DNA of 64,000 bases, taken from the NCBI RefSeq assembly GCF_000503895.1, contig NC_022997.1:1508501-1572500 (forward strand). The letters run 5' to 3'. The translations under genes were made by a program, and so were the position numbers. This DNA is from Hyphomicrobium nitrativorans NL23 (lineage in GTDB: Bacteria; Pseudomonadota; Alphaproteobacteria; Rhizobiales; Hyphomicrobiaceae). The notes beneath the pieces are model-generated. The model had not been told where the DNA came from. It was given only the letters and a program-made list of their open reading frames with translations, and made no database searches. Below, piece by piece: positions 1 through 64,000 of the stretch (the stretch's first letter is position 1; each line of letters opens with the position of its first letter).

Positions 1-875
1 GCCAGGCCCGCGAGGGCATCGGCCGTGAGGCGTCCCAGCGGCGCGCCAAGGCCGACGGCTGCGATCCGCTGGCGGATTTGTATCGCACCGACGCGGGCTG
101 TGGCGGTGCCGTTGGGCAGCGGCGTTCGATCTGGCGGCAAACCTTCGTCGATCACGGCGTTTTGCAGGGCGGAGAGGGCTTTTGGGTCGAGGTCGCGCAT
201 CCGTGCGCGCGGTGAGGGCTTGTGCGCGCGCAAGAACGCTTCGGCCAAGCTAGCAGCGCTGTGAGCGGCGCGGTTCGGATCGAGCTGTCGCATCCATTGC
301 GTGCCGCTCGGGGTGTCGAGACCGAGCGCGATTTGCGGCTGCGTTTCCGCGTGGATTGCGCGCAACCGGATGTCGGCGCGTTCGTTGTCCAGGGGAAGTG
401 CCCCGCCGCCGTCCACCGCAAATCCGAATTTGCCAGGGAGCGCCCAAAGGCTGGGTGTTTCTGCGAGCGCCTTTTCGAGGGCGGCAGCGAGCGGGCGGAC
501 GTCGAGGCATTCGGACGGATCTAATCCCGAGAGTGGGCTCACCATGACGTTGCGGACGGATTCCGCTTCGGCGCTCGCGTCTGTGAGGCCGATCTCTGAG
601 AGCGCTTTCCAAACGTCGGCGATGCGGTGTTCGTCGATGCCGCGAAGCTGCAGGTTGGCGCGACGCGTCAGGTCGATCAGGCCGTTGCCATAGTTTCGCG
701 CGATGTCGGCTAGGGCGGTCATTTGCGCCGAGGTGAGCGTTCCGCAGCGCGGGCGAACGCGCACGATCAGGCCATCGCCTGTCAGCATGGGGCGCAGGGC
801 GCCGGGGCACCATCCTTTGACGGTCGCCGGTTCGGCAGCCGTCGTGTCCATCTTCGCTGGCGGATACGCGCTCAC
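1..875 (-). CDS. cobG: Precorrin-3B synthase CobG, 3' end outside window
   Basis: CobG is the O2-using hydroxylase/lactonase that contracts precorrin-3A to precorrin-3B in aerobic cobalamin synthesis. The visible part has the sulfite/nitrite-reductase ferredoxin-like half-domain near its N-terminus and the family segment LIDLTRRANLQLRGI at about residues 50-65. The Fe-S/sirohaem cysteines expected near the C-terminus lie beyond the window. I chose the GTG at 875 because it overlaps the cobN stop as GTGA; an in-frame ATG at 851 is the alternative. It is the last visible gene of the riboswitch-led DUF1636-cobW-cobN-cobG operon. The antisense and shifted-frame ORFs over this stretch have low-complexity Arg/Pro/Ala translations and are shadows. 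Confidence 0.85.
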   Translation of the reverse strand, partial: MSAYPPAKMDTTAAEPATVKGWCPGALRPMLTGDGLIVRVRPRCGTLTSAQMTALADIARNYGNGLIDLTRRANLQLRGIDEHRIADVWKALSEIGLTDASAEAESVRNVMVSPLSGLDPSECLDVRPLAAALEKALAETPSLWALPGKFGFAVDGGGALPLDNERADIRLRAIHAETQPQIALGLDTPSGTQWMRQLDPNRAAHSAASLAEAFLRAHKPSPRARMRDLDPKALSALQNAVIDEGLPPDRTPLPNGTATARVGAIQIRQRIAAVGLGAPLGRLTADALAGL

Positions 876-3800
876 GGCGCGGCCTCGGCATTCGAGCGTT
901 GGGCCAAGCTTTGTGCGCCGAGCACGTGAGCAAGCTCGGCATGGACGGCGTTGCGGCGCGGTGTCCAGAGCTGTCGACGGATCGCGTCCTCTAGGCGTGC
1001 CGCGATGGCGTGCATGGCGGGTGCGTTGAGTTCGCGCAGAGTGGCGAGGCGTTCTTCGTCCGCGAGGATGCTGTCGTGCACGGCATCGAAAAGCTGGTCT
1101 CCGACGATGCCGGCGGTGGCGGCGAAGGCGTAGAGCGCATCCACGCCTTGCGCGATTTCGGCCACGCCACGGTGGCCATGGCCGATCATGCCGTCGAGCC
1201 AGCGCGGGTTGGTGAGCCGGCCACGAACGATACGGACGATCTCTTGCTCGATGGTGCGTGCACGAGGGGCCTCGGGCTGGCTCGTGTCGAGGTGATAAAG
1301 CGCCGGACTGCGGCCCATCTCGGCGGCGGCAGCGGCGAAACCGCCCGCGAAGTCGGCCACGCCGTCGCCGTCCAAAAGATCGCGCTCGCGGTCGTCCTGC
1401 GGGTGAACGAGCGCGTCGGTGGCTGCGATGCGGTCTTCGAACTCTTCCGGCGCGACGCGCTCGGCGTCGTCTGCGCCGTAAACGTGGGAGGATGCTTCGA
1501 GATAGGCGGTGGCGAGATCGCTGCGTGCGCCCCATGCACCGTCGAGCGCGGCGGACGCAGCGCCCGCGCCATAAGTGCCGGGCTCGCCGCCGAAGATGCG
1601 CGCGAGACTTTCCCCTTTGCGCCGCGCGGCGGCGAGCGGGTTCCAGTCGTCGGGTTCGTCGCGCTCGGCAACGCGGCGCACGGCGAGATCGAAGAGGGCG
1701 ATCTGGGCGGGGAAGATATCGCGGAAGGAGCCGGAGATGCGCATCGTGACGTCAATGCGGGGGCGATCCAGCTTGGCGATGGGCAGAACCTCGATGCCGG
1801 TTACGCGGTTCGAGCCATCGTCCCACTGGGGCCGCACGCCGAGGAATGCGAGGGCCTGCGCGAGGTCGTCGCCGCCGGTGCGCAGGGAGGCGGAGGCCCA
1901 GAGATCGAGCATCAGGGCGCGCGGATAATCGCCGTGGTCCTGGAGATAACGGCGGACGACCTCATCGGCTGCGCGCTGTCCGACGATTGCGGCCGTGCGG
2001 GTCGGCACTGCGCGTGGATCGATGGTCGTGAGGTTGCGGCCTGTGGGAAGAACGTCGCGTCGTCCGCGCGTCGGAGCGCCGGCCGGGCCAGGCGCGACAC
2101 GACGGCCGTCGAGGGCTGCGATCAGGGCCTCACGCTCATAGAGTGCGCAGTCCACGATGGCGGTCTCGACCGTTTCAGATCTGGTCCCCGGCGCAGCGCG
2201 GACAATCGCGGCGGCGAGTGCAGCGCAGGATTCGGGAGACGGCGCGCGGCCGAAGACGTGCAGGTGGTCGCGGATGGCGAGATCCTTGATGTCGCAGAGC
2301 TGGGCGTCGAGCTTGGCGACGGCCTCTCGCGGCGGATCGCTCTTTTCGAGGCCGCAATCCTTGGCGAGGCCTGAGCGCCAGGCTCGATCCAGGATTTCTT
2401 GCTCCAGGATGACGATGCGTCGGCGGTCGACGCCGTCTGCTTCGGCATATTCCTCGATCAGGCCTTCCAGCTCTCCGAGCGGGCCTTCGAGCCCGGCTTC
2501 GCACAGCGGCGGCGTCATGTGGCCGATGGTTACGGCGGAGATGCGCCGTTTGGCCTGCACCGCTTCGCCGGGGTTGTTGACGATGAAGGGATAGACGACC
2601 GGAAGAGGGCCGAGCACGGCTTCGGGGAAGCACGTTTCGGAGAGGGCGAGCGCTTTGCCCGGCAGCCATTCGAGGGTGCCGTGCGTGCCCATGTGGAGAA
2701 GCGCGTCGATGCGCTCCTGCTCGCGCAGCCACGCGTAGAGCGCGACGTAGGCGTGCCGGGGCGGGAGTTCGAGGTCGTGATAGCCCGATTTTCTGTCGCT
2801 TCGCGCGCCGCGATCCGGCTGGAGGGTGACGACAAGATTCCCGTGCCGCGCGCAGGGATGGCGGAAGTGTTCGCCGTCAAACGCCGGATCTTCTTCCGGC
2901 TTCCCCCATGCGGCATCGAGAGCGTCCCTGACGCCGGGCGGCAAGCTGGAAAGGTGGCGGACGTACCAGGCGACCGGAATTTCGATTGCGTCGGATGCCG
3001 AAAGACCGGCGAGCCGCGCGATCAAGTTTCCCGCATCGACGCTGTCCGTGCCTGTCGCATAGCCCGCCGTGGCGAGTGCGGAGACGATTTCCGCGACGCT
3101 CTCGGGGGTGTCGAGACCGCAGGCGTATCCTGTGCGGCCTGCGCGATTGGGATAATCGGAGAGCAGGAGCGCGATCATGCGTTCTTCGCGCGGCTTTCGG
3201 CGCAGCCGTACCCACGCGGCGGCTAAATCGGCTACGTGTGCGACGCGGCCCGCGTCGGGTTCGTGCACGATGCGCGCGTATTCGAGGCCTGGCTCGGCAG
3301 CGAGATCCTTCTTGAAGGAAATGGCGCGCGTAAAGAGGCGGCCGTCGAGCTCCGGGAGCACGACGTTCATCGCGAGATCGCTGGGCGACAGGCCGCGGGA
3401 AGCTTCGTCCCATGCTGTGCGTGGGTGGCCCGCGAGGGCGACTTGCAGCACGGGGCAATCCGCCGCGTCGAGAAGCGTCGTCTCGTCGGTGCGCATGGCG
3501 GAGAAGGCGGTCGCGTTGAGGATGACGTCGGGGCGGGCGCTTACAATGAGGTCCGTCACCGGGTTCGCGACGTCCGCGTCCTTCAAGCTCGTCACGGCGA
3601 CGGCTATCGCGCGGAGGCCGCGCTGCTCAAGTGCATCGCAGAGTGCGGTGATGGGCCGATAGTCGCCGGCGAGGAGGCTTGCCCGATAGAACGTTACGAG
3701 CGCGACGGGTTTCCCCGACAAGCTCTCTACGTTTTCGAGGGCTGTCGGGTTGCCGCTTGCGTCGAGCGCCAGAGCGGCGGGAAGCGCAACGGGCGGATCG

Positions 3801-4300
3801 ACTTCGGTAGACGTGCCGAGCAACTGCGCAGCAAAGAGCAATGCGTTGCGCGCGTTGGCGGGGCCGCCGCTGCGGAAGTAACGCTCGAAGGCGGTCAGCA
3901 CATCGCGCGGAACGGTCGAGATCGCGTCGAGGCGCGCATCGCGGCGGTCGTCGCCCGGCAATGCGATGAAGTGGATGCCGTGCCGCCGTGCCGCTGCTGC
4001 GATCTGCTCGAAGCCATAACGCCAGTAGTCGAGGCCGCCGAGGCCGCGCACGATCACGAGGCGCGCGCCCGCGATCACGCGCTCGATATAGAGATCGACC
4101 GACATCGGGTGGCGAAGCTGCTTGAGGCTTGCGAGACGTAGTGTGGGAAAGAGCGTGGGGCTCTCGCTCCAAACCGAGGCAAGGGCGGAGAGATCGCTGT
4201 CGCTGAACGACAGGACGACGACATCGGCGGGCGTCTGTCCCAGATCGACCGCGCCGTCTATTTCATCCAGCGATCCCGTCTCGACTGCTAGCAGGTGCAT
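872..4300 (-). CDS. cobN: Cobaltochelatase subunit CobN
   Basis: Large subunit of the ATP-dependent CobNST chelatase, which inserts cobalt into hydrogenobyrinate a,c-diamide in the cytoplasm. The 1142-residue protein is at the short end for the family, which includes members of about 1270 residues. It carries the CobN/BchH core around residues 480-600, with the segments HMGTHGTLEWLPGK and YPFIVNNPGEA. The ATPase partners CobS and CobT are not in the window and should lie elsewhere. The gene starts 9 bases after the cobW stop and overlaps cobG by 4 bases, so these three are surely co-transcribed. The whole unit lies downstream of the cobalamin riboswitch near 6.1 kb, so B12 should repress it. 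Confidence 0.95.
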   Translation of the reverse strand: MHLLAVETGSLDEIDGAVDLGQTPADVVVLSFSDSDLSALASVWSESPTLFPTLRLASLKQLRHPMSVDLYIERVIAGARLVIVRGLGGLDYWRYGFEQIAAAARRHGIHFIALPGDDRRDARLDAISTVPRDVLTAFERYFRSGGPANARNALLFAAQLLGTSTEVDPPVALPAALALDASGNPTALENVESLSGKPVALVTFYRASLLAGDYRPITALCDALEQRGLRAIAVAVTSLKDADVANPVTDLIVSARPDVILNATAFSAMRTDETTLLDAADCPVLQVALAGHPRTAWDEASRGLSPSDLAMNVVLPELDGRLFTRAISFKKDLAAEPGLEYARIVHEPDAGRVAHVADLAAAWVRLRRKPREERMIALLLSDYPNRAGRTGYACGLDTPESVAEIVSALATAGYATGTDSVDAGNLIARLAGLSASDAIEIPVAWYVRHLSSLPPGVRDALDAAWGKPEEDPAFDGEHFRHPCARHGNLVVTLQPDRGARSDRKSGYHDLELPPRHAYVALYAWLREQERIDALLHMGTHGTLEWLPGKALALSETCFPEAVLGPLPVVYPFIVNNPGEAVQAKRRISAVTIGHMTPPLCEAGLEGPLGELEGLIEEYAEADGVDRRRIVILEQEILDRAWRSGLAKDCGLEKSDPPREAVAKLDAQLCDIKDLAIRDHLHVFGRAPSPESCAALAAAIVRAAPGTRSETVETAIVDCALYEREALIAALDGRRVAPGPAGAPTRGRRDVLPTGRNLTTIDPRAVPTRTAAIVGQRAADEVVRRYLQDHGDYPRALMLDLWASASLRTGGDDLAQALAFLGVRPQWDDGSNRVTGIEVLPIAKLDRPRIDVTMRISGSFRDIFPAQIALFDLAVRRVAERDEPDDWNPLAAARRKGESLARIFGGEPGTYGAGAASAALDGAWGARSDLATAYLEASSHVYGADDAERVAPEEFEDRIAATDALVHPQDDRERDLLDGDGVADFAGGFAAAAAEMGRSPALYHLDTSQPEAPRARTIEQEIVRIVRGRLTNPRWLDGMIGHGHRGVAEIAQGVDALYAFAATAGIVGDQLFDAVHDSILADEERLATLRELNAPAMHAIAARLEDAIRRQLWTPRRNAVHAELAHVLGAQSLAQRSNAEAAP

Positions 4301-4309
4301 CCGGTCATC

Positions 4310-5347
4310 TTATACGGTCCCGATGGCCTGGGCGATGGCGTCGCGATCCAGTCCTTTCTGGCCGATCACCACGAGCCGGCCCTGGCGCGGTTCCTCAGGG
4401 TGCCAGGGGCGGTCGAACTGGTGCTGCAAGCGCGAGCCGACACCCTGAATGAGGAGGCGCATCGGCTTTCCGTTGATTTCGGCAAAGCCCTTGATGCGCA
4501 GAATGTCGTGCGCGTCGGCCGCGGTGCGGATCCGCTCCAGGAGGCCCTCTGGCGCGTCGAGGGAAGGGATATCGAGGATGAAGGTATCGAAATCGTCGTG
4601 ATCGTGCTCGGCCTCGTTGTCGTGATGAGACGGGCGTGCGGCAAGATCGGTCTCGGCTGCGGCGCCGAGGCCGAGCAGAACCTTGGGGTCGAGCTGACCG
4701 CCGGTCGTCTCGACAACCTTAACGGCGCGCGGCACGGCGGCCTTGATCTCGGCGGCAACCTTTTCGCGCTCGTCGGCGGTCATCAGGTCGGCCTTGTTGA
4801 GAACGATCAGATCGGCGCAGAGCAGTTGATCCTCGAACACTTCTTCGAGCGGATTGTCGTGATCTAGGGAGGTATCCTCCGCGCGCTGGGCTGCGAGCGC
4901 GTCGGGATCGTCCGCGAACCGGCCAGCGGCCACGGCCGCGCCGTCCACCACCGCGATCACACCGTCGACGGTCACGCGCGAGGCGATAGCCGGCCAGTTG
5001 AATGCCTGGACGAGCGGCTTCGGCAGCGCGAGCCCCGAGGTCTCGATCAGGATGTGCTCGGGCGGGTTATCGAGCGCGAGCAAGCCTTCGAGCGCGGGCA
5101 CGAAGTCGTCCGCCACCGTGCAGCAGATGCAGCCGTTCGACAGCTCGACGATGCTTTCCTCGTTGCAGCTTTCGATGCCGCAGCCTTTCAGGATTTCGCC
5201 GTCGATGCCGACATCGCCGAACTCGTTGACGATCACGGCGAGGCGACGTCCCGCGCCGTTTTGGAGAATGTTGCGCACGAGCGTGGTTTTTCCGGCGCCG
5301 AGAAAGCCGGTCACGATGCTGCAGGGAACTTTGGCGACCACGGTCAT
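4310..5347 (-). CDS. cobW: CobW, GTP-dependent metallochaperone of cobalamin synthesis
   Basis: G3E-family GTPase thought to deliver cobalt to the CobNST chelatase. The 345-residue protein has the P-loop GFLGAGKTT at about residues 14-22, the metal-binding CxCC motif in NGCICCTV, the NKAD GTP-specificity motif, a His/Asp-rich linker (HDNEAEHDHDDFD) and a C-terminal CobW_C domain. The open frame continues far upstream to 5833, but that part overlaps the DUF1636 gene in another frame and is low-complexity. The ATG at 5347 overlaps the upstream stop as ATGA and places the P-loop at the usual distance from the N-terminus. Confidence 0.95.
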   Translation of the reverse strand: MTVVAKVPCSIVTGFLGAGKTTLVRNILQNGAGRRLAVIVNEFGDVGIDGEILKGCGIESCNEESIVELSNGCICCTVADDFVPALEGLLALDNPPEHILIETSGLALPKPLVQAFNWPAIASRVTVDGVIAVVDGAAVAAGRFADDPDALAAQRAEDTSLDHDNPLEEVFEDQLLCADLIVLNKADLMTADEREKVAAEIKAAVPRAVKVVETTGGQLDPKVLLGLGAAAETDLAARPSHHDNEAEHDHDDFDTFILDIPSLDAPEGLLERIRTAADAHDILRIKGFAEINGKPMRLLIQGVGSRLQHQFDRPWHPEEPRQGRLVVIGQKGLDRDAIAQAIGTV

Positions 5348-5883
5348 GAATTTTGCTCCGGATGGATGAAGCCGAGGGGCGGAACGCGGGCGATCACGCT
5401 CTTGCGGAACGGTTCCGGCCGTTCCTTCCAGGGGACGATGCCGTCGCTGGATTGCCGGTAGGCGCGCGCGAACGTGACGATGTCGTCGAGATGCACGGCG
5501 GTTTCGAGGTTGCCGACGAGGTATGTCCACTTGTTGCGGCCGGTGAGCGCGATGGTGCTGGGGCGGTTGCAGACGGACAGGCATTGAACGGGTGTGACGT
5601 TGACGTTTTCGTCGGCGGACAGGCGCTCGCTCAGGATTGCGGCGAGGTCGCGTCCGGGCTGGAGGAAGCCATCTCCATCGGGCAGCATCTGGCGGCACGT
5701 GACGCAGACGAAGACGGTGATCGATGCGTCGGACTTGGGTGCGGGCACGAGATTTTGGAGAGAGTTGGAGGTCGCGAACACGCTGCAGTCCTGGCAAGCC
5801 CCCTCGGGGTCCGACGGTTCGGAGCACGTGCATGGCCCGGACTGAGGAAGAAGCGGCGCGCTATCGCCGGACGGTTTGCTCAC
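5344..5883 (-). CDS. DUF1636 metal-binding protein, first gene of the cob operon
   Basis: The 179-residue protein has a C-terminal DUF1636 domain, a thioredoxin-like ferredoxin fold with cysteine pairs in CVTCRQ and QCLSVCNRP that could hold a 2Fe-2S cluster. Its N-terminal 60 residues are Cys/Ser/Pro-rich (CTCSEPS, CQDC) and less conserved. The family is recurrently found beside cobW, and its exact role is unknown; involvement in cobalt handling or a redox step is inference. The start is a GTG at 5883 and no good internal ATG exists. It overlaps cobW by 4 bases and is the first gene behind the cobalamin riboswitch. Confidence 0.85.
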   Translation of the reverse strand: MSKPSGDSAPLLPQSGPCTCSEPSDPEGACQDCSVFATSNSLQNLVPAPKSDASITVFVCVTCRQMLPDGDGFLQPGRDLAAILSERLSADENVNVTPVQCLSVCNRPSTIALTGRNKWTYLVGNLETAVHLDDIVTFARAYRQSSDGIVPWKERPEPFRKSVIARVPPLGFIHPEQNS

Positions 5884-6007
5884 TGAGAACGCCTGCCCCG
5901 CGCGCAGAATGCGGCGCGTTGTTTATCGAACGACGGCAAGTGTGAGGATCGTGTCTTCACGGGCATTCTCCCTGGCCACCCCTCCGGGGCCATGCGAGTG
6001 TCTTACT

Positions 6008-6180
6008 CTGACGGCCGGTCTCCTGGCTCTCGGGTCACCTGCATTCTATCGCCTTCCCGGTTTCCCAGTGGCACGATCGATCGAACGCTCGCCGATTACA
6101 GTTGCGGGGGCAGCTGCGGCTTCGGCCTCGCTCGGCATACCGCATTCCCGTTCAATCCTCTTGCGAGGAACCGTCCCGGG
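6008..6180 (-). promoter_or_regulatory. Cobalamin riboswitch of the DUF1636-cobW-cobN-cobG operon
   Basis: Read on the minus strand, this stretch has the conserved cobalamin-riboswitch blocks in the right order: GGGAA near 6147, GCTGCCCCCGCAACTGTAA near 6097-6115, GTGCCACTGGG near 6064-6074, and the B12 box GCCAGGAGACC near 6017-6027. The edges are approximate. It lies about 125 bases upstream of the DUF1636 start, leaving room for an expression platform, and points away from cobO. Binding of adenosylcobalamin should shut the operon off. Confidence 0.95.
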
Positions 6181-6282
6181 TTTGATAAAGGCTGCCAGAT
6201 CGCTGCGTCAATGGAAATCGGGCGCAAATTTTGGCTTCTCGGCGCGGGGCGCTGGGGCCCATGGATAAGAAAGAGACTTCAT

Positions 6283-6894
6283 ATGGCAGCAGCAGAGAAA
6301 GACGACGCCCGGCACCGGGAGAAAATGGCGAAACGCAAGTCTGCGCAAGACGCCGAGGTTTCCTCCAAAACGGTCGAAAAAGGGCTTCTGATCGTCCACA
6401 CGGGCAAAGGTAAGGGGAAGTCGACTGCGGCGTGGGGCCTCGTGCTGCGCGCATTGGGGCGCGGCAAGCGCATCGGCGTGGTCCAATTCGGCAAAGGCGC
6501 GTGGGAGACGGGTGAGCGAAAAGCGCTCGAAACGTTCGGCGACCGGGTCGTCTGGCATACGCTCGGCGAGGGGTTTACCTGGGAAACGCAAGATCGCGCG
6601 CGCGACGTCGCTGCGGCGGAGAAGGCATGGGCCCAGGCCAAAGCGTTGCTTGCCGATCCTTCGTTCAATCTCATCGTTTTCGACGAACTCAACATTGCGT
6701 TGCGGTACGATCATTTGCCGCTCGCCGATGTGGTCGAGACGCTGCGCAACAAGCGGCCGGATCTCCACGTCGTCGTGACCGGACGGAACGCGAAGCCCGA
6801 GCTGATCGAAGCGGCCGACCTGGTAACGGACATGACGCCCGTGAAGCATCACTTTGCGGCCGGAGTGAAAGCTCAGGAAGGCATCGAGTTCTAG
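6283..6894 (+). CDS. cobO: Cob(I)yrinic acid a,c-diamide adenosyltransferase CobO/BtuR
   Basis: Transfers the adenosyl group of ATP to cob(I)yrinate or cobalamin, giving the adenosylated corrinoid. The 203-residue protein has the family P-loop [14 protein letters not shown] at about residues 40-53, the VVQFGKG segment and the FDELNIAL motif. I chose the ATG at 6283 because an AAGAGA Shine-Dalgarno-like stretch precedes it and the basic N-terminus (KMAKRKSAQ) is typical; the longer open frame upstream runs through the riboswitch region. cobQ follows after 7 bases. The gene diverges from the riboswitch-controlled operon, and no riboswitch is visible on the plus strand. Confidence 0.95.
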
Positions 6895-6901
6895 AGCGCC
6901 C

Positions 6902-8353
6902 ATGAAAGCGATCATGTTTCAGGGCACGGGCTCGGATGTGGGCAAGTCGCTCCTGGTCGCGGGGCTTGCGCGTGCGTTCACCAATCGCGGTCTTCGCGTG
7001 CGGCCGTTCAAACCTCAGAACATGTCGAACAATGCGGCCGTAACGGCGGACGGCGGCGAGATCGGGCGCGCGCAGGCGCTCCAGGCCCGCGCGGCCCGTG
7101 CGGTGCCGAGCGTGCATATGAACCCGGTGCTGCTCAAGCCGCAGAGCGAGATCGGTGCGCAGGTCGTCGTGCAGGGGCGCGTGATCGGCAACGCGCCGGC
7201 GCGTGGCTATCACGCGATGAAAGCGCAGTTGATGGAGCGCGTTCTGGAGAGCTTTCATCTGCTGGGAGAAGATGCCGACCTCGTTCTTGTCGAGGGCGCG
7301 GGTTCGGCGTCGGAGGTCAATCTTCGCAGCGGCGATATTGCGAACATGGGGTTTGCAGAAGCAGCCGACGTGCCTGTCGTGCTGATCGGCGACATCGAGC
7401 GCGGGGGCGTGATTGCGAGCCTCGTCGGGACGCGGCATGTGCTGAGCGTTGACGATGCCGCGCGGATCGTCGGCTTCATCGTCAACAAGTTCCGTGGCGA
7501 TCCCGCGCTGTTCGCCGACGGCATGGCGGACCTCGCCGCGCGGACGGGATGGCAGGCGCTGGGGCTTCTTCCCTATTTCGACGCGGCAGCTCGGCTGCCC
7601 GCGGAAGATACCCAGTCGATGACGCACGACGCGGCCACGGGGGGACGTCCTCTCGTCGTTGTGCTGGCGTATCCGAGAATTTCGAACTTCGACGACTTCG
7701 ATCCGTTGCGGCTGGAGCCTGTTGTCGATGCGGTCTTTCTGCATCCGGGTGAGCCCATTCCGGGCACGGCTGCGCTCGTGATTCTGCCGGGCTCGAAGGC
7801 GACGATGGCGGATCTCTCCGCGTTGCGCGCAACAGGCTGGGACATTGACCTTGCGGCGCATGTGCGCCGCGGCGGCCATGTGCTGGGTATCTGCGGCGGC
7901 TATCAGATGCTTGGGCGGAGGATCTCCGATCCTGGCGGCATCGAAGGGGCGCCGGGCGAGGCCAAGGGGCTGGGTCTCCTGGATGTCGAGACCGTTCTCA
8001 CCGGAAACAAGACGCTGACAGAGGTACGAGGCGTGTCGTGTTCGGCAAGCGCTGCGGTCAAGGGCTATGAAATGCACGTCGGGCAAACGACAGGCGTAGG
8101 ATTGGAGCGGCCGATGATCCGTTTTCAGGATGGGCGTGCGGACGGTGCTCGGAGCGCGGACGGGCGTGTTGCGGGGTGTTATCTCCACGGTCTCTTTTCG
8201 AGCGATGCCTATCGCGAAGAAGTGTTGCGCGGTCTCGGCGCGCAAGGGTCGCCGCTCAATTACGAACACGACGTGGATGCCACGCTCGATGCGCTTGCGG
8301 CGCATATCGAAGCGCATATCGATTGCGACCGCCTCCTGGCGCTCGCGCGCTGA
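6902..8353 (+). CDS. cobQ: Cobyric acid synthase CobQ/CbiP
   Basis: Glutamine-dependent amidotransferase that amidates four carboxyl groups of adenosylcobyrinic acid a,c-diamide to give cobyric acid. The 483-residue protein has the N-terminal synthetase domain ([12 protein letters not shown] nucleotide motif, [10 protein letters not shown] signature) and a C-terminal class I glutaminase domain with the nucleophile region [14 protein letters not shown] at about residues 325-338 and the late His in CYLHGLF. It follows cobO by 7 bases as a two-gene unit and ends 23 bases before the convergent btuD. Confidence 0.97.
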
Positions 8354-8376
8354 GAGCCCGCGAACGGCTTTTCGGA

Positions 8377-9159
8377 TTACCGCTGCAGTGGCAACCGTGC
8401 GACCGGCTGCACAAGCAGCCCATCCTCGGTGACGGTGCGGTGGATGCGAACGCCGTAGACCTTCGCGAAATGTTCGTGGGTCAAGACGTCCTCGGGCTTG
8501 CCGTCGGCGGCGATGCTGCCCTTGTCGAGCAGGACGAGACGGCGGCACCACCGCGCGGCAAGCGAAATCTCGTGCAGCGACACGATGATCGTGCGCCCTG
8601 CTGACGACAATGCATCGAGCGTTTCCAGCAGCGCGATTTGATGGCCGGGGTCCAGGGCGGCGACGGGTTCGTCTGCGATCAGGATCGGCGTGGCCTGGGC
8701 CAAGACGCGCGCCATCAGAACGCGCGCGCGCTCGCCGCCTGAGAGCGTCGAGACGATGCGATTGCGGAGGTGTGCGATGTCGGTCAATGCGATGGCGCTT
8801 TCGATCTCCTGGTGATCTTCGGAGCCAAGGCCGGAGAGCGTGGAGAGGTAAGGCGTGCGCCCGAGCGCGACGACGTTTTCGACCGAGAGCGGCCAGGCGA
8901 TTTCGCGATCCTGCGGCAGGTAGCTCGTCAGGCGAGCCAGCGCACGGCGATCGATCTCAGGCAGAGGCTTGCCGTCATAAGAAATGCCGCCTCGCGATGG
9001 CACGAGCCCGAGGATCGCTTTGAGGAACGTGCTTTTCCCCGCGCCGTTGGGGCCGATCAGTCCGATCACGCCGTCCGGTGCGAAGTCGAGCGAGACATCG
9101 CGGACGATCGTCTGGCCGCCGAGATCGACGCTGAGGTTTCGGACGCTGAGACGGGTCAT
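8377..9159 (-). CDS. btuD: BtuD, ATPase of the cobalamin ABC importer
   Basis: Cytoplasmic ATPase of the vitamin B12 importer BtuCDF. The 260-residue protein has Walker A GPNGAGKST, Q-loop at YLPQD, ABC signature LSGGERAR, Walker B ILIADEP and the H-loop at SLHE. The ATG at 9159 overlaps the btuC stop as ATGA, so I took it although the frame stays open further upstream. It ends the btuB-F-C-D cluster. On sequence alone the ATPase could serve ferric siderophores; B12 is assigned from the riboswitch and the cob neighbours. Confidence 0.9.
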   Translation of the reverse strand: MTRLSVRNLSVDLGGQTIVRDVSLDFAPDGVIGLIGPNGAGKSTFLKAILGLVPSRGGISYDGKPLPEIDRRALARLTSYLPQDREIAWPLSVENVVALGRTPYLSTLSGLGSEDHQEIESAIALTDIAHLRNRIVSTLSGGERARVLMARVLAQATPILIADEPVAALDPGHQIALLETLDALSSAGRTIIVSLHEISLAARWCRRLVLLDKGSIAADGKPEDVLTHEHFAKVYGVRIHRTVTEDGLLVQPVARLPLQR

Positions 9160-10145
9160 GTGAGCGTCCTGCGGTAGCGAATGACGAGGTAGAGGAAGAA
9201 CGGTGCGCCGACGATGGCCGTCAGGACGCCGAGCTTGAGGTCGCGCCCGGGTGCAATGAGGCGCACGGCGATGTCGGCTGCGAGGACGAGCGAGGCCCCG
9301 GCGAGGGCGCTCGGAAAGAGAAGGCGGCTCGGTTTCGATCCGACCACCGGCCGCAGCAGATGCGGAACGATGAGGCCGACGAAACCGATGGCGCCGGCGA
9401 CGGACGTTGCCGCACCGACCGACGTGGCCGTGCCAAGGATCGTCAACGTTTGCGTACGGTTGAGACGCACGCCCATGCTTTGAGCGGCATCGGACCCAAG
9501 CGACAGCGCGTCGAGCGCACGGCCGAGCGGTGCAAGCATCACCCAGCCGATAATCATGAACGGAGCCGACAGCCAGACGTGGACCATGGAGCGGTCCGTC
9601 AGAGATCCGAGCATCCAGAACAGGATTTCCATGGCCGCGAAGGGATTGGGAGACAGGTTCAGCGCCAGCGAGGTCATGGCGCCGGCAAGGCTTGTGATCG
9701 CGACGCCGGCGAGGATCAACGTCAGCGTTCCGGCGCGGCCGCCCGCAAGGATCTGGATGACCATTACGGCAGCGATGGCACCCAGCATGGCGAGCACCGG
9801 CAGCGCCAGTGCAAAAGCCGCCGAGAGGCCGGTGTAGATTGCTATGACCGCGCCGAGAGACGCCGAGGCGCTGACGCCGAGCACGCCTGGATCGGCAAGG
9901 GGGTTGCGCAAGTATCCTTGCAGGACGGCGCCTGAAAGCCCCAGCGTTGCGCCGATCATCGCGCCGAGGATCGCGCGCGGCAGGCGGATTTCCTGCATGA
10001 CGAGGCGGGCGGCCTCGTTGTTGCCGCGGAACAAGCCGTCGAACGACGTCGCCAGGTCGAGGCCGGCGGGGCCGGTGAACAGAGAGGCCGCGAACAGAAT
10101 CGCGACGAGGAGCGCGAGGCCGGCGATGACGAGACGATAGCTCAT
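9156..10145 (-). CDS. btuC: BtuC, permease of the cobalamin ABC importer
   Basis: FecCD/BtuC-family inner-membrane permease with about ten membrane segments in 329 residues. Family segments include GAVLQGYLRNPLADP in the first third and GFVGLIVPHLLR, the coupling-helix region, in the last third. The ATG at 10145 overlaps the btuF stop as ATGA and gives an N-terminus that goes straight into the first membrane helix (LVIAGLALLVAILFAASLF); the upstream open frame has no such character. It forms one operon with btuF and btuD. Confidence 0.93.
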   Translation of the reverse strand: MSYRLVIAGLALLVAILFAASLFTGPAGLDLATSFDGLFRGNNEAARLVMQEIRLPRAILGAMIGATLGLSGAVLQGYLRNPLADPGVLGVSASASLGAVIAIYTGLSAAFALALPVLAMLGAIAAVMVIQILAGGRAGTLTLILAGVAITSLAGAMTSLALNLSPNPFAAMEILFWMLGSLTDRSMVHVWLSAPFMIIGWVMLAPLGRALDALSLGSDAAQSMGVRLNRTQTLTILGTATSVGAATSVAGAIGFVGLIVPHLLRPVVGSKPSRLLFPSALAGASLVLAADIAVRLIAPGRDLKLGVLTAIVGAPFFLYLVIRYRRTLT

Positions 10146-11017
10146 GGCGCAACTGGCTTTCGTGGGCTGAGCTGAGCGGCCGCATCGGCCAAAATGCGAA
10201 CGGCTTCTGCTGTGAACGGCGCGCCGCAGACCCAATACCTATCCGGGACGGCCGTCATGGGGCGACCTTGAAGAATGGCACTTAAGGCCGGATGCTCGAA
10301 CGTCTGATAGGCAAGTGCGGGGGCGCTGCTTTCGTAGCGTGTTCCGCCGACGATGAGATCGGGCGCGGAGACAACGAGGATTTCGAGGGGCAGGCGGATC
10401 GTGCCGGACAGTCCGAGCCGCGTTCCTAAGTTTTCGAGACCCGCTCGCTGCACCACTTCGCTCGACAGGGTGCCCGATCCCACGGTGTAACTGTTTGCGA
10501 AGTGCAAGGCTGCGAGTGGCCGCCATGCGGTTTCATCGGGCGCCGGGGTGGCAGCGAGGCGCCGGTCGAGTTCTTCAACGAGTTCTTCGGCGCGTTTCTC
10601 GCGTCCGAGAAGGTTTCCCAGCCTGCGGATCTGCTCGCGTATTTCGTCGAAGGAGTAGGCGGGCGGAAACTGCTCCACACGGAACCCCAAGCGCTTCAAC
10701 ATCGCCACACTGGCCCGGCTCGTGAACGTGCCGGCGAGCACGAGATCGGGCTGCATCATGAAAATTTCTTCGGCGAGGCCGTGGTTCACGACAAAGCGCC
10801 GTGCCTCATCCGGGAGAACGGAGCTTTTGGGGTCGCGTGCGAGATGGGACACGGAATGCAGTTGGCCCGGCGCTGCCATTAGCATCGCCATCTGATCCGT
10901 ACACAAGTTCATCGACACGACACGGCGCGGCGGAGCCTCGGCGTGCAGCGGGAGGCTCGCGACGACGAGTGCGGCGGCCGAGATCAGTGCGGCTATGGCC
11001 ATCGATGGCCGGGGCAT
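10142..11017 (-). CDS. btuF: BtuF-like periplasmic cobalamin-binding protein
   Basis: Class III periplasmic binding protein of 291 residues with a Sec signal peptide (hydrophobic ALISAAALVVASLPLHAEA). The start of the mature chain, RRVVSMNLCTDQMAMLM, is the typical TroA/BtuF opening, and a long connecting helix follows near residues 120-160. It probably binds corrinoid in the periplasm and docks on BtuC. Binding specificity cannot be read from the sequence; a siderophore would be the alternative, but the genes lie behind btuB and its cobalamin riboswitch. It sits 186 bases after btuB with an inverted repeat between them. Confidence 0.88.
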   Translation of the reverse strand: MPRPSMAIAALISAAALVVASLPLHAEAPPRRVVSMNLCTDQMAMLMAAPGQLHSVSHLARDPKSSVLPDEARRFVVNHGLAEEIFMMQPDLVLAGTFTSRASVAMLKRLGFRVEQFPPAYSFDEIREQIRRLGNLLGREKRAEELVEELDRRLAATPAPDETAWRPLAALHFANSYTVGSGTLSSEVVQRAGLENLGTRLGLSGTIRLPLEILVVSAPDLIVGGTRYESSAPALAYQTFEHPALSAILQGRPMTAVPDRYWVCGAPFTAEAVRILADAAAQLSPRKPVAP

Positions 11018-11095
11018 TGGCGTCGTCCTTCAGGGCTCGTGAGACGGAGATATGACGATCTTCGTTCTCTCTCTCCCGCGATGGGTAACAGGGAT

Positions 11096-11152
11096 CAAGG
11101 AGGCCCCAACCTTGCGCGTGATGCAGCACGCGGGGTGGTCGAGGCCTCCTTG
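11096..11152. repeat. Inverted repeat between btuB and btuF
   Basis: Perfect 10-base arms CAAGGAGGCC (11096-11105) and GGCCTCCTTG (11143-11152) flank a 37-base loop in the 186-base btuB-btuF gap. No T-run follows, so a simple intrinsic terminator is unlikely. It could be an RNA stem that stabilises or attenuates the transcript between the outer-membrane and ABC parts of the cluster. Confidence 0.45.
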
Positions 11153-11203
11153 CCCATTCGTGGCTATCGAGGCCTCTCGTCTTCGAGAAGTCCTCGCCTC
11201 GTC

Positions 11204-13198
11204 TCAGTCGCCAAACCGCATGCGGATGCCGGCGTAAGCTGCGATGTTCGCGGTCTCGTATCCGAATACCTCCTGATAGTCCTCATCCAGCAAGTTCTCC
11301 ACGCGGGCGAATGCGGTGAGGTTATCGGAGATGTCGTATTCGCCGGCCACCGTCACGAGTGTGTAGCTGTCCATCAAGATGCGGGGCGGTGCACCGAGGC
11401 GGAAGTCGTTATCGTAGAAGTCGCCGTTGTAAACGGCACTGACGGTCGCACGCGCGCGATCGGAGAAGCGATACGTTGCGTTCACGCTTGCCTGGTGCTC
11501 CGGCCGGCGGACTTCGCGGAACCGCAGACCTGTCGCATCCGTCTCGAAAGAATTGAGATGCGTATAGGTTGCGATGATGTCGAAATTATCCGTCGGTCGA
11601 GCTGTCACAGTCACCTCGACGCCGCGGCGTGTGCTCTCCTGATCGCGATTTCCAGCGGTGGGGATCGGTCCCGAGTAATCGGCGAAAATTTCGTTTTCGA
11701 GGTTTGCGCGGAAGTACGTGACGTCGACGATGAGAGCCTTGTTGAAGAAGCTCTGCTCGATGCCGGCATCCCATGAGATGGATTCTTCCGGGGTCAAATT
11801 GGGGTTGCCCAGCCACTGTCCGGGAATGAATCCGAACTGCTCGCTAAAGGTCGGGTTTGTTACGCCCTTGCCGTAGCTCGCATGGAAGCGTGTATCCGTA
11901 GATCTGAGCAGATAAGCGGCCGTTGCCCGGTACGTTTCAGCGTCTTCGAATGTGTCGTTCGTATCGTAGCGGTAGGCGCCGGTCAGGAACAGGCTGTCGA
12001 ACAGTTCAAGCCGGTATTCCGCAACGTGGCCCCGCAGCGTCCGCTCTTGCTCGGGGATTTGGCTGGGATCCCAGAAGATCGGTCCCGTGTTGCGGTAGGT
12101 TTCCGTGTTTTGCTCGATCAAGCCGATGAGTGTGTGGCGTGCGTTGGCGATCGAGGGCGTATCGAATTGGAGCGTCGTCTGGTAGCCGAAATGCTCGCGC
12201 GTTCCGACGTCGCCGCTATCTGCGAACTGGTCGGCGAAACGTTCGGTTTCGTAGTCTGTGTAGTTGAAGAATACCGAATGCTTCCAATGGTCCTCGAAGG
12301 TGCTCAGCGTTGCGCGTGTGCTCGCGAAAAGCTGCTCGACGTTATGCGTACGATCTCCATCGACGACCAAGCCATACGTCGGCGAACCCCAGTTAAAGTC
12401 TTGCGGGTCGGTCTCGGCAAAGGTGCGTGTTCCGCGGATCGTGCCCTGAATGTTCAGGAACGGAAGAACGTCGGCGTCTCCCTTAAACGAGATGGTGCGG
12501 TTTTCGTAACCATCCTTTTCGCGACCGAATGGCGATGTGTTATAGCCGTCGGTGTCGAAGCCGGTTGCCGAAACGATCCCGCGAGCCCAGTCATTGGCGG
12601 CGGACGCATAGCCCGAGAGCTTCTTCGTCCCGAAAGAGCCGCCTTCGGCCGTGATGCCGACGCGCGCGCCGGGCTCTGCGTTGCGTGTGACGATGTTGAT
12701 GACGCCGGCGGTCGCGTTCGAGCCCCAGAGCGCGCTTTGGGCGCCGCGAAGCACCTCGATACGTTCGATGTTGTCTGCGAGGAGGGTCGAAAAATCGAAT
12801 TCGCCCTGGGCAGGGTCGTTCATCTGAATGCCGTCGATGATGACGAGCGTGTGATTTCCTTCCGCGCCGCGGATGCGGGCTTGAGTTAAGCCTCCTGCCG
12901 GACCGGAGCGGCTCATCGCGACACCCGGAACCGAGCGAAGAGCGTCGCTCACGTAGGTGATGCCGCGCTGGCGAATCTCCTCGCCCGTGATGACGGTCAC
13001 GGCGGAGCCGATCTTTTCAGCTTCAACGGATGTGCCTCGGCTGTCGCCTTGAACGACGATGCCGTCGAGATCGACGGTTTGTGCGCTGGCCGGGCCGGTG
13101 ACGGCAAGAACAGCGAAAAACGCACACGACGAAAACAGCAGTTTCTTCGAGATCGCAGTGCATCTTGCTGTTGCGTCTCGCTCAAATGAACACGACAT
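11204..13198 (-). CDS. btuB: BtuB-type TonB-dependent vitamin B12 receptor
   Basis: Outer-membrane beta-barrel that takes up corrinoids with TonB energy. The 664-residue product has a signal peptide ending near PASAQ, a plug domain (TVITGEEIRQRG, then GVAMSRSG, IRGAEGNHTLVIIDG and IEVLRGAQSALWGSNATAGVINI) and a barrel ending in the expected aromatic-containing strand, GIRMRFGD. The ATG at 13198 follows a G-rich GGGGGGACC ribosome-binding site; the open frame upstream runs into the riboswitch and is not coding. The cobalamin riboswitch about 260 bases upstream fixes the substrate as B12 more firmly than the protein does. Confidence 0.95.
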   Translation of the reverse strand: MSCSFERDATARCTAISKKLLFSSCAFFAVLAVTGPASAQTVDLDGIVVQGDSRGTSVEAEKIGSAVTVITGEEIRQRGITYVSDALRSVPGVAMSRSGPAGGLTQARIRGAEGNHTLVIIDGIQMNDPAQGEFDFSTLLADNIERIEVLRGAQSALWGSNATAGVINIVTRNAEPGARVGITAEGGSFGTKKLSGYASAANDWARGIVSATGFDTDGYNTSPFGREKDGYENRTISFKGDADVLPFLNIQGTIRGTRTFAETDPQDFNWGSPTYGLVVDGDRTHNVEQLFASTRATLSTFEDHWKHSVFFNYTDYETERFADQFADSGDVGTREHFGYQTTLQFDTPSIANARHTLIGLIEQNTETYRNTGPIFWDPSQIPEQERTLRGHVAEYRLELFDSLFLTGAYRYDTNDTFEDAETYRATAAYLLRSTDTRFHASYGKGVTNPTFSEQFGFIPGQWLGNPNLTPEESISWDAGIEQSFFNKALIVDVTYFRANLENEIFADYSGPIPTAGNRDQESTRRGVEVTVTARPTDNFDIIATYTHLNSFETDATGLRFREVRRPEHQASVNATYRFSDRARATVSAVYNGDFYDNDFRLGAPPRILMDSYTLVTVAGEYDISDNLTAFARVENLLDEDYQEVFGYETANIAAYAGIRMRFGD

Positions 13199-13451
13199 CG
13201 GTCCCCCCGTCACGCGTGATGGCGGGAGCTTCGGCGGATATGGCGCGGTGGCGCGACGAGGACCGTGCAACGCGTATCGGCCGCATAATTTTGCGGCGTC
13301 TTGCGCTGCTCGCTCTCCGACGAGCCTGAATAAATTCGTCAGTGGGTGTTCAAGACCCTGGCCATACCTGACGTTGCCCCCATTCGGTTGCACATCAGTC
13401 GCCACTCCGGGTGTCCGTTCCTGCAGGCGTCCCGCACTGAGGATGGGCGAC

Positions 13452-13650
13452 TTGTGGCGGCAGGTCTCCTGGCTTACGGCTCGAACGTCGCTCTCCAGCC
13501 TTCCCGGGGCTCCAACGCGGAGCGCCAGTGGCGTATTTGGAGAGGACTTGCCGCTTACAGTTGCGGGCGCAGCCACGGTTTTGGCGCTCGTCGCGCCGCA
13601 CCGTGTTCCCTCTTCATCTCCACGCGCTTGCGCGCGCTTCGACACCGTCA
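13452..13650 (-). promoter_or_regulatory. Cobalamin riboswitch upstream of btuB
   Basis: On the minus strand the blocks appear in order: GGGAA near 13607, GCTGCGCCCGCAACTGTAA near 13555-13573, ACTGG near 13525-13530, and the B12 box GCCAGGAGACC near 13462-13472. About 255 bases separate the box from the btuB start and should hold the expression platform. Edges are approximate. B12 should repress btuB and probably btuFCD behind it. The rest of the 13199-13807 gene-free stretch shows no other feature I can support; the promoter should lie between 13650 and 13807. Confidence 0.95.
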
Positions 13651-13807
13651 CGCCTTTAAACGGCCTCAGAAACGGCACGCTGTCAACGCAAATCCGACTC
13701 CGTGCGGGAGACCGCCGCACGTGCTGACGCGCTTCTGTAACACTGCCGGGATTTTACGGGGGCGTGTGCAGACGGATTGCAATCTGCCGAGAGCGAACAA
13801 AAACCCT

Positions 13808-14818
13808 TCAGGCCGTCTCGCTCTCGTCAGTGTCCTCCAGTTTGTCGAATGCGGCGCGCCATGCGGCAACGCGCTTCAGTAAAAGCTCGTTGCGCATCGC
13901 TTCCCCCTGCCTCTCCATCTGGCGGAGCGCGTTGCGAAGCGCGACGCGTTCGAGCCGCGTGCCGGGCTCGGGCATCCCGCCGGGATCCTGGCCATCTTCG
14001 ACGGCTGCCCAGACCGCTTTCTTCGTCGCCACATAGGCCGCGGGGCCGTAAAGCCCAAGATAGCTTTGGAAACGCGCGAAATCCGCAGGATCGAACGGCT
14101 TGTCGTCGCCAAGGGGTGCGATCACCGGATTTGCCGGGTGGAGGAAAGCGCAAGGCGTGAGGCCTTCCGCGATCGGCGTGTTTGCAGAATGGGTTCGGCG
14201 TGCGGCGAGAAGTTTCGGCAGGACATGCGTGTGCGGTCCCTCCGGCGATTTTCCGCCCGTGTCGGGGCCGCCGATCTTCTGGAACACTTCGGCGCGTCCC
14301 AGCTTGGATAGGACGACGCGGTGGGGATGGGTATGAAGAATTGCGTGTCCGGCTTCACAGGCGAACGTCGTTTTCCCGACGTTGCGACGGAGGACGGCGA
14401 GCAGTTCGGGATCGCTCGTGCGAATGCAAAAATCGATTTGCGGCTGCTCCAGGCCGATGTCGAACAGAATGCCGTCGCGGTCGGCGGGACGAATGGCGTC
14501 CGTGTCGGGTCCGAGTTCGGTCAGCACGTTGCGCTGAGCGCCGAGGGCCGCGTCTTCCGGGAGGCATAACGCCATGCCCTGGCTCCAGCGCCGGGCGCGC
14601 GGGCTTAGGAGTTCGTAGGCCACGGCCTGCATGTCCGGGTGGGGCACGATCCGGATGGCGCCGCGGGCGGTGGCTCGGGTCAGGTTTTCCGTATCGGAGA
14701 CGTCGAGCGCCTCGCCGTTGTCCTGATGGAATTCGCCAATAGCGCCGAACGATCCGACACTCCACCCGCTGTTCCAGCGTTCGAGTTCCGATTTCAATAT
14801 GGCGATTAGCTTATCCAA
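13808..14818 (-). CDS. Protein of unknown function, about 336 residues
   Basis: I do not recognise this family. From the TTG at 14818, which follows a GGGGAGA ribosome-binding site by a few bases, the protein begins with an amphipathic helix (LDKLIAILKSELERWNSGW) and has no signal peptide or membrane segment. It looks like a soluble cytoplasmic protein with a central SDPELLAVLRRNVGKTTF region, a His-rich segment (CEAGHAILHTHPHRVVLSKLG) and an Arg/Glu-rich helical C-terminus. A longer reading to 15007 would overlap the divergent reductase gene and has an Arg/Pro-rich unlikely N-terminus. It lies just upstream of the btuB riboswitch on the same strand. Confidence 0.7.
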   Translation of the reverse strand: MDKLIAILKSELERWNSGWSVGSFGAIGEFHQDNGEALDVSDTENLTRATARGAIRIVPHPDMQAVAYELLSPRARRWSQGMALCLPEDAALGAQRNVLTELGPDTDAIRPADRDGILFDIGLEQPQIDFCIRTSDPELLAVLRRNVGKTTFACEAGHAILHTHPHRVVLSKLGRAEVFQKIGGPDTGGKSPEGPHTHVLPKLLAARRTHSANTPIAEGLTPCAFLHPANPVIAPLGDDKPFDPADFARFQSYLGLYGPAAYVATKKAVWAAVEDGQDPGGMPEPGTRLERVALRNALRQMERQGEAMRNELLLKRVAAWRAAFDKLEDTDESETA

Positions 14819-14953
14819 CGTCGTCTCCCCCGTGCTGTTCGAGACGGATGACTTGCTCGGGCGCGTGTGGTCTCGTGTGCGAGCCCGAATGGGCAGTCTG
14901 TGTGTCCTGCCAAGCCAGGGCCGTCGTAGAGGAATAAGCGGGAGCGGAAAAGG

Positions 14954-15559
14954 GTGAACTTCGGCAATGCAGAACGCCCGGACGCGTGTCTCGTGGTGAC
15001 GTGCCATCCGTCGCCAACCAGCTTTTGCGCGCGCATCGTGTCGGAAATCGTGGCCGAGACGGGCGCGCGCGGCGCACGCGTCCTGGTGGACGACCTCGTC
15101 GGCATCGGGTTCAACCCGACCATCTCGCGCGCAGAATTCTCAGCTTTTTATCAGGATCGGATCCCGGACGACATCGCGGATCTCGTCGCGCATCTCCGTG
15201 CGGCGCGGGAGCTGGTGTTCGTGCTGCCGGTGTGGATGTACAGCATCCCCGCGATCCTGAAGGGATACTTCGACAGAGTGTGGCGTCCGCATGTTGCGTA
15301 TCGGGTCGACGGCGAGGAGATCGAGGCGCTGCTTGGGCATATCACGCGGATAACGGTGATCGTGACGCACGGGCGCAACAAGGCGGAAACTGCTCTTGTC
15401 GGCGATGGGAGCGACCTTTTCTTCAAGACATCGCTTCCCAGCCTGCTGCCGAACCTGAGCGATACGCAACGGTTCGATTTCTACGCGTTGGATACGCCTC
15501 ATTCCTCGGAGATCGAGCGCGAGTTGCAAAGGGTGCGCGATCGCTTCAAAGGCGTATGA
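14954..15559 (+). CDS. NAD(P)H-dependent flavodoxin-fold oxidoreductase
   Basis: The 201-residue protein is a member of the flavodoxin_2 / NAD(P)H:quinone reductase fold. It has the N-terminal phosphate-binding stretch VVTCHPSPTSFC, which binds FMN or FAD, and the LVFVLPVWMYSIPAILKGYFDRVW segment that forms the flavin site in KefF- and MdaB-like enzymes. It probably reduces quinones or similar acceptors with two electrons; the true acceptor is unknown. The start is a GTG at 14954 after GGAGCGGAAAAGG. It diverges from the unknown gene and has no partner on its own strand. Confidence 0.8.
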   Translation: MNFGNAERPDACLVVTCHPSPTSFCARIVSEIVAETGARGARVLVDDLVGIGFNPTISRAEFSAFYQDRIPDDIADLVAHLRAARELVFVLPVWMYSIPAILKGYFDRVWRPHVAYRVDGEEIEALLGHITRITVIVTHGRNKAETALVGDGSDLFFKTSLPSLLPNLSDTQRFDFYALDTPHSSEIERELQRVRDRFKGV

Positions 15560-15909
15560 GAGGCGCCTGAAGATCTAACGACAGCCGAACGTTCACGCCT
15601 GTGGAGAGGCGAACCGCCTCGCGCGCTGTGACGGGGGGCGATCTCCCGCTCACGAATGCCGCCGCCGCGAAGCTGTAGGCTTGGTCGCTTGCAGGTGGCC
15701 CTCCGTTGCTCCGGGAAGAGCCTGTCAGATCACCCCGATCCACCCTCTCTTTTCTCCGCTCGGCTATTGCATGGGCTGGAGTGTTCGCCAGGCCACAGTG
15801 CGGGCCTTGAATGCCGCTGCTTGACTTAGATCAGGTCCGCGCTCCTATAAGTGTACTACGGTGGTCAACAAATTAATGGGGCGCTAATTTTGTGAACTGG
15901 GGACTTGAG
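15560..15909. other. 350-base gap upstream of the TonB/NnrS operon
   Basis: No convincing gene. A short minus-strand open frame at 15546-15743 has an unremarkable composition and no ribosome-binding site. The only signal I can support is the FNR-like palindrome at 15821-15834, described separately. Confidence 0.5.
15821..15834. promoter_or_regulatory. FNR/NnrR-like palindrome upstream of the TonB/NnrS operon
   Basis: TTGACTTAGATCAG matches the half-site pattern TTGAY-N4-RTCAA except for the last base. It lies 76 bases before the receptor ATG at 15910. Together with two NnrS genes at the operon end this suggests control by a Crp/Fnr protein of the DNR/NnrR kind. Confidence 0.5.
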
Positions 15910-18240
15910 ATGTCGAACGCGCTGAATTCGGCGGTGAGGGACGCGCGCTTGCGCGGGCAGGGGAATGGTTCGAGCCTGTCTGGACGGCGGATCGGTGTGA
16001 CCGCTCTGGCTGCGCTGCTGATAAGTTCGACGGGTGTGTTGGCCCAGTCGGCGGCTCCGGGCACGGCCGTCGATCTGCCGGCGATCGATGTCGGCGGGGC
16101 CACCCCGCGCCCTGCTTCGAAGCAAGCAACGGGCGGCGGTGGCGCTGGGCCGGGGCCGACCGCCGTCGATACGTCCGAGGGGAGCGCCGGAGAAACGCCG
16201 GTTGAGGAGGCGATCCGAAAGCTCGACGCCATTCCGGGTGGCGCGACGGTCGTCACCAACGATGAGATGTCGCCGAAGGCTACGGCGTCTCTTTCGGAGA
16301 TGCTGGCCTCCGTGCCGGGTGTGGTCGTGCAGAACTTCTTCGGCGGCAACGATCAGCCGCGATTGCAGATCCGCGGCTCCGGCTTGCAGCAGAACCCGTC
16401 CGAGCGCGGGACGCTCATTCTCCAGGACGGGCTGCCGATCAACCGCGCGGACGGTTCCTATATCGTCGGCTTTGCGGATCCGAAAAGTGCAGAGTTTGCA
16501 GAGATTTACCGAGGATATACGGCCAACCGGCTGGGTGCCACCGTGCTGGGCGGCGCGATCAACTTCGTCTCGCCCACGGGCATCACCGCACCGGGCGCGG
16601 AAGCTGCCGTGGAATTCGGAAGCTTCGGGCACTTCGGTGTGAATGTGGCAGCTGGCGGACAGGAAGGCGCGTTCGACGCTCATGCGAGCCTGAGCTACGT
16701 CCAGCGCGACGGGTTCCGCGTCTACAACGAATCCGAGCGCACGAACTTCAATCTCAACGCCGGCGCGCGCGTGAACGAGAACATCACGACGCGCCTCTTC
16801 TTCGGTTACACCGATCTTTCGTTCGACGTTGCCGGTCCGCTGTCCGGCACGATGCTCCGTCAGAACCCCAAGCAGGTGTGCACGGGCCCGACAGCGTGCA
16901 CCGGCCCCAACGTGATTCGCGACCGGCCCGAGCGTGAGGCCGAGCAGTTCCGGATCGGATCGCGTACGACGGCCCGGTACGGCGCCAACCTGTTCGACGT
17001 CGGCTTCGGCTACACCTACACGGACGACATGTTCCGGTTCCCGGTGGGGAGCGGCGTGCGGGAGACAGAGGGCGGCGATTTCACGACGGTGCTGCGCTAT
17101 GCCTATGCGCCGGATGCGTCGCGCGCGTTGCCGCTGTTCGAGATTACGGGCCAGTACGTCGTGGGCTCGGCCGACCGCAGCTATCTCATCAACCAGCGGG
17201 GCGAGACGGGGCGTCTCTTCGGCGAGAACGAGCTCGACTCGACGACGCTATCGATGCACGCGGGCTTCAACATTCCGCTCACCGAGCGCCTCACGGTCTC
17301 GCCAGCCATCGCCTATTCGTATGCCAAACGGGAGAACGACGACATCTTCGGCATGGCGCGCCCAAGGTATAATGCGGCAACCAATACCTACCTCCCCGCT
17401 TTTCCGTTCGTGAATACGAGCTACGATCGCTCCTATCAGGAATGGACGCCGAGCGTGGCGCTCAACTACGATCTGACGCGCGACCAGTCCGTTTTCGCCG
17501 CGTTGAGCCGCAGCTTCGAGCCGCCGACGCACGACGATCTCATCTCCCCGGTCCACGGTTCGCCCAACAGCAGCGCCGGCACCAATCCAGGCGGTGCGCC
17601 GCCTGCTATGTTCGCGACGCCGGATCTCGATGCCCAGACGGCGACCACGCTCGAAGGCGGCTGGAAGGGCCGGACGCAAGGGCTCGCATGGTCGGCGATT
17701 GCCTACTATTCGTGGGTCGATGACGAGCTTCTGAACCTGCGCGACTCGTTCGGCAACTCGCTCGGCGCCGTCAACGCCGATAAGACGACGCACTTCGGAA
17801 TCGAAATCGGAACCGCGTTCGATATCACGGCGGACCTCAGCGGCCGGGTGGCCTACACGTATCAGGACTTCCGCTTCGACGGCGATCTCCGTCACGGCGA
17901 CAACCGCCTGGCCGGTGCGCCGCGCCATATCGTGAACGCTGCGCTTCGCTATACCGTCATGCCGGGGCTGTGGGTCGAGGCGGAGGTGGACTGGCTGCCG
18001 GACGATACTCCGGTCGACAACGCGAATACGATGTTCCGCGACTCGTTCGCCGTGTTCGATCTTCGCTCGGCTTACGCGATCACCGACAATCTCAGCCTGT
18101 TCGGCGAGGTGTCCAACATCTTCGACGAGAAGTACGCCTCGGCGACGCTGATCGTTGATGTCGTCAGCAATCCCAACCAGGCCGTGTTCCAGCCCGGAGA
18201 GGGCCGGGCCTTCATCGGGGGCGTGAAAGCGAAGTTCTGA
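15910..18240 (+). CDS. TonB-dependent outer-membrane receptor, substrate unknown
   Basis: The 776-residue protein has a long N-terminal extension with a signal segment (ALAALLISSTGVLAQ), a Gly/Pro-rich linker, a plug domain (ATVVTNDEMSP, LASVPGVVVQNFFGG, IRGSG, GTLILQDGLPI, NRLGATVLGGAINFVSP) and a barrel ending in GRAFIGGVKAKF. The plug resembles receptors for ferric chelates and other small complexes, but I cannot assign the ligand. ATG 15910 follows GGGGACTTGAG; a GTG at 15892 is in frame. Its stop overlaps the next start by one base (TGATG), and five transport and nnrS genes follow without a gap, so ligand import is tied to nitric oxide physiology. Confidence 0.85.
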   Translation: MSNALNSAVRDARLRGQGNGSSLSGRRIGVTALAALLISSTGVLAQSAAPGTAVDLPAIDVGGATPRPASKQATGGGGAGPGPTAVDTSEGSAGETPVEEAIRKLDAIPGGATVVTNDEMSPKATASLSEMLASVPGVVVQNFFGGNDQPRLQIRGSGLQQNPSERGTLILQDGLPINRADGSYIVGFADPKSAEFAEIYRGYTANRLGATVLGGAINFVSPTGITAPGAEAAVEFGSFGHFGVNVAAGGQEGAFDAHASLSYVQRDGFRVYNESERTNFNLNAGARVNENITTRLFFGYTDLSFDVAGPLSGTMLRQNPKQVCTGPTACTGPNVIRDRPEREAEQFRIGSRTTARYGANLFDVGFGYTYTDDMFRFPVGSGVRETEGGDFTTVLRYAYAPDASRALPLFEITGQYVVGSADRSYLINQRGETGRLFGENELDSTTLSMHAGFNIPLTERLTVSPAIAYSYAKRENDDIFGMARPRYNAATNTYLPAFPFVNTSYDRSYQEWTPSVALNYDLTRDQSVFAALSRSFEPPTHDDLISPVHGSPNSSAGTNPGGAPPAMFATPDLDAQTATTLEGGWKGRTQGLAWSAIAYYSWVDDELLNLRDSFGNSLGAVNADKTTHFGIEIGTAFDITADLSGRVAYTYQDFRFDGDLRHGDNRLAGAPRHIVNAALRYTVMPGLWVEAEVDWLPDDTPVDNANTMFRDSFAVFDLRSAYAITDNLSLFGEVSNIFDEKYASATLIVDVVSNPNQAVFQPGEGRAFIGGVKAKF

Positions 18241-19280
18241 TGCAAGACAGCGCCCATTTCGGGCACATGCGCGGGCAGGCGATGCGCCTCTCGCGGCGGG
18301 GACTTCTAAAAGGTGGAGCGTCGCTCGTCGGCGTCTCCGCCGCCTCGCTTTTTGTGCCCCCGACGACGGCTGCCTTAGCGGCTCCCCTCGAACAGATCGA
18401 GATCTGGGGGCCGCCTGCCGGCCCCTCGATTACCGTTCTCCATGCCATCGCTACCGGTCGTCTCGATAAGGCCGCGACGAAGGCGTCACTGCGCGTTTGG
18501 CGGCAGGTGGACGAGGTGCGCGCGGGATTGACGTCGAAGCGGCTCGACGTGGCTATCATGCCCGTGCCGGTGGCGGCGAACCTCTACAACCGCGGGCTGG
18601 GCGTACGCCTCGTCAACGTGATGACGAACGGCATTCTCTACATCATGTCCGCCGATCCGGAGATGACGAGCCTTGCCGCCCTCAAGGGCCGCAAGCTCGC
18701 CGTCATGGCGCCGAACGAGCTGCCGAACCTGATCCTGCAGCGCTTGTTCCGGCATGCGGGGATCGATGCAAAAGACGTGGAGCTGGTGTCGACCGGAACG
18801 CCGCTCGAAAGCATTCAGCTCCTGGTCCTTGGGCGCGTCGATGCCGCGCTTGCGCCGGAGCCTGCGGCATCGGCTGCGGTGGTGCGCGGCAAGCTGGCCG
18901 GCAAGACGATCCACCGCGTCATGGATATCCAGGCCGAGTGGGCGCGGTTGACGGGTACGGAACCAATCCTGCCGCAGGCAGGGCTGGCCGTTACGGATGC
19001 ATTCCGCACGGCCAACCCCGAGGCGGTGGAGGCGCTTCAGGCTGGGCTCGTGCGCGCCGTGGCCGATGTGAACGCGTATCCGGCGCGTGCGGCCAGCAAT
19101 GCGGCCGGGCCGCTTCAGCTTCCCTGGCCGGTGATCGAACAGTCCATTCCTTACTCGCATCTGGTCGCGACGGCGGCCCGCGACGCACGCACGCATGTCG
19201 AGACGGTTCTGGAAGCTATGGCCGTGGTCAATCCCGGCTATATTGGTGGCCGGTTGCCGGACGGCGACTTCTACCTGTGA
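18240..19280 (+). CDS. Tat-exported substrate-binding protein, NitT/TauT type
   Basis: Periplasmic binding protein (346 residues) with a twin-arginine signal peptide: SRRGLLKGG followed by the hydrophobic ASLVGVSAASLFVP. The mature part is an SsuA/ThiY-like two-lobed fold (LAALKGRKLAVMAP, GIDAKDVELVSTG, GRVDAALAPEPAAS), as used for sulfonates, nitrate, pyrimidines and related compounds. Tat export suggests folding, or cofactor or metal binding, before transport. Starts at 18240, 18267 and 18282 are all possible; the last is nearest the Tat motif. It is co-transcribed with the TonB receptor and the permease. The ligand is unknown. Confidence 0.85.
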   Translation: MQDSAHFGHMRGQAMRLSRRGLLKGGASLVGVSAASLFVPPTTAALAAPLEQIEIWGPPAGPSITVLHAIATGRLDKAATKASLRVWRQVDEVRAGLTSKRLDVAIMPVPVAANLYNRGLGVRLVNVMTNGILYIMSADPEMTSLAALKGRKLAVMAPNELPNLILQRLFRHAGIDAKDVELVSTGTPLESIQLLVLGRVDAALAPEPAASAAVVRGKLAGKTIHRVMDIQAEWARLTGTEPILPQAGLAVTDAFRTANPEAVEALQAGLVRAVADVNAYPARAASNAAGPLQLPWPVIEQSIPYSHLVATAARDARTHVETVLEAMAVVNPGYIGGRLPDGDFYL

Positions 19281-19286
19281 GGCTTC

Positions 19287-20099
19287 ATGCGACGCGTCGT
19301 GCTCGACAGGATGGGACGCCTCGGCCGGTTCGTTTGGTCCGGTTGGGTGGGCGTGGCGGGTCTCGCCGTGTTTGCTGCGCTCTGGCAGCAGGGACATGAG
19401 GCCTACGGCGATTTCATTCTGCCGTCGCCGCTGGCGACGTTCGCGGCGACCCGAACACTTCTCGAATCGGCCGAGACATGGCGTCTCGCATGGGAAACGG
19501 GGCTGCGCGCCGTTCAAGGTTTCGGCTTGACGGCGCTGCTTGGCGGCGTGCTCGGTCTCGCTGTCGGATATTCCGCAGCGGCGATGCGGCTCGCGCGGCC
19601 ATTGCTCACGATTGTCATGGGCGTGCCGCCGATCGCCTGGATCGTGCTGGCCATGATCTGGTTCGGTTCGAGCACGGGCACGGTGCTGACCACGACCGTC
19701 GTCGCGTCGTTTCCGCTGGTCTTCGCCAATGTGGCGGAAGGGGTTGCGACGCGCGACCGCGCGCTTGAGGAGATGGCGCGCGCTTTCGGCGCCGGTCCCC
19801 TGCAAAGGCTCTGGACAATTGTCGTTCGCCAAGTCGCGGGACGCTACTTCCCCGCGCTGGCGGTCGCGCTCGGCTCTACTTTCAAGGTCGCGGTCATGGC
19901 GGAGTTGCTCGCAAACATCGACGGCATCGGCGTGGCGCTTGCCACATCGCGCTCCAATCTCGATGTCGCCCAGTCCATCTCGTGGGTGGTCATCATCGTC
20001 GCGGCAATTTTCATTGTCGAGTACGGCGTGGTGCAACCCATCCGTGCGGAGCTGGAACGCTGGCGGGAAGCCGCGCGGCCGTGGGGGGTGAAGCGATGA
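19287..20099 (+). CDS. ABC transporter permease, NitT/TauT type
   Basis: Inner-membrane permease of 270 residues with about six membrane segments and the BPD_transp_1 coupling region (VAEGVATRDRALEEMARAFGAG), preceded by the family segment GVPPIAWIVLAMIWFG. It starts 6 bases after the binding protein and overlaps the ATPase start as ATGA. With its neighbours it forms a complete three-part importer fed by the TonB receptor. Confidence 0.9.
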   Translation: MRRVVLDRMGRLGRFVWSGWVGVAGLAVFAALWQQGHEAYGDFILPSPLATFAATRTLLESAETWRLAWETGLRAVQGFGLTALLGGVLGLAVGYSAAAMRLARPLLTIVMGVPPIAWIVLAMIWFGSSTGTVLTTTVVASFPLVFANVAEGVATRDRALEEMARAFGAGPLQRLWTIVVRQVAGRYFPALAVALGSTFKVAVMAELLANIDGIGVALATSRSNLDVAQSISWVVIIVAAIFIVEYGVVQPIRAELERWREAARPWGVKR

Positions 20100-20845
20100 C
20101 GGCGCTCGCACTCGACGGCGTCGCGCACGCCTATTTCGGGCGCACGGTGCTCGACCGCGTTGTGCTCCGTGTCGCGGAGGACGAGATCGTGGCGCTGGTC
20201 GGCCCGTCGGGTTGCGGCAAGAGCACGCTCGTCCACATTGCGGCTGGGCTCATCGAACCGCTGCGCGGGCGGGTTGTCGCTGGTTATCGGCGTCATGGGA
20301 TGATCTTTCAGGAGCCTCGCCTTTTGCCGTGGGCGACGGCGGAGGACAACATTGCCTATCCGTTGCGTCTGGCAGGGGTTGCACGCGGCGAGCGACTGGA
20401 AAAGGCGCGCCGGGCTGCGGATCTCGTGTCGCTCGATCGGCGCGATCTCGGCAAGTATCCGGTTGAGCTTTCCGGCGGTATGCGCCAGCGCACGGCGATT
20501 GCGCGCGCGCTCGTCGTCGAGCCCGACTTCGTGTTCTTCGACGAGCCGTTCACGGCCCTCGATGTGGCGCTGAAGCGGCAAATGCAGGACCTCGTGATTG
20601 CCGCGGCTCGTCAGGCGCGTTTCGCGGGGCTGTTCGTCACACACGATCTCGCCGAGGCCGTGCGTGTCTCTGATCGGATCGTGGTTCTCGACGAGCGTGT
20701 GCGCGGGATCGCAGGAGAGCGGTTCGTCGGACTTGCTCACGGTGCGCGCGACGATGCGGCGGTGTTTGCGGCCGTGCAAAGCTACCTGAAGGAGGATCCG
20801 CTGTTCCGGCATCTCCACGAGACGGACGAACGGCGGATCGCATGA
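20096..20845 (+). CDS. ABC transporter ATP-binding protein, NitT/TauT type
   Basis: ATPase of 249 residues with Walker A GPSGCGKST, a Q-loop in MIFQEPRLLPW, signature LSGGMRQR, Walker B FVFFDEPF and an H-loop in VTHDL. The FQEPRLLPW form of the Q-loop is typical for SsuB/TauB/NrtD transporters. Start and stop both overlap neighbouring genes as ATGA, which ties it to the permease before and the first nnrS after it. Confidence 0.92.
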   Translation: MTALALDGVAHAYFGRTVLDRVVLRVAEDEIVALVGPSGCGKSTLVHIAAGLIEPLRGRVVAGYRRHGMIFQEPRLLPWATAEDNIAYPLRLAGVARGERLEKARRAADLVSLDRRDLGKYPVELSGGMRQRTAIARALVVEPDFVFFDEPFTALDVALKRQMQDLVIAAARQARFAGLFVTHDLAEAVRVSDRIVVLDERVRGIAGERFVGLAHGARDDAAVFAAVQSYLKEDPLFRHLHETDERRIA

Positions 20846-22068
20846 GTATTGGCCCAGGGGCAGACGCAGTGCCTTATCGCGCGACACTCGATGTTCTTGG
20901 GGACGAGGGATTTCGCCTCTTTTTCCCGCTGGCTGCGCTTCATGCGGCGCTGTGGCCGTTCCTTTGGGTCGCGGCCTTCGGGTTCGGCCTCCCGCTCTCG
21001 GACAGCATTCCTCCAGGTCTTTGGCATGCGCACGAGATGATTATCGGCGCATTCGGTGGCGCGCTCATCGGGTTCATCACGACCGCCGTTCCCGAATGGA
21101 CAGATACGAAGCGGCTGCGCGGGCGCGTTCTGTTTGCGCTTGCCGGGTTGTGGGGTGCGGCCCGTGTTATCGGCCTCGTCGGCGCCGAGGCGCTGGGCAT
21201 CGTCGGCGCTTTGTGCGACCTCGCGTGGCTTGCGTTTCTCGTGGTCTATCTTGTTCGCGTGTCTCTCGCGAAACGCTCGACGCGGCTCGTCGCCTTCGTT
21301 TTCTGGATCTCGTGTCTCTTCGCGGCTGAGGCCGTGACACGCTACGCATTTCTCGATATGGCCCACGCGGCGGAGCTGGCCGACCGCTTCCTCCATATCG
21401 CGGGTTTCGTGTTTCTTGGGATTCTCGGCATCGCTCTCGCGCGCATCACGGTGCCCGTGACGAATTTGGTGCTCGATCCCAGCCAGGAGACCTCGCCGTT
21501 CCGTCCGCATCCGGGCCGTATGAATTTGGCGCCGGGGCTTGTGGCACTGCTGGTTGCGGCTGAGGCGTTCGGCCTGTCGGAGGCGACGACGGGTTATCTG
21601 CTGATTGCCGCAGGGGCTGCGTTCATGGATCGTGTTGCGGAGAATTTCATCGGCCGCGAGATCGCGCGCGCGGAAATTCTGGCACTGGCGGGATCGAGCG
21701 GCTTTGCCGGCCTTGGGCTTATGTTGATGGGCGCATCTCGGCTTGGGTTCGAGGTGCCGCCTTATGCGGGGCTTCATCTCGCGCTGATGGGCGGGCTCGG
21801 CCTCGGCGTGCTTGCGGTGTTCTCCATCGCGGGCCTCAGGCATACGGGGCAGGGGCTTGGGCTGGTGCGGCAGACGCGTTTTGCGCTTCTCTTGCTGGTG
21901 GTGGCCACGCTGCTCCGTGTCGTGCCGGAGGTCCTTCCGACGACGTTCCTCCCCGGGCCGCCATTCGTTCTCGTGTCGCTGCTCTGGGCGGCGGCATTTC
22001 TTCTCTGGCTCAAAGTTTATTGGCCATTCTTCCGGGATCCGGTCACGATCCAGCATCAAGGCTGCTGA
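20842..22068 (+). CDS. nnrS: NnrS family membrane protein, divergent copy
   Basis: NnrS proteins are haem- and copper-containing membrane proteins linked to tolerance of nitric oxide; their chemistry is not settled. This 408-residue copy has about twelve membrane segments and the family core WHAHEMIIGAFGGALIGFITTAVPEWT at about residues 61-87, which departs from the usual GFLLTAVPNWTG. A conserved His lies in GLRHTGQGL near the C-terminus. It overlaps the ABC ATPase stop as ATGA and is followed after 9 bases by a second nnrS. The coupling of two nnrS genes to an importer is unusual. Confidence 0.85.
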   Translation: MSIGPGADAVPYRATLDVLGDEGFRLFFPLAALHAALWPFLWVAAFGFGLPLSDSIPPGLWHAHEMIIGAFGGALIGFITTAVPEWTDTKRLRGRVLFALAGLWGAARVIGLVGAEALGIVGALCDLAWLAFLVVYLVRVSLAKRSTRLVAFVFWISCLFAAEAVTRYAFLDMAHAAELADRFLHIAGFVFLGILGIALARITVPVTNLVLDPSQETSPFRPHPGRMNLAPGLVALLVAAEAFGLSEATTGYLLIAAGAAFMDRVAENFIGREIARAEILALAGSSGFAGLGLMLMGASRLGFEVPPYAGLHLALMGGLGLGVLAVFSIAGLRHTGQGLGLVRQTRFALLLLVVATLLRVVPEVLPTTFLPGPPFVLVSLLWAAAFLLWLKVYWPFFRDPVTIQHQGC

Positions 22069-22077
22069 GGCGCTCGC

Positions 22078-23289
22078 ATGGCGACAATCGACGATACGCA
22101 CACATCACGGCCGCTGGCTTTTCTCAGCCTTGGATTTCGCCCGTTCTTTTTGTTCGGGGCGCTTTACGCAGCACTTCTCGTTGCGCTTTGGGTGCCGTGG
22201 TTCCTCGGGCTTATCGCCGTGCCGAGCGCATTTCCGCCAGTGGCTTGGCATGCACACGAGCTGCTGTTCGGCTTCGTTCCGGCGATTATCGCGGGCTTTC
22301 TTCTGACGGCGGTGCCGAACTGGACGGGACGTGCGCCCGTTGCCGGAACCGGGCTTGCGCTTCTGCTTTTTGTCTGGCTTCTCGGGCGTATCTCTATCGC
22401 CTTTTCCGGGCATCTCGATCCACGCGTAACGGCTGCCGTCTGCGTGGCGTTTCCCCTGGTGCTCGCCGCTGTTATCGGCCGCGAGATCGTCGCTGCACGC
22501 AACTGGCGCAATCTCAAGATCGTTGCCGTTCTCTGTGGGATCGCGATTGCGGATGCGCTCTTTCACTATGAGATCTTCGTGTTCGGGCGAACGAAGTTTG
22601 CCCATACGGGTGCGCTCGCGTTGGTGCTGATGCTGGTCATGATCGTTGCCGGGCGCATCATCCCATTGTTCACGACGAACTGGCTGCTGCAGAACCGGGC
22701 CGTTGGCGGGACCTTGCCGGTCTCGTTCAATCGCGGGGATATCGTGTCGATGCTGCTCAGCGGGGCGGCGTTGGCTGCGTGGGTTTTTCTTCCGCTTTAC
22801 GATGAGGTGACGTGGGGTATCCCGGCCGCCGGCGGCATGCTCACGGCGGCGGGGATCGCGAATCTTTGGCGCCAGGTGCGTTGGGCGCCTCATAGGACGT
22901 TTGCGGAGCCGCTGCTTGCGATCCTGCACGTGGCTTACGCGTTCGTTGGGATCGGGTTCGTTCTTACGGGACTGGGTGTGCTGTGGGACGATGCCGGATT
23001 TGCGAGCGCTGGCCTCCATGCGTGGACGACGGGCGCGCTCGCCACGATGATGATCGCAGTCATGACGCGCGTTTCCCGCGGGCATACCGGGCGCCGCCTG
23101 ACTGCGCCTTGGCCGACGGTCGTTCTCTACGTAGCGATGCTTGTGGCCGTGGTCTCGCGTCTCATCGTCAGCCTCGCACCCGAGCACACGATGGTGCTGC
23201 TGCCGCTTTCCGGAGTGGCGTGGGTGCTCGCGTTCGGAGGCTTCGCCATTCTCTATGGGCCGATGCTCGCGCGGCCGCGGGTCACTTGA
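22078..23289 (+). CDS. nnrS: NnrS family membrane protein, canonical copy
   Basis: The 403-residue protein has the full NnrS signature: FRPFFLFGALYA near residue 20, WHAHELLFGF and IAGFLLTAVPNWTGR near residues 58-85, GRIIPLFTTNWLL in the middle, and MTRVSRGHTGR near residue 330. About twelve membrane segments. It ends the TonB-ABC-nnrS operon and stops 34 bases before the convergent porin gene. It is closer to the third NnrS at 48.7 kb than to its direct neighbour. Confidence 0.92.
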   Translation: MATIDDTHTSRPLAFLSLGFRPFFLFGALYAALLVALWVPWFLGLIAVPSAFPPVAWHAHELLFGFVPAIIAGFLLTAVPNWTGRAPVAGTGLALLLFVWLLGRISIAFSGHLDPRVTAAVCVAFPLVLAAVIGREIVAARNWRNLKIVAVLCGIAIADALFHYEIFVFGRTKFAHTGALALVLMLVMIVAGRIIPLFTTNWLLQNRAVGGTLPVSFNRGDIVSMLLSGAALAAWVFLPLYDEVTWGIPAAGGMLTAAGIANLWRQVRWAPHRTFAEPLLAILHVAYAFVGIGFVLTGLGVLWDDAGFASAGLHAWTTGALATMMIAVMTRVSRGHTGRRLTAPWPTVVLYVAMLVAVVSRLIVSLAPEHTMVLLPLSGVAWVLAFGGFAILYGPMLARPRVT

Positions 23290-23322
23290 TACGGCGGCGC
23301 GGTCTCTGCGGAGCGCTCCGGC

Positions 23323-24630
23323 TCAGAAATTGACGAGTGCGCCAACGCTGATGAAATCGGCGGACTTGAAGTCTTCCGCGATGCCGTCCACCTCGGCCTC
23401 GTAACGCTGATATTTGAGGTAAACCGTCGTCGCTGCCGCATCGAATTCCTGCGCGATGCCGCCGCCGAAGCGTTCGAGCGTGGACGATGTCGCCCCCGCG
23501 GCCAAGGCTGCCGGGCCGAGCTGGTCCAGGTACGCTCCGTACGTGCCGTAGAGGATCGTCGCGCCGAGGCCGGTCCAATTCCGTCGAAGGCCCGCCTTCA
23601 CGTACCATTGCTCGCTGTCGAGCTGGGTGCGTCCGTTGGCGAGAACCGTGTCGTTGTTAAACTCGCGTCCGTAGGCGCCGTGCAGGAAAAGCCCCGTGCC
23701 GACATGCTGTACGTAGCCGCCGGTTTGGAAGAAGTCCGATTGCTTCGACGTCAGGACTGCGATCGCGCCGGTTGTGACCTCGTCGCGCATTTCCGTATAG
23801 CCGATGCCGAAGGCCATCTTGAAGCCGGCCATTTCGCCCGCGTAACGCGCCGCGACTTCCCAGAAGTCGTCGTCGCCCCATGATGCCGAGAAAGAGAACC
23901 CGCCGAACGTTGGCGTGTCGTAGCGCACGCCGTTCATGACGATGCCGTTGCAATCCCCGCCGAGGGGAACGCCCTGCGTGTAGCAGAAGCCGAGCTGGCC
24001 CCATGTGAGGTTCGAAAGCGCGCCGTTCGCATCCCTCAGGCGGAACTGCGGGAAGCCTGCAAGGAAGGTGTAATTGTCGATGACCTGGGTGCCCGAAAGG
24101 TCGGTGAACATCGCCGCGCTCTTTGCGGCATGGGCCTGGCGGCCGACGCTGAGCTTGCCGAGACTGTCGCTCTGCAGATACCAGAGCGACATCTGGATGT
24201 TGAGGTTGTCGTTGCGGCCCGCGTTGTTCTGGTCGATGGCACCCGCGCCGCCCGCAAACGCGTTCCCCGTGAGGTCCTGGATGCGCATGAGGTAGCCGGC
24301 GTTCCAGCCGGGCGCGATTTGGGCCTTGCCCAGGAAACGGATGTTTGAGGCTTGCGTGGGGCCCATCCCATGGATGTAGGCGTTGCGTTCGACGCCGTCG
24401 TCCCAGACGGTGATCTCCTGGGCGATGTAGCCGGTGATCGAGAGCGAGACCTTGCGGTTGCCTTTGCGCGCGGTTGTCGCTTCGAGCTCTGCGATGCGCG
24501 ATTCCAGGTCCGCGCAGCACTGAGTGCCGAGGTCCGCGGCCGCAGCGGGGGAAATCGCCGCGACCGCGAGCCCAACGGCGGCAGCCGTGAGGCGCCGTCG
24601 TGTTTTACGTTCCGATTTCGTCCGCTCCAT
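23323..24630 (-). CDS. Porin of the alphaproteobacterial Porin_2 type
   Basis: Outer-membrane general porin of 435 residues. After a basic n-region (MERTKSERKTRRR) comes a signal segment ending near PAAAADLG, then the short coiled-coil stretch ADLESRIAELEATTARKGNRKVSLSITGYI that is characteristic of Porin_2 proteins in Hyphomicrobiales, and then a beta-barrel ending in ISVGALVNF with the terminal Phe. The ATG at 24630 gives this signal peptide; the frame is open to 24726 without signal character. It is a single gene between the nnrS operon and the fatty-acid cluster. Confidence 0.88.
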   Translation of the reverse strand: MERTKSERKTRRRLTAAAVGLAVAAISPAAAADLGTQCCADLESRIAELEATTARKGNRKVSLSITGYIAQEITVWDDGVERNAYIHGMGPTQASNIRFLGKAQIAPGWNAGYLMRIQDLTGNAFAGGAGAIDQNNAGRNDNLNIQMSLWYLQSDSLGKLSVGRQAHAAKSAAMFTDLSGTQVIDNYTFLAGFPQFRLRDANGALSNLTWGQLGFCYTQGVPLGGDCNGIVMNGVRYDTPTFGGFSFSASWGDDDFWEVAARYAGEMAGFKMAFGIGYTEMRDEVTTGAIAVLTSKQSDFFQTGGYVQHVGTGLFLHGAYGREFNNDTVLANGRTQLDSEQWYVKAGLRRNWTGLGATILYGTYGAYLDQLGPAALAAGATSSTLERFGGGIAQEFDAAATTVYLKYQRYEAEVDGIAEDFKSADFISVGALVNF

Positions 24631-24765
24631 CTGCAACCTTCCTGCGCCTAGCGTATCGGCCCGGATCGAATCAAATGCCTTCCCATTCTGGGCTGGGACG
24701 ATGTCGGAGTGGGGCGCAAAATGCATTTGTTTTTCTGTTCCAGGTCAGAGTCCGAGCAGTTGCTG

Positions 24766-26046
24766 TCAAGGCGCTCCCAGCACAAGCGAGACATTTTGCC
24801 CGCCGAAGCCGAACGAGTTGGAGAGCACGGTTCGAACGCGTGCGGGACGCGCGACATTGGCCACCACGTCGAGCGGGATCTCGGGGTCGGGGTTCGTGTA
24901 GTTGATTGTGGGCGGCAGCACCCCGTTCCGGATCGTCAATAGCGAGACCACGGCTTCGATGGCGCCCGATGCGGAGAGCGTGTGCCCGATCATCGACTTG
25001 TTGGAACTCACCGGCGTGGCGTCCAGGTGCCCGCCGAGCACATCACGGAGAGCCAAGTATTCCATCCTGTCGTTTTCGGGCGTGCTGGTGCCGTGGGCGT
25101 TGACGTAGCCGATGCTTTCCGGCGCTACGCCCGCATCCTCTATGGCGGCGCGAATTGCGCCGATGATGGCGGTGCCGTCGGGTTTTGAGCGTGTGCGGTG
25201 ATAGTCGTCGGCCTTCTCTCCGCAGCCGAGCACGACGCCGAGAATCTCGGCGCCGCGCGCGAGGGCGGCCTCGTAGGATTCGAGGACGAGAGCGCCCGCG
25301 CCTTCCGCCATCACGAAGCCGTCGCGATCCTTGGAAAACGGTCTTGATGCCGCAGCAGGCGCATCGTTTCGCGTTGAAAGCGCCGAGAGCAGAGAGAAGC
25401 GGATCAGGGCCTCGATCTGGACGGAGCTGTCGGTTCCGATGCAGAGAGCGGCCTCGGTATCGCCGCGGCGAATCGCTTCGACGCCGAGTTGAATTGCGGT
25501 CGCTCCGGACGCGCATGCGGTGGAGACGGAAACCGGAAGTCCCCGTGTTCCGAAGGTGACCGCCAGCCGTTCGGCGACGCTCGCGAACTGACAAAGGGAG
25601 TGCAGTTCCGGCCAATCCGCGCTGCGTGCGGCCGCGAGCAGGCGCTTGTAGCCGTTGCCGCTTGCTCCTGCTGGTGCGTCGTAGATCGCGCGCCTGTCCG
25701 GCCATTCGATTTCGGCAGGCGGAGTGGCGAGGTAGAGGGGCCCCGGAAATGTGCGGTCGTGACCGAGCCCGGCTTGGGCGACAGCTTCTTCGCCTGCTGC
25801 CGTCGCCATTGCGGCTGTGAGGGCCGCAGCCGAGGAGAAGGGGCCGAAATCAGTATCGTCCACTGTTCCCGCAAATGCGGTGCGCAGATCGTCGGTCGGA
25901 AAGCGCGCGATCGACTTTATTCCGGAGCGGCCGGCGGTGAGCGCTTCCCAGTTGTCGGCTTTGCCGCGGCCGAGCGAGGTGACGACGCCAAGACCTGTCA
26001 CGGCGATGCGGGGGCGGCCTTTGCTGTCGTGTGTGACGGTGCTCAT
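24766..26046 (-). CDS. Beta-ketoacyl-ACP synthase, fabF1XL-like, second copy
   Basis: Condensing enzyme of the FabF1XL type, which elongates acyl chains on AcpXL. The 426-residue protein has the complete Cys-His-His triad: Cys178 in VSTACASGA, His in VNAHGTSTPEND and His in NKSMIGHTLSASG, and ends with NSFGFGGQN. It pairs with the Cys-less partner encoded just upstream, whose stop it overlaps as ATGA. The gene is the same length (426 residues) as the first copy at 28.4 kb and lies where rhizobial clusters carry lpxXL. Presumably it arose by duplication of the pair. Confidence 0.9.
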   Translation of the reverse strand: MSTVTHDSKGRPRIAVTGLGVVTSLGRGKADNWEALTAGRSGIKSIARFPTDDLRTAFAGTVDDTDFGPFSSAAALTAAMATAAGEEAVAQAGLGHDRTFPGPLYLATPPAEIEWPDRRAIYDAPAGASGNGYKRLLAAARSADWPELHSLCQFASVAERLAVTFGTRGLPVSVSTACASGATAIQLGVEAIRRGDTEAALCIGTDSSVQIEALIRFSLLSALSTRNDAPAAASRPFSKDRDGFVMAEGAGALVLESYEAALARGAEILGVVLGCGEKADDYHRTRSKPDGTAIIGAIRAAIEDAGVAPESIGYVNAHGTSTPENDRMEYLALRDVLGGHLDATPVSSNKSMIGHTLSASGAIEAVVSLLTIRNGVLPPTINYTNPDPEIPLDVVANVARPARVRTVLSNSFGFGGQNVSLVLGAP

Positions 26047-27275
26047 GCGGTTTTCTCTGAAACGCGGTCCAGGAGTGCGAGGCCTTCGCCGCGCCAGTGT
26101 CCAACGCCTGTCACGAGGACGCGATCGATGGCGCCTGTGAGTGGAAGCTCGATATCGTCTGTCTCCGATGGAGGAGGCAGTTGTCCATGCCTGAGCGCAA
26201 GCGCCGCGAGGGCTATCCCGGCCGGGAAGTGTGCCTCCACGCCATGTCCGATGAGGCTGCCGTAGGCACGCGTGATCGGTGCACGGCCGCGTGCGGTGAG
26301 GTCGTCGAAAAATGATAGCTCTTCTTCCGTTATGGGTGCGACGCCGCTTGCGCCGCTGAGAACCGGCAACGGTCCTGTCGGGACGGGCACGCCGAGGCGT
26401 TCCAGCAACTCGGACAGCGCGCGCGTCACGTCTCCCGCCTGTCGCTGGGTCCGCTCCGTTTCGAGTGCGGAAATTCGGGCGTAGGGGGCAGCGCCCCGCG
26501 CTTCGGCATGGGATCTCGCTTCCAGAACGAGAAACGCGCCGACGCTGCCGGGTGTGAAGCCGCCTCCTTCTCGGGCGCGCGCCCACACAGGACGGTGCCC
26601 TCCACGCCAGAGGTTGTGGCCGATCTCGTAGCCCAGAAGAAGATCCTCGCGCTCGGCGTTGAGCGCACCGCCCGCGAGCACGATGTCGGCTTGTCCGGCC
26701 TGGATGCGGCGGAATGCGTTCTCCATTGCGGCCAGACCCGCGATTTCTTCGCCCATGAACGTTCGCGATGAGCCGGTGACGCTGTGCACAATGGAGATAT
26801 TTCCGGCGAGCATGTTGGAAAGCTGCGCAAGGAACAGCGTCGGCCGAAGCGCGCCCGGCAGAACCTCCTTCGCCAGCACGGCCGCATCGCCGCGTTGATC
26901 CAGCCGTTCGAGGACGTCGCAGTCCACCTTGGTGTCGCGCTCGCCACTGCCGGCCGCAACGGCGAGATGCGTCCGGTCGAGCAGCGCGCCGTCGCCCGCG
27001 ACGCCTGCGTCGGTGAGCGCAAGCCCGGCAGCGTACACGCCGATGCGCTGCCACGCCTCCATTTGCCTCAGATCGCTTTTTTTCGGGATCTGACGCCCGA
27101 AATCCAACTCCGCAAGCGGATGCACGGGGTATGGGTCGTAGCGATCTTCATCGACGGATGGCTCTACGGCTTCCCCGGAAAAGAGAGCCCCGTGCGCTTC
27201 CGTGTCCGCGCCGAGCGAGCTTGCGAGGCCGATGCCCGTGATCCAGACTTCGCGTTTATCGGTTATCCTGCCCAC
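26043..27275 (-). CDS. Ketosynthase-like protein without catalytic Cys, fabF2XL-like, second copy
   Basis: The 410-residue thiolase-fold protein resembles FabF2XL. It has the ketosynthase N-terminal pattern (REVWITGIGLASSLGA) and the late histidine regions (GSLIGHGVEAHF, GHWRGEGLALL), but the nucleophile position reads VTGSSRTF, so Ser replaces Cys near residue 170. Such proteins resemble chain-length factors and probably act as a heterodimer with the adjacent active enzyme. It starts 19 bases after the adh stop and overlaps its partner as ATGA. Specific role versus the first copy is unknown. Confidence 0.85.
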   Translation of the reverse strand: MGRITDKREVWITGIGLASSLGADTEAHGALFSGEAVEPSVDEDRYDPYPVHPLAELDFGRQIPKKSDLRQMEAWQRIGVYAAGLALTDAGVAGDGALLDRTHLAVAAGSGERDTKVDCDVLERLDQRGDAAVLAKEVLPGALRPTLFLAQLSNMLAGNISIVHSVTGSSRTFMGEEIAGLAAMENAFRRIQAGQADIVLAGGALNAEREDLLLGYEIGHNLWRGGHRPVWARAREGGGFTPGSVGAFLVLEARSHAEARGAAPYARISALETERTQRQAGDVTRALSELLERLGVPVPTGPLPVLSGASGVAPITEEELSFFDDLTARGRAPITRAYGSLIGHGVEAHFPAGIALAALALRHGQLPPPSETDDIELPLTGAIDRVLVTGVGHWRGEGLALLDRVSEKTA

Positions 27276-27293
27276 TGCCGATCTCCGCCGTTT

Positions 27294-28358
27294 CTAAAGC
27301 TCGACCACGATTTTTCCGAACACGTTGCGTGCTTCCAGGCGCGCCAATCCCGCTTCGAGATCGTCGAGGCGGATGACGCTGTCGATTGTCGGCGTCACGA
27401 GCTTGGCGGCCATTTTTTCCATCGCGCTTTTCATATTGGCCATGCGGCAGCCGAAGCTGCCGATGAGGCGGAGCTGTTGCTGGAAGAGCAGGTAGAGGTT
27501 TGTCTGGGCCGCGACGCCGGTTGTGGAGCCGCAGGTGACGAGGCGGCCTCCGCGCGCGAGCGAGAGGATGCTGCCTTCCCACGTTTCCGGGCCGACATGC
27601 TCGAACACGACGTCCACGCCGCGCCGCTTGGTGAGCTTGCGCACGCGGCCTTCGAAGCGTTCCTCGCGATAGTTGATGATGTGATCGGCGCCGAGTGTGC
27701 GCGCCTTCTCGGCTTTCTCTGCGCTGCCGACGGTGGTGATCACGGTTGCGCCGGCTGCTTTGGCGAGATGGATTGCGGCCGTGCCGATGCCGCTGCCGCC
27801 CGCATGGATGAGCACGGTCTCGCCTGCTTGGAGCCGGGCATTGTCGAACAGCATGTGCTCGACCGTCCCGAAGGTGACCGGCGCCAGAGCTGCGGCCGTT
27901 GCATCGAGCCCTTTCGGTGCTTTCACGGCGATGCGGGCCGGTACGTTGACGCGTTCCCGCAAGAAACCGTCGATGTGGAAGCCGTACATGTTACCGCCTT
28001 CCGTACAGAAATTGTCGCGGCCTTCGCGGCAGGCGGGGCATGTTCCGCAGGTTTTGGCGCCATAGAGAGCGACCACGTCGCCAACGAACAGATCTTCCAC
28101 TTCGTCGCCTACGGCGATCACTTCGCCGGCGGCCTCGGCGCCGAGAACGATAGGAAGCTCGCGTTTTGCGAACGCCATTCCCCGCCAGCTCCAGACATCG
28201 ATGTGGTTGAGGGCGACGGCGCGGATACGCACCTTCACTTCGTCCGCTGCGGGCGCGGGCGGATCGTCACGCGTGGTGATCACAACATGGCGTTGTCCAC
28301 GCAGCTCGGCTGCCCTCATTGTCGTCGTGCGCATGCGCACTCCCTCGCTACCGTACAT
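27294..28358 (-). CDS. Zinc-type alcohol dehydrogenase / enoyl reductase, adhXL-like
   Basis: Medium-chain dehydrogenase/reductase of up to 354 residues. It has the GroES-like N-domain, the structural zinc cysteines in CGTCPACREGRDNFC (about residues 100-115) and a Rossmann NADPH site around GGSGIGTAAIHLA. In rhizobia the gene at this place in the acpXL cluster is taken to be the enoyl reductase of very-long-chain fatty acid synthesis. ATGs at 28358, 28334 and 28319 are all in frame; 28334 or 28319 place the domain start more typically. It lies between the two ketosynthase pairs. Confidence 0.85.
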   Translation of the reverse strand: MYGSEGVRMRTTTMRAAELRGQRHVVITTRDDPPAPAADEVKVRIRAVALNHIDVWSWRGMAFAKRELPIVLGAEAAGEVIAVGDEVEDLFVGDVVALYGAKTCGTCPACREGRDNFCTEGGNMYGFHIDGFLRERVNVPARIAVKAPKGLDATAAALAPVTFGTVEHMLFDNARLQAGETVLIHAGGSGIGTAAIHLAKAAGATVITTVGSAEKAEKARTLGADHIINYREERFEGRVRKLTKRRGVDVVFEHVGPETWEGSILSLARGGRLVTCGSTTGVAAQTNLYLLFQQQLRLIGSFGCRMANMKSAMEKMAAKLVTPTIDSVIRLDDLEAGLARLEARNVFGKIVVEL

Positions 28359-28399
28359 TTAAACCGTCCTTGAAAGTGTCGTCTTCTGTGGTGTTCTCG

Positions 28400-29680
28400 T
28401 CATGCGGGCTCCGCGGAGAACACGACGCATACGTTCTGCCCGCCAAATCCGAAGGAATTCGAGAGCACCGTAGCGACGGGCGATTCGCGGCCCGGGTCGG
28501 GTACGACGTCGAGCGGCAACTCGGGATCCGGATCGTAGTTTATGGTGGGCGGGAGTTTCGCGCTTTCGATTGTCAGCACGGAGAAGACTGCTTCCACCGA
28601 ACCGGCCGCGATCAGTGTGTGTCCGATCATCGATTTGTTCGAACTGACCGGGACGTTGCGAAGACGATCTCCCATGACGGCGCCGAGGGCGAAGTATTCC
28701 ATCCGGTCGTTTTCGGGCGTGCTCGTGCCATGCGCATTGACGTAGTCGATCTCGTCGGGATGGACGCCGGCGTCGTCGAGTGTTTTTCGGATGGCTCCGA
28801 TCACTGCTGCGCCGTCCGGCCGGGATCGCGTGCGATGGTGTTCGTCGGCTTTCTCGCCGCAGCCGCGCACAATCGCGAGGATGCGTGCGCCGCGTGCTCT
28901 CGCGGCATCGTAGGATTCGAGGACGAGGGCACCCGCGCCTTCGGCCATGACGAACCCGTCGCGTCCTTTCGAGAACGGTTTCGATGCTTTCGTCGGCTCG
29001 TCGTTTGCCGTCGAGAGGGCGGAGAGCAGAGAAAAGCGGATCAAGCCTTCGGGGTGCACGGTGGCGTCGGCTCCGACGCACAGCGCGGCCTCCGTGTCGC
29101 CGCGGCGGATCGCTTCGAGGCCGAGCTGGATGGTGGTCGCGCCGGAGGCGCAGGCGGTGCAGATCGAAAGCGGTTCGCCTTGTGTGCCGAATGCTGCTTT
29201 CAGGCGATCCGAGATGGCGGCGAAACGGATGTGGCGCGCGAGGTCGTCGAAGGCGCGCGTGCGGGCGTTTGCAAGCATCCGGGCATAACCGTCGAGCCCT
29301 TCTCCTCCCGGCACGCCGTGCATCGCTCTCAGATGCGGCCATTCGAACTCGGACGGCGGCGTGGCGACGATAAGAGGCCCGGGAAAATGCAACGGCCGGC
29401 CGATGCGCGCCTGTGCGATGGCCTCGGCGGCTGCCGCTTCCGCCATACGGATCGCGAGATCGTGAGCGGAATAGGGCGCGACGTCCATGTCGTCCACGGT
29501 GCCGGCGATGGTCGTTTTAAGGCCGTCGGTCGGAAAGCGTGTAATGGACTTCACGCCGGATTGGCCGGTCACGAGCCGCGCCCAGGACGTATGCTTTCCC
29601 GCGCCAAGAGATGTGACCAGCCCGAGGCCGGTGACGGCTACCACTGGCCGGCCCTTATGATCGCGTGTTCTGCTTGTCAT
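28400..29680 (-). CDS. fabF1XL: Beta-ketoacyl-ACP synthase FabF1XL
   Basis: Active condensing enzyme (426 residues) of the lipid A very-long-chain fatty acid cluster. Cys177 lies in CTACASGA, with His residues in VNAHGTSTPEND and NKSMIGHTLIAAG; the C-terminus ends with NSFGFGGQNVCVV. I chose the ATG at 29680, 12 bases after the fabF2XL stop, because it gives the same N-terminus length as the second copy; the frame is open to 29758 but that part overlaps fabF2XL. The gene order acpXL-fabZXL-fabF2XL-fabF1XL-adhXL matches Rhizobium. Confidence 0.9.
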   Translation of the reverse strand: MTSRTRDHKGRPVVAVTGLGLVTSLGAGKHTSWARLVTGQSGVKSITRFPTDGLKTTIAGTVDDMDVAPYSAHDLAIRMAEAAAAEAIAQARIGRPLHFPGPLIVATPPSEFEWPHLRAMHGVPGGEGLDGYARMLANARTRAFDDLARHIRFAAISDRLKAAFGTQGEPLSICTACASGATTIQLGLEAIRRGDTEAALCVGADATVHPEGLIRFSLLSALSTANDEPTKASKPFSKGRDGFVMAEGAGALVLESYDAARARGARILAIVRGCGEKADEHHRTRSRPDGAAVIGAIRKTLDDAGVHPDEIDYVNAHGTSTPENDRMEYFALGAVMGDRLRNVPVSSNKSMIGHTLIAAGSVEAVFSVLTIESAKLPPTINYDPDPELPLDVVPDPGRESPVATVLSNSFGFGGQNVCVVFSAEPA

Positions 29681-29691
29681 GCCGTGCGCCT

Positions 29692-30921
29692 TCACTCCGC
29701 CGCGTCGTGGGCAGATTCGACGAGGGCGAGACCTTCGCCACGCCAGTGGCCGAAGCACGTGACGAGGATCCGGTTTGTCGGTGTGCCGGGGGTGTCCTCG
29801 ATTTCCGTTGCTGCGAACGGCGGATAGAACGTGTTTTTCGATATGGCGAGAGCAGCTAGCGCGAGGCCCGCGATGAAATGCGCTTCGATCCCGTGACCCA
29901 GCACGCTTCCCCAGGTTCGAACGCAGGACTTGAAGCCCCGCTGCTCCATACGCTCCAGAAAATTTTTCTCATCCGCCGTCACGGGTTCGACGCCGCTCGC
30001 GCCCGAGAGAACGGAGAGGTGCCCATTCTTCGGTTGAAGCGCGAGTTCGTCGAAAAGGCGCGCTGCCGTGTCCGTCGATTTTTCGCGGTGGCGGAGCGCT
30101 CGATCCGAAACGATGCGGGAAAGGCGCGCATACGGCACCGCCCCGCGGCTGCGTGCATGATCGCTCGCTTCCAGGACCAGGAACGCACCCATGCTGCCCG
30201 GCACAAGGCCGCCACCATGCGGGCCGCGCTCCCAGACCGATCTGTAAGGGCCGGTTGCCAGAGCATGCGTGATTTCGCATCCGAGGAGTAGATCTTCCCG
30301 CTCCGCGTTGAGCGCTCCGCCCGCGAGGAACACGTCGCCCTGGTTGGCGGCGATGCGGCGGGCTGCGTCGGTAACCGCCGATACGCCTGCCAATTCCTCG
30401 CCCTTGAATGTGCGGGACGAGCCCGTCGCCTTGTGGACGATGGAGATGTTTCCTGCGAGCAGGTTGGAGAGCTGGCCGAGGTAAAGCGTGGGCCTCAGGC
30501 CGACAGCGAGTTCCCGGTTGAGGATGGACTCCGCCGCGTCGCTCGTTTCGAGTGCGGTCAGAACGCGCGCATCCAGGGCGAGATCGCGCTCGCCGTTGCC
30601 GGCTGCGATGGTCAGATTGACGCGGTCGAGGTTCGATTGATCGCCCGCTAGACCCGCATCGGCCAAGGCCAACCCCGCCGTATAAACGCCGATCTGCTGC
30701 CAGCGCTCCATCTGGCGCCGATCGCTCGTTCTTGGAATTTGTTTTGCGAAGTCGAGCGCAACCAACGGATGCACAGCATAGGGCGCGAAGCGCTCGCTAT
30801 CGATGACGGGGCGTGGCGGCGTCACGTCTGCCAGACGTTGCCAGTGCGCGCCCGCGCCTTCGGCCAGCGAGCTCACAAGCCCGATGCCGGTGATCCAGAC
30901 CTCGCGGCTTGTCTCTGCCAT
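29692..30921 (-). CDS. fabF2XL: Ketosynthase-like FabF2XL without catalytic Cys
   Basis: Thiolase-fold protein of 409 residues that pairs with FabF1XL. As in the second copy, the nucleophile position is not Cys (KATGSSRTF), while the histidine regions (SVLGHGIEAHF, GHWRGEGLAL) remain. It therefore probably serves as chain-length or partner subunit. The ATG at 30921 overlaps the fabZXL stop by one base (TGATG). The two FabF2 copies share blocks such as LLAGNISIVH and GGALNAEREDLLLG, so they are clear paralogues. Confidence 0.87.
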   Translation of the reverse strand: MAETSREVWITGIGLVSSLAEGAGAHWQRLADVTPPRPVIDSERFAPYAVHPLVALDFAKQIPRTSDRRQMERWQQIGVYTAGLALADAGLAGDQSNLDRVNLTIAAGNGERDLALDARVLTALETSDAAESILNRELAVGLRPTLYLGQLSNLLAGNISIVHKATGSSRTFKGEELAGVSAVTDAARRIAANQGDVFLAGGALNAEREDLLLGCEITHALATGPYRSVWERGPHGGGLVPGSMGAFLVLEASDHARSRGAVPYARLSRIVSDRALRHREKSTDTAARLFDELALQPKNGHLSVLSGASGVEPVTADEKNFLERMEQRGFKSCVRTWGSVLGHGIEAHFIAGLALAALAISKNTFYPPFAATEIEDTPGTPTNRILVTCFGHWRGEGLALVESAHDAAE

Positions 30922-31391
30922 CAGCAGACCGTTCCCGCCTCCAGCGCACCGAGTCGCCGACCTTCGCGAACCACGTGCTTTTCGAGAGCGGGTGAGGGAA
31001 ACGGAACGTTGCGCATCGTGAGCCTGGCATCCGCGACGCGTTGGCCCCGGCAGGTGAGGCTCGTCGACATGACGGCGTAGCCCGAGCCCAGATGGACGCA
31101 TTCCGCATGGGCCTTCAAAAGGGCGCCCGGTTCAACGAACGCCCTGAAATTCGCAGTCTTGGCTGCCGCAAAAAAGGGCATGCGCGAGAAGTCGTTGAGG
31201 GCCATCAGGAGATAGCCGGCCGCCTGCGCCATCGTCTCCAGAAGGAGAACGCCCGGCATGATCGGGTGGCCTGGAAAGTGCCCGTCGAAGACGGGACTGC
31301 TTCGGGGCACGTGCGCCAGGGCCACGAGCGTTTGCGCTTTGCGGTCGAGCGTCTCGATCTTGTCGAGCATCTGGAAGGTTTCGAGGCGCAT
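30921..31391 (-). CDS. fabZXL: 3-hydroxyacyl-ACP dehydratase FabZXL
   Basis: Hot-dog-fold dehydratase of 156 residues that dehydrates 3-hydroxyacyl-AcpXL during very-long-chain synthesis. The FabZ signature GHFPGHPIMPGVLLLETMAQ holds the active-site His at about residue 38 and Glu near residue 52. It follows acpXL after 17 bases and overlaps fabF2XL by one base. Position and sequence agree with fabZXL of the rhizobial cluster. Confidence 0.92.
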   Translation of the reverse strand: MRLETFQMLDKIETLDRKAQTLVALAHVPRSSPVFDGHFPGHPIMPGVLLLETMAQAAGYLLMALNDFSRMPFFAAAKTANFRAFVEPGALLKAHAECVHLGSGYAVMSTSLTCRGQRVADARLTMRNVPFPSPALEKHVVREGRRLGALEAGTVC

Positions 31392-31407
31392 GGCGCTGCT
31401 GCCCTAT

Positions 31408-31689
31408 CTATTGGGCGACGGCTGTGCGCAGGGCGTCGATCTGGGCGCAGAGGTTGCCGATGACGAAGTACTCGTCTCCGCTGTCCTTGCCCTCGTTGAC
31501 GCGCCCCATCCAGTCTTCGACGGGAAGCTTGATGCCGAACTTCTGGTCAATCTCGAAGGTGATGTCGAGGAACGAGAGGCTGTCGACCTCAAGATCCTTC
31601 ATGACATGGCTTTGCGGTGTGATCTGGTCCAAGGGAACATCGCTCGTCTCTGCGATGATCCCGGCAACGGTGTCGAAAGTCGATGCCAT
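31408..31689 (-). CDS. acpXL: Acyl carrier protein AcpXL
   Basis: Dedicated ACP (93 residues) that carries the growing 26-28 carbon (omega-1)-hydroxy acyl chain for lipid A. The phosphopantetheine Ser is Ser37 in LEVDSLSF. The C-terminal half ([20 protein letters not shown], then NLCAQIDAL) follows the AcpXL pattern and is distinct from the housekeeping ACP. The ATG at 31689 gives the usual MxxTFDxVA start; two more in-frame ATGs lie upstream. It is the first gene of the minus-strand cluster and faces the MaoC-reductase gene across a 202-base promoter region. Confidence 0.95.
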
Positions 31690-31816
31690 GCAAGCGCTCT
31701 CCGTTGAGGTGCTTTCGTCCGGACAGGAGCGAACGGCTCTCCGTCCCCGCCCGATCTGCGGGGCCGAGCCTGATCGGCCAATTAACCTCTCGTAGCAGCG
31801 GGCCTCGGGAGTGCGC

Positions 31817-31830
31817 TTAACAGAAGTCAA
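31817..31830. promoter_or_regulatory. FNR/NnrR-like palindrome between acpXL and the MaoC-reductase gene
   Basis: TTAACAGAAGTCAA fits TTRAC-N4-GTCAA. It is 62 bases before the ATG at 31892 and 128 bases before acpXL, so it could act on either side; the plus-strand operon is nearer. The same GAAGTCAA/GAAAGTCAA half is found upstream of pqqA. Confidence 0.5.
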
Positions 31831-31891
31831 ATTCCGTGAGGATTGCGGCGGCTATCCCTTGTCGCGTGAGGCAACCGGAGCGCACCGAGCG

Positions 31892-33109
31892 ATGTCGAGC
31901 GGAGGAGACCGCCTGCTGGAGCTGAACGTCGGTCAGCGGGCCAGTCTGGCGCGTACGATCACGGCGGAGGATGTCGCCGATTTCGCGCGCCTCTCCGGCG
32001 ACCGTAACGCGCTGCATCTCGACGAAGAGTTTGCCGCGCGCACCGAGTTCGGCCAACGCGTCGTTCATGGCTTCTTGCATGCCAGCCTGCTTTCGACGCT
32101 TGTCGGCACGAAGTTGCCGGGGCGGGGCGCACTCTACGTTTCGCAGAGCATCGCGTTCACACGGCCGGTGTTCATCGGCGACACGGTCGAAGCAAGTGCG
32201 GTCGTCGAGGCCATCGATATCGAGACGCGTGTCGTCACGCTCCGGACAGAAATTACGCGCTCCGGCGGGGAGACCGTCATGCGCGGGACGGCGACGGTCA
32301 GGGTGCTGCGTCTTGCCGCGGAAAAATCGCGAGAAGCATCGCTCGCTGGCGCGCGCACGGCAGGCCTGCTCGACGGGCGCGTGGCGCTCGTCACAGGGGC
32401 TTCGCGCGGCATCGGGCGCGCGACCGCCGCGTTGTTTGCAGGAAACGGCGCGATGGTCTGGATCAACTACCACAAGAGCCGGGCGGCGGCGGAAGCGCTC
32501 GCTCAAGATATTCTCGACAGGGGCGGCTCGTGCCGTCTGGTGCAGGCCGATGTGACGCGTGACGATGAAATCGCGCGCATGATGGATGAAATCGGAAGCG
32601 AAGGCGGCCTCGATGTTCTCGTGAACAACGCCGGGCCGAAGATCGTATCGCGGCCGTTCGCGCGGCTCGACTGGCAGGCAGTGTCGGAGGCCTACGAGTG
32701 GATTGTGGGCAGCGCTTTTCGTGTCACACAGGCCGCACTGCCAGCGCTGAAAGCGAGCAGAGGTAGCATCGTCACCGTTCTTTCGACGGCCGCGCTCGGG
32801 CGGACCGCACACAATTGGCTCCCTTACGTTGCGGCCAAAAGCGCGCTTCTGGCGATGAACAAAAACCTTGCGCAGGAGCTTGGGCCGGATGGTGTCCGGG
32901 TGAACATGATCTCGCCGTCGATGGTCGACACCGATCTCGTCTCGGATGTGCCTGACAGGATGCGGCAGATGACAATTTCGGGAACGCCGCTCAGACGTCT
33001 TGCAACACCGGAAGATGTCGCAGGAGCCGCCTTGATGCTCGCATCGCCCTATGCCGGGTTCGTCACAGGAGAAAATCTTCTTGTGACGGGCGGCGCGTAC
33101 ATGCACTGA
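31892..33109 (+). CDS. MaoC-like hydratase fused to a FabG-like ketoreductase
   Basis: Two-domain protein of 405 residues. Residues about 10-140 form a MaoC-type (R)-enoyl hydratase/dehydratase hot dog (SGDRNALHLDEEF, then VVHGFLHASLLST with the likely catalytic Asp/His). Residues about 160-405 are a short-chain dehydrogenase: TGASRGIG for NADPH, NNAG, then catalytic Ser in VLSTAALG and YVAAK, ending GENLLVTGGAYMH. It could reduce a 3-ketoacyl-ACP and dehydrate the product. I prefer ATG 31892; a GTG at 31811 would include the putative operator. It diverges from acpXL and leads the FkbH-ACP genes. Fusion of these two steps in one chain is uncommon. Confidence 0.88.
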   Translation: MSSGGDRLLELNVGQRASLARTITAEDVADFARLSGDRNALHLDEEFAARTEFGQRVVHGFLHASLLSTLVGTKLPGRGALYVSQSIAFTRPVFIGDTVEASAVVEAIDIETRVVTLRTEITRSGGETVMRGTATVRVLRLAAEKSREASLAGARTAGLLDGRVALVTGASRGIGRATAALFAGNGAMVWINYHKSRAAAEALAQDILDRGGSCRLVQADVTRDDEIARMMDEIGSEGGLDVLVNNAGPKIVSRPFARLDWQAVSEAYEWIVGSAFRVTQAALPALKASRGSIVTVLSTAALGRTAHNWLPYVAAKSALLAMNKNLAQELGPDGVRVNMISPSMVDTDLVSDVPDRMRQMTISGTPLRRLATPEDVAGAALMLASPYAGFVTGENLLVTGGAYMH

Positions 33110-33119
33110 GGAGTTGCCG

Positions 33120-35348
33120 ATGTCTTCGTCTTCCCTAGACATGCCGAGGCCGCCCTCGACGGTGCGTGGGGCAAGCGCGCCAGTCTCGGACGACAAGATC
33201 GGCGAGATTGTCGATGCGGTGATCGATGCGGCGCCGGAATGCGTGCGCAAACGCGTCCTGCTTCCCGCAATCGATTGGGCGCTGGTTCCGCCGCACAAAG
33301 TCAGCTTGCTGGTATCCTCGCTCGATCAGGCGCGACTTCCCTTGCCGCGATGGCTGGCGAAGCCGCTGCTGCTTGCAGGACATACTCTTTCGAGTGCAGC
33401 CAGGGATGCTTTGCCTGGTGCGCTCGCGGTCCTTTCGAGGCTCAATGATGCTGCTGGAGAGCCGGACGAACGTGAGGCTCTTGCTGCGTCTTTGGAAGGC
33501 CTCGCTTACGCTTCCGACATCGACGCGGACACCGCGGTTGCGCTCGTCCGCAGGCTATTGGCGTTGAGCTGGGACGATGAAGCGCTTCGTTTCGCGCTCG
33601 CGCAAGCCCATTCCGCGCCTCAGGCGTTGCGACTTGCAGGCGGTGCATTCGAGCGGCATCTGGCAGATCTTCCTCGTCTCCGGATCCGCATGTCCGGCTC
33701 GTCGACGACGCGAGTTCTGGCGGATGCCCTGCATCCGGCCTTCGGTGTGGAAGGCTGGCGGACGGAGATCTCGGAAAGCAGTTTCGGCGGCGTGATCGGT
33801 GATCTTCTCTCTCCGCCGGATGACGTCGACGCGCTTGTCGTGCTTCTCGATACGGACGGTCTTTTGGCGACGGATTGGCGTCGTGAGGTGCAGGACGTCG
33901 AGCGGATCGCGGCAGAGCGGGTGGATATGCTGGGGCAGGCCCTGCAGGTTTTTTCCTCTCAAGCCGCTGTGCCTCTTCTCATCAACACGCTTCCCGTCCC
34001 GTCGCGCCCGACGGTTGGGCTCCTGGATCGTCGGCATGGCGCGGGCCTCAGGCGTATCGTCGATTCCCTGAACGCGCGCATTCTCGATGCGGCTGCCGCC
34101 TCGGCGCGTGTGATCGTCGTCGACGCGGATCAGGCGCTCTCGGGGCTCGCGGCTCGCGATCATGTCGATCCGAAGCTCTGGTACTATGGCCGCATCGGAT
34201 ATTCGCACGAAGCGACGCAGTGCTTCGCGCGCGCTTTCGCCGAGGCGTGGCGGATCGTGCAACGTGGGCCGGTCAAAGTTCTGGCGGTCGATTTCGACAA
34301 TACGCTTTGGGGCGGCATCTACGGCGACGACGGTGTGGACGGTCTCGCGTGCGGCGAGGATTTTCCGGGCAATGCCTTTCAAGCGCTGCAACAGGAATGT
34401 CTGCGTCTCAAGGCGCAGGGTCTCTTGCTCGTGGCGTTGAGCAAGAACGAAGCGGGTGCTCTCGACGCGTTCGAACAGCATCCCGGCATGGTGCTTAAAG
34501 CCGATGATTTCGCCGCGCACGCCGTCAATTGGCAACCCAAGGCCGACAATCTCAGGCGGATTGCGGCCGATCTCAATCTCGGTCTCGACAGCGTTCTCTT
34601 TCTCGACGATAGCCCGCACGAGCGAGAGGCCATGCGCCGCCTCGTGCCTGAAGTCACGGTGCCGGAGATGCCTGACGATCCGGCGGAGCGGCCGGGGTGG
34701 CTGAGGCGCCTTTCCGCGACATGGCCCGCTCGGCTGACTGCGGAAGACGCATCGCGGCCGGCCGTCTACGCGGCGCGGCGAGCTGCGCAGGAGTTGCAGG
34801 CGCGTGCGGCGAGCTTCGAGGACTATCTTTCGGCATTGGAGCAGCGTCTCGCGTTGAGTTTCGTGAGCGAGAGGACGGTGGCGCGGACGGCGCAGATGCA
34901 CCAGAGAACCAATCAGTTCAATCTGACGACGGTGCGTCTTGGAGAAGCGGATATTTCCGCGCTTGCCGCGGATCCGACGCGAGGCTTTGCGCTTTTGGGA
35001 CAAGTCTCCGACAGGTTCGGAGATCATGGTCTCGTTGTTGCGGCGACCGTGGATATCGACGGGGCAGAGGCCACGATCCGGACGCTTTTGATGAGCTGCC
35101 GCGTGATCGGCCGCGAAGTCGAGCGCGCGTTCGTGGGGGCGCTCGTCGGCGAGTTGGCGTCGCGAGGCGTTGCCCGCGTGCGCGGCATTTACGTGCCGAC
35201 CGCGAAGAACGGCATGGTGCGAGACTTTTACCAATCATGCGGATTTTCGCCGACGGGCGGCGAGGGATCCGGGACGGTTTGGACGTTCGCGATCGGCGAC
35301 ACGGAGCCACCTGGCTCGACCTATGTGACCACAAGTTGGGAGAGATGA
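33120..35348 (+). CDS. FkbH-like HAD-IIIC protein with SGNH-like N-domain and acyltransferase-like C-domain
   Basis: The 742-residue protein has three parts. Residues about 190-380 resemble the SGNH-like domain that often precedes HAD-IIIC (RIRMSGSSTTRVL). Residues about 385-530 are the HAD domain with AVDFDNTLWGGIYGDDG and VLFLDDSPHERE. The C-terminal part has the GNAT-like FkbH end (HQRTNQFNLTT, SCRVIGREVERAFV). FkbH proteins take 1,3-bisphosphoglycerate and load a glyceryl group on an ACP; other family members make non-glyceryl units. ATG 33120 follows GAGGAG; TTG 33114 is also in frame. The ACP gene behind it starts right after its stop, so it is the likely acceptor. Confidence 0.88.
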   Translation: MSSSSLDMPRPPSTVRGASAPVSDDKIGEIVDAVIDAAPECVRKRVLLPAIDWALVPPHKVSLLVSSLDQARLPLPRWLAKPLLLAGHTLSSAARDALPGALAVLSRLNDAAGEPDEREALAASLEGLAYASDIDADTAVALVRRLLALSWDDEALRFALAQAHSAPQALRLAGGAFERHLADLPRLRIRMSGSSTTRVLADALHPAFGVEGWRTEISESSFGGVIGDLLSPPDDVDALVVLLDTDGLLATDWRREVQDVERIAAERVDMLGQALQVFSSQAAVPLLINTLPVPSRPTVGLLDRRHGAGLRRIVDSLNARILDAAAASARVIVVDADQALSGLAARDHVDPKLWYYGRIGYSHEATQCFARAFAEAWRIVQRGPVKVLAVDFDNTLWGGIYGDDGVDGLACGEDFPGNAFQALQQECLRLKAQGLLLVALSKNEAGALDAFEQHPGMVLKADDFAAHAVNWQPKADNLRRIAADLNLGLDSVLFLDDSPHEREAMRRLVPEVTVPEMPDDPAERPGWLRRLSATWPARLTAEDASRPAVYAARRAAQELQARAASFEDYLSALEQRLALSFVSERTVARTAQMHQRTNQFNLTTVRLGEADISALAADPTRGFALLGQVSDRFGDHGLVVAATVDIDGAEATIRTLLMSCRVIGREVERAFVGALVGELASRGVARVRGIYVPTAKNGMVRDFYQSCGFSPTGGEGSGTVWTFAIGDTEPPGSTYVTTSWER

Positions 35349-35603
35349 ATGGATACGTACGCCGCGGCGACGGAGCTGGCTTATCCGGAGATTTCCGAGA
35401 TTTTTGCCGATGTATTTCAGCACGCGGGACCTCTCACGCGCGGAACGTCGCCGGAGGACGTTTCCCGGTGGGATTCTCTCCAGCACATCGCTCTGATCCG
35501 TGCGCTGGAGACGACGTTTGCCGTGCGCCTCTCGATGGATGAGATGATGGAGATCCGCTCCGTGGGCGATATCGAGAGGGTGCTCGGCCGTCATGGCGTG
35601 TGA
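35349..35603 (+). CDS. Small acyl carrier protein following the FkbH gene
   Basis: ACP of 84 residues with the phosphopantetheine Ser43 in RWDSLQHI and a helix 3 region MDEMMEIRSVGDIERVLG. The WDS form of the motif is common in stand-alone ACPs that work with FkbH and not with fatty-acid synthase. It starts directly after the FkbH stop codon (a second ATG overlaps the stop at 35345 but is in another frame). No gene follows on the strand until the regulator 164 bases downstream. Confidence 0.9.
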   Translation: MDTYAAATELAYPEISEIFADVFQHAGPLTRGTSPEDVSRWDSLQHIALIRALETTFAVRLSMDEMMEIRSVGDIERVLGRHGV

Positions 35604-35767
35604 GGATTGAGGGGGCTCGCGTCGCTGCAAGGGCGCTTATGCCATTTGCATTTTTTCTTACCGCGCGCGGAAATCCTGCTGTCGCTTGTCGGAAATCAAG
35701 CTGCGGCGGTCAAGATTGCGCATGACAAAGGCGAAGGCGGGCCAACAGCAAGGCACGTTTAGCGATC

Positions 35768-36460
35768 ATGGATCCAGCCGACTGGGAGATTATCAAGTCT
35801 ACGCCGCTGTTCGGTGCGATGGCATCGCAAACGGCCGAGCAGCTTGTTGGGAGCAGCCTGCCGCGCTTTTACGACAAAGGCGTCGCGCTATTTCACCAGG
35901 GCGCTCCGGCGACCGCGTTTTTTATCGTTCTCGACGGGTGGGTAAAGATCTATCGCACGACGCCGGATGGGCTCGAAGTCGTGCTGCATGTCTTCCGACA
36001 GGGCGAAACTTTTGCGGAAGCGGCCATCTTTCTCGGTGGCCGCTACCCTGCCAGCGCGGAAACCGTGACGCCGTCTCGCCTTCTCAAAGTGGACGGCGAG
36101 ACGTTTCGGTCGCGGATCGAGGAGCGCCCCGTGCTCGCGATGTCGATGCTCGCGTCTGCCTCCTACCAGCTCAAGTTCCTTGTCGAGCAGATCGAGCAGA
36201 TCAAGGTGCGTTCCGCTCCACAGCGAATTGCCGACTTCATCGTTCGGATGACGCGCGTGCGCCAGGGGCCAGCCGTTATCGAATTGCCGTTCGAGAAGGG
36301 ATTGCTCGCCAACCGGCTCGGCATGAAACCGGAGAGCCTTTCGCGCGCTCTCCAGCAATTGCGGGCGCGCGGCGTTTCGGTGGAGCGCGGGACAGTGAAG
36401 ATCGTGGATGTGCGTCAGCTCCTGGATTTCGTGGAATATGCGAATGAGGATGACGAGTAA
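35768..36460 (+). CDS. Crp/Fnr-family regulator, DNR/NnrR-like, copy 1
   Basis: Transcription factor of 230 residues: cyclic-nucleotide-binding fold (ALFHQGAPATAFFIVLDGWVKIYR, GETFAEAAIFLGGRYP), long dimer helix and C-terminal HTH_Crp. The recognition region LANRLGMKPESLSRALQQL has the Glu-x-x-Ser-Arg pattern that in FNR-type proteins reads TTGAY half-sites. There is no cysteine in the protein, so no FNR-like Fe-S cluster; haem-based nitric oxide sensing as in DNR is plausible but unproven. It lies between the FkbH-ACP operon and pqqA and shares high similarity with the regulator at 47.9 kb. A direct link to both flanking operons is inference. Confidence 0.88.
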   Translation: MDPADWEIIKSTPLFGAMASQTAEQLVGSSLPRFYDKGVALFHQGAPATAFFIVLDGWVKIYRTTPDGLEVVLHVFRQGETFAEAAIFLGGRYPASAETVTPSRLLKVDGETFRSRIEERPVLAMSMLASASYQLKFLVEQIEQIKVRSAPQRIADFIVRMTRVRQGPAVIELPFEKGLLANRLGMKPESLSRALQQLRARGVSVERGTVKIVDVRQLLDFVEYANEDDE

Positions 36461-36593
36461 CGGTATGCGCGCCGGTATTTCCTATCCGACGGGGCATGAT
36501 CGTTCGCATAACACGCCAATTTTTCACGTAAATCCGGCGATATATCACATGTCTGTGAGCTGATGCCTTTTCAGGGCCGGGCACTTTTTCCGT

Positions 36594-36607
36594 TTAACGA
36601 AAGTCAA
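36594..36607. promoter_or_regulatory. FNR/NnrR-like palindrome upstream of pqqA
   Basis: TTAACGAAAGTCAA fits TTRAC-N4-GTCAA and lies 79 bases before the pqqA ATG at 36686. It is the only recognisable operator in the 225-base gap after the Crp/Fnr gene. Confidence 0.5.
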
Positions 36608-36685
36608 AATACATTCGCGCCTTCGCGACGATAGTGCGCCTCGGGGTTGCAAGACCCTGGCGTTACGAAAACAGGAGGAAACGCG

Positions 36686-36802
36686 ATGAAGTATCTCGAT
36701 CCCGCTTGCTTTGGCGGCACGACCACCATGACCTGGGTCGCTCCCGCGTATTGCGACGTTCGCCTCGGCTTCGAGGTGACGGCGTACGTCTACGTTCGCT
36801 GA
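36686..36802 (+). CDS. pqqA: PQQ precursor peptide PqqA, N-terminally extended
   Basis: Ribosomal peptide of 38 residues, with a strong AGGAGG site 6 bases upstream of ATG 36686. Its last 24 residues match canonical PqqA (compare the Klebsiella form), with the crosslinked pair Glu30 and Tyr34 in EVTAY at the right spacing. The first 14 residues, containing Cys8, are extra. An internal ATG at 36728 would give a standard 24-residue PqqA but has no good ribosome-binding site. Cys23 replaces the usual hydrophobic residue before DVRLG. pqqD and pqqE follow directly; pqqB and pqqC are not in the window. Confidence 0.9.
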   Translation: MKYLDPACFGGTTTMTWVAPAYCDVRLGFEVTAYVYVR

Positions 36803-36846
36803 TTAGGGGGCAGGGTCTCGTGGGACCCTGGACGCGGGAGGAGCAC

Positions 36847-37134
36847 ATGGATGCCGAGAGGCGGCTCGGACCCGAGGATGGGGTCGAGCTCAATCCCAAC
36901 TACCACTTCCGATGGGAAGAGCCGCAGCAGGCTCATGTGCTCCTCTACCCTGAGGGCATCGTCAAGCTGAACGAGACGGCTGCGGCGATACTCGAAGCCT
37001 GCACGGGCGCTCCGTCAATCAAAGACGGTACGGACGAACTCGCCCGCCGCTATGGCAAGCGCAACCTCGGCGCCGAGGTGATTAAGTTCTTGGAGGTCGC
37101 CCATGCCAAAGGCTGGATCCGGATTAAGTCTTGA
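36847..37134 (+). CDS. pqqD: PqqD, peptide chaperone for PqqE
   Basis: RiPP recognition element protein of 95 residues that binds PqqA and presents it to PqqE. Family pattern: NPNYHFRWEEPQQAHVLLYPEGIVKLNETAAAIL at about residues 16-49, then the winged-helix remainder. I chose ATG 36847 because GGAGG lies at a good distance before it; the open frame upstream overlaps pqqA in another frame. It overlaps pqqE by 32 bases, suggesting coupled translation. In several bacteria PqqD is fused to PqqC; here it is separate. Confidence 0.93.
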   Translation: MDAERRLGPEDGVELNPNYHFRWEEPQQAHVLLYPEGIVKLNETAAAILEACTGAPSIKDGTDELARRYGKRNLGAEVIKFLEVAHAKGWIRIKS

Positions 37135-38248
37135 CGGCCTGGGCATGCCGCTGTGGCTCGTTGTCGAGCTGACGTACAAGTGTCCGCTCAAATGCCCGTG
37201 GTGCAGCAATCCCGTCGACTTCGATCGCTATCGGAACGAACTTTCGACCGAAGAGTGGATCGACGTTCTGCGCGAAGGGCGGCGTCTTGGATCGTTGCAG
37301 CTTGGGTTCACGGGCGGTGAGCCGATGCTGCGGAAGGATCTTGAGGTGCTCGTCGGCGAGGCCGACAGGCTCGGTTATTATACGAACCTGATCACGTCGG
37401 GTGTGGGATTGAGCCCGGAACGGCTTCGTGCGCTGAAAACAGCGGGCTTGAAGCAGATACAGCTTTCCCTTCAGGCTTGCGATCAGGAACTCAACGAGAA
37501 GCTCGTCGGCCTCGACGTGTTCCGCCACAAGATCGACATTGCGCGCACGATCAAAGCCGAGGGATTTCCCATGGTGATGAACGTGCCGGTGAGCCGCTTC
37601 AACATCGATCAAACGGAAGCGTTCATCGATCTTGCCGCAGATCTCGGTGTCGAATATCTCGAATTCGCGAACCTGCAATACTACAACTGGGCGCTCATCA
37701 ATCGCGCCGAGTTGATTCCGACGCGCGAGCAACTCGCCCGCGCCGAAGCGCAAGTCAACGCCGCCCGCGAGCGTCTGGGCAAGAAACTCACGATCTTTTA
37801 CGTCGTGCCCGACTACTACGACAATCGTCCCAAGGCGTGCATGAACGGCTGGGGCGCGATCCATCTCACGATTGCGCCTGATGGCACAGCGCTGCCTTGT
37901 CAGGAGGCGCGTCTCATCAAGGGGATCGACTTCCCGAACGTGCGGGATCACGGGCTCGATTTCATCTGGCGCAAGTCGCAGGCTTTCAACGCCTTCCGCG
38001 GCGACGCGTGGATGAAGGAGCCGTGCCGAAGCTGTAGCGAAAAGGAGAGGGACTTCGGCGGCTGTCGGTGCCAGGCATTTCTGCTGACGGGGGATGCGGC
38101 CAATACCGATCCAGTCTGCACGAAGTCACCCCATCGTCATCTGATCGACGACCTGATCGCCAAGGTGCGCCCACGTACGGTGGATCCGGAAACGCCTTTG
38201 ATCATGCGCGAGGCCGGTCGTCGTTCGAAGCGCACGGAGGTCGGCTGA
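37103..38248 (+). CDS. pqqE: PqqE, radical SAM crosslinking enzyme
   Basis: Radical SAM/SPASM enzyme (381 residues) that forms the C-C bond between the Glu and Tyr side chains of PqqA. The AdoMet cluster motif CPLKCPWC gives Cys26, Cys30 and Cys33, and FTGGEPMLR follows. The C-terminal SPASM part has cysteines in ALPCQEAR, CRSCSEKE, GGCRCQAF and DPVCTK for auxiliary clusters. All expected motifs are present, so it should be active. It overlaps pqqD and is followed after 31 bases by the membrane gene of the same strand. Confidence 0.96.
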   Translation: MPKAGSGLSLDGLGMPLWLVVELTYKCPLKCPWCSNPVDFDRYRNELSTEEWIDVLREGRRLGSLQLGFTGGEPMLRKDLEVLVGEADRLGYYTNLITSGVGLSPERLRALKTAGLKQIQLSLQACDQELNEKLVGLDVFRHKIDIARTIKAEGFPMVMNVPVSRFNIDQTEAFIDLAADLGVEYLEFANLQYYNWALINRAELIPTREQLARAEAQVNAARERLGKKLTIFYVVPDYYDNRPKACMNGWGAIHLTIAPDGTALPCQEARLIKGIDFPNVRDHGLDFIWRKSQAFNAFRGDAWMKEPCRSCSEKERDFGGCRCQAFLLTGDAANTDPVCTKSPHRHLIDDLIAKVRPRTVDPETPLIMREAGRRSKRTEVG

Positions 38249-38279
38249 TCGCTGGCTTGCGCGGTCTCCGAGGCACGAT

Positions 38280-38786
38280 ATGGACCTATCTTCACTCGAT
38301 CTTGCGGTGCGTGTTCTGCATGTCGCGGGCGTTCTGATTTGGATCGGGCACAATTGGGCGAATGTGGTGCAGACGCCGGTGTTCCGGCGCGTGCTCCCGC
38401 ATGATCCGCCGGAAGCGGTGCGCGACGTGTTCATCGCGGCGTCGAAGCGGGAGCACGGAATATTCCGGCACGCTTCGCTCGTTGTCGTGGCCACCGGCCT
38501 CTATCTGCTGTGGCGGCGCGGCGATCTCGTCGACGCCCTGCTTCTCTCCGGGCCGTCCGCCGTCATCGGATTGGGGGCGTGGATTGGCACCCTCATGGCG
38601 CTCAACCTGTGGTTCATCATGTGGCCGCATCAGAAAAAGGTGCTGGGCTTTATCGAGGCGCCGACGGAAGAGCGTCTTCGCTGCGCCCGCATCACGTTTG
38701 TCGCTTCGCGCACCAATACGGTGCTGTCGGTGGTCACGCTGATCCTCATGATCGCGGGTGCTCACGGTGGCCTCTCGTTCGGATGA
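38280..38786 (+). CDS. Membrane protein resembling the PuuD/UrrF membrane domain
   Basis: The 168-residue protein has four probable membrane segments. It resembles the membrane part of PuuD-type urate hydroxylases and UrrF-like proteins in the patterns VAGVLIWIGHNWANVVQTPVF and WFIMWPHQKKVLG. It lacks a cytochrome c domain, so it is at most a membrane haem or quinone-linked module. It sits between pqqE and the SerC-like gene with gaps of 31 and 12 bases, so it probably belongs to this operon. Function here unknown. Confidence 0.7.
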   Translation: MDLSSLDLAVRVLHVAGVLIWIGHNWANVVQTPVFRRVLPHDPPEAVRDVFIAASKREHGIFRHASLVVVATGLYLLWRRGDLVDALLLSGPSAVIGLGAWIGTLMALNLWFIMWPHQKKVLGFIEAPTEERLRCARITFVASRTNTVLSVVTLILMIAGAHGGLSFG

Positions 38787-38798
38787 AGAGGAGCCGAC

Positions 38799-39869
38799 TT
38801 GACAGTCTATAGCTTCGCATCCGGCCCCTCGGCGCTTCCCCGCGAGGTGGTGGCCGAGTTGGCGTCGGACGTCGCCGGCTATGGCGGAAGCGAGCTTTCA
38901 GCGCTGGAGTTGCCGTTTTCGGAGGGCATGTTTTCCGACGTTCTCGCCGAGGCCGAGCGCGATTTGCGCGCGCTTCTCGGCGTTCCGCCGAATTACAGAA
39001 TTCTCTTTCTTCAGGGCGGCGCATCGGCGCAGTTCGCGCTGCTTCCGATGAACCTTGCTGGCCGGGGCCGCCACTGCGAGTACGTGCTGGGTGGGCATTG
39101 GTCCCGACGGGCGGCGGCGGAGGCTTCGCGCGCCGCCGATGTCTGGGTCGTTGCGTCGGGCGATGGATGTTCTCTGCCCGATCCCAAATCGTGGCGGCGT
39201 TCGTCCGATGCCGCCTATTGTCACTACACGACAAACGAGACGGCGGATGGGCTGCAGTTTCATGCTCTGCCTGATCCGTCCGACGTTCCGCTCGTTTCCG
39301 ACATGACCGCCGATCTCTTGACGCGCGTCCTCTCGGTGGAGCGCTTTGGCCTGATCTATGCCAGTGCGCAGAAGAACCTGGGCGCGGCGGGTCTGACGCT
39401 GGTGATCGTTCGCGAAGATCTGCTCGGCCGCGCACGTCAGGATATCCCGTCGCCGTTCGATTACACGCGCCAGGCTGAGGCCGGCTCCAAGATCAACACG
39501 CCGCCGACGTTCGCCGTGCTTGTCGCGCATCGGATGCTGCGTTGGCTGCGGAACAACGGCGGCGTGGCGGCGGCCGAGAACCGCAGCAAGGCAAAATGCG
39601 CGACGCTCCATGAGGTCATCGACAGCGACGACTTCTATCGTTGTCCCGCTTCGCTGCCGCATCGGTCGCGCATCAACGTGTGCTTCCGGGTTTCATCTCC
39701 TCGCGCCGAGGAGCTGTTTCTGGACGAAGCGAAAGCGAATGGGCTTGTGCATCTCAATGGCCATCGCGACGTGGGTGGGCTGCGCGCCTCGCTTTACAAC
39801 GGCGTCTCCGAGGAGGCCGTCGATGCCCTCGCTGCCTTTATGACCGATTTCAAACGCCGGAGAGGATGA
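38799..39869 (+). CDS. SerC-family aminotransferase with altered substrate pocket
   Basis: PLP enzyme of 356 residues, colinear with E. coli-type phosphoserine aminotransferase: PLP Lys192 in YASAQKNLGAAG, Asp in VSDMTAD, NTPPTF, and HRDVGGLRASLYN near the end. However, the phosphate-binding His-Arg pair (SHRGKEF in E. coli) is replaced by PFSEGMF (Phe40, Ser41), and the Arg of GGGRGQF is Ser (GGASAQF). The substrate is therefore probably not phosphoserine. The start is TTG 38799 after GAAGAGGAG. Its stop overlaps the next start. Position in the pqqADE operon suggests a dedicated step. Confidence 0.82.
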   Translation: MTVYSFASGPSALPREVVAELASDVAGYGGSELSALELPFSEGMFSDVLAEAERDLRALLGVPPNYRILFLQGGASAQFALLPMNLAGRGRHCEYVLGGHWSRRAAAEASRAADVWVVASGDGCSLPDPKSWRRSSDAAYCHYTTNETADGLQFHALPDPSDVPLVSDMTADLLTRVLSVERFGLIYASAQKNLGAAGLTLVIVREDLLGRARQDIPSPFDYTRQAEAGSKINTPPTFAVLVAHRMLRWLRNNGGVAAAENRSKAKCATLHEVIDSDDFYRCPASLPHRSRINVCFRVSSPRAEELFLDEAKANGLVHLNGHRDVGGLRASLYNGVSEEAVDALAAFMTDFKRRRG

Positions 39870-40648
39870 TGACACACAGCTTGCGCGAGAAGGTTCGTCT
39901 TCATCTCTCGCCGAAACCCACAGCCGCTTCGGCAGAGGGGATTGCGGTTACCGCCATGGGCTTGCCGTTCCCCAACCCTCTCGGGCTGGCTGCCGGCTTC
40001 GACCGGACTGGGGAACTCCTGCCGTCTCTGCTCACGCGCGGGTTCGGTCATGTCGAGGTCGGCACGATCACACCGTTGACAGGACACGCCGGGGCGCTCG
40101 GGCGCAGTGCGCGGCCTATGCACGTCGGCATCAACATCGGCAGCGATCGGCCGGGGCTCGATGAGCGTGTCATCGCGGACTATGTGTCCATGCTGGAGTG
40201 GGCTTCGAAGACCGGAGACTACGTCGTCGCGAATTTGACGGCTTCCGGATTGCATCGCGACGGGAATACCGCAGGGATCGAAACGCTCGTGCGCCGCCTT
40301 GCCGTGACACGCGGCGTGTGCGAGGCGATGTGCGGGCGGCGCGTGCCCCTCCTGCTCAAGATCGATGCTGGCGATCGCCACGCACCTTTTCCCGCAGTAG
40401 TGATGGCGGCGCGTTTGCACGGTCTGGACGGGATCGTTCTGGTATCGGATTGTGTCGATCGGATTCGTGCGGTCTCAGAGTACCTGGACGGACGCGCGGT
40501 GATTTCAGTCGGCGGTGTGAGAACGGCGGACGACGTGAGGGGGCGCCTTGCGGCGGGCGCGTCGCTCGTTCAGGTCCACCGTGCGTTCGCTGACGGCGGC
40601 CCGGCACGCATCCGGCGTATTCTGAGAGACCTCGCAGCGAGGATCTGA
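39866..40648 (+). CDS. Dihydroorotate-dehydrogenase-like flavoprotein lacking the orotate site
   Basis: TIM-barrel FMN protein of 260 residues, well below the usual 335-360 of class 2 PyrD. N-terminal PNPLGLAAGFDRTGE, VEVGTITP and C-terminal VISVGGVRTADD and AAGASLVQVHRAF are retained for FMN. The INRMGFNN segment is missing between TPLTG and VGINIGS, and the catalytic SSPNTPGLR motif is replaced by NLTASGLHRDG. It is therefore unlikely to oxidise dihydroorotate. It overlaps the SerC-like gene (ATGATGA) and ends the plus-strand operon, 31 bases before the convergent ThiO-like gene. Confidence 0.82.
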   Translation: MMTHSLREKVRLHLSPKPTAASAEGIAVTAMGLPFPNPLGLAAGFDRTGELLPSLLTRGFGHVEVGTITPLTGHAGALGRSARPMHVGINIGSDRPGLDERVIADYVSMLEWASKTGDYVVANLTASGLHRDGNTAGIETLVRRLAVTRGVCEAMCGRRVPLLLKIDAGDRHAPFPAVVMAARLHGLDGIVLVSDCVDRIRAVSEYLDGRAVISVGGVRTADDVRGRLAAGASLVQVHRAFADGGPARIRRILRDLAARI

Positions 40649-40679
40649 ACGGCGCGCTATGTTGCTCAGCGAAGCCCTC

Positions 40680-41699
40680 TCATTCCGCGAAGACGAGCGG
40701 GCTCTGGGCGGCCTCCCCAGCGAGATGATCGGCAACGAGTTCCGCCAAAGCGGGCGCGAGAAGAAACCCGTGACGATAGAGTCCGTTTACGCTGATGTGG
40801 CGGCCGTTTGTCACGATGCGCGGCACGTTGTCCGGGAATGCGGGGCGAATGCCGGCGTCGAGAGCGACGATGCGTGCGTCTCCGAAACCGGGATGGAGCG
40901 CGAGAACCGCCGCGAGCAGGTCCATCGCCGAGCGCAGTGTAATCGGCCCTTGCTCCTCGCTCTCGATCACGGTGGCGCCAATCATGTACGTCCCCATGTC
41001 CCACGGAACGAGATAGAGCGGGGAGCGGGGGTGGAGCAACCGGATGGGCCGCGTCAAGGCAACGTTTGGCGTTTGCACGACGATTCGTTCGCCGCGAACG
41101 CCGCGAAGCGATGCGATATCGCGGCTCGCGTCCATGCCGCGGCAGTCGATCACATAGTCGGCATCGTCATCCGACCAGGTTTGCCCGAAAGTCACGCGGC
41201 CGCCGAGGCGACGGATCGTTCGAAGCAGATAAGCGGCTGCGGCGCTCGGCTCGACGTGGGCCTCCTCCGCGTAGAAGAGGCCTGCGTTGAAGCGGTCCGC
41301 GAGATCGGGTTCGAGCTTCGCCAGCACCTCGCTATTGACGGGCTGGTATCCCTCCGTCAAACGCGAGAAGCGAACGAGCTCGCTGTGCTCGCCTGGAGGC
41401 GCCAAGACCAGCGTCCCGTTGCTGATCACGCCCGGAAACGTCGCGCGCCAGATGTCGAGCGCGCGCAGACCGAGGTCCTGGATCAGCGCTGGGCCTGTTG
41501 CGCGCTCACAAAACGGGGCGAGCATCGCGCCAGCCGAGGCGCTGGCCGAGCGCCGGAACAAGGTCTGGGACTGCTCTACGAGATGGACGTCATGCCCGCG
41601 AAAGGCCAGCATATAGGCTTGCCACAATCCGACGATACCGGCACCGACGACAGTTACGGAAGGCGGCTTCGGCGTGTTGGGCCCCTTATCCGATGACAT
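40680..41699 (-). CDS. FAD-dependent amine/glycine-oxidase-like protein, ThiO-like
   Basis: DAO-family flavoprotein of 339 residues with the N-terminal ADP-binding motif VVGAGIVGLWQAYMLAFRGHDV and the C-terminal FAD-contact region ISVNGLYRHGFLLAPALAELVADHL typical for glycine oxidase ThiO. It may oxidise an amine or amino acid; the substrate is unknown. I prefer ATG 41699 with GGAGCG upstream; ATG 41711 is in frame. The start overlaps the ubiV end by 14 bases, so it is co-transcribed with ubiT-ubiU-ubiV. No thiG, thiS or other thiamine gene is near, which makes a role in thiamine synthesis doubtful. Confidence 0.8.
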   Translation of the reverse strand: MSSDKGPNTPKPPSVTVVGAGIVGLWQAYMLAFRGHDVHLVEQSQTLFRRSASASAGAMLAPFCERATGPALIQDLGLRALDIWRATFPGVISNGTLVLAPPGEHSELVRFSRLTEGYQPVNSEVLAKLEPDLADRFNAGLFYAEEAHVEPSAAAAYLLRTIRRLGGRVTFGQTWSDDDADYVIDCRGMDASRDIASLRGVRGERIVVQTPNVALTRPIRLLHPRSPLYLVPWDMGTYMIGATVIESEEQGPITLRSAMDLLAAVLALHPGFGDARIVALDAGIRPAFPDNVPRIVTNGRHISVNGLYRHGFLLAPALAELVADHLAGEAAQSPLVFAE

Positions 41700-42591
41700 A
41701 GGTCGCTCCATTCGTGCCGTGCACGAAGCCGTTCGAGAATACGGCGTCGGGCGCCAATGCGCGCAGGAGCCTCATGGCGTGCGCGGGCTCGCGTGCTCCG
41801 TCGAGCGTGTCCCGAAAGATGTTGGACACGGCAACCATGTCGAAGGTGTGGGGCGAAAGGCGTAGGGCCTTGACGCCGCAATGGGCCAGGAGAGGTGCAT
41901 CGACGACGAGGTTGCAATACGATTGCGAGAGCGTCTGCACGCCGTTGATTGCGAGAAACTCCTCGCCATCCGACGTGTCGACGGGAAGGCCGTCGAGATC
42001 TTTCTCGCAGACGAACTGACACGAATCCTTGGTCCGTCCATGCAGGCGCGCGTGATAGCAGCGGGCCGAAATGGCGAGCGGCACCCTTCCGAATGCCCAT
42101 AATTCGACAGTCGCCTGCGGTACGGCCGCGGCGATGGCTGCGATCGACGACGTGGGAAGCTCCGGCGGCAGGGCAATGCGGGCCGCACCCCTTTCGGCAA
42201 GAAACCGAGCGGCGGCTTCGTTGTACACGTTGATGAGGGGGCCGATGGCGTGTGGACGGCCCGCGAGGTGGGGAAGGATGGAGACGTCGTTGGCCTCCAC
42301 CATCTGCGAGGCTTCCGCAAGCGTTGCGCCGTAGCGGAGTTCCCGCTGTAGCGTAGGGAGCGCGAGGGAGCTCAAGATCACAGTTTTCCCGCCGCGCTCA
42401 AGGCGCTCGATCACTTCGGGAAGCACGTCCGAAAAAAACGGCTGGCGCTTCGAGCACACAACCTCGCCCACGCAAACGGTATCGACGGGCGCCTCGTCGG
42501 CAATCCGCGCGTAGAAGTCGCGCCAATGATCGGCCGGCCAGTTGAAGAGAACCGGGCCGAGCGTCAGCGACATGTGTTGCGTTTCGCTCAT
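41686..42591 (-). CDS. ubiV: UbiV, O2-independent ubiquinone hydroxylation subunit
   Basis: Peptidase-U32-fold protein of 301 residues that with UbiU hydroxylates ubiquinone precursors without oxygen, using prephenate as hydroxyl donor. Four Fe-S cysteines fit the E. coli pattern: Cys40, and Cys178, Cys191 and Cys195 in SARCYH and SCQFVCEKD. The ATG at 42591 overlaps the ubiU stop as ATGA; the frame is open upstream inside ubiU but without meaning. The operon faces an FNR-like site. Confidence 0.94.
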   Translation of the reverse strand: MSETQHMSLTLGPVLFNWPADHWRDFYARIADEAPVDTVCVGEVVCSKRQPFFSDVLPEVIERLERGGKTVILSSLALPTLQRELRYGATLAEASQMVEANDVSILPHLAGRPHAIGPLINVYNEAAARFLAERGAARIALPPELPTSSIAAIAAAVPQATVELWAFGRVPLAISARCYHARLHGRTKDSCQFVCEKDLDGLPVDTSDGEEFLAINGVQTLSQSYCNLVVDAPLLAHCGVKALRLSPHTFDMVAVSNIFRDTLDGAREPAHAMRLLRALAPDAVFSNGFVHGTNGATYVIG

Positions 42592-43589
42592 CGCCACGTC
42601 TTCTCGTAAGCGCCGCCGGTGACGTTCTGCCCTTCCGTGAGGGGGGCAAGCGAATCGAGAGGCAGCGGGCCCGCCGTTTCCAGTGCGTCCACCGACCTTC
42701 GAAACGCGCTGACGACGGCCTTGATGTAGGCGCGGCTGCGTTGCCGGCCTTCGATCTTGATCGCGGTTACGCCGGCTGCTGCGAGCGCGGGCAGGAGCGT
42801 TCTGACGTCGAGGCTTACCGGCTCCTCGAAGAGATGCCCTTCTCCGATTGCCGTCTTGAAGCGTCCCTTGCAAAGCGTGGGATAGCCGACCGGCTGATCC
42901 GGAGCGGAGCGGTCGATGGTGAAGTCTCCGAGCCGCGATACGAGCGTTCCATCGTCGTTGCGATAGCTCACGTGGCTAGCCGGTGAGCAGACGCCGTTCA
43001 TGTTCGGCGATTTTCCGGTGGCGTACGACGACAACGAACAGCGCCCCTCGGTCATCACGCAGAGGCCGCCGAACGCGAATGTCTCGGTCTCGCAGCGTGC
43101 GTGACGCGTGACGGCGGCGATTTCATCGATCGTGAGGACGCGAGGCAGGACGGCGCGCTTCACGCCGAAGGTGTCTACGTAGAAATTTATGGCATCCGCG
43201 CTGGCCGCTGCGGCTTGCACCGAAAGATGGAGCCTCAGATTTGAATGGTGCTTTGCCGCGTAATCCAAAAGCCCGAGGTCGGCCAGGATCACGGCATGTG
43301 CGCCAAGCGCGGCGGCATCGTCGACGGCGTGGCGCCAGGGGCCGGGATCTCCTGCGCGTGCATATGTGTTGATGGCTATGAGGAGCTTTGCGCCGCGGCT
43401 GCGCGCGTAGGCGACGGCAGCCCCCATCTCCTCGCGGCTGAAGTTGAGGCCGGGAAAATTCCGGGCGTTCGTCTCGTCGCGAAAGCCGCAGTAGACGGCG
43501 TCGGCGCCAGCTTCGATGGCGGTGCGCAGGGCGGATGGCGTTCCGGCAGGGCAGACGAGTTCGAGAGGTCTTCTTTTCGTCGCCGTCAC
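42588..43589 (-). CDS. ubiU: UbiU, O2-independent ubiquinone hydroxylation subunit
   Basis: Peptidase-U32-fold protein of 333 residues, partner of UbiV. It opens with ELVCPAGTPSALRTAIEAGADAVYCGF. Cysteines 177, 184, 201 and 240 (GLCVMTEGRC, GVCSPA, TLCKGRF) have exactly the spacing of the 4Fe-4S ligands of E. coli UbiU. It overlaps ubiT by 4 bases before and ubiV by 4 bases after. Presence of the full UbiTUV set means the cell can make ubiquinone while respiring nitrogen oxides without oxygen. Confidence 0.95.
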   Translation of the reverse strand: MTATKRRPLELVCPAGTPSALRTAIEAGADAVYCGFRDETNARNFPGLNFSREEMGAAVAYARSRGAKLLIAINTYARAGDPGPWRHAVDDAAALGAHAVILADLGLLDYAAKHHSNLRLHLSVQAAAASADAINFYVDTFGVKRAVLPRVLTIDEIAAVTRHARCETETFAFGGLCVMTEGRCSLSSYATGKSPNMNGVCSPASHVSYRNDDGTLVSRLGDFTIDRSAPDQPVGYPTLCKGRFKTAIGEGHLFEEPVSLDVRTLLPALAAAGVTAIKIEGRQRSRAYIKAVVSAFRRSVDALETAGPLPLDSLAPLTEGQNVTGGAYEKTWR

Positions 43590-44146
43590 TGGGCTTCCTC
43601 CCTGCGATCCGCTGCGCTCTCTCCCATGATGCGGGCAAGCGCCGTCGCGATGCGGCGGCCGGCGAGTGCGAGCGGCACGGCGGGCCGGCCCATCGACGCG
43701 GCCGCTTCGCTCAAGAGATCGATGTCGGCGTCGTCGATGGCGTTGCGCAGGGCCAGGACCGCCTCCATGTCTCCCTCAATCGAAAGGTCGCGCGAGAAGA
43801 ACAGGGCATCGCCGTCGAATGCGCCGTCCACGAGCCCCATAAGCGCGAACAGCGGGCCGGAAATGGTGGCGTCGACGGAAGGGAGACTGCGTGCTCGCTC
43901 GATCTTGAGCGCGATGCTTGCGTTCCCCGTTTGCAAGACGATGACAAACGGCACGTCGGTTGGAGCGATGGCGATGCGACGGGGTTTGTCGGCGCCGATC
44001 CTGTCGACGAGCGCGGGATGACGCGCGAGAATTCCTGCGAGCAAGTGCCTGAGGGCAATTTCCAAAGGAGCCACCGGCAACGGATCGAGGAGGCGTGCGA
44101 CTGCGCTGGGGACGCGGACAATCCGTTGCGATGCAGCCGATGCCAT
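43586..44146 (-). CDS. ubiT: UbiT, SCP2-domain accessory factor of anaerobic ubiquinone synthesis
   Basis: Protein of 186 residues with an SCP2-like lipid-binding domain (VIVLQTGNASIALKIERA, then GPLFALMGLVDGAFDGDALFFSRDLSIEGD). UbiT proteins bind isoprenoid quinone intermediates for the anaerobic pathway. ATG 44146 is preceded by AAGAGGAAG; the frame continues to 44269 but without coding character. It is the first gene of ubiT-ubiU-ubiV-thiO-like and lies 223 bases from the FNR-like site shared with the divergent ubiD-like gene. Confidence 0.9.
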   Translation of the reverse strand: MASAASQRIVRVPSAVARLLDPLPVAPLEIALRHLLAGILARHPALVDRIGADKPRRIAIAPTDVPFVIVLQTGNASIALKIERARSLPSVDATISGPLFALMGLVDGAFDGDALFFSRDLSIEGDMEAVLALRNAIDDADIDLLSEAAASMGRPAVPLALAGRRIATALARIMGESAADRREEAQ

Positions 44147-44368
44147 GGCTTCCTCTTTTCCGCCGTTCTGGAGCCTGGACATCCGATCCGCAGATGCGCG
44201 TGATGCTCGATACGCGATGCAGGCTTGCTGACGGTTGCTTGCCGCGCGGGGCGCGGTTCTTCCGAACATCCAGGAGAAACCCGCCTCCTCAGGCGTCCCC
44301 CGGTCTGCGATCTCGTCGAGACCAGCGCGACAAGCGTTCCGAATCTAGCTGTGTCGCAAATGCGGATC

Positions 44369-44382
44369 TTGACCGAGGTTAA
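44369..44382. promoter_or_regulatory. FNR/NnrR-like palindrome in the ubiT/ubiD divergent promoter
   Basis: TTGACCGAGGTTAA fits TTGAC-N4-GTYAA. It lies 36 bases before the ubiD-like ATG at 44418 and 223 bases before ubiT. Oxygen- or nitric-oxide-dependent control of an oxygen-independent quinone pathway makes biological sense. Confidence 0.55.
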
Positions 44383-44417
44383 GTTGCGCCGAGGCACGGG
44401 CGCTTAGTGCATGAGGC

Positions 44418-45935
44418 ATGCGGGATCTGCCGACATTTCGCGACCTTCGCGCCTTTCTTTGCCACCTCGATGCCGGGGGCTCGATGACGCGCGTGCGGGA
44501 GCCGGTTTCTGTCGTGCATGACATGACGGAGGTGCACAGGCGCGTTCTTGCGGAGGGCGGGCCGGCCCTGTTGTTCGAGCGCCCGATCCTCGGCGACGGC
44601 ACGCCATCGCAGGTTCCTGTCCTCACCAATCTGTTTGGAACGGGTGCACGAGTCGCTTCCGGCTTCGGCGTCGACTATCGGCGAGTCTCCGAGCTCGGTG
44701 CGCTGCTCGCCGCGCTGCGGGAGCCCGAGCCGATCAATGGCATCCGCGACGCGCTGGAGCGGTGGCCGTTGATCAAGGCGGCGCTCTCCATGGCGCCCGC
44801 CTTCGTGAGACAGCCTGCCGTGCAGCAGCGTGTGTTCACCGGCGCGGACATCGCGCTCGACAGGCTTCCGGTCCAGACGTGCTGGACCGGCGAGCCCGCG
44901 CCGCTCATGACATGGCCGCTCGTGCTGACGCGCCCGCCGGACGACGAAGCTGTTTCCCGCTACAATATGGGCGTCTATCGTATGCAGGTGCTCGGCCGCG
45001 ACCGCGCCATTATGAGGTGGCTCGCGCATCGCGGCGGGGCGGCGCATCATCGGGCGTGGATCGATCAAGGGCGCGATATGCCTGTCGCGGTCGTGATCGG
45101 TGCCGATCCTGCGACCATTCTTTCCGCCGTGCTGCCGCTGCCGGAAAACCTTTCGGAGCTGCGCTTCTCCGGTCTCCTTCGGGGGGAACGGCCGAGGCTC
45201 GCACGGTGCGTGACCGTACCGATGATGGTTCCGGCGGATGCGGAGATCGTGATCGAGGGATTCGTTTCGGCTCACGAGACTGCGCCCGAAGGACCGTTCG
45301 GAGATCACACGGGTTACTACAACGCGGTGGAGCGGTTCCCATCGTTTCGCGTCACGGCGATCACCACGCGCGCCGATCCGATCTATCTCTCGACCTACAC
45401 GGGGCGCCCGCCGGATGAGCCGTCGGTGATCGGGGAGGTGCTCAATACGCTGTTCGTCCCGATCCTGCGGCGTGAGATACCTGAGGTTGTCGATTGCTGG
45501 TTGCCGCCCGAGGCGTGCTCTTACCGCATGGCGGTCGTTTCGATCCGGAAGCGCTATCCGGGTCAGGCGCGGCGCGTGATGATGGCGCTGTGGGGGCTCT
45601 TGATGCAGTTTTCCTACACAAAGATCGTCATTGTCGTCGACGAGGATATCGATGTGAGGCGCTGGGACGATATCGCCTGGGCGCTCTCGACGCGGATGGA
45701 TCCGTCTCGCGATCTGATGACGATCGATCGCACACCGATCGACTATCTGGACTTCGCGTCGCCCATATCCGGGCTCGGCGGGAAGCTTGGCATCGATGCG
45801 ACGACGAAGATCGGAACCGAGACGGATCGGGAATGGGGCCGCACGCTCGCCATGGACCCCGATGTCGTTGCGCGCGTGGATGCGATGTGGCCGGCGCTGG
45901 GGCTTGGCGATGTGAAGCCCGGAGCACGCCCATGA
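44418..45935 (+). CDS. ubiD: UbiD-family prenylated-FMN decarboxylase
   Basis: Decarboxylase of 505 residues that probably removes the carboxyl group of 3-polyprenyl-4-hydroxybenzoate. Family patterns: SRYNMGVYRMQV for the cofactor/metal site, LPENLSELRFSGLLRG, and EGPFGDHTGYY with the catalytic Glu at about residue 297. The C-terminus reads RDLMTIDRTPIDYLDFASP and SGLGGKLGIDATTKIG, usual for UbiD. It overlaps the UbiX-like gene by 4 bases. Being paired with ubiTUV across an FNR-like site, it is likely the decarboxylase for anaerobic ubiquinone synthesis, but other aromatic acids are possible. Confidence 0.88.
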   Translation: MRDLPTFRDLRAFLCHLDAGGSMTRVREPVSVVHDMTEVHRRVLAEGGPALLFERPILGDGTPSQVPVLTNLFGTGARVASGFGVDYRRVSELGALLAALREPEPINGIRDALERWPLIKAALSMAPAFVRQPAVQQRVFTGADIALDRLPVQTCWTGEPAPLMTWPLVLTRPPDDEAVSRYNMGVYRMQVLGRDRAIMRWLAHRGGAAHHRAWIDQGRDMPVAVVIGADPATILSAVLPLPENLSELRFSGLLRGERPRLARCVTVPMMVPADAEIVIEGFVSAHETAPEGPFGDHTGYYNAVERFPSFRVTAITTRADPIYLSTYTGRPPDEPSVIGEVLNTLFVPILRREIPEVVDCWLPPEACSYRMAVVSIRKRYPGQARRVMMALWGLLMQFSYTKIVIVVDEDIDVRRWDDIAWALSTRMDPSRDLMTIDRTPIDYLDFASPISGLGGKLGIDATTKIGTETDREWGRTLAMDPDVVARVDAMWPALGLGDVKPGARP

Positions 45936-46519
45936 CCTCTCCCAAGCGCGTCGTTCTCGGGGTCAGCGGTGCGTCGGGCGGCGGCGTCGCTCTCAGCATC
46001 GCCGCGCTTCTTGCCGCCAAACCGGATGTGGATCTGCATCTCGTCGTCTCGCAAGCCGCGGAGCGAACGCTTGCCCATGAAGTCGGGCCGAATGCGCTCG
46101 GTGCGCTCGAAGCGCTGGCGGCGCATCGTCATGCGGTGAGCGACATCGGTGCTGTGATCGCGAGCGGATCGTTCGAGACGGCCGGTATGATCGTCGCGCC
46201 GTGCTCGATGCGGACGACGGCCGCGATCGCGGCCGGACTTTCCGACACTTTGCTCACGCGCGCGGCCGACGTGCATCTGAAGGAGCGGCGCAGGCTTGTG
46301 CTCGTGGTGCGGGAAAGTCCGCTCCATCTCGGACATTTGCGTGCGATGGCGGCGGTGACGGAGTATGGCGCCATCGTCGCGCCGGCCGTACCCGCCTTCT
46401 ATCTCGCGCCCGCTTCGGTCGATGATGTCATCGAGCAGATCGCTCGGCGCGCGATCGATCTCTTGCGGCTCGACATGCCCGCGCAGGCTGCCGCGTGGAC
46501 GGGTTTGTCTCCCGATTGA
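45932..46519 (+). CDS. ubiX: UbiX-family flavin prenyltransferase
   Basis: Flavoprotein of 195 residues that makes the prenylated FMN cofactor for UbiD. It has VVLGVSGASGGGVALSIAALL at the N-terminus, the conserved SGSFETAGMIVAPCSMRTTAAIAAG block and RRLVLVVRESPLHLGHLRAMAAV. The ATG at 45932 overlaps the ubiD stop as ATGA. The pair is a self-contained decarboxylase/cofactor unit. Confidence 0.92.
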   Translation: MTSPKRVVLGVSGASGGGVALSIAALLAAKPDVDLHLVVSQAAERTLAHEVGPNALGALEALAAHRHAVSDIGAVIASGSFETAGMIVAPCSMRTTAAIAAGLSDTLLTRAADVHLKERRRLVLVVRESPLHLGHLRAMAAVTEYGAIVAPAVPAFYLAPASVDDVIEQIARRAIDLLRLDMPAQAAAWTGLSPD

Positions 46520-46542
46520 GCACGCGGCCTGAGCCTTTCGCG

Positions 46543-47487
46543 TCAGGGTGCGGGGGTGGCGGGCGCCCGTTTTAACCAGTAGCCCGCGCCGCCCACGACC
46601 TGGTGGGCCGCCAGTGTCGTGCGGACGCCTCCGAGGCGATCCGTTTCCCCGCGCCACCACCGTCCCAGTTGGCGCAGGAGATCACCTGGCATGTCGAAGT
46701 TGCGCCAGGACTGCGTTTCGGACAGAGCTGCCGAAATGTGCGCCCAGGTAAACTTGTACTCGACGAAGTAGGACATGTTGCCCGAGCGGAATTCGATGCC
46801 GGCGAGCAGTTGCGCGGCGGGACCGGCGAATTGGTATTCGTTCGTGCGGCGGCTTTCTTCCTCGCCCGGGAACCACACCTCCACATGAGGAAGCGCGAAG
46901 CCTCCGCCGATTCCGATATACGGCCGGATCTGAGGCGTGACGGCGGCCAACCGCATGATGGGTGTGAACAGCAGAACATTGTGACCGTGCGTGAATTCGA
47001 GGCGCGTGAAGACGTCGGTCAGCTTCGCGCGGGACGGTGCCGGATTGCCCTTTATCGTTCCTTCGAGGTCGACCTCATCGATCACAGGGTTCGGAATGCG
47101 GCGGCCGTGCGCGCCTCTGCCGAGCCGAGACACGGCTTTGTTGTGCAGAAAATCGATCATGAACCCGAACGTGTGGGGTCCGGTGACGGCGCGGACGCCT
47201 CCATCGATGGGAAATTTGAGCGCGTCGCCGTCCCAGCCCAACCCCTTGGCCATCAAGTCCGTACCGTCGGGCCGGGTTAGGTGGACGTCGCTGCGATGAT
47301 AAAATGGCTGCGCGAGGTAGCCGGCGATCAACGTTTCGCGCTCTGCTGCTCCACCATGTGCCGGAATGGACGATAAGGCTTTCCCATGTGTTTGCGCCTC
47401 TCTCACATCCTCCCCGCCCGGTGCGGCGGACAAGACGCCGTTCACGGCCATCGCAGCGAGAAGAAAGGCGGTCGCGATGGACGACAT
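46543..47487 (-). CDS. Outer-membrane beta-barrel protein, lipid A oxidase (LpxQ)-like
   Basis: Probable eight-stranded outer-membrane barrel. The ATG at 47487 gives a signal peptide (MSSIATAFLLAAMAVNGVLSA); a longer start at 47592 is possible. Mature segments such as HRSDVHLTRPDGTDLMAKGLGWDG and GFMIDFLHNKAVS, plus PYIGIGGGFALPHVEV and YFVEYKFTWAHI, resemble the family that includes rhizobial LpxQ, the oxidase converting lipid A glucosamine to aminogluconate. LpxQ needs oxygen, and the match is from memory of the family pattern, so the enzyme activity is tentative. An envelope role would agree with the lipid A fatty-acid genes at 25-32 kb. It diverges from the Crp/Fnr gene. Confidence 0.6.
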   Translation of the reverse strand: MSSIATAFLLAAMAVNGVLSAAPGGEDVREAQTHGKALSSIPAHGGAAERETLIAGYLAQPFYHRSDVHLTRPDGTDLMAKGLGWDGDALKFPIDGGVRAVTGPHTFGFMIDFLHNKAVSRLGRGAHGRRIPNPVIDEVDLEGTIKGNPAPSRAKLTDVFTRLEFTHGHNVLLFTPIMRLAAVTPQIRPYIGIGGGFALPHVEVWFPGEEESRRTNEYQFAGPAAQLLAGIEFRSGNMSYFVEYKFTWAHISAALSETQSWRNFDMPGDLLRQLGRWWRGETDRLGGVRTTLAAHQVVGGAGYWLKRAPATPAP

Positions 47488-47706
47488 CCGTTCGACGAGG
47501 CCGCTTTTTGCCCAGACCGGTGTTGTCGGGAGAGACGGGCCTGCGTCGGGGCCTACGGTTCGCTGAAGAATGGGAACGCGCATGGTCGGCAATCCTCCGC
47601 CTCGTTGGGCTCAGGATCGACGGATGCGGCTTTCCCTGGCGCGCGTCATAATGCTCGATCCGATGTGTGACGTATTCGAGTATGAACGGCAGGGGCCTTT
47701 GCGATC

Positions 47707-47720
47707 TTGAGCGATGTCAA
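47707..47720. promoter_or_regulatory. FNR/NnrR-like palindrome, distal site upstream of Crp/Fnr copy 2
   Basis: TTGAGCGATGTCAA fits TTGAN-N4-GTCAA with one mismatch in the left half. It lies 144 bases before the regulator ATG and 45 bases from the second, perfect site. It is one of two sites in the 376-base gap between the LpxQ-like and regulator genes; nothing else is evident there. Confidence 0.45.
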
Positions 47721-47764
47721 GGATTTTCGACCGCCCCTCGTTGCGCGTCTCCGATGGGCGGCCC

Positions 47765-47778
47765 TTGACCGGGGTCAA
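47765..47778. promoter_or_regulatory. Perfect FNR/NnrR-like palindrome upstream of Crp/Fnr copy 2
   Basis: TTGACCGGGGTCAA is a perfect TTGAC-N4-GTCAA palindrome, 86 bases before the ATG at 47864. It suggests autoregulation, or control by the paralogue encoded at 35.8 kb. Confidence 0.65.
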
Positions 47779-47863
47779 GCGCGGGCTATTGATGTGCTCT
47801 CGCGGTTTTCCCCGTGCGCCCCCGCATAGCGGATCGCACCCTGCCTCTCCGGACAGAACGACA

Positions 47864-48562
47864 ATGGATGCTTCAGACTGGCGGATCGTGCGTTCGACGC
47901 CTCTTCTCGGCGCTGTGTCGCAGGAGGTCGCGCAATCGCTCGTCGGCAACCAGCCCATCAGCGTCTACCAGAAGGGGCACACGCTGTTTCAGCAGGGCGA
48001 GGCGGCGGACGCCTTCTTCGTCGTGCTCGGCGGCTGGGTGAAGCTCTACCGCGTCACGCCCGACGGCAACGAAGCGGTGGTCGGCGTCTACCGGCGCGGA
48101 GAGACGTTTGCGGAGGCTGCGATGTTTCTCGGCGGGCGCTATCCCGTAAGCGCGGAAGTGGTGACGGATGCGCGGCTCGTGCGCGTGGACGGGCAGCGGC
48201 TGCGCCAGCGCATTCTCGATCAGCCCGAGCTTGCGCTCTCGATGCTGGCGTCGGCATCCTATCACCTGAAGGCGCTGGTCGAGCAGATCGAGCACATCAA
48301 ACTCCTGTCTGCGCCGCAGCGCGTGGCGGAGTTCCTGGTGCGCCTTTCGCCGGTGCGAGAAGGCGGGGCTGCAATCGAGCTTCCGTACGAGAAGGCGCTG
48401 CTCGCCAACCGGCTCGGCATGAAGCCCGAAAGCCTGTCGCGGGCGCTCGCGAAGCTGCGTCCGCTCGGCGTCAGCGTCGATCGCGAGCAGATCTCGATTG
48501 TGGACGTGGCGCTGCTCGCGAAGTTCGTCGAGTCGAGCGACCGCGGAGAGGAAGGGTTCTAA
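47864..48562 (+). CDS. Crp/Fnr-family regulator, NnrR/DNR-like, copy 2
   Basis: Regulator of 232 residues, a paralogue of the protein at 35.8 kb: both start MDxxDWxIxxSTPL, share HTLFQQGEAADAFFVVLGGWVKLYR-like and GETFAEAAMFLGGRYP segments, and end in an HTH_Crp with LANRLGMKPESLSRAL. No cysteine is present. Its place before nnrS and norCBQD suggests that it is the nitric-oxide-responsive activator NnrR. ATG 47864 puts the start at the same distance from the domain as in copy 1. It is preceded by two palindromes matching its expected site. Confidence 0.9.
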   Translation: MDASDWRIVRSTPLLGAVSQEVAQSLVGNQPISVYQKGHTLFQQGEAADAFFVVLGGWVKLYRVTPDGNEAVVGVYRRGETFAEAAMFLGGRYPVSAEVVTDARLVRVDGQRLRQRILDQPELALSMLASASYHLKALVEQIEHIKLLSAPQRVAEFLVRLSPVREGGAAIELPYEKALLANRLGMKPESLSRALAKLRPLGVSVDREQISIVDVALLAKFVESSDRGEEGF

Positions 48563-48593
48563 GCGCGCGGGGGATGCGCACCCTGCATCCGGG

Positions 48594-48607
48594 TTGACCG
48601 CGGTTAA
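48594..48607. promoter_or_regulatory. FNR/NnrR-like palindrome upstream of nnrS copy 3
   Basis: TTGACCGCGGTTAA fits TTGAC-N4-GTYAA. It lies 92 bases before the nnrS ATG at 48699 and just after the regulator stop. Confidence 0.6.
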
Positions 48608-48698
48608 GCGGCGCCGCTTCGGCAAGATCTACAGTGCGACATATTGGACCCGCGAGAGCAGGGAGACGCGCGATGGGCAGCCCCTCGGGCGGCCGCAT

Positions 48699-49970
48699 AT
48701 GCGCGAACAGATCATGCCATCCTCCGTCCGCTATTCCACGTCCAGCCTGCCGCCACCTGAGGCGCGGCCCAGCTTCGATGCTTTTTTTTCCTACGGCTTC
48801 AGGCCATTTTTTCTCGGTGCGGCCGTCTACGCCGTGTTCGCGATGCTGCTTTGGCTCGGCTGGATCGCCTCGGTCGCGCTCGGTTGGCCGCAGGGCTGGC
48901 TCCCTATCGCGGGATCGCCGTTTGCGTGGCACGCGCATGAGATCGTGTTCGGCTTTGCCACCGCGGCGATCGGCGGGTTTCTGCTGACGGCGGTGCCGAA
49001 TTGGACGGGCGCGCTTCCGCTTTCGGGGACACCGCTCGTCGTGCTTTTCGCCGTCTGGCTGTTGGGACGCCTCGCGATGGGGCTTTCGGCCCTCGTTCCC
49101 TATCCGCTGGTGATGATCGCGGATGGTGCTTTTCTTCCGCTCCTCGGCGGTTTCGCCGCGCTGCAGCTGTTCACCCGTCCGGCGGCGCGCAATCTGGTCT
49201 TCCTCGCCATGATCGTGGCCATGATGATCTGCAACATCGTTTCGCACCTTGGAAACGGGGGCTATCTGGACGTCGATCCCATGGCCGCCATTCGGCCTGC
49301 CATGCTGATCGTCATCGTGATGATTGCCGTCATCGGCGGGCGTATCATTCCCGCTTTCACCCACAACTGGCTGAACGGGCAACGGCCGCCCGTTCCGATG
49401 CCGCGCCGCATTCTCTGGCTGGATATGACGGCGCTCGTCTCTCTGGTGGTCTTCGTCCTCTTCGATACTCTGGCTGCCGGTTGGGCGTTGGTCGGCTCAG
49501 CGGCACTGGTTGCGGCTATTGCGAACGGTGGGCGGCTCGTGCTCTGGCGGGGCTTTGCGACGCGCGCCGAGCCCATCGTCTGGGTGCTGCATCTCGGTTA
49601 TGCGTGGATCGTGATCGGTTTGCTGCTGGCCGCACTCTCGGCCTTCACGAACGAGATTCCGGCTGCTGTCGTCTCGCACGCGTTCGGAACGGGCGCCATC
49701 GGGACGATGATCCTGGCTGTGATGAGCCGGGCCTCTCTGGGGCATACGGGGCGCCGGCTCGTTGCGCCGCCCGCGATCGTTGCGACCTATCATCTGGTGA
49801 CGCTCGCGGCCCTGCTGCGCGTGATTGCGCCGCTGCTTCCGGCTCAGTCCTATTCGCCGATACTTTTGGCGGCGGGTCTCGCGTGGGCGGCCTCCTTCCT
49901 GCTTTTTGCGTTCGTCTATGCGCCCATCCTGACGACGCCGCGCGTGCATATGAAGCTGTCGTCCCGCTGA
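48699..49970 (+). CDS. nnrS: NnrS family membrane protein, beside the nor operon
   Basis: Twelve-segment membrane protein of 423 residues with the canonical NnrS blocks: GFRPFFLGAAVYA, WHAHEIVFGF, IGGFLLTAVPNWTG, GGRIIPAFTHNWL and MSRASLGHTGRRL. The conserved His/Cys-poor core agrees with a haem/copper protein. ATGs at 48699 and 48714 are both possible; neither has a clear ribosome-binding site. It lies between the NnrR-like regulator and norC, the usual place for nnrS in denitrifying alphaproteobacteria. Confidence 0.9.
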   Translation: MREQIMPSSVRYSTSSLPPPEARPSFDAFFSYGFRPFFLGAAVYAVFAMLLWLGWIASVALGWPQGWLPIAGSPFAWHAHEIVFGFATAAIGGFLLTAVPNWTGALPLSGTPLVVLFAVWLLGRLAMGLSALVPYPLVMIADGAFLPLLGGFAALQLFTRPAARNLVFLAMIVAMMICNIVSHLGNGGYLDVDPMAAIRPAMLIVIVMIAVIGGRIIPAFTHNWLNGQRPPVPMPRRILWLDMTALVSLVVFVLFDTLAAGWALVGSAALVAAIANGGRLVLWRGFATRAEPIVWVLHLGYAWIVIGLLLAALSAFTNEIPAAVVSHAFGTGAIGTMILAVMSRASLGHTGRRLVAPPAIVATYHLVTLAALLRVIAPLLPAQSYSPILLAAGLAWAASFLLFAFVYAPILTTPRVHMKLSSR

Positions 49971-50016
49971 CAATTTGTCTCTAGCCGGGCCTGTGCGAGG
50001 GCGTGGAAATCCCCCG

Positions 50017-50040
50017 CACTCTTGACGAAAAGCAAGAGTG
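50017..50040. promoter_or_regulatory. Inverted repeat / NnrR-like operator upstream of norC
   Basis: CACTCTTG (50017-50024) and CAAGAGTG (50033-50040) are perfect 8-base inverted arms around an 8-base centre. The core TTGACGAAAAGCAA resembles the other FNR/NnrR-like sites (TTG...CAA). It lies 60 bases before the norC ATG, suited to activation. The longer arms than at other sites could give tighter binding or form a hairpin. Confidence 0.55.
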
Positions 50041-50099
50041 CTCGTGCAGGTTGACGCCAAGGTTCGTCATCCATGTCCCTCGGTGGGAGGCACGCAGAC

Positions 50100-50552
50100 A
50101 TGCGCGAAGTTATGACGAAAACGATGGCCCGCAACATCTTCTACGGCGGGTCGCTCTTCTTTATTTTGATCTTCGTGGGCCTTACGGCGCACAGTCACTA
50201 CTACATCGTAACAAAATCGACGGCATCGATGCCGCTGACGGACTCCGTCGCGCGCGGCAAGCGCGTGTGGGAGATCAACGCTTGCATCAACTGCCATACG
50301 CTTCACGGAGAGGGCGCTTATTTCGCCCCTGAGGTCGGTAACGTCATGACGCGCTGGGGCGTGCTCGATTCTCCCGACGACGCCTTCCAGGCGCTCAAGG
50401 GGTGGATCGAAGCGCAGCCTACGGGCATCCCGGGCCGCCGGCAGATGCCGCGTTTCCACCTCTCCGACGAGGACATCCGGGCGCTTTCCGATTTTCTGAT
50501 CTGGGCAGACAAGACCGACAGACAGGGCTGGCCCCCGAACGACGCCGGCTGA
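50100..50552 (+). CDS. norC: NorC, cytochrome c subunit of nitric oxide reductase
   Basis: Membrane-anchored cytochrome c of 150 residues that feeds electrons to NorB at the periplasmic side. An N-terminal anchor (NIFYGGSLFFILIFVGLTAHSHYY) is followed by the haem site CINCHT at residues 62-67 and the axial Met in RRQMPRFHL. ATG 50100 follows GGGAGG; ATGs at 50073 and 50112 are alternatives. It is the first gene of norCBQDEF and lies just behind the inverted-repeat operator. Confidence 0.96.
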   Translation: MREVMTKTMARNIFYGGSLFFILIFVGLTAHSHYYIVTKSTASMPLTDSVARGKRVWEINACINCHTLHGEGAYFAPEVGNVMTRWGVLDSPDDAFQALKGWIEAQPTGIPGRRQMPRFHLSDEDIRALSDFLIWADKTDRQGWPPNDAG

Positions 50553-50577
50553 TCGCGGACGCACGGAGAATACGACG

Positions 50578-51957
50578 ATGAAATATCAAACACAGAAGAT
50601 CGCCTACGCTTACTTTCTTGCGGCCATCGCGCTGTTTATCGTTCAGGTCTCGGGCGGGCTGTTGGCCGGATGGATTTACATCTCGCCAAATACTCTGTCC
50701 GAGATCCTGCCCTTCAACATCGTGCGCATGCTGCATACGAACGCTCTGATCGTATGGCTCCTGCTCGGCTTCTTCGGAGCCGCTTACTTCATCATTCCCG
50801 AGGAATCCGAGCGTGAGATTTATTCGCCGAAGATCGCCTACTGGCAGCTTGCGATCCTCCTGATCGGCACGCTTGGCGCAGTCGTCACCTACGTGTTCGA
50901 TCTGTTCCACGACAACATCCTGCTCGGCAAGGACGGTCGCGAGTTCCTGGAGCAGCCGCTTTGGGTCAAAATCGGTATCGTCGTGGCTGCGCTGATGTTC
51001 CTCTACAACATCTCGATGACGGTTCTCTCCGGCAAGAAGACAGCGATTTCGAGCGTGCTGATCATCGGCCTTTGGGGACTGGCGCTGCTGTTCCTGTTCG
51101 CCTTCTACAACCCGCATAACCTCAGCCTCGACAAGATGTACTGGTGGTACGTCGTGCATCTGTGGGTCGAGGGCGTGTGGGAGCTGATCATGGCGTCCAT
51201 TCTCGCCTATCTCATGCTGAAGCTCACTGGAGTGGATCGGGAGATCGTCGAGAAGTGGCTTTATGTCATCGTCGGCACGGCGCTGTTCTCGGGCATTCTC
51301 GGCACGGGCCACCACTACTACTGGATCGGTGCGCCGGCTTACTGGCAGTGGATCGGCTCGATCTTCTCGTCGTTCGAGGTCGTTCCGTTCTTCCTGATGG
51401 TGGTGTTCGCCTTCGTCATGGTGTGGAAGGGGCGGCGTGAGCATCCGAACAAGGCGGCGCTCCTGTGGTCTCTCGGCTGTGCGGTGCTTGCGTTCTTCGG
51501 TGCCGGCGTGTGGGGCTTCCTGCATACGCTGCACGGCGTGAACTTCTACACGCACGGTACGCAGATCACGGCGGCGCATGGGCATCTGGCGTTCTTCGGC
51601 GCTTACGTTGCGCTTAACCTCGCCATCTTCACCTATGCCTTCCCGATGCTGCGCAACCGCGACCCTTACAACCAGGTGCTCAACATGGTGAGCTTCTGGC
51701 TGATGGCGGGCGGCATGTGCTTCATGACCTTCGTGCTGACGTTCGCTGGCACCATCCAGACGCATCTCCAGCGCGTCATGGGGCAGTACTACATGGAAGT
51801 GCAGGATCAGATCATCCTGTTCCACTACATGCGCTTCGGAGCGGGCGTGGCCGTGGTTCTGGGCGCCATCCTCTTCGTGGTCGCAATCCTGCTGCCGCGC
51901 CGTGAGGTGGTCGAGCCCGGCCCGCTCGCAAAGCAGCAGCTCTCGGCAGCGGAGTAA
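50578..51957 (+). CDS. norB: NorB, catalytic subunit of cytochrome c nitric oxide reductase
   Basis: Haem-copper-oxidase relative that reduces two NO to N2O. The 459-residue protein has about twelve membrane segments and the metal ligands: HTNALIVWLLLGFFGAAYF (low-spin haem His), HLWVEGVWELIMASI with the FeB His and Glu, GTGHHYYWIG (the His pair at FeB), and HGTQITAAHGHLAFFGAY (His ligands of haem b3 and b). It follows norC by 25 bases with GGAGAA upstream of the ATG. Length and motifs fit cNOR, not quinol-dependent qNOR, consistent with the separate norC. Confidence 0.97.
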   Translation: MKYQTQKIAYAYFLAAIALFIVQVSGGLLAGWIYISPNTLSEILPFNIVRMLHTNALIVWLLLGFFGAAYFIIPEESEREIYSPKIAYWQLAILLIGTLGAVVTYVFDLFHDNILLGKDGREFLEQPLWVKIGIVVAALMFLYNISMTVLSGKKTAISSVLIIGLWGLALLFLFAFYNPHNLSLDKMYWWYVVHLWVEGVWELIMASILAYLMLKLTGVDREIVEKWLYVIVGTALFSGILGTGHHYYWIGAPAYWQWIGSIFSSFEVVPFFLMVVFAFVMVWKGRREHPNKAALLWSLGCAVLAFFGAGVWGFLHTLHGVNFYTHGTQITAAHGHLAFFGAYVALNLAIFTYAFPMLRNRDPYNQVLNMVSFWLMAGGMCFMTFVLTFAGTIQTHLQRVMGQYYMEVQDQIILFHYMRFGAGVAVVLGAILFVVAILLPRREVVEPGPLAKQQLSAAE

Positions 51958-51963
51958 ATCGCG

Positions 51964-52770
51964 ATGCAGGCTGTTCAACTGTCGGAGGAGGGGACTTCGG
52001 TCCCCTTCTATCTCTCGCAAGGAGACGAGTGCGAGATCTTTCGCGCAGCGTACAACAACCAGATGCCGCTGCTTCTCAAAGGGCCGACGGGGTGCGGAAA
52101 AACCCGCTTCGTCGCCCATATGGCAGCGAGCCTCGGCCGGCCGCTCTATACGGTTGCTTGCCACGACGACCTTTCGGCCGCGGATCTCATCGGCCGCTTC
52201 CTGCTCAAGGGCGGCGAGACCGAATGGGTCGACGGCCCCCTGACGCGCGCCGTGCGGGAAGGCGCGATCTGTTATCTCGACGAGGTGGTGGAAGCGCGCA
52301 AAGACGTCGCCGTCGTGCTGCATCCGTTGACCGACGACCGGCGCATGTTGCCGATCGAGCGAACCGGCGAAGTGCTTGAGGCGGGGCCGCAGTTCATGCT
52401 CGTCGCCTCCTACAACCCCGGCTACCAGAACATTCTGAAGTCGCTCAAGCCCTCGACGCGCCAGCGCTTCCTCGCCGTTGATTTCGACTTTCCGGCCGCC
52501 GCGCAGGAAGTCGAGATCGTCGTTGCGGAAAGCGGTCTCGGGACTGATCGCGTCGCGCCACTCGTGCGATTGGCCGGAAAGCTCCGGGCGCTTAAGGGGC
52601 AGGATCTTGAGGAAGGCGTTTCGACGCGCCTCGTCGTCTATTGCGCGAGCCTCATTCAAGGTGGAATGCCTATTCCGCGCGCGGTCGAGGCGGCTCTGAT
52701 CGAGCCGCTGAGCGACGATGCGGACATCAAGCAGGGGCTTCGCGATCTCGTCGCAACGGTCTACGGGTAG
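51964..52770 (+). CDS. norQ: NorQ, MoxR-family AAA+ ATPase for NO reductase activation
   Basis: AAA+ ATPase of 268 residues that with NorD is needed for insertion of non-haem iron into NorB. Walker A LLKGPTGCGKTRF lies at about residues 35-47, Walker B AICYLDEVVEAR near residue 105, and sensor VASYNPGYQN follows. It lies 6 bases after norB. The NorQ-specific start VPFYLSQGDECEIF is present. Confidence 0.96.
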   Translation: MQAVQLSEEGTSVPFYLSQGDECEIFRAAYNNQMPLLLKGPTGCGKTRFVAHMAASLGRPLYTVACHDDLSAADLIGRFLLKGGETEWVDGPLTRAVREGAICYLDEVVEARKDVAVVLHPLTDDRRMLPIERTGEVLEAGPQFMLVASYNPGYQNILKSLKPSTRQRFLAVDFDFPAAAQEVEIVVAESGLGTDRVAPLVRLAGKLRALKGQDLEEGVSTRLVVYCASLIQGGMPIPRAVEAALIEPLSDDADIKQGLRDLVATVYG

Positions 52771-52780
52771 GCGTGTCGGC

Positions 52781-54742
52781 ATGGCCGCAATCGACTTCGA
52801 GCCTTGGGAGCCGGAGGAAAGCGTCGGCAAGCTGTGGCATTCGTTTGTCCAGACGCTCGACGCTCCGGGCGCGTTCGAAGATGCGGCGGCGACGCTCGAA
52901 GAAACACGGGGACGGCTTGGCGTTCTCTTTCGGGGTCTCGGCGGCGCGCGCGACGTCGAGATAAAGGTCGCGAAGCCCGAGGTCTCTCCGCATCGTCTGT
53001 CGTGGCAGCGCGCGATGGGGCAGGGTGCCGAGCGGCTCGCCGTCACGAGCTTCGACGGCGAAACGCTGCGTCTTCCGGAGCGCATTTCGGTGTTCGCCGA
53101 GCGCGAGGCAAACGTCGCCCTCTATGTCTGGCTCGCGGCTTCTACGGTGTTTTCGCATTGTCCAGCTGCAGAAACCGACCCACTTCGGGCCGATATCCGT
53201 GCGCTACAGGCGGCGCAACGGATGACGCGCGATACGCTTGGGGAATGTCCGGGCCTCAAGCGGGCTTACGCCGCACTTGCCGTCGAGATCCGCGCGTGCC
53301 GTCCCGAGCGGCGTCTCCCTGAGGTGGAGACCGCGGTCGAGCTGGCTATTCAGCATCTGCTCGGCGCCGGGCCTCCGAAGAACGCTCTGGCCGCGACGAT
53401 TTCGGCTGCGGTGCGAAGCCAGGCCGAAGATCTTTCCGCATTCGTTGCGCCCAGAGGATACAAGCCGTTTCTTCCCGTCCAGCTTTGGCCGGATCTGCGG
53501 CCGTTGGCCCAGCGGGTGCAGCCCGTTCGCGAGGACGGGCCGCACGAGGAGGGCGATACGCCTCCCAACGCGGAGCCCGGCACGTTCAAAGGCACGCGCA
53601 AGCCGTCGGATCAGGCCACGCGTAAGGACAGCCTCATCCTGCACAAATTCGAGGCCATTCTTTCGTGGGCGGAGCTTCTCAACATCAATCGCCGCATCGA
53701 CGACGACGACGAAGAGAACGCGCGCAAGGCCACGGACGACCAGGACGAAATCGGCCTTGCGAATGTTCCGCAGCGTGCGAAGACACGCTTGAGATTGCAC
53801 CTCGATCTCTCGCCGGAAGACGTCGAGTTCGAGCAGCTTGCGGGGCAACACGTCTATCCGGAATGGGATCACAGGCGGAAAACGTATCTACCGGATTATT
53901 GCCGCGTGCTCGCGGGCAAGGCGACGCCGCCGCCCGCTCGCGAGGGGGAGGTGGTCGAGACGCTGGACGATGCGCGCTCACGCCGGCGGATTCGTAGTGT
54001 GCGCCGGCAATTCGAGACGCTTCGGCCGAAGCGTGTGCAGCTTACGCGACAGGTCGAAGGGCACGACATCGATATCGAGGCCGCGGTGGAAGCACGCGTC
54101 GATCTCGTGACGACGGGCGAGCATTCCGACCGCGTCTATCTCGCAACGCGTACTCAGGAACGCGATCTTGCCGTCTCCATCCTGCTCGATGCGTCACGTT
54201 CGACGGAAGCCTATGTGGCTGGGCGGCAGGTCATCGATATTGCGCGCGAAGCGCTGATCGCGCTGGCGTGGGGGCTCGACGCCTGCGGCGACGATACGGC
54301 CATCGACACGTTCTCCTCGTTGCGGCGCGATCGCGTGTTTCTTCATAGCTACAAGAGTTTCGACGAGCCGATGAGCTCGGCCATCGAAGCCCGCATTGCA
54401 GGGCTTCGGCCGGGATATTACACGCGGCTCGGCACGGCCATCCGGCATGTCTCCACCCAGCTCGCGGAGCGGCCGCGGCAGCGCCGTCTGCTGCTTGTTC
54501 TGACCGACGGAAAGCCGAACGACACAGACCATTACGAAGGCCGATACGGAATAGAAGACACGCACATGGCGGTGCGGGAGGCACGGCGGCGGGGGCAGTC
54601 GGTGTTCGGGGTCACCATCGATACCAAATCGCAGGCGACGTTCAGCCGGATTTTTGGCAAGGGCGGATATGTGGTGATCCCGGACCCAGAGAAACTCGTC
54701 GCGGCGTTGCCGCACCTCTATCGCCACCTGGTCAGCGGATGA
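52781..54742 (+). CDS. norD: NorD, von Willebrand factor A protein for NO reductase activation
   Basis: The 653-residue partner of NorQ. The C-terminal third is a VWA domain with the MIDAS pattern ILLDASRSTEAY and LTDGKPNDTDHYEGRYG; the N-terminal part is helical and contains the acidic, Asp-rich stretch RRIDDDDEENARKATDDQ. ATG 52781 is 10 bases after the norQ stop; the frame is open upstream within norQ but without meaning. A large antisense frame of 888 codons covers this region and is a shadow. Confidence 0.95.
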   Translation: MAAIDFEPWEPEESVGKLWHSFVQTLDAPGAFEDAAATLEETRGRLGVLFRGLGGARDVEIKVAKPEVSPHRLSWQRAMGQGAERLAVTSFDGETLRLPERISVFAEREANVALYVWLAASTVFSHCPAAETDPLRADIRALQAAQRMTRDTLGECPGLKRAYAALAVEIRACRPERRLPEVETAVELAIQHLLGAGPPKNALAATISAAVRSQAEDLSAFVAPRGYKPFLPVQLWPDLRPLAQRVQPVREDGPHEEGDTPPNAEPGTFKGTRKPSDQATRKDSLILHKFEAILSWAELLNINRRIDDDDEENARKATDDQDEIGLANVPQRAKTRLRLHLDLSPEDVEFEQLAGQHVYPEWDHRRKTYLPDYCRVLAGKATPPPAREGEVVETLDDARSRRRIRSVRRQFETLRPKRVQLTRQVEGHDIDIEAAVEARVDLVTTGEHSDRVYLATRTQERDLAVSILLDASRSTEAYVAGRQVIDIAREALIALAWGLDACGDDTAIDTFSSLRRDRVFLHSYKSFDEPMSSAIEARIAGLRPGYYTRLGTAIRHVSTQLAERPRQRRLLLVLTDGKPNDTDHYEGRYGIEDTHMAVREARRRGQSVFGVTIDTKSQATFSRIFGKGGYVVIPDPEKLVAALPHLYRHLVSG

Positions 54743-55317
54743 ACCACGGGACACGCACGGGGCCACAAAGGGCCAGCTCCGACGTTCTCTCGGAGCTTCC
54801 GGGCGAACTCATGATGTGGGTGCTGATCGCGAGCGAGATCCTCGTGTTCGGCGCGGCGCTCATGGCTTTTCTCGCTGTGCGCGTGAGCGATCCTGCGGGG
54901 TTTGCGGCCAGTCAGGCGCTGCTCGACCAAACCGCGGCGGCCGTCAACACGCTCGTGCTCGTGACGAGCGGGCTCTGTGCGGCAGCGGCCGTGCGCGCGC
55001 GAGAAGCCGGGTCTCGTAACGTGGCGCGCCGCTGGCTGTTCGTGGCCGGCGGGCTTGGCATCGTATTTCTCGTCATCAAAGGGTTCGAGTATGCGAGCAA
55101 GGCGTCGCTCGGGATCGGTATCGATACCAACCCGTTTTTCATGTTCTATTTTCTGATCACGGGATTTCATGCGCTGCATGTCGTGGCGGGGGTCGTGCTC
55201 CTCGCGGTCGTGGCGTGGGCGGACAGCGTGCGCAACATGGAAGCGGCGGTGGCCTTCTGGCACCTCGTCGATCTCGTCTGGGTGCTGCTCTTTCCGATCG
55301 TCTACGTGCTGAGGTGA
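54739..55317 (+). CDS. norE: NorE, cytochrome c oxidase subunit III-like protein
   Basis: Membrane protein of 192 residues with five probable helices, in the COX3 family. Family segments: MMWVLIASEILVFGAALMAF, FLVIKGFEYASK, FLITGFHALHVVAGVVLL and FWHLVDLVWVLLFPIVYVLR. NorE improves NO reductase activity in denitrifiers but is not part of the catalytic core. It overlaps norD by 4 bases and is followed after 4 bases by norF. Confidence 0.93.
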   Translation: MNHGTRTGPQRASSDVLSELPGELMMWVLIASEILVFGAALMAFLAVRVSDPAGFAASQALLDQTAAAVNTLVLVTSGLCAAAAVRAREAGSRNVARRWLFVAGGLGIVFLVIKGFEYASKASLGIGIDTNPFFMFYFLITGFHALHVVAGVVLLAVVAWADSVRNMEAAVAFWHLVDLVWVLLFPIVYVLR

Positions 55318-55321
55318 CGCC

Positions 55322-55585
55322 ATGCCGACGCGCGAACTCGTTCATGCCTGGCTGGCGCTGCTGCTTCTGAGTTACGGGACCGTTCTCATCGCCTCGAACG
55401 GCACGCAGGGGTCGGCTTGGATGGCTGGTGGTGTTCTGGTGCTGGCCGGCCTCAAGGCGCGGGTGATTTTGGCGCGGTATCTCGGGCTTTCGGCTTCGCG
55501 GTTCTGGATGCGCGTGTTCGATCTCGTGATCGGGATTTTTCTGGCCGCGGCCTATGCGCTCTATCTGTTTGGCTCTGGGAGGTGA
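55322..55585 (+). CDS. norF: NorF-like small membrane protein
   Basis: The 87-residue protein has three membrane segments and belongs to the NorF/cytochrome c oxidase subunit IV-like family (VHAWLALLLLSYGTVLI, VLVLAGLKARVILARYLGL). In Paracoccus norE and norF lie together and support full NO reductase activity. It is 4 bases after norE and 2 bases before the next small gene. Confidence 0.85.
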   Translation: MPTRELVHAWLALLLLSYGTVLIASNGTQGSAWMAGGVLVLAGLKARVILARYLGLSASRFWMRVFDLVIGIFLAAAYALYLFGSGR

Positions 55586-55587
55586 GG

Positions 55588-55842
55588 ATGTCGGACCGTC
55601 ACGGTAACCTTTCCGGCAACGTCGAGGCGCCTCCTGTTCCTCGCGGGCTTCTCGCGTTCTGTTTTGCGCTGATGGGGCCCGCTTTCGCCATCAACTCGGC
55701 GTTCGTCGCCCTCGCCATCCCGGCCATGGCGCCCTACGGCGTGCAGGGCCTGGTCATCGTTGGGCTGATCGGGTCGGTGTTCGGGATTTTCCCGGCATTG
55801 TGGCTTGCGCGCCGCATCCACGAGGGCATTCGCGAGGATTAG
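55588..55842 (+). CDS. Small membrane protein at the end of the nor operon
   Basis: Protein of 84 residues with two probable membrane segments: LLAFCFALMGPAFAINSAFVALAI and GLVIVGLIGSVFGIFPALWLA. I do not recognise the family. It starts 2 bases after norF with GGGAGGTGAGG upstream of ATG 55588, so it is translated from the nor transcript. It may be an extra assembly factor for the reductase. No T-run or hairpin ends the operon clearly in the 150 bases downstream. Confidence 0.65.
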   Translation: MSDRHGNLSGNVEAPPVPRGLLAFCFALMGPAFAINSAFVALAIPAMAPYGVQGLVIVGLIGSVFGIFPALWLARRIHEGIRED

Positions 55843-55995
55843 GCGGGCGCCCCCTTCGATTGGAATGCCCCGATAGGCGTGGACGGGGCCCGTTCGCTTC
55901 CATCGGGCTGTTGAGCATCCGGCGCGGTCATTCTACGTGTTGGGTGCCGCCTACGCGGCTCCGCTCAACCCTGCCCGGAGGCACGGCATCCCGAC

Positions 55996-56679
55996 ATGAA
56001 GAAAATCCTCGCTCTCCTTACGCTCGTGCCGCTTGCCGGATTCGGTCTTTTCGCGGCCACGGCAGATGCCGAGCTGCCGGCGCTACAAAACGGCGACATC
56101 GTGTTCCAGAACACGACCAACGCCGCCCAGCAGGCGATCATGCTCGCGTCCGGCACCGAGTACACGCACATGGGGATCGTCGAGATCGACGCGAAAGGCC
56201 GCGCGCAGGTGATCGAGGCCGTCGGGCCGGTGCGCGTCGTGCCGCTCGACAAATGGATCGGCAACGGCAGCGGCGGGCGCGTGACCGTGAAGCGTGTCCG
56301 CGATCTGGATGACGGCGACGCGAAGCAAGCGCTCGAACGCGCCCGCTATTACCTGGGCCGCCCGTACGATCACTACTTCTATGAAACGCGCGATCAGATC
56401 TATTGCAGCGAGCTTGTCTATGCCGCCTTCAAGGAAGGGCCGAACATCGACGTCGGCACGGTGGAGCGGATGGGCGACCTCAACATCCGGACGCCTGCCG
56501 CGCGCAAGCTGATCCAGCAACGCTGGAAATCGCATCCGCTCTGCAAGACGGAAGGCGCCCGCACCTTCGATGCTTGCTACGAACTGATCCTGGAACAAAC
56601 GGTCGTGACGCCCGCCAGCATCGCGCGCGATCCGAAACTGGAGCTTGTCTACTCCAATTTCGGGTTCGGCGCGGAATAG
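55996..56679 (+). CDS. YiiX/YebB-like NlpC/P60-fold cysteine hydrolase
   Basis: Periplasmic or secreted protein of 227 residues with a signal peptide (ILALLTLVPLAGFGLFAATADA). It has the permuted NlpC/P60-like catalytic pattern of the YiiX family: the His in GTEYTHMGIVEID near residue 54 and the Cys in DQIYCSELVYAAF near residue 137, with ARYYLGRPYDHYF between them. It probably cleaves amide or peptide bonds; the substrate is not known. It stands alone between the nor operon and the convergent catalase-like gene. Confidence 0.8.
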   Translation: MKKILALLTLVPLAGFGLFAATADAELPALQNGDIVFQNTTNAAQQAIMLASGTEYTHMGIVEIDAKGRAQVIEAVGPVRVVPLDKWIGNGSGGRVTVKRVRDLDDGDAKQALERARYYLGRPYDHYFYETRDQIYCSELVYAAFKEGPNIDVGTVERMGDLNIRTPAARKLIQQRWKSHPLCKTEGARTFDACYELILEQTVVTPASIARDPKLELVYSNFGFGAE

Positions 56680-56699
56680 AATAGCGGGCGGCGGCCCGA

Positions 56700-57692
56700 T
56701 CAGTTGGCGCGTTTCGAGAACGAGACGGCGTAGGCCGGCGTTCTGGCCGGGAAGATCTGATCCTTATCGGGCCCGGCGATGCCCTTGGGCAGGTTCGTCG
56801 GATCGAACATCGTCGCGTCGCACGTTGCGTCGTCTTCGAGCGAGCCGATCTCCAGCGTGCCGAGCGGCACGGACTGGCGCTCCTCCTCCGGCCAACGCGC
56901 GGTCGGATCGTCGGTCGGGTCGCTTTCCTCACCGATGATGGCCACGAGTTCGAACTCGGCAGGCGCGTTGGCGAGCCGCGATCTCAGCTCCTCGCTATAG
57001 AAGTCTGCGGATTTGGCTGCGGCCTCCTCGTCTGTGAGCCCAACTTCCCCAGCTTTCGGCAGGAGCTTGAGCTTGACGGTCGTCGTCGTGTCTTCGGCAT
57101 TGGTGAGCGTATAGGCGTGGATGGCCCAGTAATTCGTGCTCGCATAGCTCGCGGGGACCGGATGGCTCGCAATCCATGCGCCCTGGTGCGTCGTCTCTGG
57201 GTTAGCGTCGGCGAACGCCTTGATCTTTTCCGGGTTCGGCTTGCCACCCTCTCCCGGGAAGCGCGCTTCGAGAAATCCTACGACCTGAGCGGGCGTGCGC
57301 GCGAAAAACATCGGGACGGAGAGCGTGACGAAGTCGGCGCTGTCGCCGTCTCCTGCGGTTAACCGGAAGGCGAGGCCCCGTGCGCCCTTGGCCGCGTCCG
57401 AGGCCTTGGGGTTTCCGCCCCCGATCGAGAAGCGGCCGATGACGGAGGACGGTACAGAAAAGATCGCAGCCTCAGAGAGGCTGGGCGCCTCCTCGGCAGG
57501 CGTAAAACTTCCTGTGATGCAGTGGCCCTTCGCGTGGCTCGCCCGCATTTTGTGATCACCGAACACGCCGTTGAGCGCGTTGACGAGGGCTTCTCCATCG
57601 GGTTCTTCCTCCGCCGCGGCTGGCGATAGGGCCGCGACGGCCAACGTTGAGGCCAAAAAGGCTCCGGTCAATCGGTAGGTTTTCAGGTCCAT
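56700..57692 (-). CDS. Periplasmic catalase-related haem peroxidase, SrpA-like
   Basis: The 330-residue protein has a signal peptide (AFLASTLAVAALSPAAAEEE) and the compact catalase core of the SrpA family: distal His in RASHAKGHCITGSF, GRFSIGGGNPKASD, GLAFRL and MFFARTPAQVVGFLEAR. Such mini-catalases lack the C-terminal domains of true catalases and work as periplasmic peroxidases. It diverges from the FIST-domain sensor gene with 147 bases between starts and could be controlled with it. Substrate is likely H2O2 or organic peroxides. Confidence 0.85.
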   Translation of the reverse strand: MDLKTYRLTGAFLASTLAVAALSPAAAEEEPDGEALVNALNGVFGDHKMRASHAKGHCITGSFTPAEEAPSLSEAAIFSVPSSVIGRFSIGGGNPKASDAAKGARGLAFRLTAGDGDSADFVTLSVPMFFARTPAQVVGFLEARFPGEGGKPNPEKIKAFADANPETTHQGAWIASHPVPASYASTNYWAIHAYTLTNAEDTTTTVKLKLLPKAGEVGLTDEEAAAKSADFYSEELRSRLANAPAEFELVAIIGEESDPTDDPTARWPEEERQSVPLGTLEIGSLEDDATCDATMFDPTNLPKGIAGPDKDQIFPARTPAYAVSFSKRAN

Positions 57693-57791
57693 ATTTTCCT
57701 CCCTCGCTCTGATCGGTTACCCAAGATCCGTTCGGCGTTTGCCGGCTTGGCGGACCTGTGGCAGCTTCCGTCCCAAGATTATAAAAACAAT

Positions 57792-57824
57792 CACGCTCTA
57801 ATGGGACTTGCGTCAAGGAGCGTG
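57792..57824. repeat. Inverted repeat before the FIST-domain gene
   Basis: CACGCTC (57792-57798) and GAGCGTG (57818-57824) are perfect arms with a 19-base spacer, just upstream of the GTG start at 57840 and covering the alternative ATG at 57801. It may be an operator or an RNA stem in the divergent promoter of the catalase and sensor genes. Confidence 0.3.
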
Positions 57825-57839
57825 CGAGGGAGGACGAGC

Positions 57840-59006
57840 GTGGGGCGTGCATCGACGTCTGAGACCGCCTGTGGGATTGGGGTCGCCAGTACCGCTGCTA
57901 CGGCTGTCGGCGAGGCCGTGTCCGAGCTCAAGGCGGCGCTATCCGGCGATTTCCAGCACATCATCGCGTTTTTCTCGGCCGACTACGATGCAGCCGCGCT
58001 TGCAACCGCGCTCGGAGACGCGTTTCCGCAGATCGCCGTCAGCGGGTGCTCGACGGCGGGTGGGATCGGCCCCGAGGGCCTCATGGAAAGCGGGGTGCTT
58101 CTGATCGCGTTTCCGCGCGATGGATTTCGTATCCATACCGGCGTGATCGAGGATGTGGGCGCGTTCAGCGTCGAGCGGGCAAGCGAGATCGTGCGTGGGC
58201 TCAAGGCGCAGGTCGGCCTCAACAGCGACAGTCCCATCGCGGAGCGCGTGTTCGGCGTTATGCTGGTAGACGGGCTTTCCAACGCGGAAGAGCCGTTGCT
58301 TGCCGCCGTGCATTGGGCATGCGGCGACATGCAGCTCATCGGCGGTTCGGCGGGCGACGGGCTCTCCTTCGACGGCACGTCGCTCATTCACGAAGGCCGC
58401 TTGCTGGATCGTGCGGCGATCCTGATGATGATCGAGAGCGACTTTCCGTTCCGCATCTTCAAAACTTCGAATTTCGAACCAACGGACATCAAGCTTGTGG
58501 TGACGGCCGCGGATACCGAGACGCGGACCGTTCACGAACTCAACGCCGAGCCTGCCGCACGCGAATATGCGTCCGCAATCGGGCTGATGCTGGACGACCT
58601 CGGGCCCTTCAGCTTCGCGTCCTATCCTTTGGTCGTCAAAGTCGGTGGCGACTATTATTGCCGCTCGATCCGCAACATGAATCCGGATGGCAGTCTCTCG
58701 TTCTTTTGCGCCATAGACGAAGGTCTCGTATTCACGGTGGCCCGGCCGGAGGATATGCTGAGCGCAACCGCCAGAACTCTCGCAGATCTGGATCGAAGTC
58801 TCGGAGGCGTCGACCTGGTGCTCGGCTTCGATTGCGTCCTGAGGCGGCTCGATGCCCAGAACCGGCAGATCCGCAGGAAGATGGAGGATCTTTACAGGAG
58901 CTACGGTGTCGTGGGCTTTCACACTTACGGCGAGCAGCTCAACGCGATGCACCTCAATCAGACGTTGACGGGTGTCGCTTTCGGAGCGCGGCGAGGTGCC
59001 GGGTGA
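57840..59006 (+). CDS. nosP: FIST-domain sensor, NosP-like
   Basis: Cytoplasmic sensor of 388 residues with FIST_N (about residues 25-225: HIIAFFSADYD, SGCSTAGGIGPEG, LVDGLSNAEEPLL, LIGGSAGDGLSF) and FIST_C domains. NosP proteins of this family bind haem and NO and control a co-encoded histidine kinase. Here the kinase overlaps by 4 bases (GTGA), and the nor operon lies 2 kb upstream, so NO sensing is likely. I chose GTG 57840 after GAGGGAGGAC; ATG 57801 is possible. The haem-ligand His cannot be named from sequence alone. Confidence 0.82.
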   Translation: MGRASTSETACGIGVASTAATAVGEAVSELKAALSGDFQHIIAFFSADYDAAALATALGDAFPQIAVSGCSTAGGIGPEGLMESGVLLIAFPRDGFRIHTGVIEDVGAFSVERASEIVRGLKAQVGLNSDSPIAERVFGVMLVDGLSNAEEPLLAAVHWACGDMQLIGGSAGDGLSFDGTSLIHEGRLLDRAAILMMIESDFPFRIFKTSNFEPTDIKLVVTAADTETRTVHELNAEPAAREYASAIGLMLDDLGPFSFASYPLVVKVGGDYYCRSIRNMNPDGSLSFFCAIDEGLVFTVARPEDMLSATARTLADLDRSLGGVDLVLGFDCVLRRLDAQNRQIRRKMEDLYRSYGVVGFHTYGEQLNAMHLNQTLTGVAFGARRGAG

Positions 59007-60418
59007 CACAGCCAAACCAAACCGTGGCAGACCCGTCGGGATCGGATGTGCGCGACTTGGACGCCCGTGACAGGACGATCGCCGAACTTGAACGGCAAAA
59101 TCGCAAACTCGCAAAAATCAACGCGGCGCTCATGCAGCGTGTCGAGCGATCCATGGATTATCAGGCGAACGCCTATTCCATGTTCCAGACTGCGATCGGG
59201 CTCGAAACCCAGGTGCGGGCGCGTACCGACGAACTCAAGGCGGCGCTCGACCGGCTCGAACGCACGAACGATGCGTTGCGCACCGCGCGCGATGCCGCCG
59301 AGCGCGCCAATCGCTTTAAGACGCGCTTTTTCACTGCCGTCGGCCACGATCTCTTGCAGCCGCTGCATGCTGCGCGCCTTTCGCTTTCGGCGCTCGCCGA
59401 GAGCGGTGTCTCTCCTTATGCGCGGCTGATCGGGCAGGTCGATCATTCGCTCTCGACGATCGAGGAACTGCTCCGCACCATCCTCGATCTCTCGAAGCTC
59501 GAATCCGGAGCGTTCCGGCCGTCGCTTCAGGCTGTCGGCATCAAGGATCTCCTGCAATCGGTCCTGCTCGACATGGCCCCCATTGCGCGCGAGAAGGGTA
59601 TCGCTTTGTCAATCCGCGCGCCGGACGCCGCGGTTATCTCCGATCCGCTCATGATGCGGCGGATCCTGCAAAATCTGCTCGCAAATGCCGTACAATATAC
59701 GGATGAGGGGCGCGTTCTGCTCACCGCGCGCCGGCGCGGCGGGGAGGTGCGCATCGATGTGTGGGATACCGGGCCTGGGATCGCGGCCGCCGAGCAGTCC
59801 AAGATTTTCGAAGAGTTCCAGCGCGGCGCGGCCGGCGAGCGGTCGCATGGCGGAGGTTTCGGGATCGGGCTCGCGATCATTTCGCGCATGATCGAGGCGC
59901 TGGGGCACAAAATCGAGCTGTGCTCGGAGCCCGGTCGCGGCACGCGTTTTTCCGTCTCCGTTCCCCTCGCGCCAGCCGACGCCGTCGTTGCGCGCGTGCT
60001 GACGGGTGGTGCACGCCAGGAAGCCGCGTCGCGCATTTATGGGCTGGGAGCGCTGAAAGTGCTCGTGATCGACAACGATCTTGCCGTGCGCCAGGCCATG
60101 GGTGCACTGCTGGACCGTTGGGGTTGTGAATCGCGTCTTTTCGCGGGTCTCGACGAGATCGAAACGCTGCTCGGGTCGGAGCCCGCGTTCACGCCTGACA
60201 TCGTTCTGGCGGATTTCCATCTGGACGATGGGCAGTCGGGCCTTGCCGCGGTCGCGCGCTTGCGCGAGGTGCGTGGCGTTCCCATTCCGGCTGTCGTGAT
60301 CACGGCCGATCATTCAACCGAAGTGTCGGATGCCGTGGGTGCCGCAGGGTGTGAAATCTTGCGTAAGCCCGTGAAGCCCGCCGAGCTTCGGGCGCTGATC
60401 ACGCATCTTCTTGGGTAG
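59003..60418 (+). CDS. Hybrid sensor histidine kinase, NahK-like
   Basis: Soluble kinase of 471 residues without membrane segments or PAS domain. Coiled-coil N-terminus (about residues 20-105, NRKLAKINAALMQRVERSMD), HisKA with His115 in TAVGHDLLQPLHAARLSL, HATPase_c (NLLANAVQYTD, DTGPGIA, GGFGIGLAI) and a C-terminal receiver domain with Asp404 in VLADFHLDDGQSG and Lys in LRKPVKP. The H-box and coiled-coil resemble NahK of Pseudomonas, the partner of NosP. GTG 59003 overlaps the nosP stop; the frame upstream lies inside nosP. It converges on the response regulator gene, its likely output partner. Confidence 0.88.
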   Translation: MTQPNQTVADPSGSDVRDLDARDRTIAELERQNRKLAKINAALMQRVERSMDYQANAYSMFQTAIGLETQVRARTDELKAALDRLERTNDALRTARDAAERANRFKTRFFTAVGHDLLQPLHAARLSLSALAESGVSPYARLIGQVDHSLSTIEELLRTILDLSKLESGAFRPSLQAVGIKDLLQSVLLDMAPIAREKGIALSIRAPDAAVISDPLMMRRILQNLLANAVQYTDEGRVLLTARRRGGEVRIDVWDTGPGIAAAEQSKIFEEFQRGAAGERSHGGGFGIGLAIISRMIEALGHKIELCSEPGRGTRFSVSVPLAPADAVVARVLTGGARQEAASRIYGLGALKVLVIDNDLAVRQAMGALLDRWGCESRLFAGLDEIETLLGSEPAFTPDIVLADFHLDDGQSGLAAVARLREVRGVPIPAVVITADHSTEVSDAVGAAGCEILRKPVKPAELRALITHLLG

Positions 60419-60423
60419 ATGCC

Positions 60424-60441
60424 GACGCATCTTTATGCGTC
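60424..60441. terminator. Hairpin between the convergent kinase and response regulator genes
   Basis: GACGCAT-CTTT-ATGCGTC is a perfect 7-base stem with a 4-base loop in the 30-base gap between the two convergent genes. There is no clear T-run on either side, so it is a weak bidirectional terminator at best. Confidence 0.4.
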
Positions 60442-60448
60442 ATCAGGA

Positions 60449-61138
60449 CTAGGAGCGCGCGCCATCCTTGTCGTCGCGGGCGACCGCCGTTGCCAGGATG
60501 GCATCATAATCGAGGCGGGCAACTTCAATCACCGCCTGCGTGCGGGAGACCACGTTGAGCTTGCGCATGATCTCTGAGACGTGCGCCTTGACCGTCGTTT
60601 CGCCGACGCCAAGCTCGTGCGCGATCTGTTTGTTGAGCTTGCCCTGGCGCACCATCTGTAACACGCGCAGTTGCTGGCGGGTGAGGGAGGCAACGCGGGC
60701 TGCGAGATCGGTGTCGCGGGAAGGCGCATCGGCGGTCGGAGGCTCATAGCCCTTGGGTAGCACGACGAGCCCGGCCATCACGTCCTGGATCGCTTCCGAA
60801 AGGTCGGCCTTCTTGACCGACTTCGAGATGTAGCCTGCCGCGCCGCACGTCATCGCCTCATGGATGATGCGTGGGTCTTCATGGGCGGAGACCACGAGGA
60901 TCGGCTGCTTCGGGCGCGCGGCGCGCAACTCGATCAGGCCATCGAAGCCGCGCGTGCCCGGCATCGAGAGATCGAGCAGCAGGAGATCGAAAGGTTCTCC
61001 GCTTTGGAGCACCTCGCGGGCGGCGGAGATGGAGGAGGCTTCGACGATCTCGGCCTCCGGATAGGCCGATTGGATCGCGACGGCGAGGGCATCGCGAAAC
61101 AGGGGATGATCGTCGACGATCAAAAATCTGACCGCCAT
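60449..61138 (-). CDS. NarL/FixJ-family response regulator
   Basis: Two-domain regulator of 229 residues. Receiver domain with VDDHP, phospho-acceptor Asp56 in LLLLDLSMPG, VSAHED and GYISKSVKK; C-terminal LuxR-type HTH (LTRQQLRVLQMVRQGKLNKQIAHELGVGETTVKAHVSEIMRKL). ATG 61138 begins directly with the receiver domain; the frame is open to 61330 without sense. It converges on the NahK-like kinase gene and is probably its partner. Target genes are unknown. Confidence 0.9.
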   Translation of the reverse strand: MAVRFLIVDDHPLFRDALAVAIQSAYPEAEIVEASSISAAREVLQSGEPFDLLLLDLSMPGTRGFDGLIELRAARPKQPILVVSAHEDPRIIHEAMTCGAAGYISKSVKKADLSEAIQDVMAGLVVLPKGYEPPTADAPSRDTDLAARVASLTRQQLRVLQMVRQGKLNKQIAHELGVGETTVKAHVSEIMRKLNVVSRTQAVIEVARLDYDAILATAVARDDKDGARS

Positions 61139-61375
61139 GCGTTTCGAATTCCTTGTGGCTGGTCTCGGTGGCCCGGAGAGATCTGGTTCTCCTCGGAGGG
61201 TCAGATTGGAGCGCGTCAAGGCCGCTTCGCAAGGGTAAAAAGGTCGAGGGGCGACATTTCCCCGCCGAGACGCCCAATCGGGGGGCAGCGCATGATTAAT
61301 TTTGGAGCTGGCGGCCCATCGAGGCTGCAATGGTTTGAGCGGGTTACTTGTGCTCGCTTCATCCCGCGGTCCAAC

Positions 61376-61404
61376 TTGGAAACACGGGAATGCTTGTCTA
61401 TAGT
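61376..61404 (+). promoter_or_regulatory. Sigma-70-like promoter upstream of the OmpA-like gene
   Basis: TTGGAA (61376-61381) and TATAGT (61399-61404) are separated by 17 bases and lie about 97 bases before ATG 61501. The rest of the 61139-61500 gap (362 bases) shows no gene or other signal that I can support. Confidence 0.45.
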
Positions 61405-61500
61405 GCGCTGCGCCAAGGCTAACTGGGAACCGGGTTCGGGGTGGCGAAGGTTCTGCGGGCTTGGCATCGTGTCGCGCGTTGATGAGGGGGCTTTGGGGGG

Positions 61501-63102
61501 ATGAAGTGCAATCCTTCGCGGTGGCTTTGGGGTCTTATTCCGATCGCCATGCTGACCTGGGGGACGTTTTTTCGTGAGCGCCCCAACGTCGAGACCGATC
61601 TAACGGCGCGCGCCGAAGACGCGCTGAGCGTGGCTGGCCAATCCTGGGCCAGCGTGCGTCTCAACGGACGCGATGCCATTATCACAGGACGTGCCCAAAA
61701 GGACGGCGAGGCCAAGGCTGCTCTCGATGCCGTGCGCGCGGTTTGGGGTATTCGCACCGTTCAGCTCAAGACGGATCTTGCCGGCGCGCCGACCCCTTCG
61801 TTCGGCGTCGGTCCGGGTGCCGAGCGGGAGTTCGCGCGCGGGGTTGCGCCTAAGGCCATCGAAAACGCGGGCGTCGATGCGATCCGTCAAGCGGATGCCG
61901 AGCGCGAAGCCTTGCGTCAGGCGCAGGCGGACGCTTCGGAGCTGAAGGCACGCCAGGAGGCGGAGGCCGCGCGCGTTGCCCAAGAGGAAGCCGAGGCGCT
62001 GCGGGCAAAGGAGGCGGCAGCGGTCGAGCTTGCCGCTCGCGAAGCCGAGGAAAAAGCGCGCCGAGAGGCTGAAGCTGCCGCCGCGCAACGCGCGCGCGAC
62101 ATGACGCAGGCTGCGCTGAAAGCGCAACGCGACGCGGAAGCCGCGGAGTTGCAGGCTCAGAGAGCGGCCGAAGAGAAAGCCGCTCGCGAGGAGGCTATCG
62201 CCGCACGCGATGTGGCCGACGCCGATGCCCAGATCAAAGCCAAGCAGGAGGCCGATGCGGCCGCTGCCCGACGGGCGCAGCGAGCGACGCAGGCGGCGCT
62301 TGAGGCCCAGCGGGAAGCGGAGGCGGGTGCGGCCGCCGTAGCGCCGTCCCAAGAGGATGCCGAACAGAAGGCCCGGCTCGAAGCGCTGGGCCGAGAGGCC
62401 GATCGACTGCGTGCCGAAGCCGAGGCGACAGCGAAGCGGAAAGCCCAGGAGGATGCTGAGCAGAAGGCCCGCCTAGAGGCTCTGGCGCGGGAGGCCGATC
62501 GGCTTCGCGCGGAGGCGGCCGCAAAGGCGGCTGCCGACAAAGCCCGCCAGGAGGCGGAAGCGGCTGCTGCTGAGGAGACCGCGCGTCGGCAGGCTGAGGC
62601 TGCGGCTGAGACGGCTCGCCAAGAAGCCGAAGCCGCTGCGGCCGCCGATAAAGCGCGCCAGGAAGCTGAAGCTGCCGCCGCAAAGAAAGCGCGGGAAGAG
62701 GCCGAGCGCGCCGCCCGTAAGACGACCGAGGAAACGAAGGCCTGCGAGAAGCGTCTCGCCGATGCTGCTCAACGGGGCGTTATCCTGTTCGACTGGGCGA
62801 GTGACGAGATCGACCGCAAGAGCGCGCGCACGATTGGCCGTCTCGCGGAGATCATCGTTTCGTGTCCGGGTTCGCGCGTCGAAGTGGAGGGGCATACCGA
62901 TGCCGAGGGTATCCCCGAGCGCAACCAGCCGCTCTCGGAGCGGCGTGCCCAAGCAGTTGTCGACGGTCTGGTGGCAGCAGGTGTGCCCGCCGAGCGCCTG
63001 ACCTCGGTCGGTTATGCCGCGGAGCGGCCGGTCGCCACCAACGACACGCAGGCGGGCCGGGCCAAGAACCGGCGTATCGAGTTCAGGGTGTTTATTGATT
63101 GA
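61501..63102 (+). CDS. Envelope protein with BON-like domain, long Ala/Glu/Arg coiled coil and OmpA domain
   Basis: The 533-residue protein has an N-terminal membrane anchor or signal (LWGLIPIAMLTWGTFF), a BON-like region (residues about 33-95, SVRLNGRDAIITGRA), then about 300 residues of Ala/Glu/Arg/Lys-rich helical coiled coil, and a C-terminal OmpA peptidoglycan-binding domain (residues about 415-533: VEVEGHTDAEGIPERNQPLSERRA, NRRIEFRVF). It probably spans the periplasm from inner membrane to peptidoglycan. Its coiled coil carries near-exact duplicated blocks (see repeat). Two small membrane genes follow on the same strand. Confidence 0.88.
   Translation: MKCNPSRWLWGLIPIAMLTWGTFFRERPNVETDLTARAEDALSVAGQSWASVRLNGRDAIITGRAQKDGEAKAALDAVRAVWGIRTVQLKTDLAGAPTPSFGVGPGAEREFARGVAPKAIENAGVDAIRQADAEREALRQAQADASELKARQEAEAARVAQEEAEALRAKEAAAVELAAREAEEKARREAEAAAAQRARDMTQAALKAQRDAEAAELQAQRAAEEKAAREEAIAARDVADADAQIKAKQEADAAAARRAQRATQAALEAQREAEAGAAAVAPSQEDAEQKARLEALGREADRLRAEAEATAKRKAQEDAEQKARLEALAREADRLRAEAAAKAAADKARQEAEAAAAEETARRQAEAAAETARQEAEAAAAADKARQEAEAAAAKKAREEAERAARKTTEETKACEKRLADAAQRGVILFDWASDEIDRKSARTIGRLAEIIVSCPGSRVEVEGHTDAEGIPERNQPLSERRAQAVVDGLVAAGVPAERLTSVGYAAERPVATNDTQAGRAKNRRIEFRVFID
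62350..62520 (+). repeat. Duplicated coding block in the coiled coil of the OmpA-like protein
   Basis: Two blocks of about 70 bases, at 62350-62421 and 62449-62517, encode nearly identical peptides of the form EDAEQKARLEAL-x-READRLRAEA. Shorter units of the AxADKARQEAEAAAA type follow between 62523 and 62690. They look like internal tandem duplications that lengthen the helix. Confidence 0.75.
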
Positions 63103-63136
63103 GCCCGCGACGGGGCCATAGCCGGGGGAGCGTGAG

Positions 63137-63235
63137 ATGGAATACCTGGTCGTAAAATTGTTCTGGTATCTGGCGGCGGCGTTCGCCATCGGGCTGGTCG
63201 TGGGATGGATCAGCTGCGGTCGGGTCGAAGACTGA
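63137..63235 (+). CDS. Very small single-span membrane protein
   Basis: A 32-codon frame, preceded by GGGGGAG 9 bases before the ATG, encodes a protein with one hydrophobic helix (LVVKLFWYLAAAFAIGLVVGWISC) and an acidic end. It lies 34 bases after the OmpA-like gene and 42 bases before the next gene, so it is probably in the same transcript. I do not recognise the family. Confidence 0.6.
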   Translation: MEYLVVKLFWYLAAAFAIGLVVGWISCGRVED

Positions 63236-63277
63236 GCCGGGCCTCTCGGCGCGGTCTTTGAAAGGGAGTTGGGGCGT

Positions 63278-64000
63278 ATGACGATTTTGCTGGTGCAGAC
63301 TTTCCTCTTGCTGCTGGGGGCCTTTCTGCTCGGCGCCTCGCTCGCTTGCCTTGTCCGCCGCGCTTTCGCCGGCCGACAGCCGGAACCCGTCATCGTTGGC
63401 GGATCGCCGGGTTACGCTGCCGCTCCAGCCTCTCAGGCGGTGGTCCACGCTGGCGACGCAGACCGCTTCGGCCGCGCGCTGACCGGCGGGTACGAGGCCG
63501 CGCCGTTGCAGCCCGCTACGGGGCCTGTAATCGAAGTCCAGCCGCGACCGCCGGTGCGCGTTTCGCCGTTGATCGAGCCTGTCGATGTTCCCGCTCCGCC
63601 TGCCGAGACGCCGGCGGCGCCGGTTGCGGCTGCGCCCGAACCTGCTGTCGAAGCCGCACCTCAGCCAGAGCCTGTCCCGGCGTCCGAGCCCGAGGAGGCG
63701 AGCGCAGGGCAGAGTTATACGCAGGTGGCGCTGGCCGTGGCCGCCGGTGCGGCCGCTGCCGCGGCGGCCGGGGGGCTCGCTTCGCAAGCGAAGGAACCTT
63801 CGGCAGACGATACGGCGGTCGCCGCCGCTTTTGCGGGTACCAGGGCCGATGTCGACGGCGCCGATCTCAACACGTACACCGAAATCGCGTCCGGAGAGCC
63901 TTCGGGCGTCGATGCGTCCGATTTTGCAGAGGTCGCGCGCTCGGCGCGACCGGACGAGAGCGAAGCGCGCGACGATGCGGCTCAGGTCGAGCCCGCTGCC
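63278..64000 (+). CDS. Membrane-anchored Pro/Ala-rich protein, truncated by window end
   Basis: The first 241 residues are visible. An N-terminal membrane helix (ILLVQTFLLLLGAFLLGASLACLV) is followed by a long Pro/Ala/Glu-rich low-complexity region and a second hydrophobic Ala/Gly-rich stretch (VALAVAAGAAAAAAAGG). Composition suggests an envelope protein spanning the periplasm. ATG 63278 follows AAAGGGAG. The C-terminal domain, which would give the function, is outside the window. Confidence 0.7.
   Translation, partial: MTILLVQTFLLLLGAFLLGASLACLVRRAFAGRQPEPVIVGGSPGYAAAPASQAVVHAGDADRFGRALTGGYEAAPLQPATGPVIEVQPRPPVRVSPLIEPVDVPAPPAETPAAPVAAAPEPAVEAAPQPEPVPASEPEEASAGQSYTQVALAVAAGAAAAAAAGGLASQAKEPSADDTAVAAAFAGTRADVDGADLNTYTEIASGEPSGVDASDFAEVARSARPDESEARDDAAQVEPAA

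Follow-up and report, generated by a model that had tools for sequence, protein, structure and literature searches.

A conserved pqqADE-DUF989-serC gene cluster as a probable oxygen-independent branch of PQQ synthesis in Pseudomonadota

We propose that the gene cluster at positions 36686-40648 of the Hyphomicrobium nitrativorans NL23 window (the whole stretch of 64,000 nucleotides analysed here) probably encodes an oxygen-independent branch of the synthesis of PQQ, or of a PQQ-like compound, beside the aerobic pathway; judging from sequence, we give this reading a probability of about 0.6. The hypothesis itself is not new. Section 2.9 of Li et al. 2025 (PMC12423496) proposes the cluster, as pqqAED-puuD-serC-pyrD, for anaerobic PQQ synthesis by way of speculation, naming as carriers H. 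denitrificans, H. nitrativorans, Halomonas sulfidovorans, Stutzerimonas stutzeri, Methylophaga nitratireducenticrescens and Azoarcus sp. DN11. The view in the original prediction that no pathway with this gene set had been described is thus superseded, and the present survey supports and sharpens the published idea.

The cluster comprises six plus-strand genes, whose short gaps and overlaps, as predicted, are borne out by gene coordinates and profile matches. It opens with pqqA (36686..36802), a 38-aa precursor above cut-off for both PF08042 and TIGR02107, with an E-x3-Y core whose predicted crosslink pair is Glu30 (36773-36775) and Tyr34 (36785-36787). After a spacing of 44 bases follows the peptide chaperone gene pqqD (36847..37134; PF05402; TIGR03859 79.5 bits, cut-off 46), whose product falls below the stricter model NF002535 (87.9 vs 101), and then, overlapping it, pqqE for the radical SAM/SPASM enzyme (37103..38248; TIGR02109 511.7 bits, cut-off 381), so that all three Pqq proteins reach curated cut-offs. 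Downstream lie genes for a short DUF989 (PuuD-like) membrane protein of 168 aa (38280..38786; PF06181 37.3 bits, cut-off 26.9), a SerC-fold PLP enzyme of 356 aa without the phosphoserine site (38799..39869; above NF003764 with 416 bits, cut-off 253, and below TIGR01364, 385.8 vs 443.6) and, overlapping serC, an accessory PyrD-like flavoprotein of 260 aa (39866..40648; above cut-off for Pfam DHO_dh, but below cut-off in every match to an NCBIfam model of dihydroorotate dehydrogenase, 14 in all).

The survey covered 45 marker-bearing genomes of Pseudomonadota, with residue and gene counts made on 47 distinct carriers. Alphaproteobacteria, Gammaproteobacteria and two plasmids share, with some exceptions, the order and strand of pqqA-D-E-DUF989-serC, and this retention in distant genomes rules out a chance arrangement. 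DUF989 and serC were present in all carrier loci examined. Unlike these genes and pqqADE, pyrD is missing or broken in some carriers: 8 of the 47 gave no profile match for the PyrD-like protein, and in two more it is fragmentary. The expected conservation of both genes beside pqqADE therefore stands for serC and, for pyrD, extends to most carriers but not all. In 11 of the 47, the gene that follows on the same strand encodes an M48 membrane peptidase. The one contig scan, with one protein as query, yielded 3 loci; the PyrD-like query matched 64 plasmid records, two of which were examined, the others among the matches listed having at most 31% identity; and gene calls in some neighbour stretches were mechanical, so that many frames listed there are not genes. 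A general link of short DUF989 proteins to PQQ was considered and rejected, as none of the 28 loci with lower scores (L012-L039) has a pqq, serC or pyrD gene in its short flanks.

The cluster carries its own PqqA and PqqE lineages. The sequence RLGFEVTAY occurs in 42/42 recovered cluster PqqA copies and in 0/17 canonical copies recovered beside pqqB. In the PqqE tree a single branch (support 100/97), present in 100% of 200 bootstrap trees, splits 48 cluster rows from 26 canonical rows, and the cluster clade is common to two classes.

Profile searches with the pqqB and pqqC models gave no match in the window, as had been noted from the sequence. All pqqB and pqqC matches above cut-off in the genome lie outside it: pqqB at 2736595-2737521 and two pqqC copies at 2737563-2738273 and 2443963-2444670. 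The cluster, which does not form a canonical operon, is consequently a second system and not a replacement. Genes standing in for pqqB and pqqC, as first suggested, fails as a description of whole genomes, with pqqC above cut-off in 43 of the 45 surveyed carriers. The two others are weak cases, G839 (88% complete) and G893 (96% complete, 8% contaminated), and no convincing carrier without the aerobic PQQ genes was found among the 45; given this distribution of pqqC, the survey offers no clear instance of the cluster sufficing without PqqB and PqqC. Many loci of the G023 family even have canonical pqqBCDE within the same fetched stretch. What survives of the predicted diversion of the crosslinked peptide into a different or oxygen-independent branch is a conserved, probably oxygen-independent one that does not displace pqqB and pqqC genome-wide.

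A candidate operon regulator of the Crp/Fnr family (FtrB-like; 35768..36460, plus strand; PF00027 and PF13545, best NCBIfam match FtrB below cut-off) lies just upstream, as it does in L005, L006, L007, L008, L075, L077 and L080. The FNR/NnrR-like site predicted upstream of pqqA was found as TTAACGAAAGTCAA at 36594-36607, 78 bases 5' of the pqqA start, with one mismatch to the loosened DNR/NnrR-form consensus TTGAYNNNNRTCAA and three to the strict FNR consensus TTGATNNNNATCAA; the best strict match upstream of pqqA in the window, with three mismatches, is not at this site. A GATAGT picked out by eye at 36630-36635 would put the operator-like site near -41. Across carriers, DNR/NnrR-form sites with at most one mismatch occur in 17/41 upstream regions vs 1.4 expected from shuffles, and strict FNR sites at the same tolerance in 5/42 rows vs 0.7 expected; the former enrichment is partly post hoc, because the consensus was loosened after the weaker strict result. 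The cluster also neighbours two minus-strand genes of O2-independent ubiquinone synthesis, ubiV (41686..42600; NF047965 361 bits, cut-off 275) and ubiU (42588..43589; NF047963 496 bits, cut-off 440). In counts uncorrected for phylogeny, UbiV is above cut-off in 11/15 carriers vs 6/88 non-carriers of the window's family and in 20/20 vs 74/178 of the G023 family; the four carriers without it in the window's family are all assemblies of at least 360 contigs.

The SerC-like and PyrD-like proteins appear to have been remodelled at their substrate sites. All 47 distinct SerC-like proteins keep the PLP lysine and the equivalent of E. coli Arg335. At the position of His41-Arg42, which we take to be the phosphate-binding pair of SerC (E. 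coli numbering), three solved chains read SHRS; in the cluster proteins His41 is replaced by Phe (47/47), and Arg42, Arg in 0/47, by T, G, S or N (47/47). The housekeeping SerC is encoded elsewhere in the genome, outside the cluster. For the PyrD-like protein, the predicted model has a DHODH fold, with 1f76, the E. coli enzyme, as best match. Asn172 and Lys217 equivalents are kept in 38/38 distinct proteins. Of the positions presumed to matter in class 2 DHODH (Ser175 catalytic; Asn177, Asn246 and Thr247 contacts; E. coli numbering), Ser175 is Ser in 11/38 and Ala in the window protein, Asn177 is Asn in 0/38, Asn246 is Asn in 0/38 (2 gaps) and Thr247 is Thr in 1/38 (2 gaps).

The DUF989 protein is predicted to fold into four long helices (mean pLDDT 73.8), and its H14, H24 and H59 are invariant across 47 homologues. 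A PDB search with the DUF989 model (4 sequences, modest confidence) gave no match at E<=0.001, returning only unrelated helical bundles, nor did any PDB chain match the DUF989 profile at E<=5. With one Cys only and no CXXCH, the window protein is not a PuuD urate oxidase, which combines an eight-helix DUF989 domain with a C-terminal cytochrome c. Doniselli et al. 2015 (PMC4562309) had already noted, in other gene contexts, DUF989 proteins that are shorter and have four helices (I, II, V and VI).

Mechanistically, a FNR/DNR-type activator would switch the operon on at low O2. The crosslinking of Glu and Tyr in PqqA by PqqE and PqqD is an established radical SAM step for which O2 is not needed, and by homology the cluster enzymes would join Glu30 to Tyr34. 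A peptidase would release the Glu-Tyr unit, possibly the adjoining M48 membrane peptidase in some carriers and an unlinked one in the others, the window included. The DUF989 protein, by analogy with PuuD, may move electrons from the aromatic intermediate to the respiratory chain; water would then supply the ring oxygens, replacing the O2-based reactions of PqqB and PqqC. On our best reading, such respiratory-chain-linked oxidation would stand in for these two enzymes in an anaerobic PQQ branch. The SerC-fold enzyme might work on an alpha-amino group left free in the crosslinked dipeptide, a step that is not obvious because both amino nitrogens are retained in PQQ. Where present, the PyrD-like flavoprotein could dehydrogenate the carboxylated nitrogen ring by analogy with the oxidation of dihydroorotate to orotate, and the product would feed a PQQ methanol dehydrogenase in denitrification. 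That these parts add up to a complete O2-independent route, with water-based oxidations by a minimal four-helix DUF989 membrane protein on a peptide-derived aromatic unit, electrons passing to the respiratory chain, and help from a repurposed SerC-fold PLP enzyme, from a DHODH-fold flavoprotein where there is one and, in part of the carriers, from an M48 membrane peptidase freeing the crosslinked pair, is a tentative proposal that we consider possible.

The constant SerC-fold enzyme, found in all carriers examined for it and altered at its substrate site, also invites an unlikely explanation in which the PLP enzyme takes off or shifts an amino group and the cluster makes another PqqA-derived compound, lacking one ring nitrogen, or some other redox peptide metabolite. 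Known PQQ chemistry involves no transamination, and the PqqA and PqqE lineages are dedicated to the cluster, both of which suit such a product; however, PqqA retains its E-x3-Y core, the remaining PQQ machinery is nearly always present in carriers, and the carriers named in PMC12423496 include denitrifying methylotrophs with evident PQQ use. The retention of pqqC, together with canonical pqqBCDE on the same fetched stretch as the cluster in many G023-family loci, would instead fit a partial bypass in which the cluster replaces some O2 steps, or boosts these steps at low O2, and hands its intermediate to PqqB or PqqC encoded elsewhere. We consider this rather improbable too, since an O2-dependent step would still block strictly anoxic use, and the ubiV link suggests true anoxia.

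The original prediction had also offered a simpler alternative, with pqqB and pqqC elsewhere and the extra genes as bystanders. Its former half is right, and the uneven retention of pyrD agrees with a spare pqqADE copy among unrelated neighbours while the canonical enzymes finish all PQQ. Yet DUF989 and serC, constant in presence and order, are not bystanders, and with a single PqqE clade spanning two classes and a SerC site altered throughout, this explanation is very improbable. An oxygen-independent branch beside the aerobic pathway is the reading that we retain.

PqqC requires O2, and denitrifying methylotrophs rely on PQQ methanol dehydrogenase. Anaerobic PQQ from the cluster would, if true, resolve PQQ supply for these organisms, add a new reaction type for DUF989 proteins and allow PQQ production without aeration; the small gene set makes the proposal directly testable, and we found no published biochemical or genetic test of it in the literature. 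A 2024 paper on N2O-respiring methanotrophs (PMC11102522) still came to the conclusion that strict anoxia limits PQQ enzymes, as O2 is required to make PQQ. In PMC12423496, denitrification capacity is reported for all carriers named, Hden_0551-0553 transcripts drop in sHdrR and SoxR mutants, like denitrification transcripts, and K. pneumoniae and P. aeruginosa are given as having the canonical set only and no anaerobic PQQ.

Set against known systems, the cluster shares PqqA, PqqD and PqqE with canonical pqqABCDE(F) at curated cut-offs and differs in having no pqqB or pqqC and its own PqqE clade and PqqA sequence. Its SerC-like protein matches the phosphoserine aminotransferase family over its full length, PLP lysine included, but with altered phosphate-binding residues; its PyrD-like protein shares the predicted fold of class 2 dihydroorotate dehydrogenase but is shorter and has lost most substrate-contact residues. 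The DUF989 protein is a short version of the membrane domain of PuuD, the cytochrome c urate oxidase (PMC4562309), at 168 aa and without the cytochrome c. The gene set and proposed role are those of Li et al. 2025, to whose section 2.9 the present work adds the survey counts, the tree, the active-site analysis, the M48 peptidase and the operator sites. A parallel in principle is O2-independent ubiquinone hydroxylation by UbiU/UbiV, direct neighbours of the cluster in the window: these are different proteins, with no shared family found in profile searches, but they add a branch for low oxygen to an aerobic quinone pathway, as the cluster is proposed to do.

A cluster of six plus-strand genes spans 36686-40648, comprising pqqA, pqqD and pqqE (all above curated cut-offs), a PuuD-like DUF989 membrane protein of 168 aa, and SerC-like and PyrD-like genes. 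All six were confirmed, and the set recurs in the surveyed carriers, some of which lack pyrD; the cluster is real and conserved. The original prediction also had pqqB and pqqC replaced by the last three genes; these do occupy the cluster, but canonical pqqB and two pqqC genes are found elsewhere in the same genome, a single contig of 3,653,837 bases. The second pqqC (G000:C1:2443963-2444670, G000 being the window's own genome) lies apart from pqqB. A housekeeping SerC is likewise encoded elsewhere (TIGR01365, 630 bits), and the canonical pqqE, which adjoins pqqB/pqqC, is 47% identical to the cluster pqqE over the part available.

The cluster forms a distinct lineage. In a PqqE tree of 74 rows, a single branch splits 48 cluster from 26 canonical rows (100/97; 100% of 200 bootstrap trees), the only canonical row from the window's family being a fragment on a long branch, with a long-branch warning from the tree tool. 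Cluster PqqA carries RLGFEVTAY in 42/42 copies recovered from 48 loci, using a pattern that required the E-x3-Y core and not the remainder of the motif; tblastn finds PqqA in 5 of the 6 loci missed by this pattern. Canonical PqqA adjoining pqqB was recovered in 17/18 loci; 16 of these copies have RIGFEVTMY, and the remaining one, from the window's own genome, has GLEVTSY.

Short DUF989 proteins are common, with matches at E<=1e-15 to our profile (A3, built from six sequences) in 86/398 genomes of the phylum sample, mostly without PQQ context (loci L012-L039). Scores in this sample show a clear gap (322 bits for the window's genome, 207 for genome G023, next 119), and carriers were thereafter defined at E<=1e-40. 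At this threshold we found 15/103 carriers in the window's family, 20/198 in the family of G023, 8/385 in the Alphaproteobacteria sample and 4/369 in the class of G023; as G000 or G023 recurs in each sample, these are 45 distinct genomes. All six genes are also present on two plasmid records, from Methylovirgula sp. HY1 and Acidibrevibacterium fodinaquatile. A pqqC gene exceeds the cut-off in 35/35 carriers of the two families and in 8/10 further carriers from the Alphaproteobacteria and class samples.

Gene order was compared over 49 loci. As L006/L075 and L007/L076 share genomes, these represent 45 genomes and 2 plasmids, making 47 distinct carriers. DUF989 and serC profiles both match in 49/49 loci, while the PyrD-like profile reaches at least 60 bits in 39, is fragmentary in L128 (27.9 bits), is split over two frames in L106 and has no match in L006/L075, L085, L086 (whose contig stops soon past serC) or L129-L133. 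Since some carriers do without pyrD, the core would consist of DUF989 and the SerC-like enzyme. The order and strand of pqqA-D-E-DUF989-serC are kept except in L086, where the contig stops short of pqqA, and in L128 and L130, where an additional gene and a second PqqE-like gene, respectively, separate pqqE from DUF989. The latter (L130 8603-9697, minus strand) is a divergent radical SAM/SPASM protein on a very long branch of the PqqE tree. An M48 peptidase-like ORF lies near the cluster in 12/49 loci, with contigs stopping early possibly concealing more; it is the next same-strand gene in 11 (L009, L081, L083, L084, L087, L127, L128, L129, L131, L132, L133) and on the opposite strand in L130, and 6/6 ORFs tested pass the Pfam cut-offs of both PF01435 and PF16491. 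No M48 peptidase gene adjoins the cluster in the window itself.

Neither the PLP lysine nor the Arg335 equivalent varies among the 47 distinct SerC-like proteins of the cluster. Solved SerC chains read SHRS at the His41-Arg42 pair, whereas the cluster proteins have Phe (47/47) followed by T, G, S or N (47/47); 2 of 47, including the window's protein, have Arg at the position equivalent to Arg329. Residue numbers and roles here follow E. coli SerC. The PyrD-like protein is modelled with a DHODH fold (pLDDT 70.8; 1f76, E 1.2e-14). In 38 distinct PyrD-like proteins the Asn172 and Lys217 equivalents are invariant, with Ser175 kept in 11/38, Asn177 and Asn246 each in 0/38 and Thr247 in 1/38; the FMN SVGG motif is visible in only 16-17 rows, the aligned segment ending ahead of it in about half. 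Given these changed substrate sites, both enzymes have probably lost activity on their ancestral substrates. In DUF989, H14, H24 and H59 are kept in 47/47.

When up to one mismatch is allowed, TTGAYNNNNRTCAA is present in the 330 bases preceding the cluster in 17/41 rows versus 1.4 expected from shuffles, and the strict FNR consensus in 5/42 versus 0.7, counts that do not amount to a p-value since the rows are interrelated. In the window, a ThiO-like gene, ubiV and ubiU follow on the opposite strand. Without correction for shared ancestry, UbiV exceeds the cut-off in 17/103 genomes of the window's family (11/15 carriers versus 6/88 others; Fisher 6.6e-8), in 94/198 of the family of G023 (20/20 versus 74/178; 1.0e-7) and, within the main genus of the latter, in 17/17 carriers versus 10/15 others (0.015). 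In all 11 UbiV-positive carriers of the window's family, about 17 kb at most separates ubiV from the cluster; for the family of G023 the distance is 0.7-1.7 Mb in six single-contig carriers and 32 kb in genome G514.

Several neighbours deserve mention. The ThiO-like FAD oxidoreductase (40680-41711, minus strand; 226.5 bits, below the cut-off of 250.8) lies between the cluster and ubiVU, and a relative adjoins the cluster in several Hyphomicrobium loci. A second FtrB-like Crp/Fnr regulator (47714-48562, plus strand) shares 62% identity with the regulator that precedes pqqA. Two proteins encoded within 50578-55317 (plus strand), one a GvpN-like AAA protein (51964-52770) and the other resembling cytochrome oxidase subunit III (54739-55317), suggest a nitric oxide reductase gene group, and a hybrid histidine kinase (58046-60418, plus strand; 372.9 bits, just below the cut-off of 400) is near the NO-sensing NahK/ErcS family. 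On the Methylovirgula plasmid (L008 3329-4908), a cbpA/cbpB modified-peptide pair adjoins the cluster. The stretch just upstream of the cluster (24766-35603) encodes beta-ketoacyl synthases together with an FkbH-domain protein (33114-35348) and, at 35349-35603, an acyl carrier protein; fatty-acid-type genes adjoin the H. denitrificans cluster too, according to PMC12423496.

The comparisons establish the conservation, distinct lineage and changed substrate sites of the cluster. Mechanistically, PqqE and PqqD would perform the crosslinking, by analogy with known families, and the M48 peptidase could cleave the precursor. The SerC-like enzyme may carry out PLP chemistry on the dipeptide and the PyrD-like enzyme a ring dehydrogenation, while DUF989 would serve as an O2-free oxidant with water as the oxygen source. 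PuuD itself is described as oxidizing urate and passing electrons to cytochrome c (PMC4562309).

The claim that no described pathway has this gene set does not stand, as the cluster was described and its role proposed in 2025. For H. denitrificans, H. nitrativorans, Halomonas, Stutzerimonas, Methylophaga and Azoarcus, Li et al. 2025 describe a pqqAED-puuD-serC-pyrD cluster and speculate that it finishes PQQ without O2 (PMC12423496). They report lowered Hden_0551-0553 transcripts in sHdrR and SoxR mutants; section 2.9 of that paper gives no transcript figures for puuD, serC or pyrD (PMC12423496). Among the matches listed in searches of the open-access literature, we found no experimental test of cluster function. 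Since its function was proposed before, the cluster is a variant of a known pathway rather than a first discovery, and the present additions make the earlier proposal more specific and testable.
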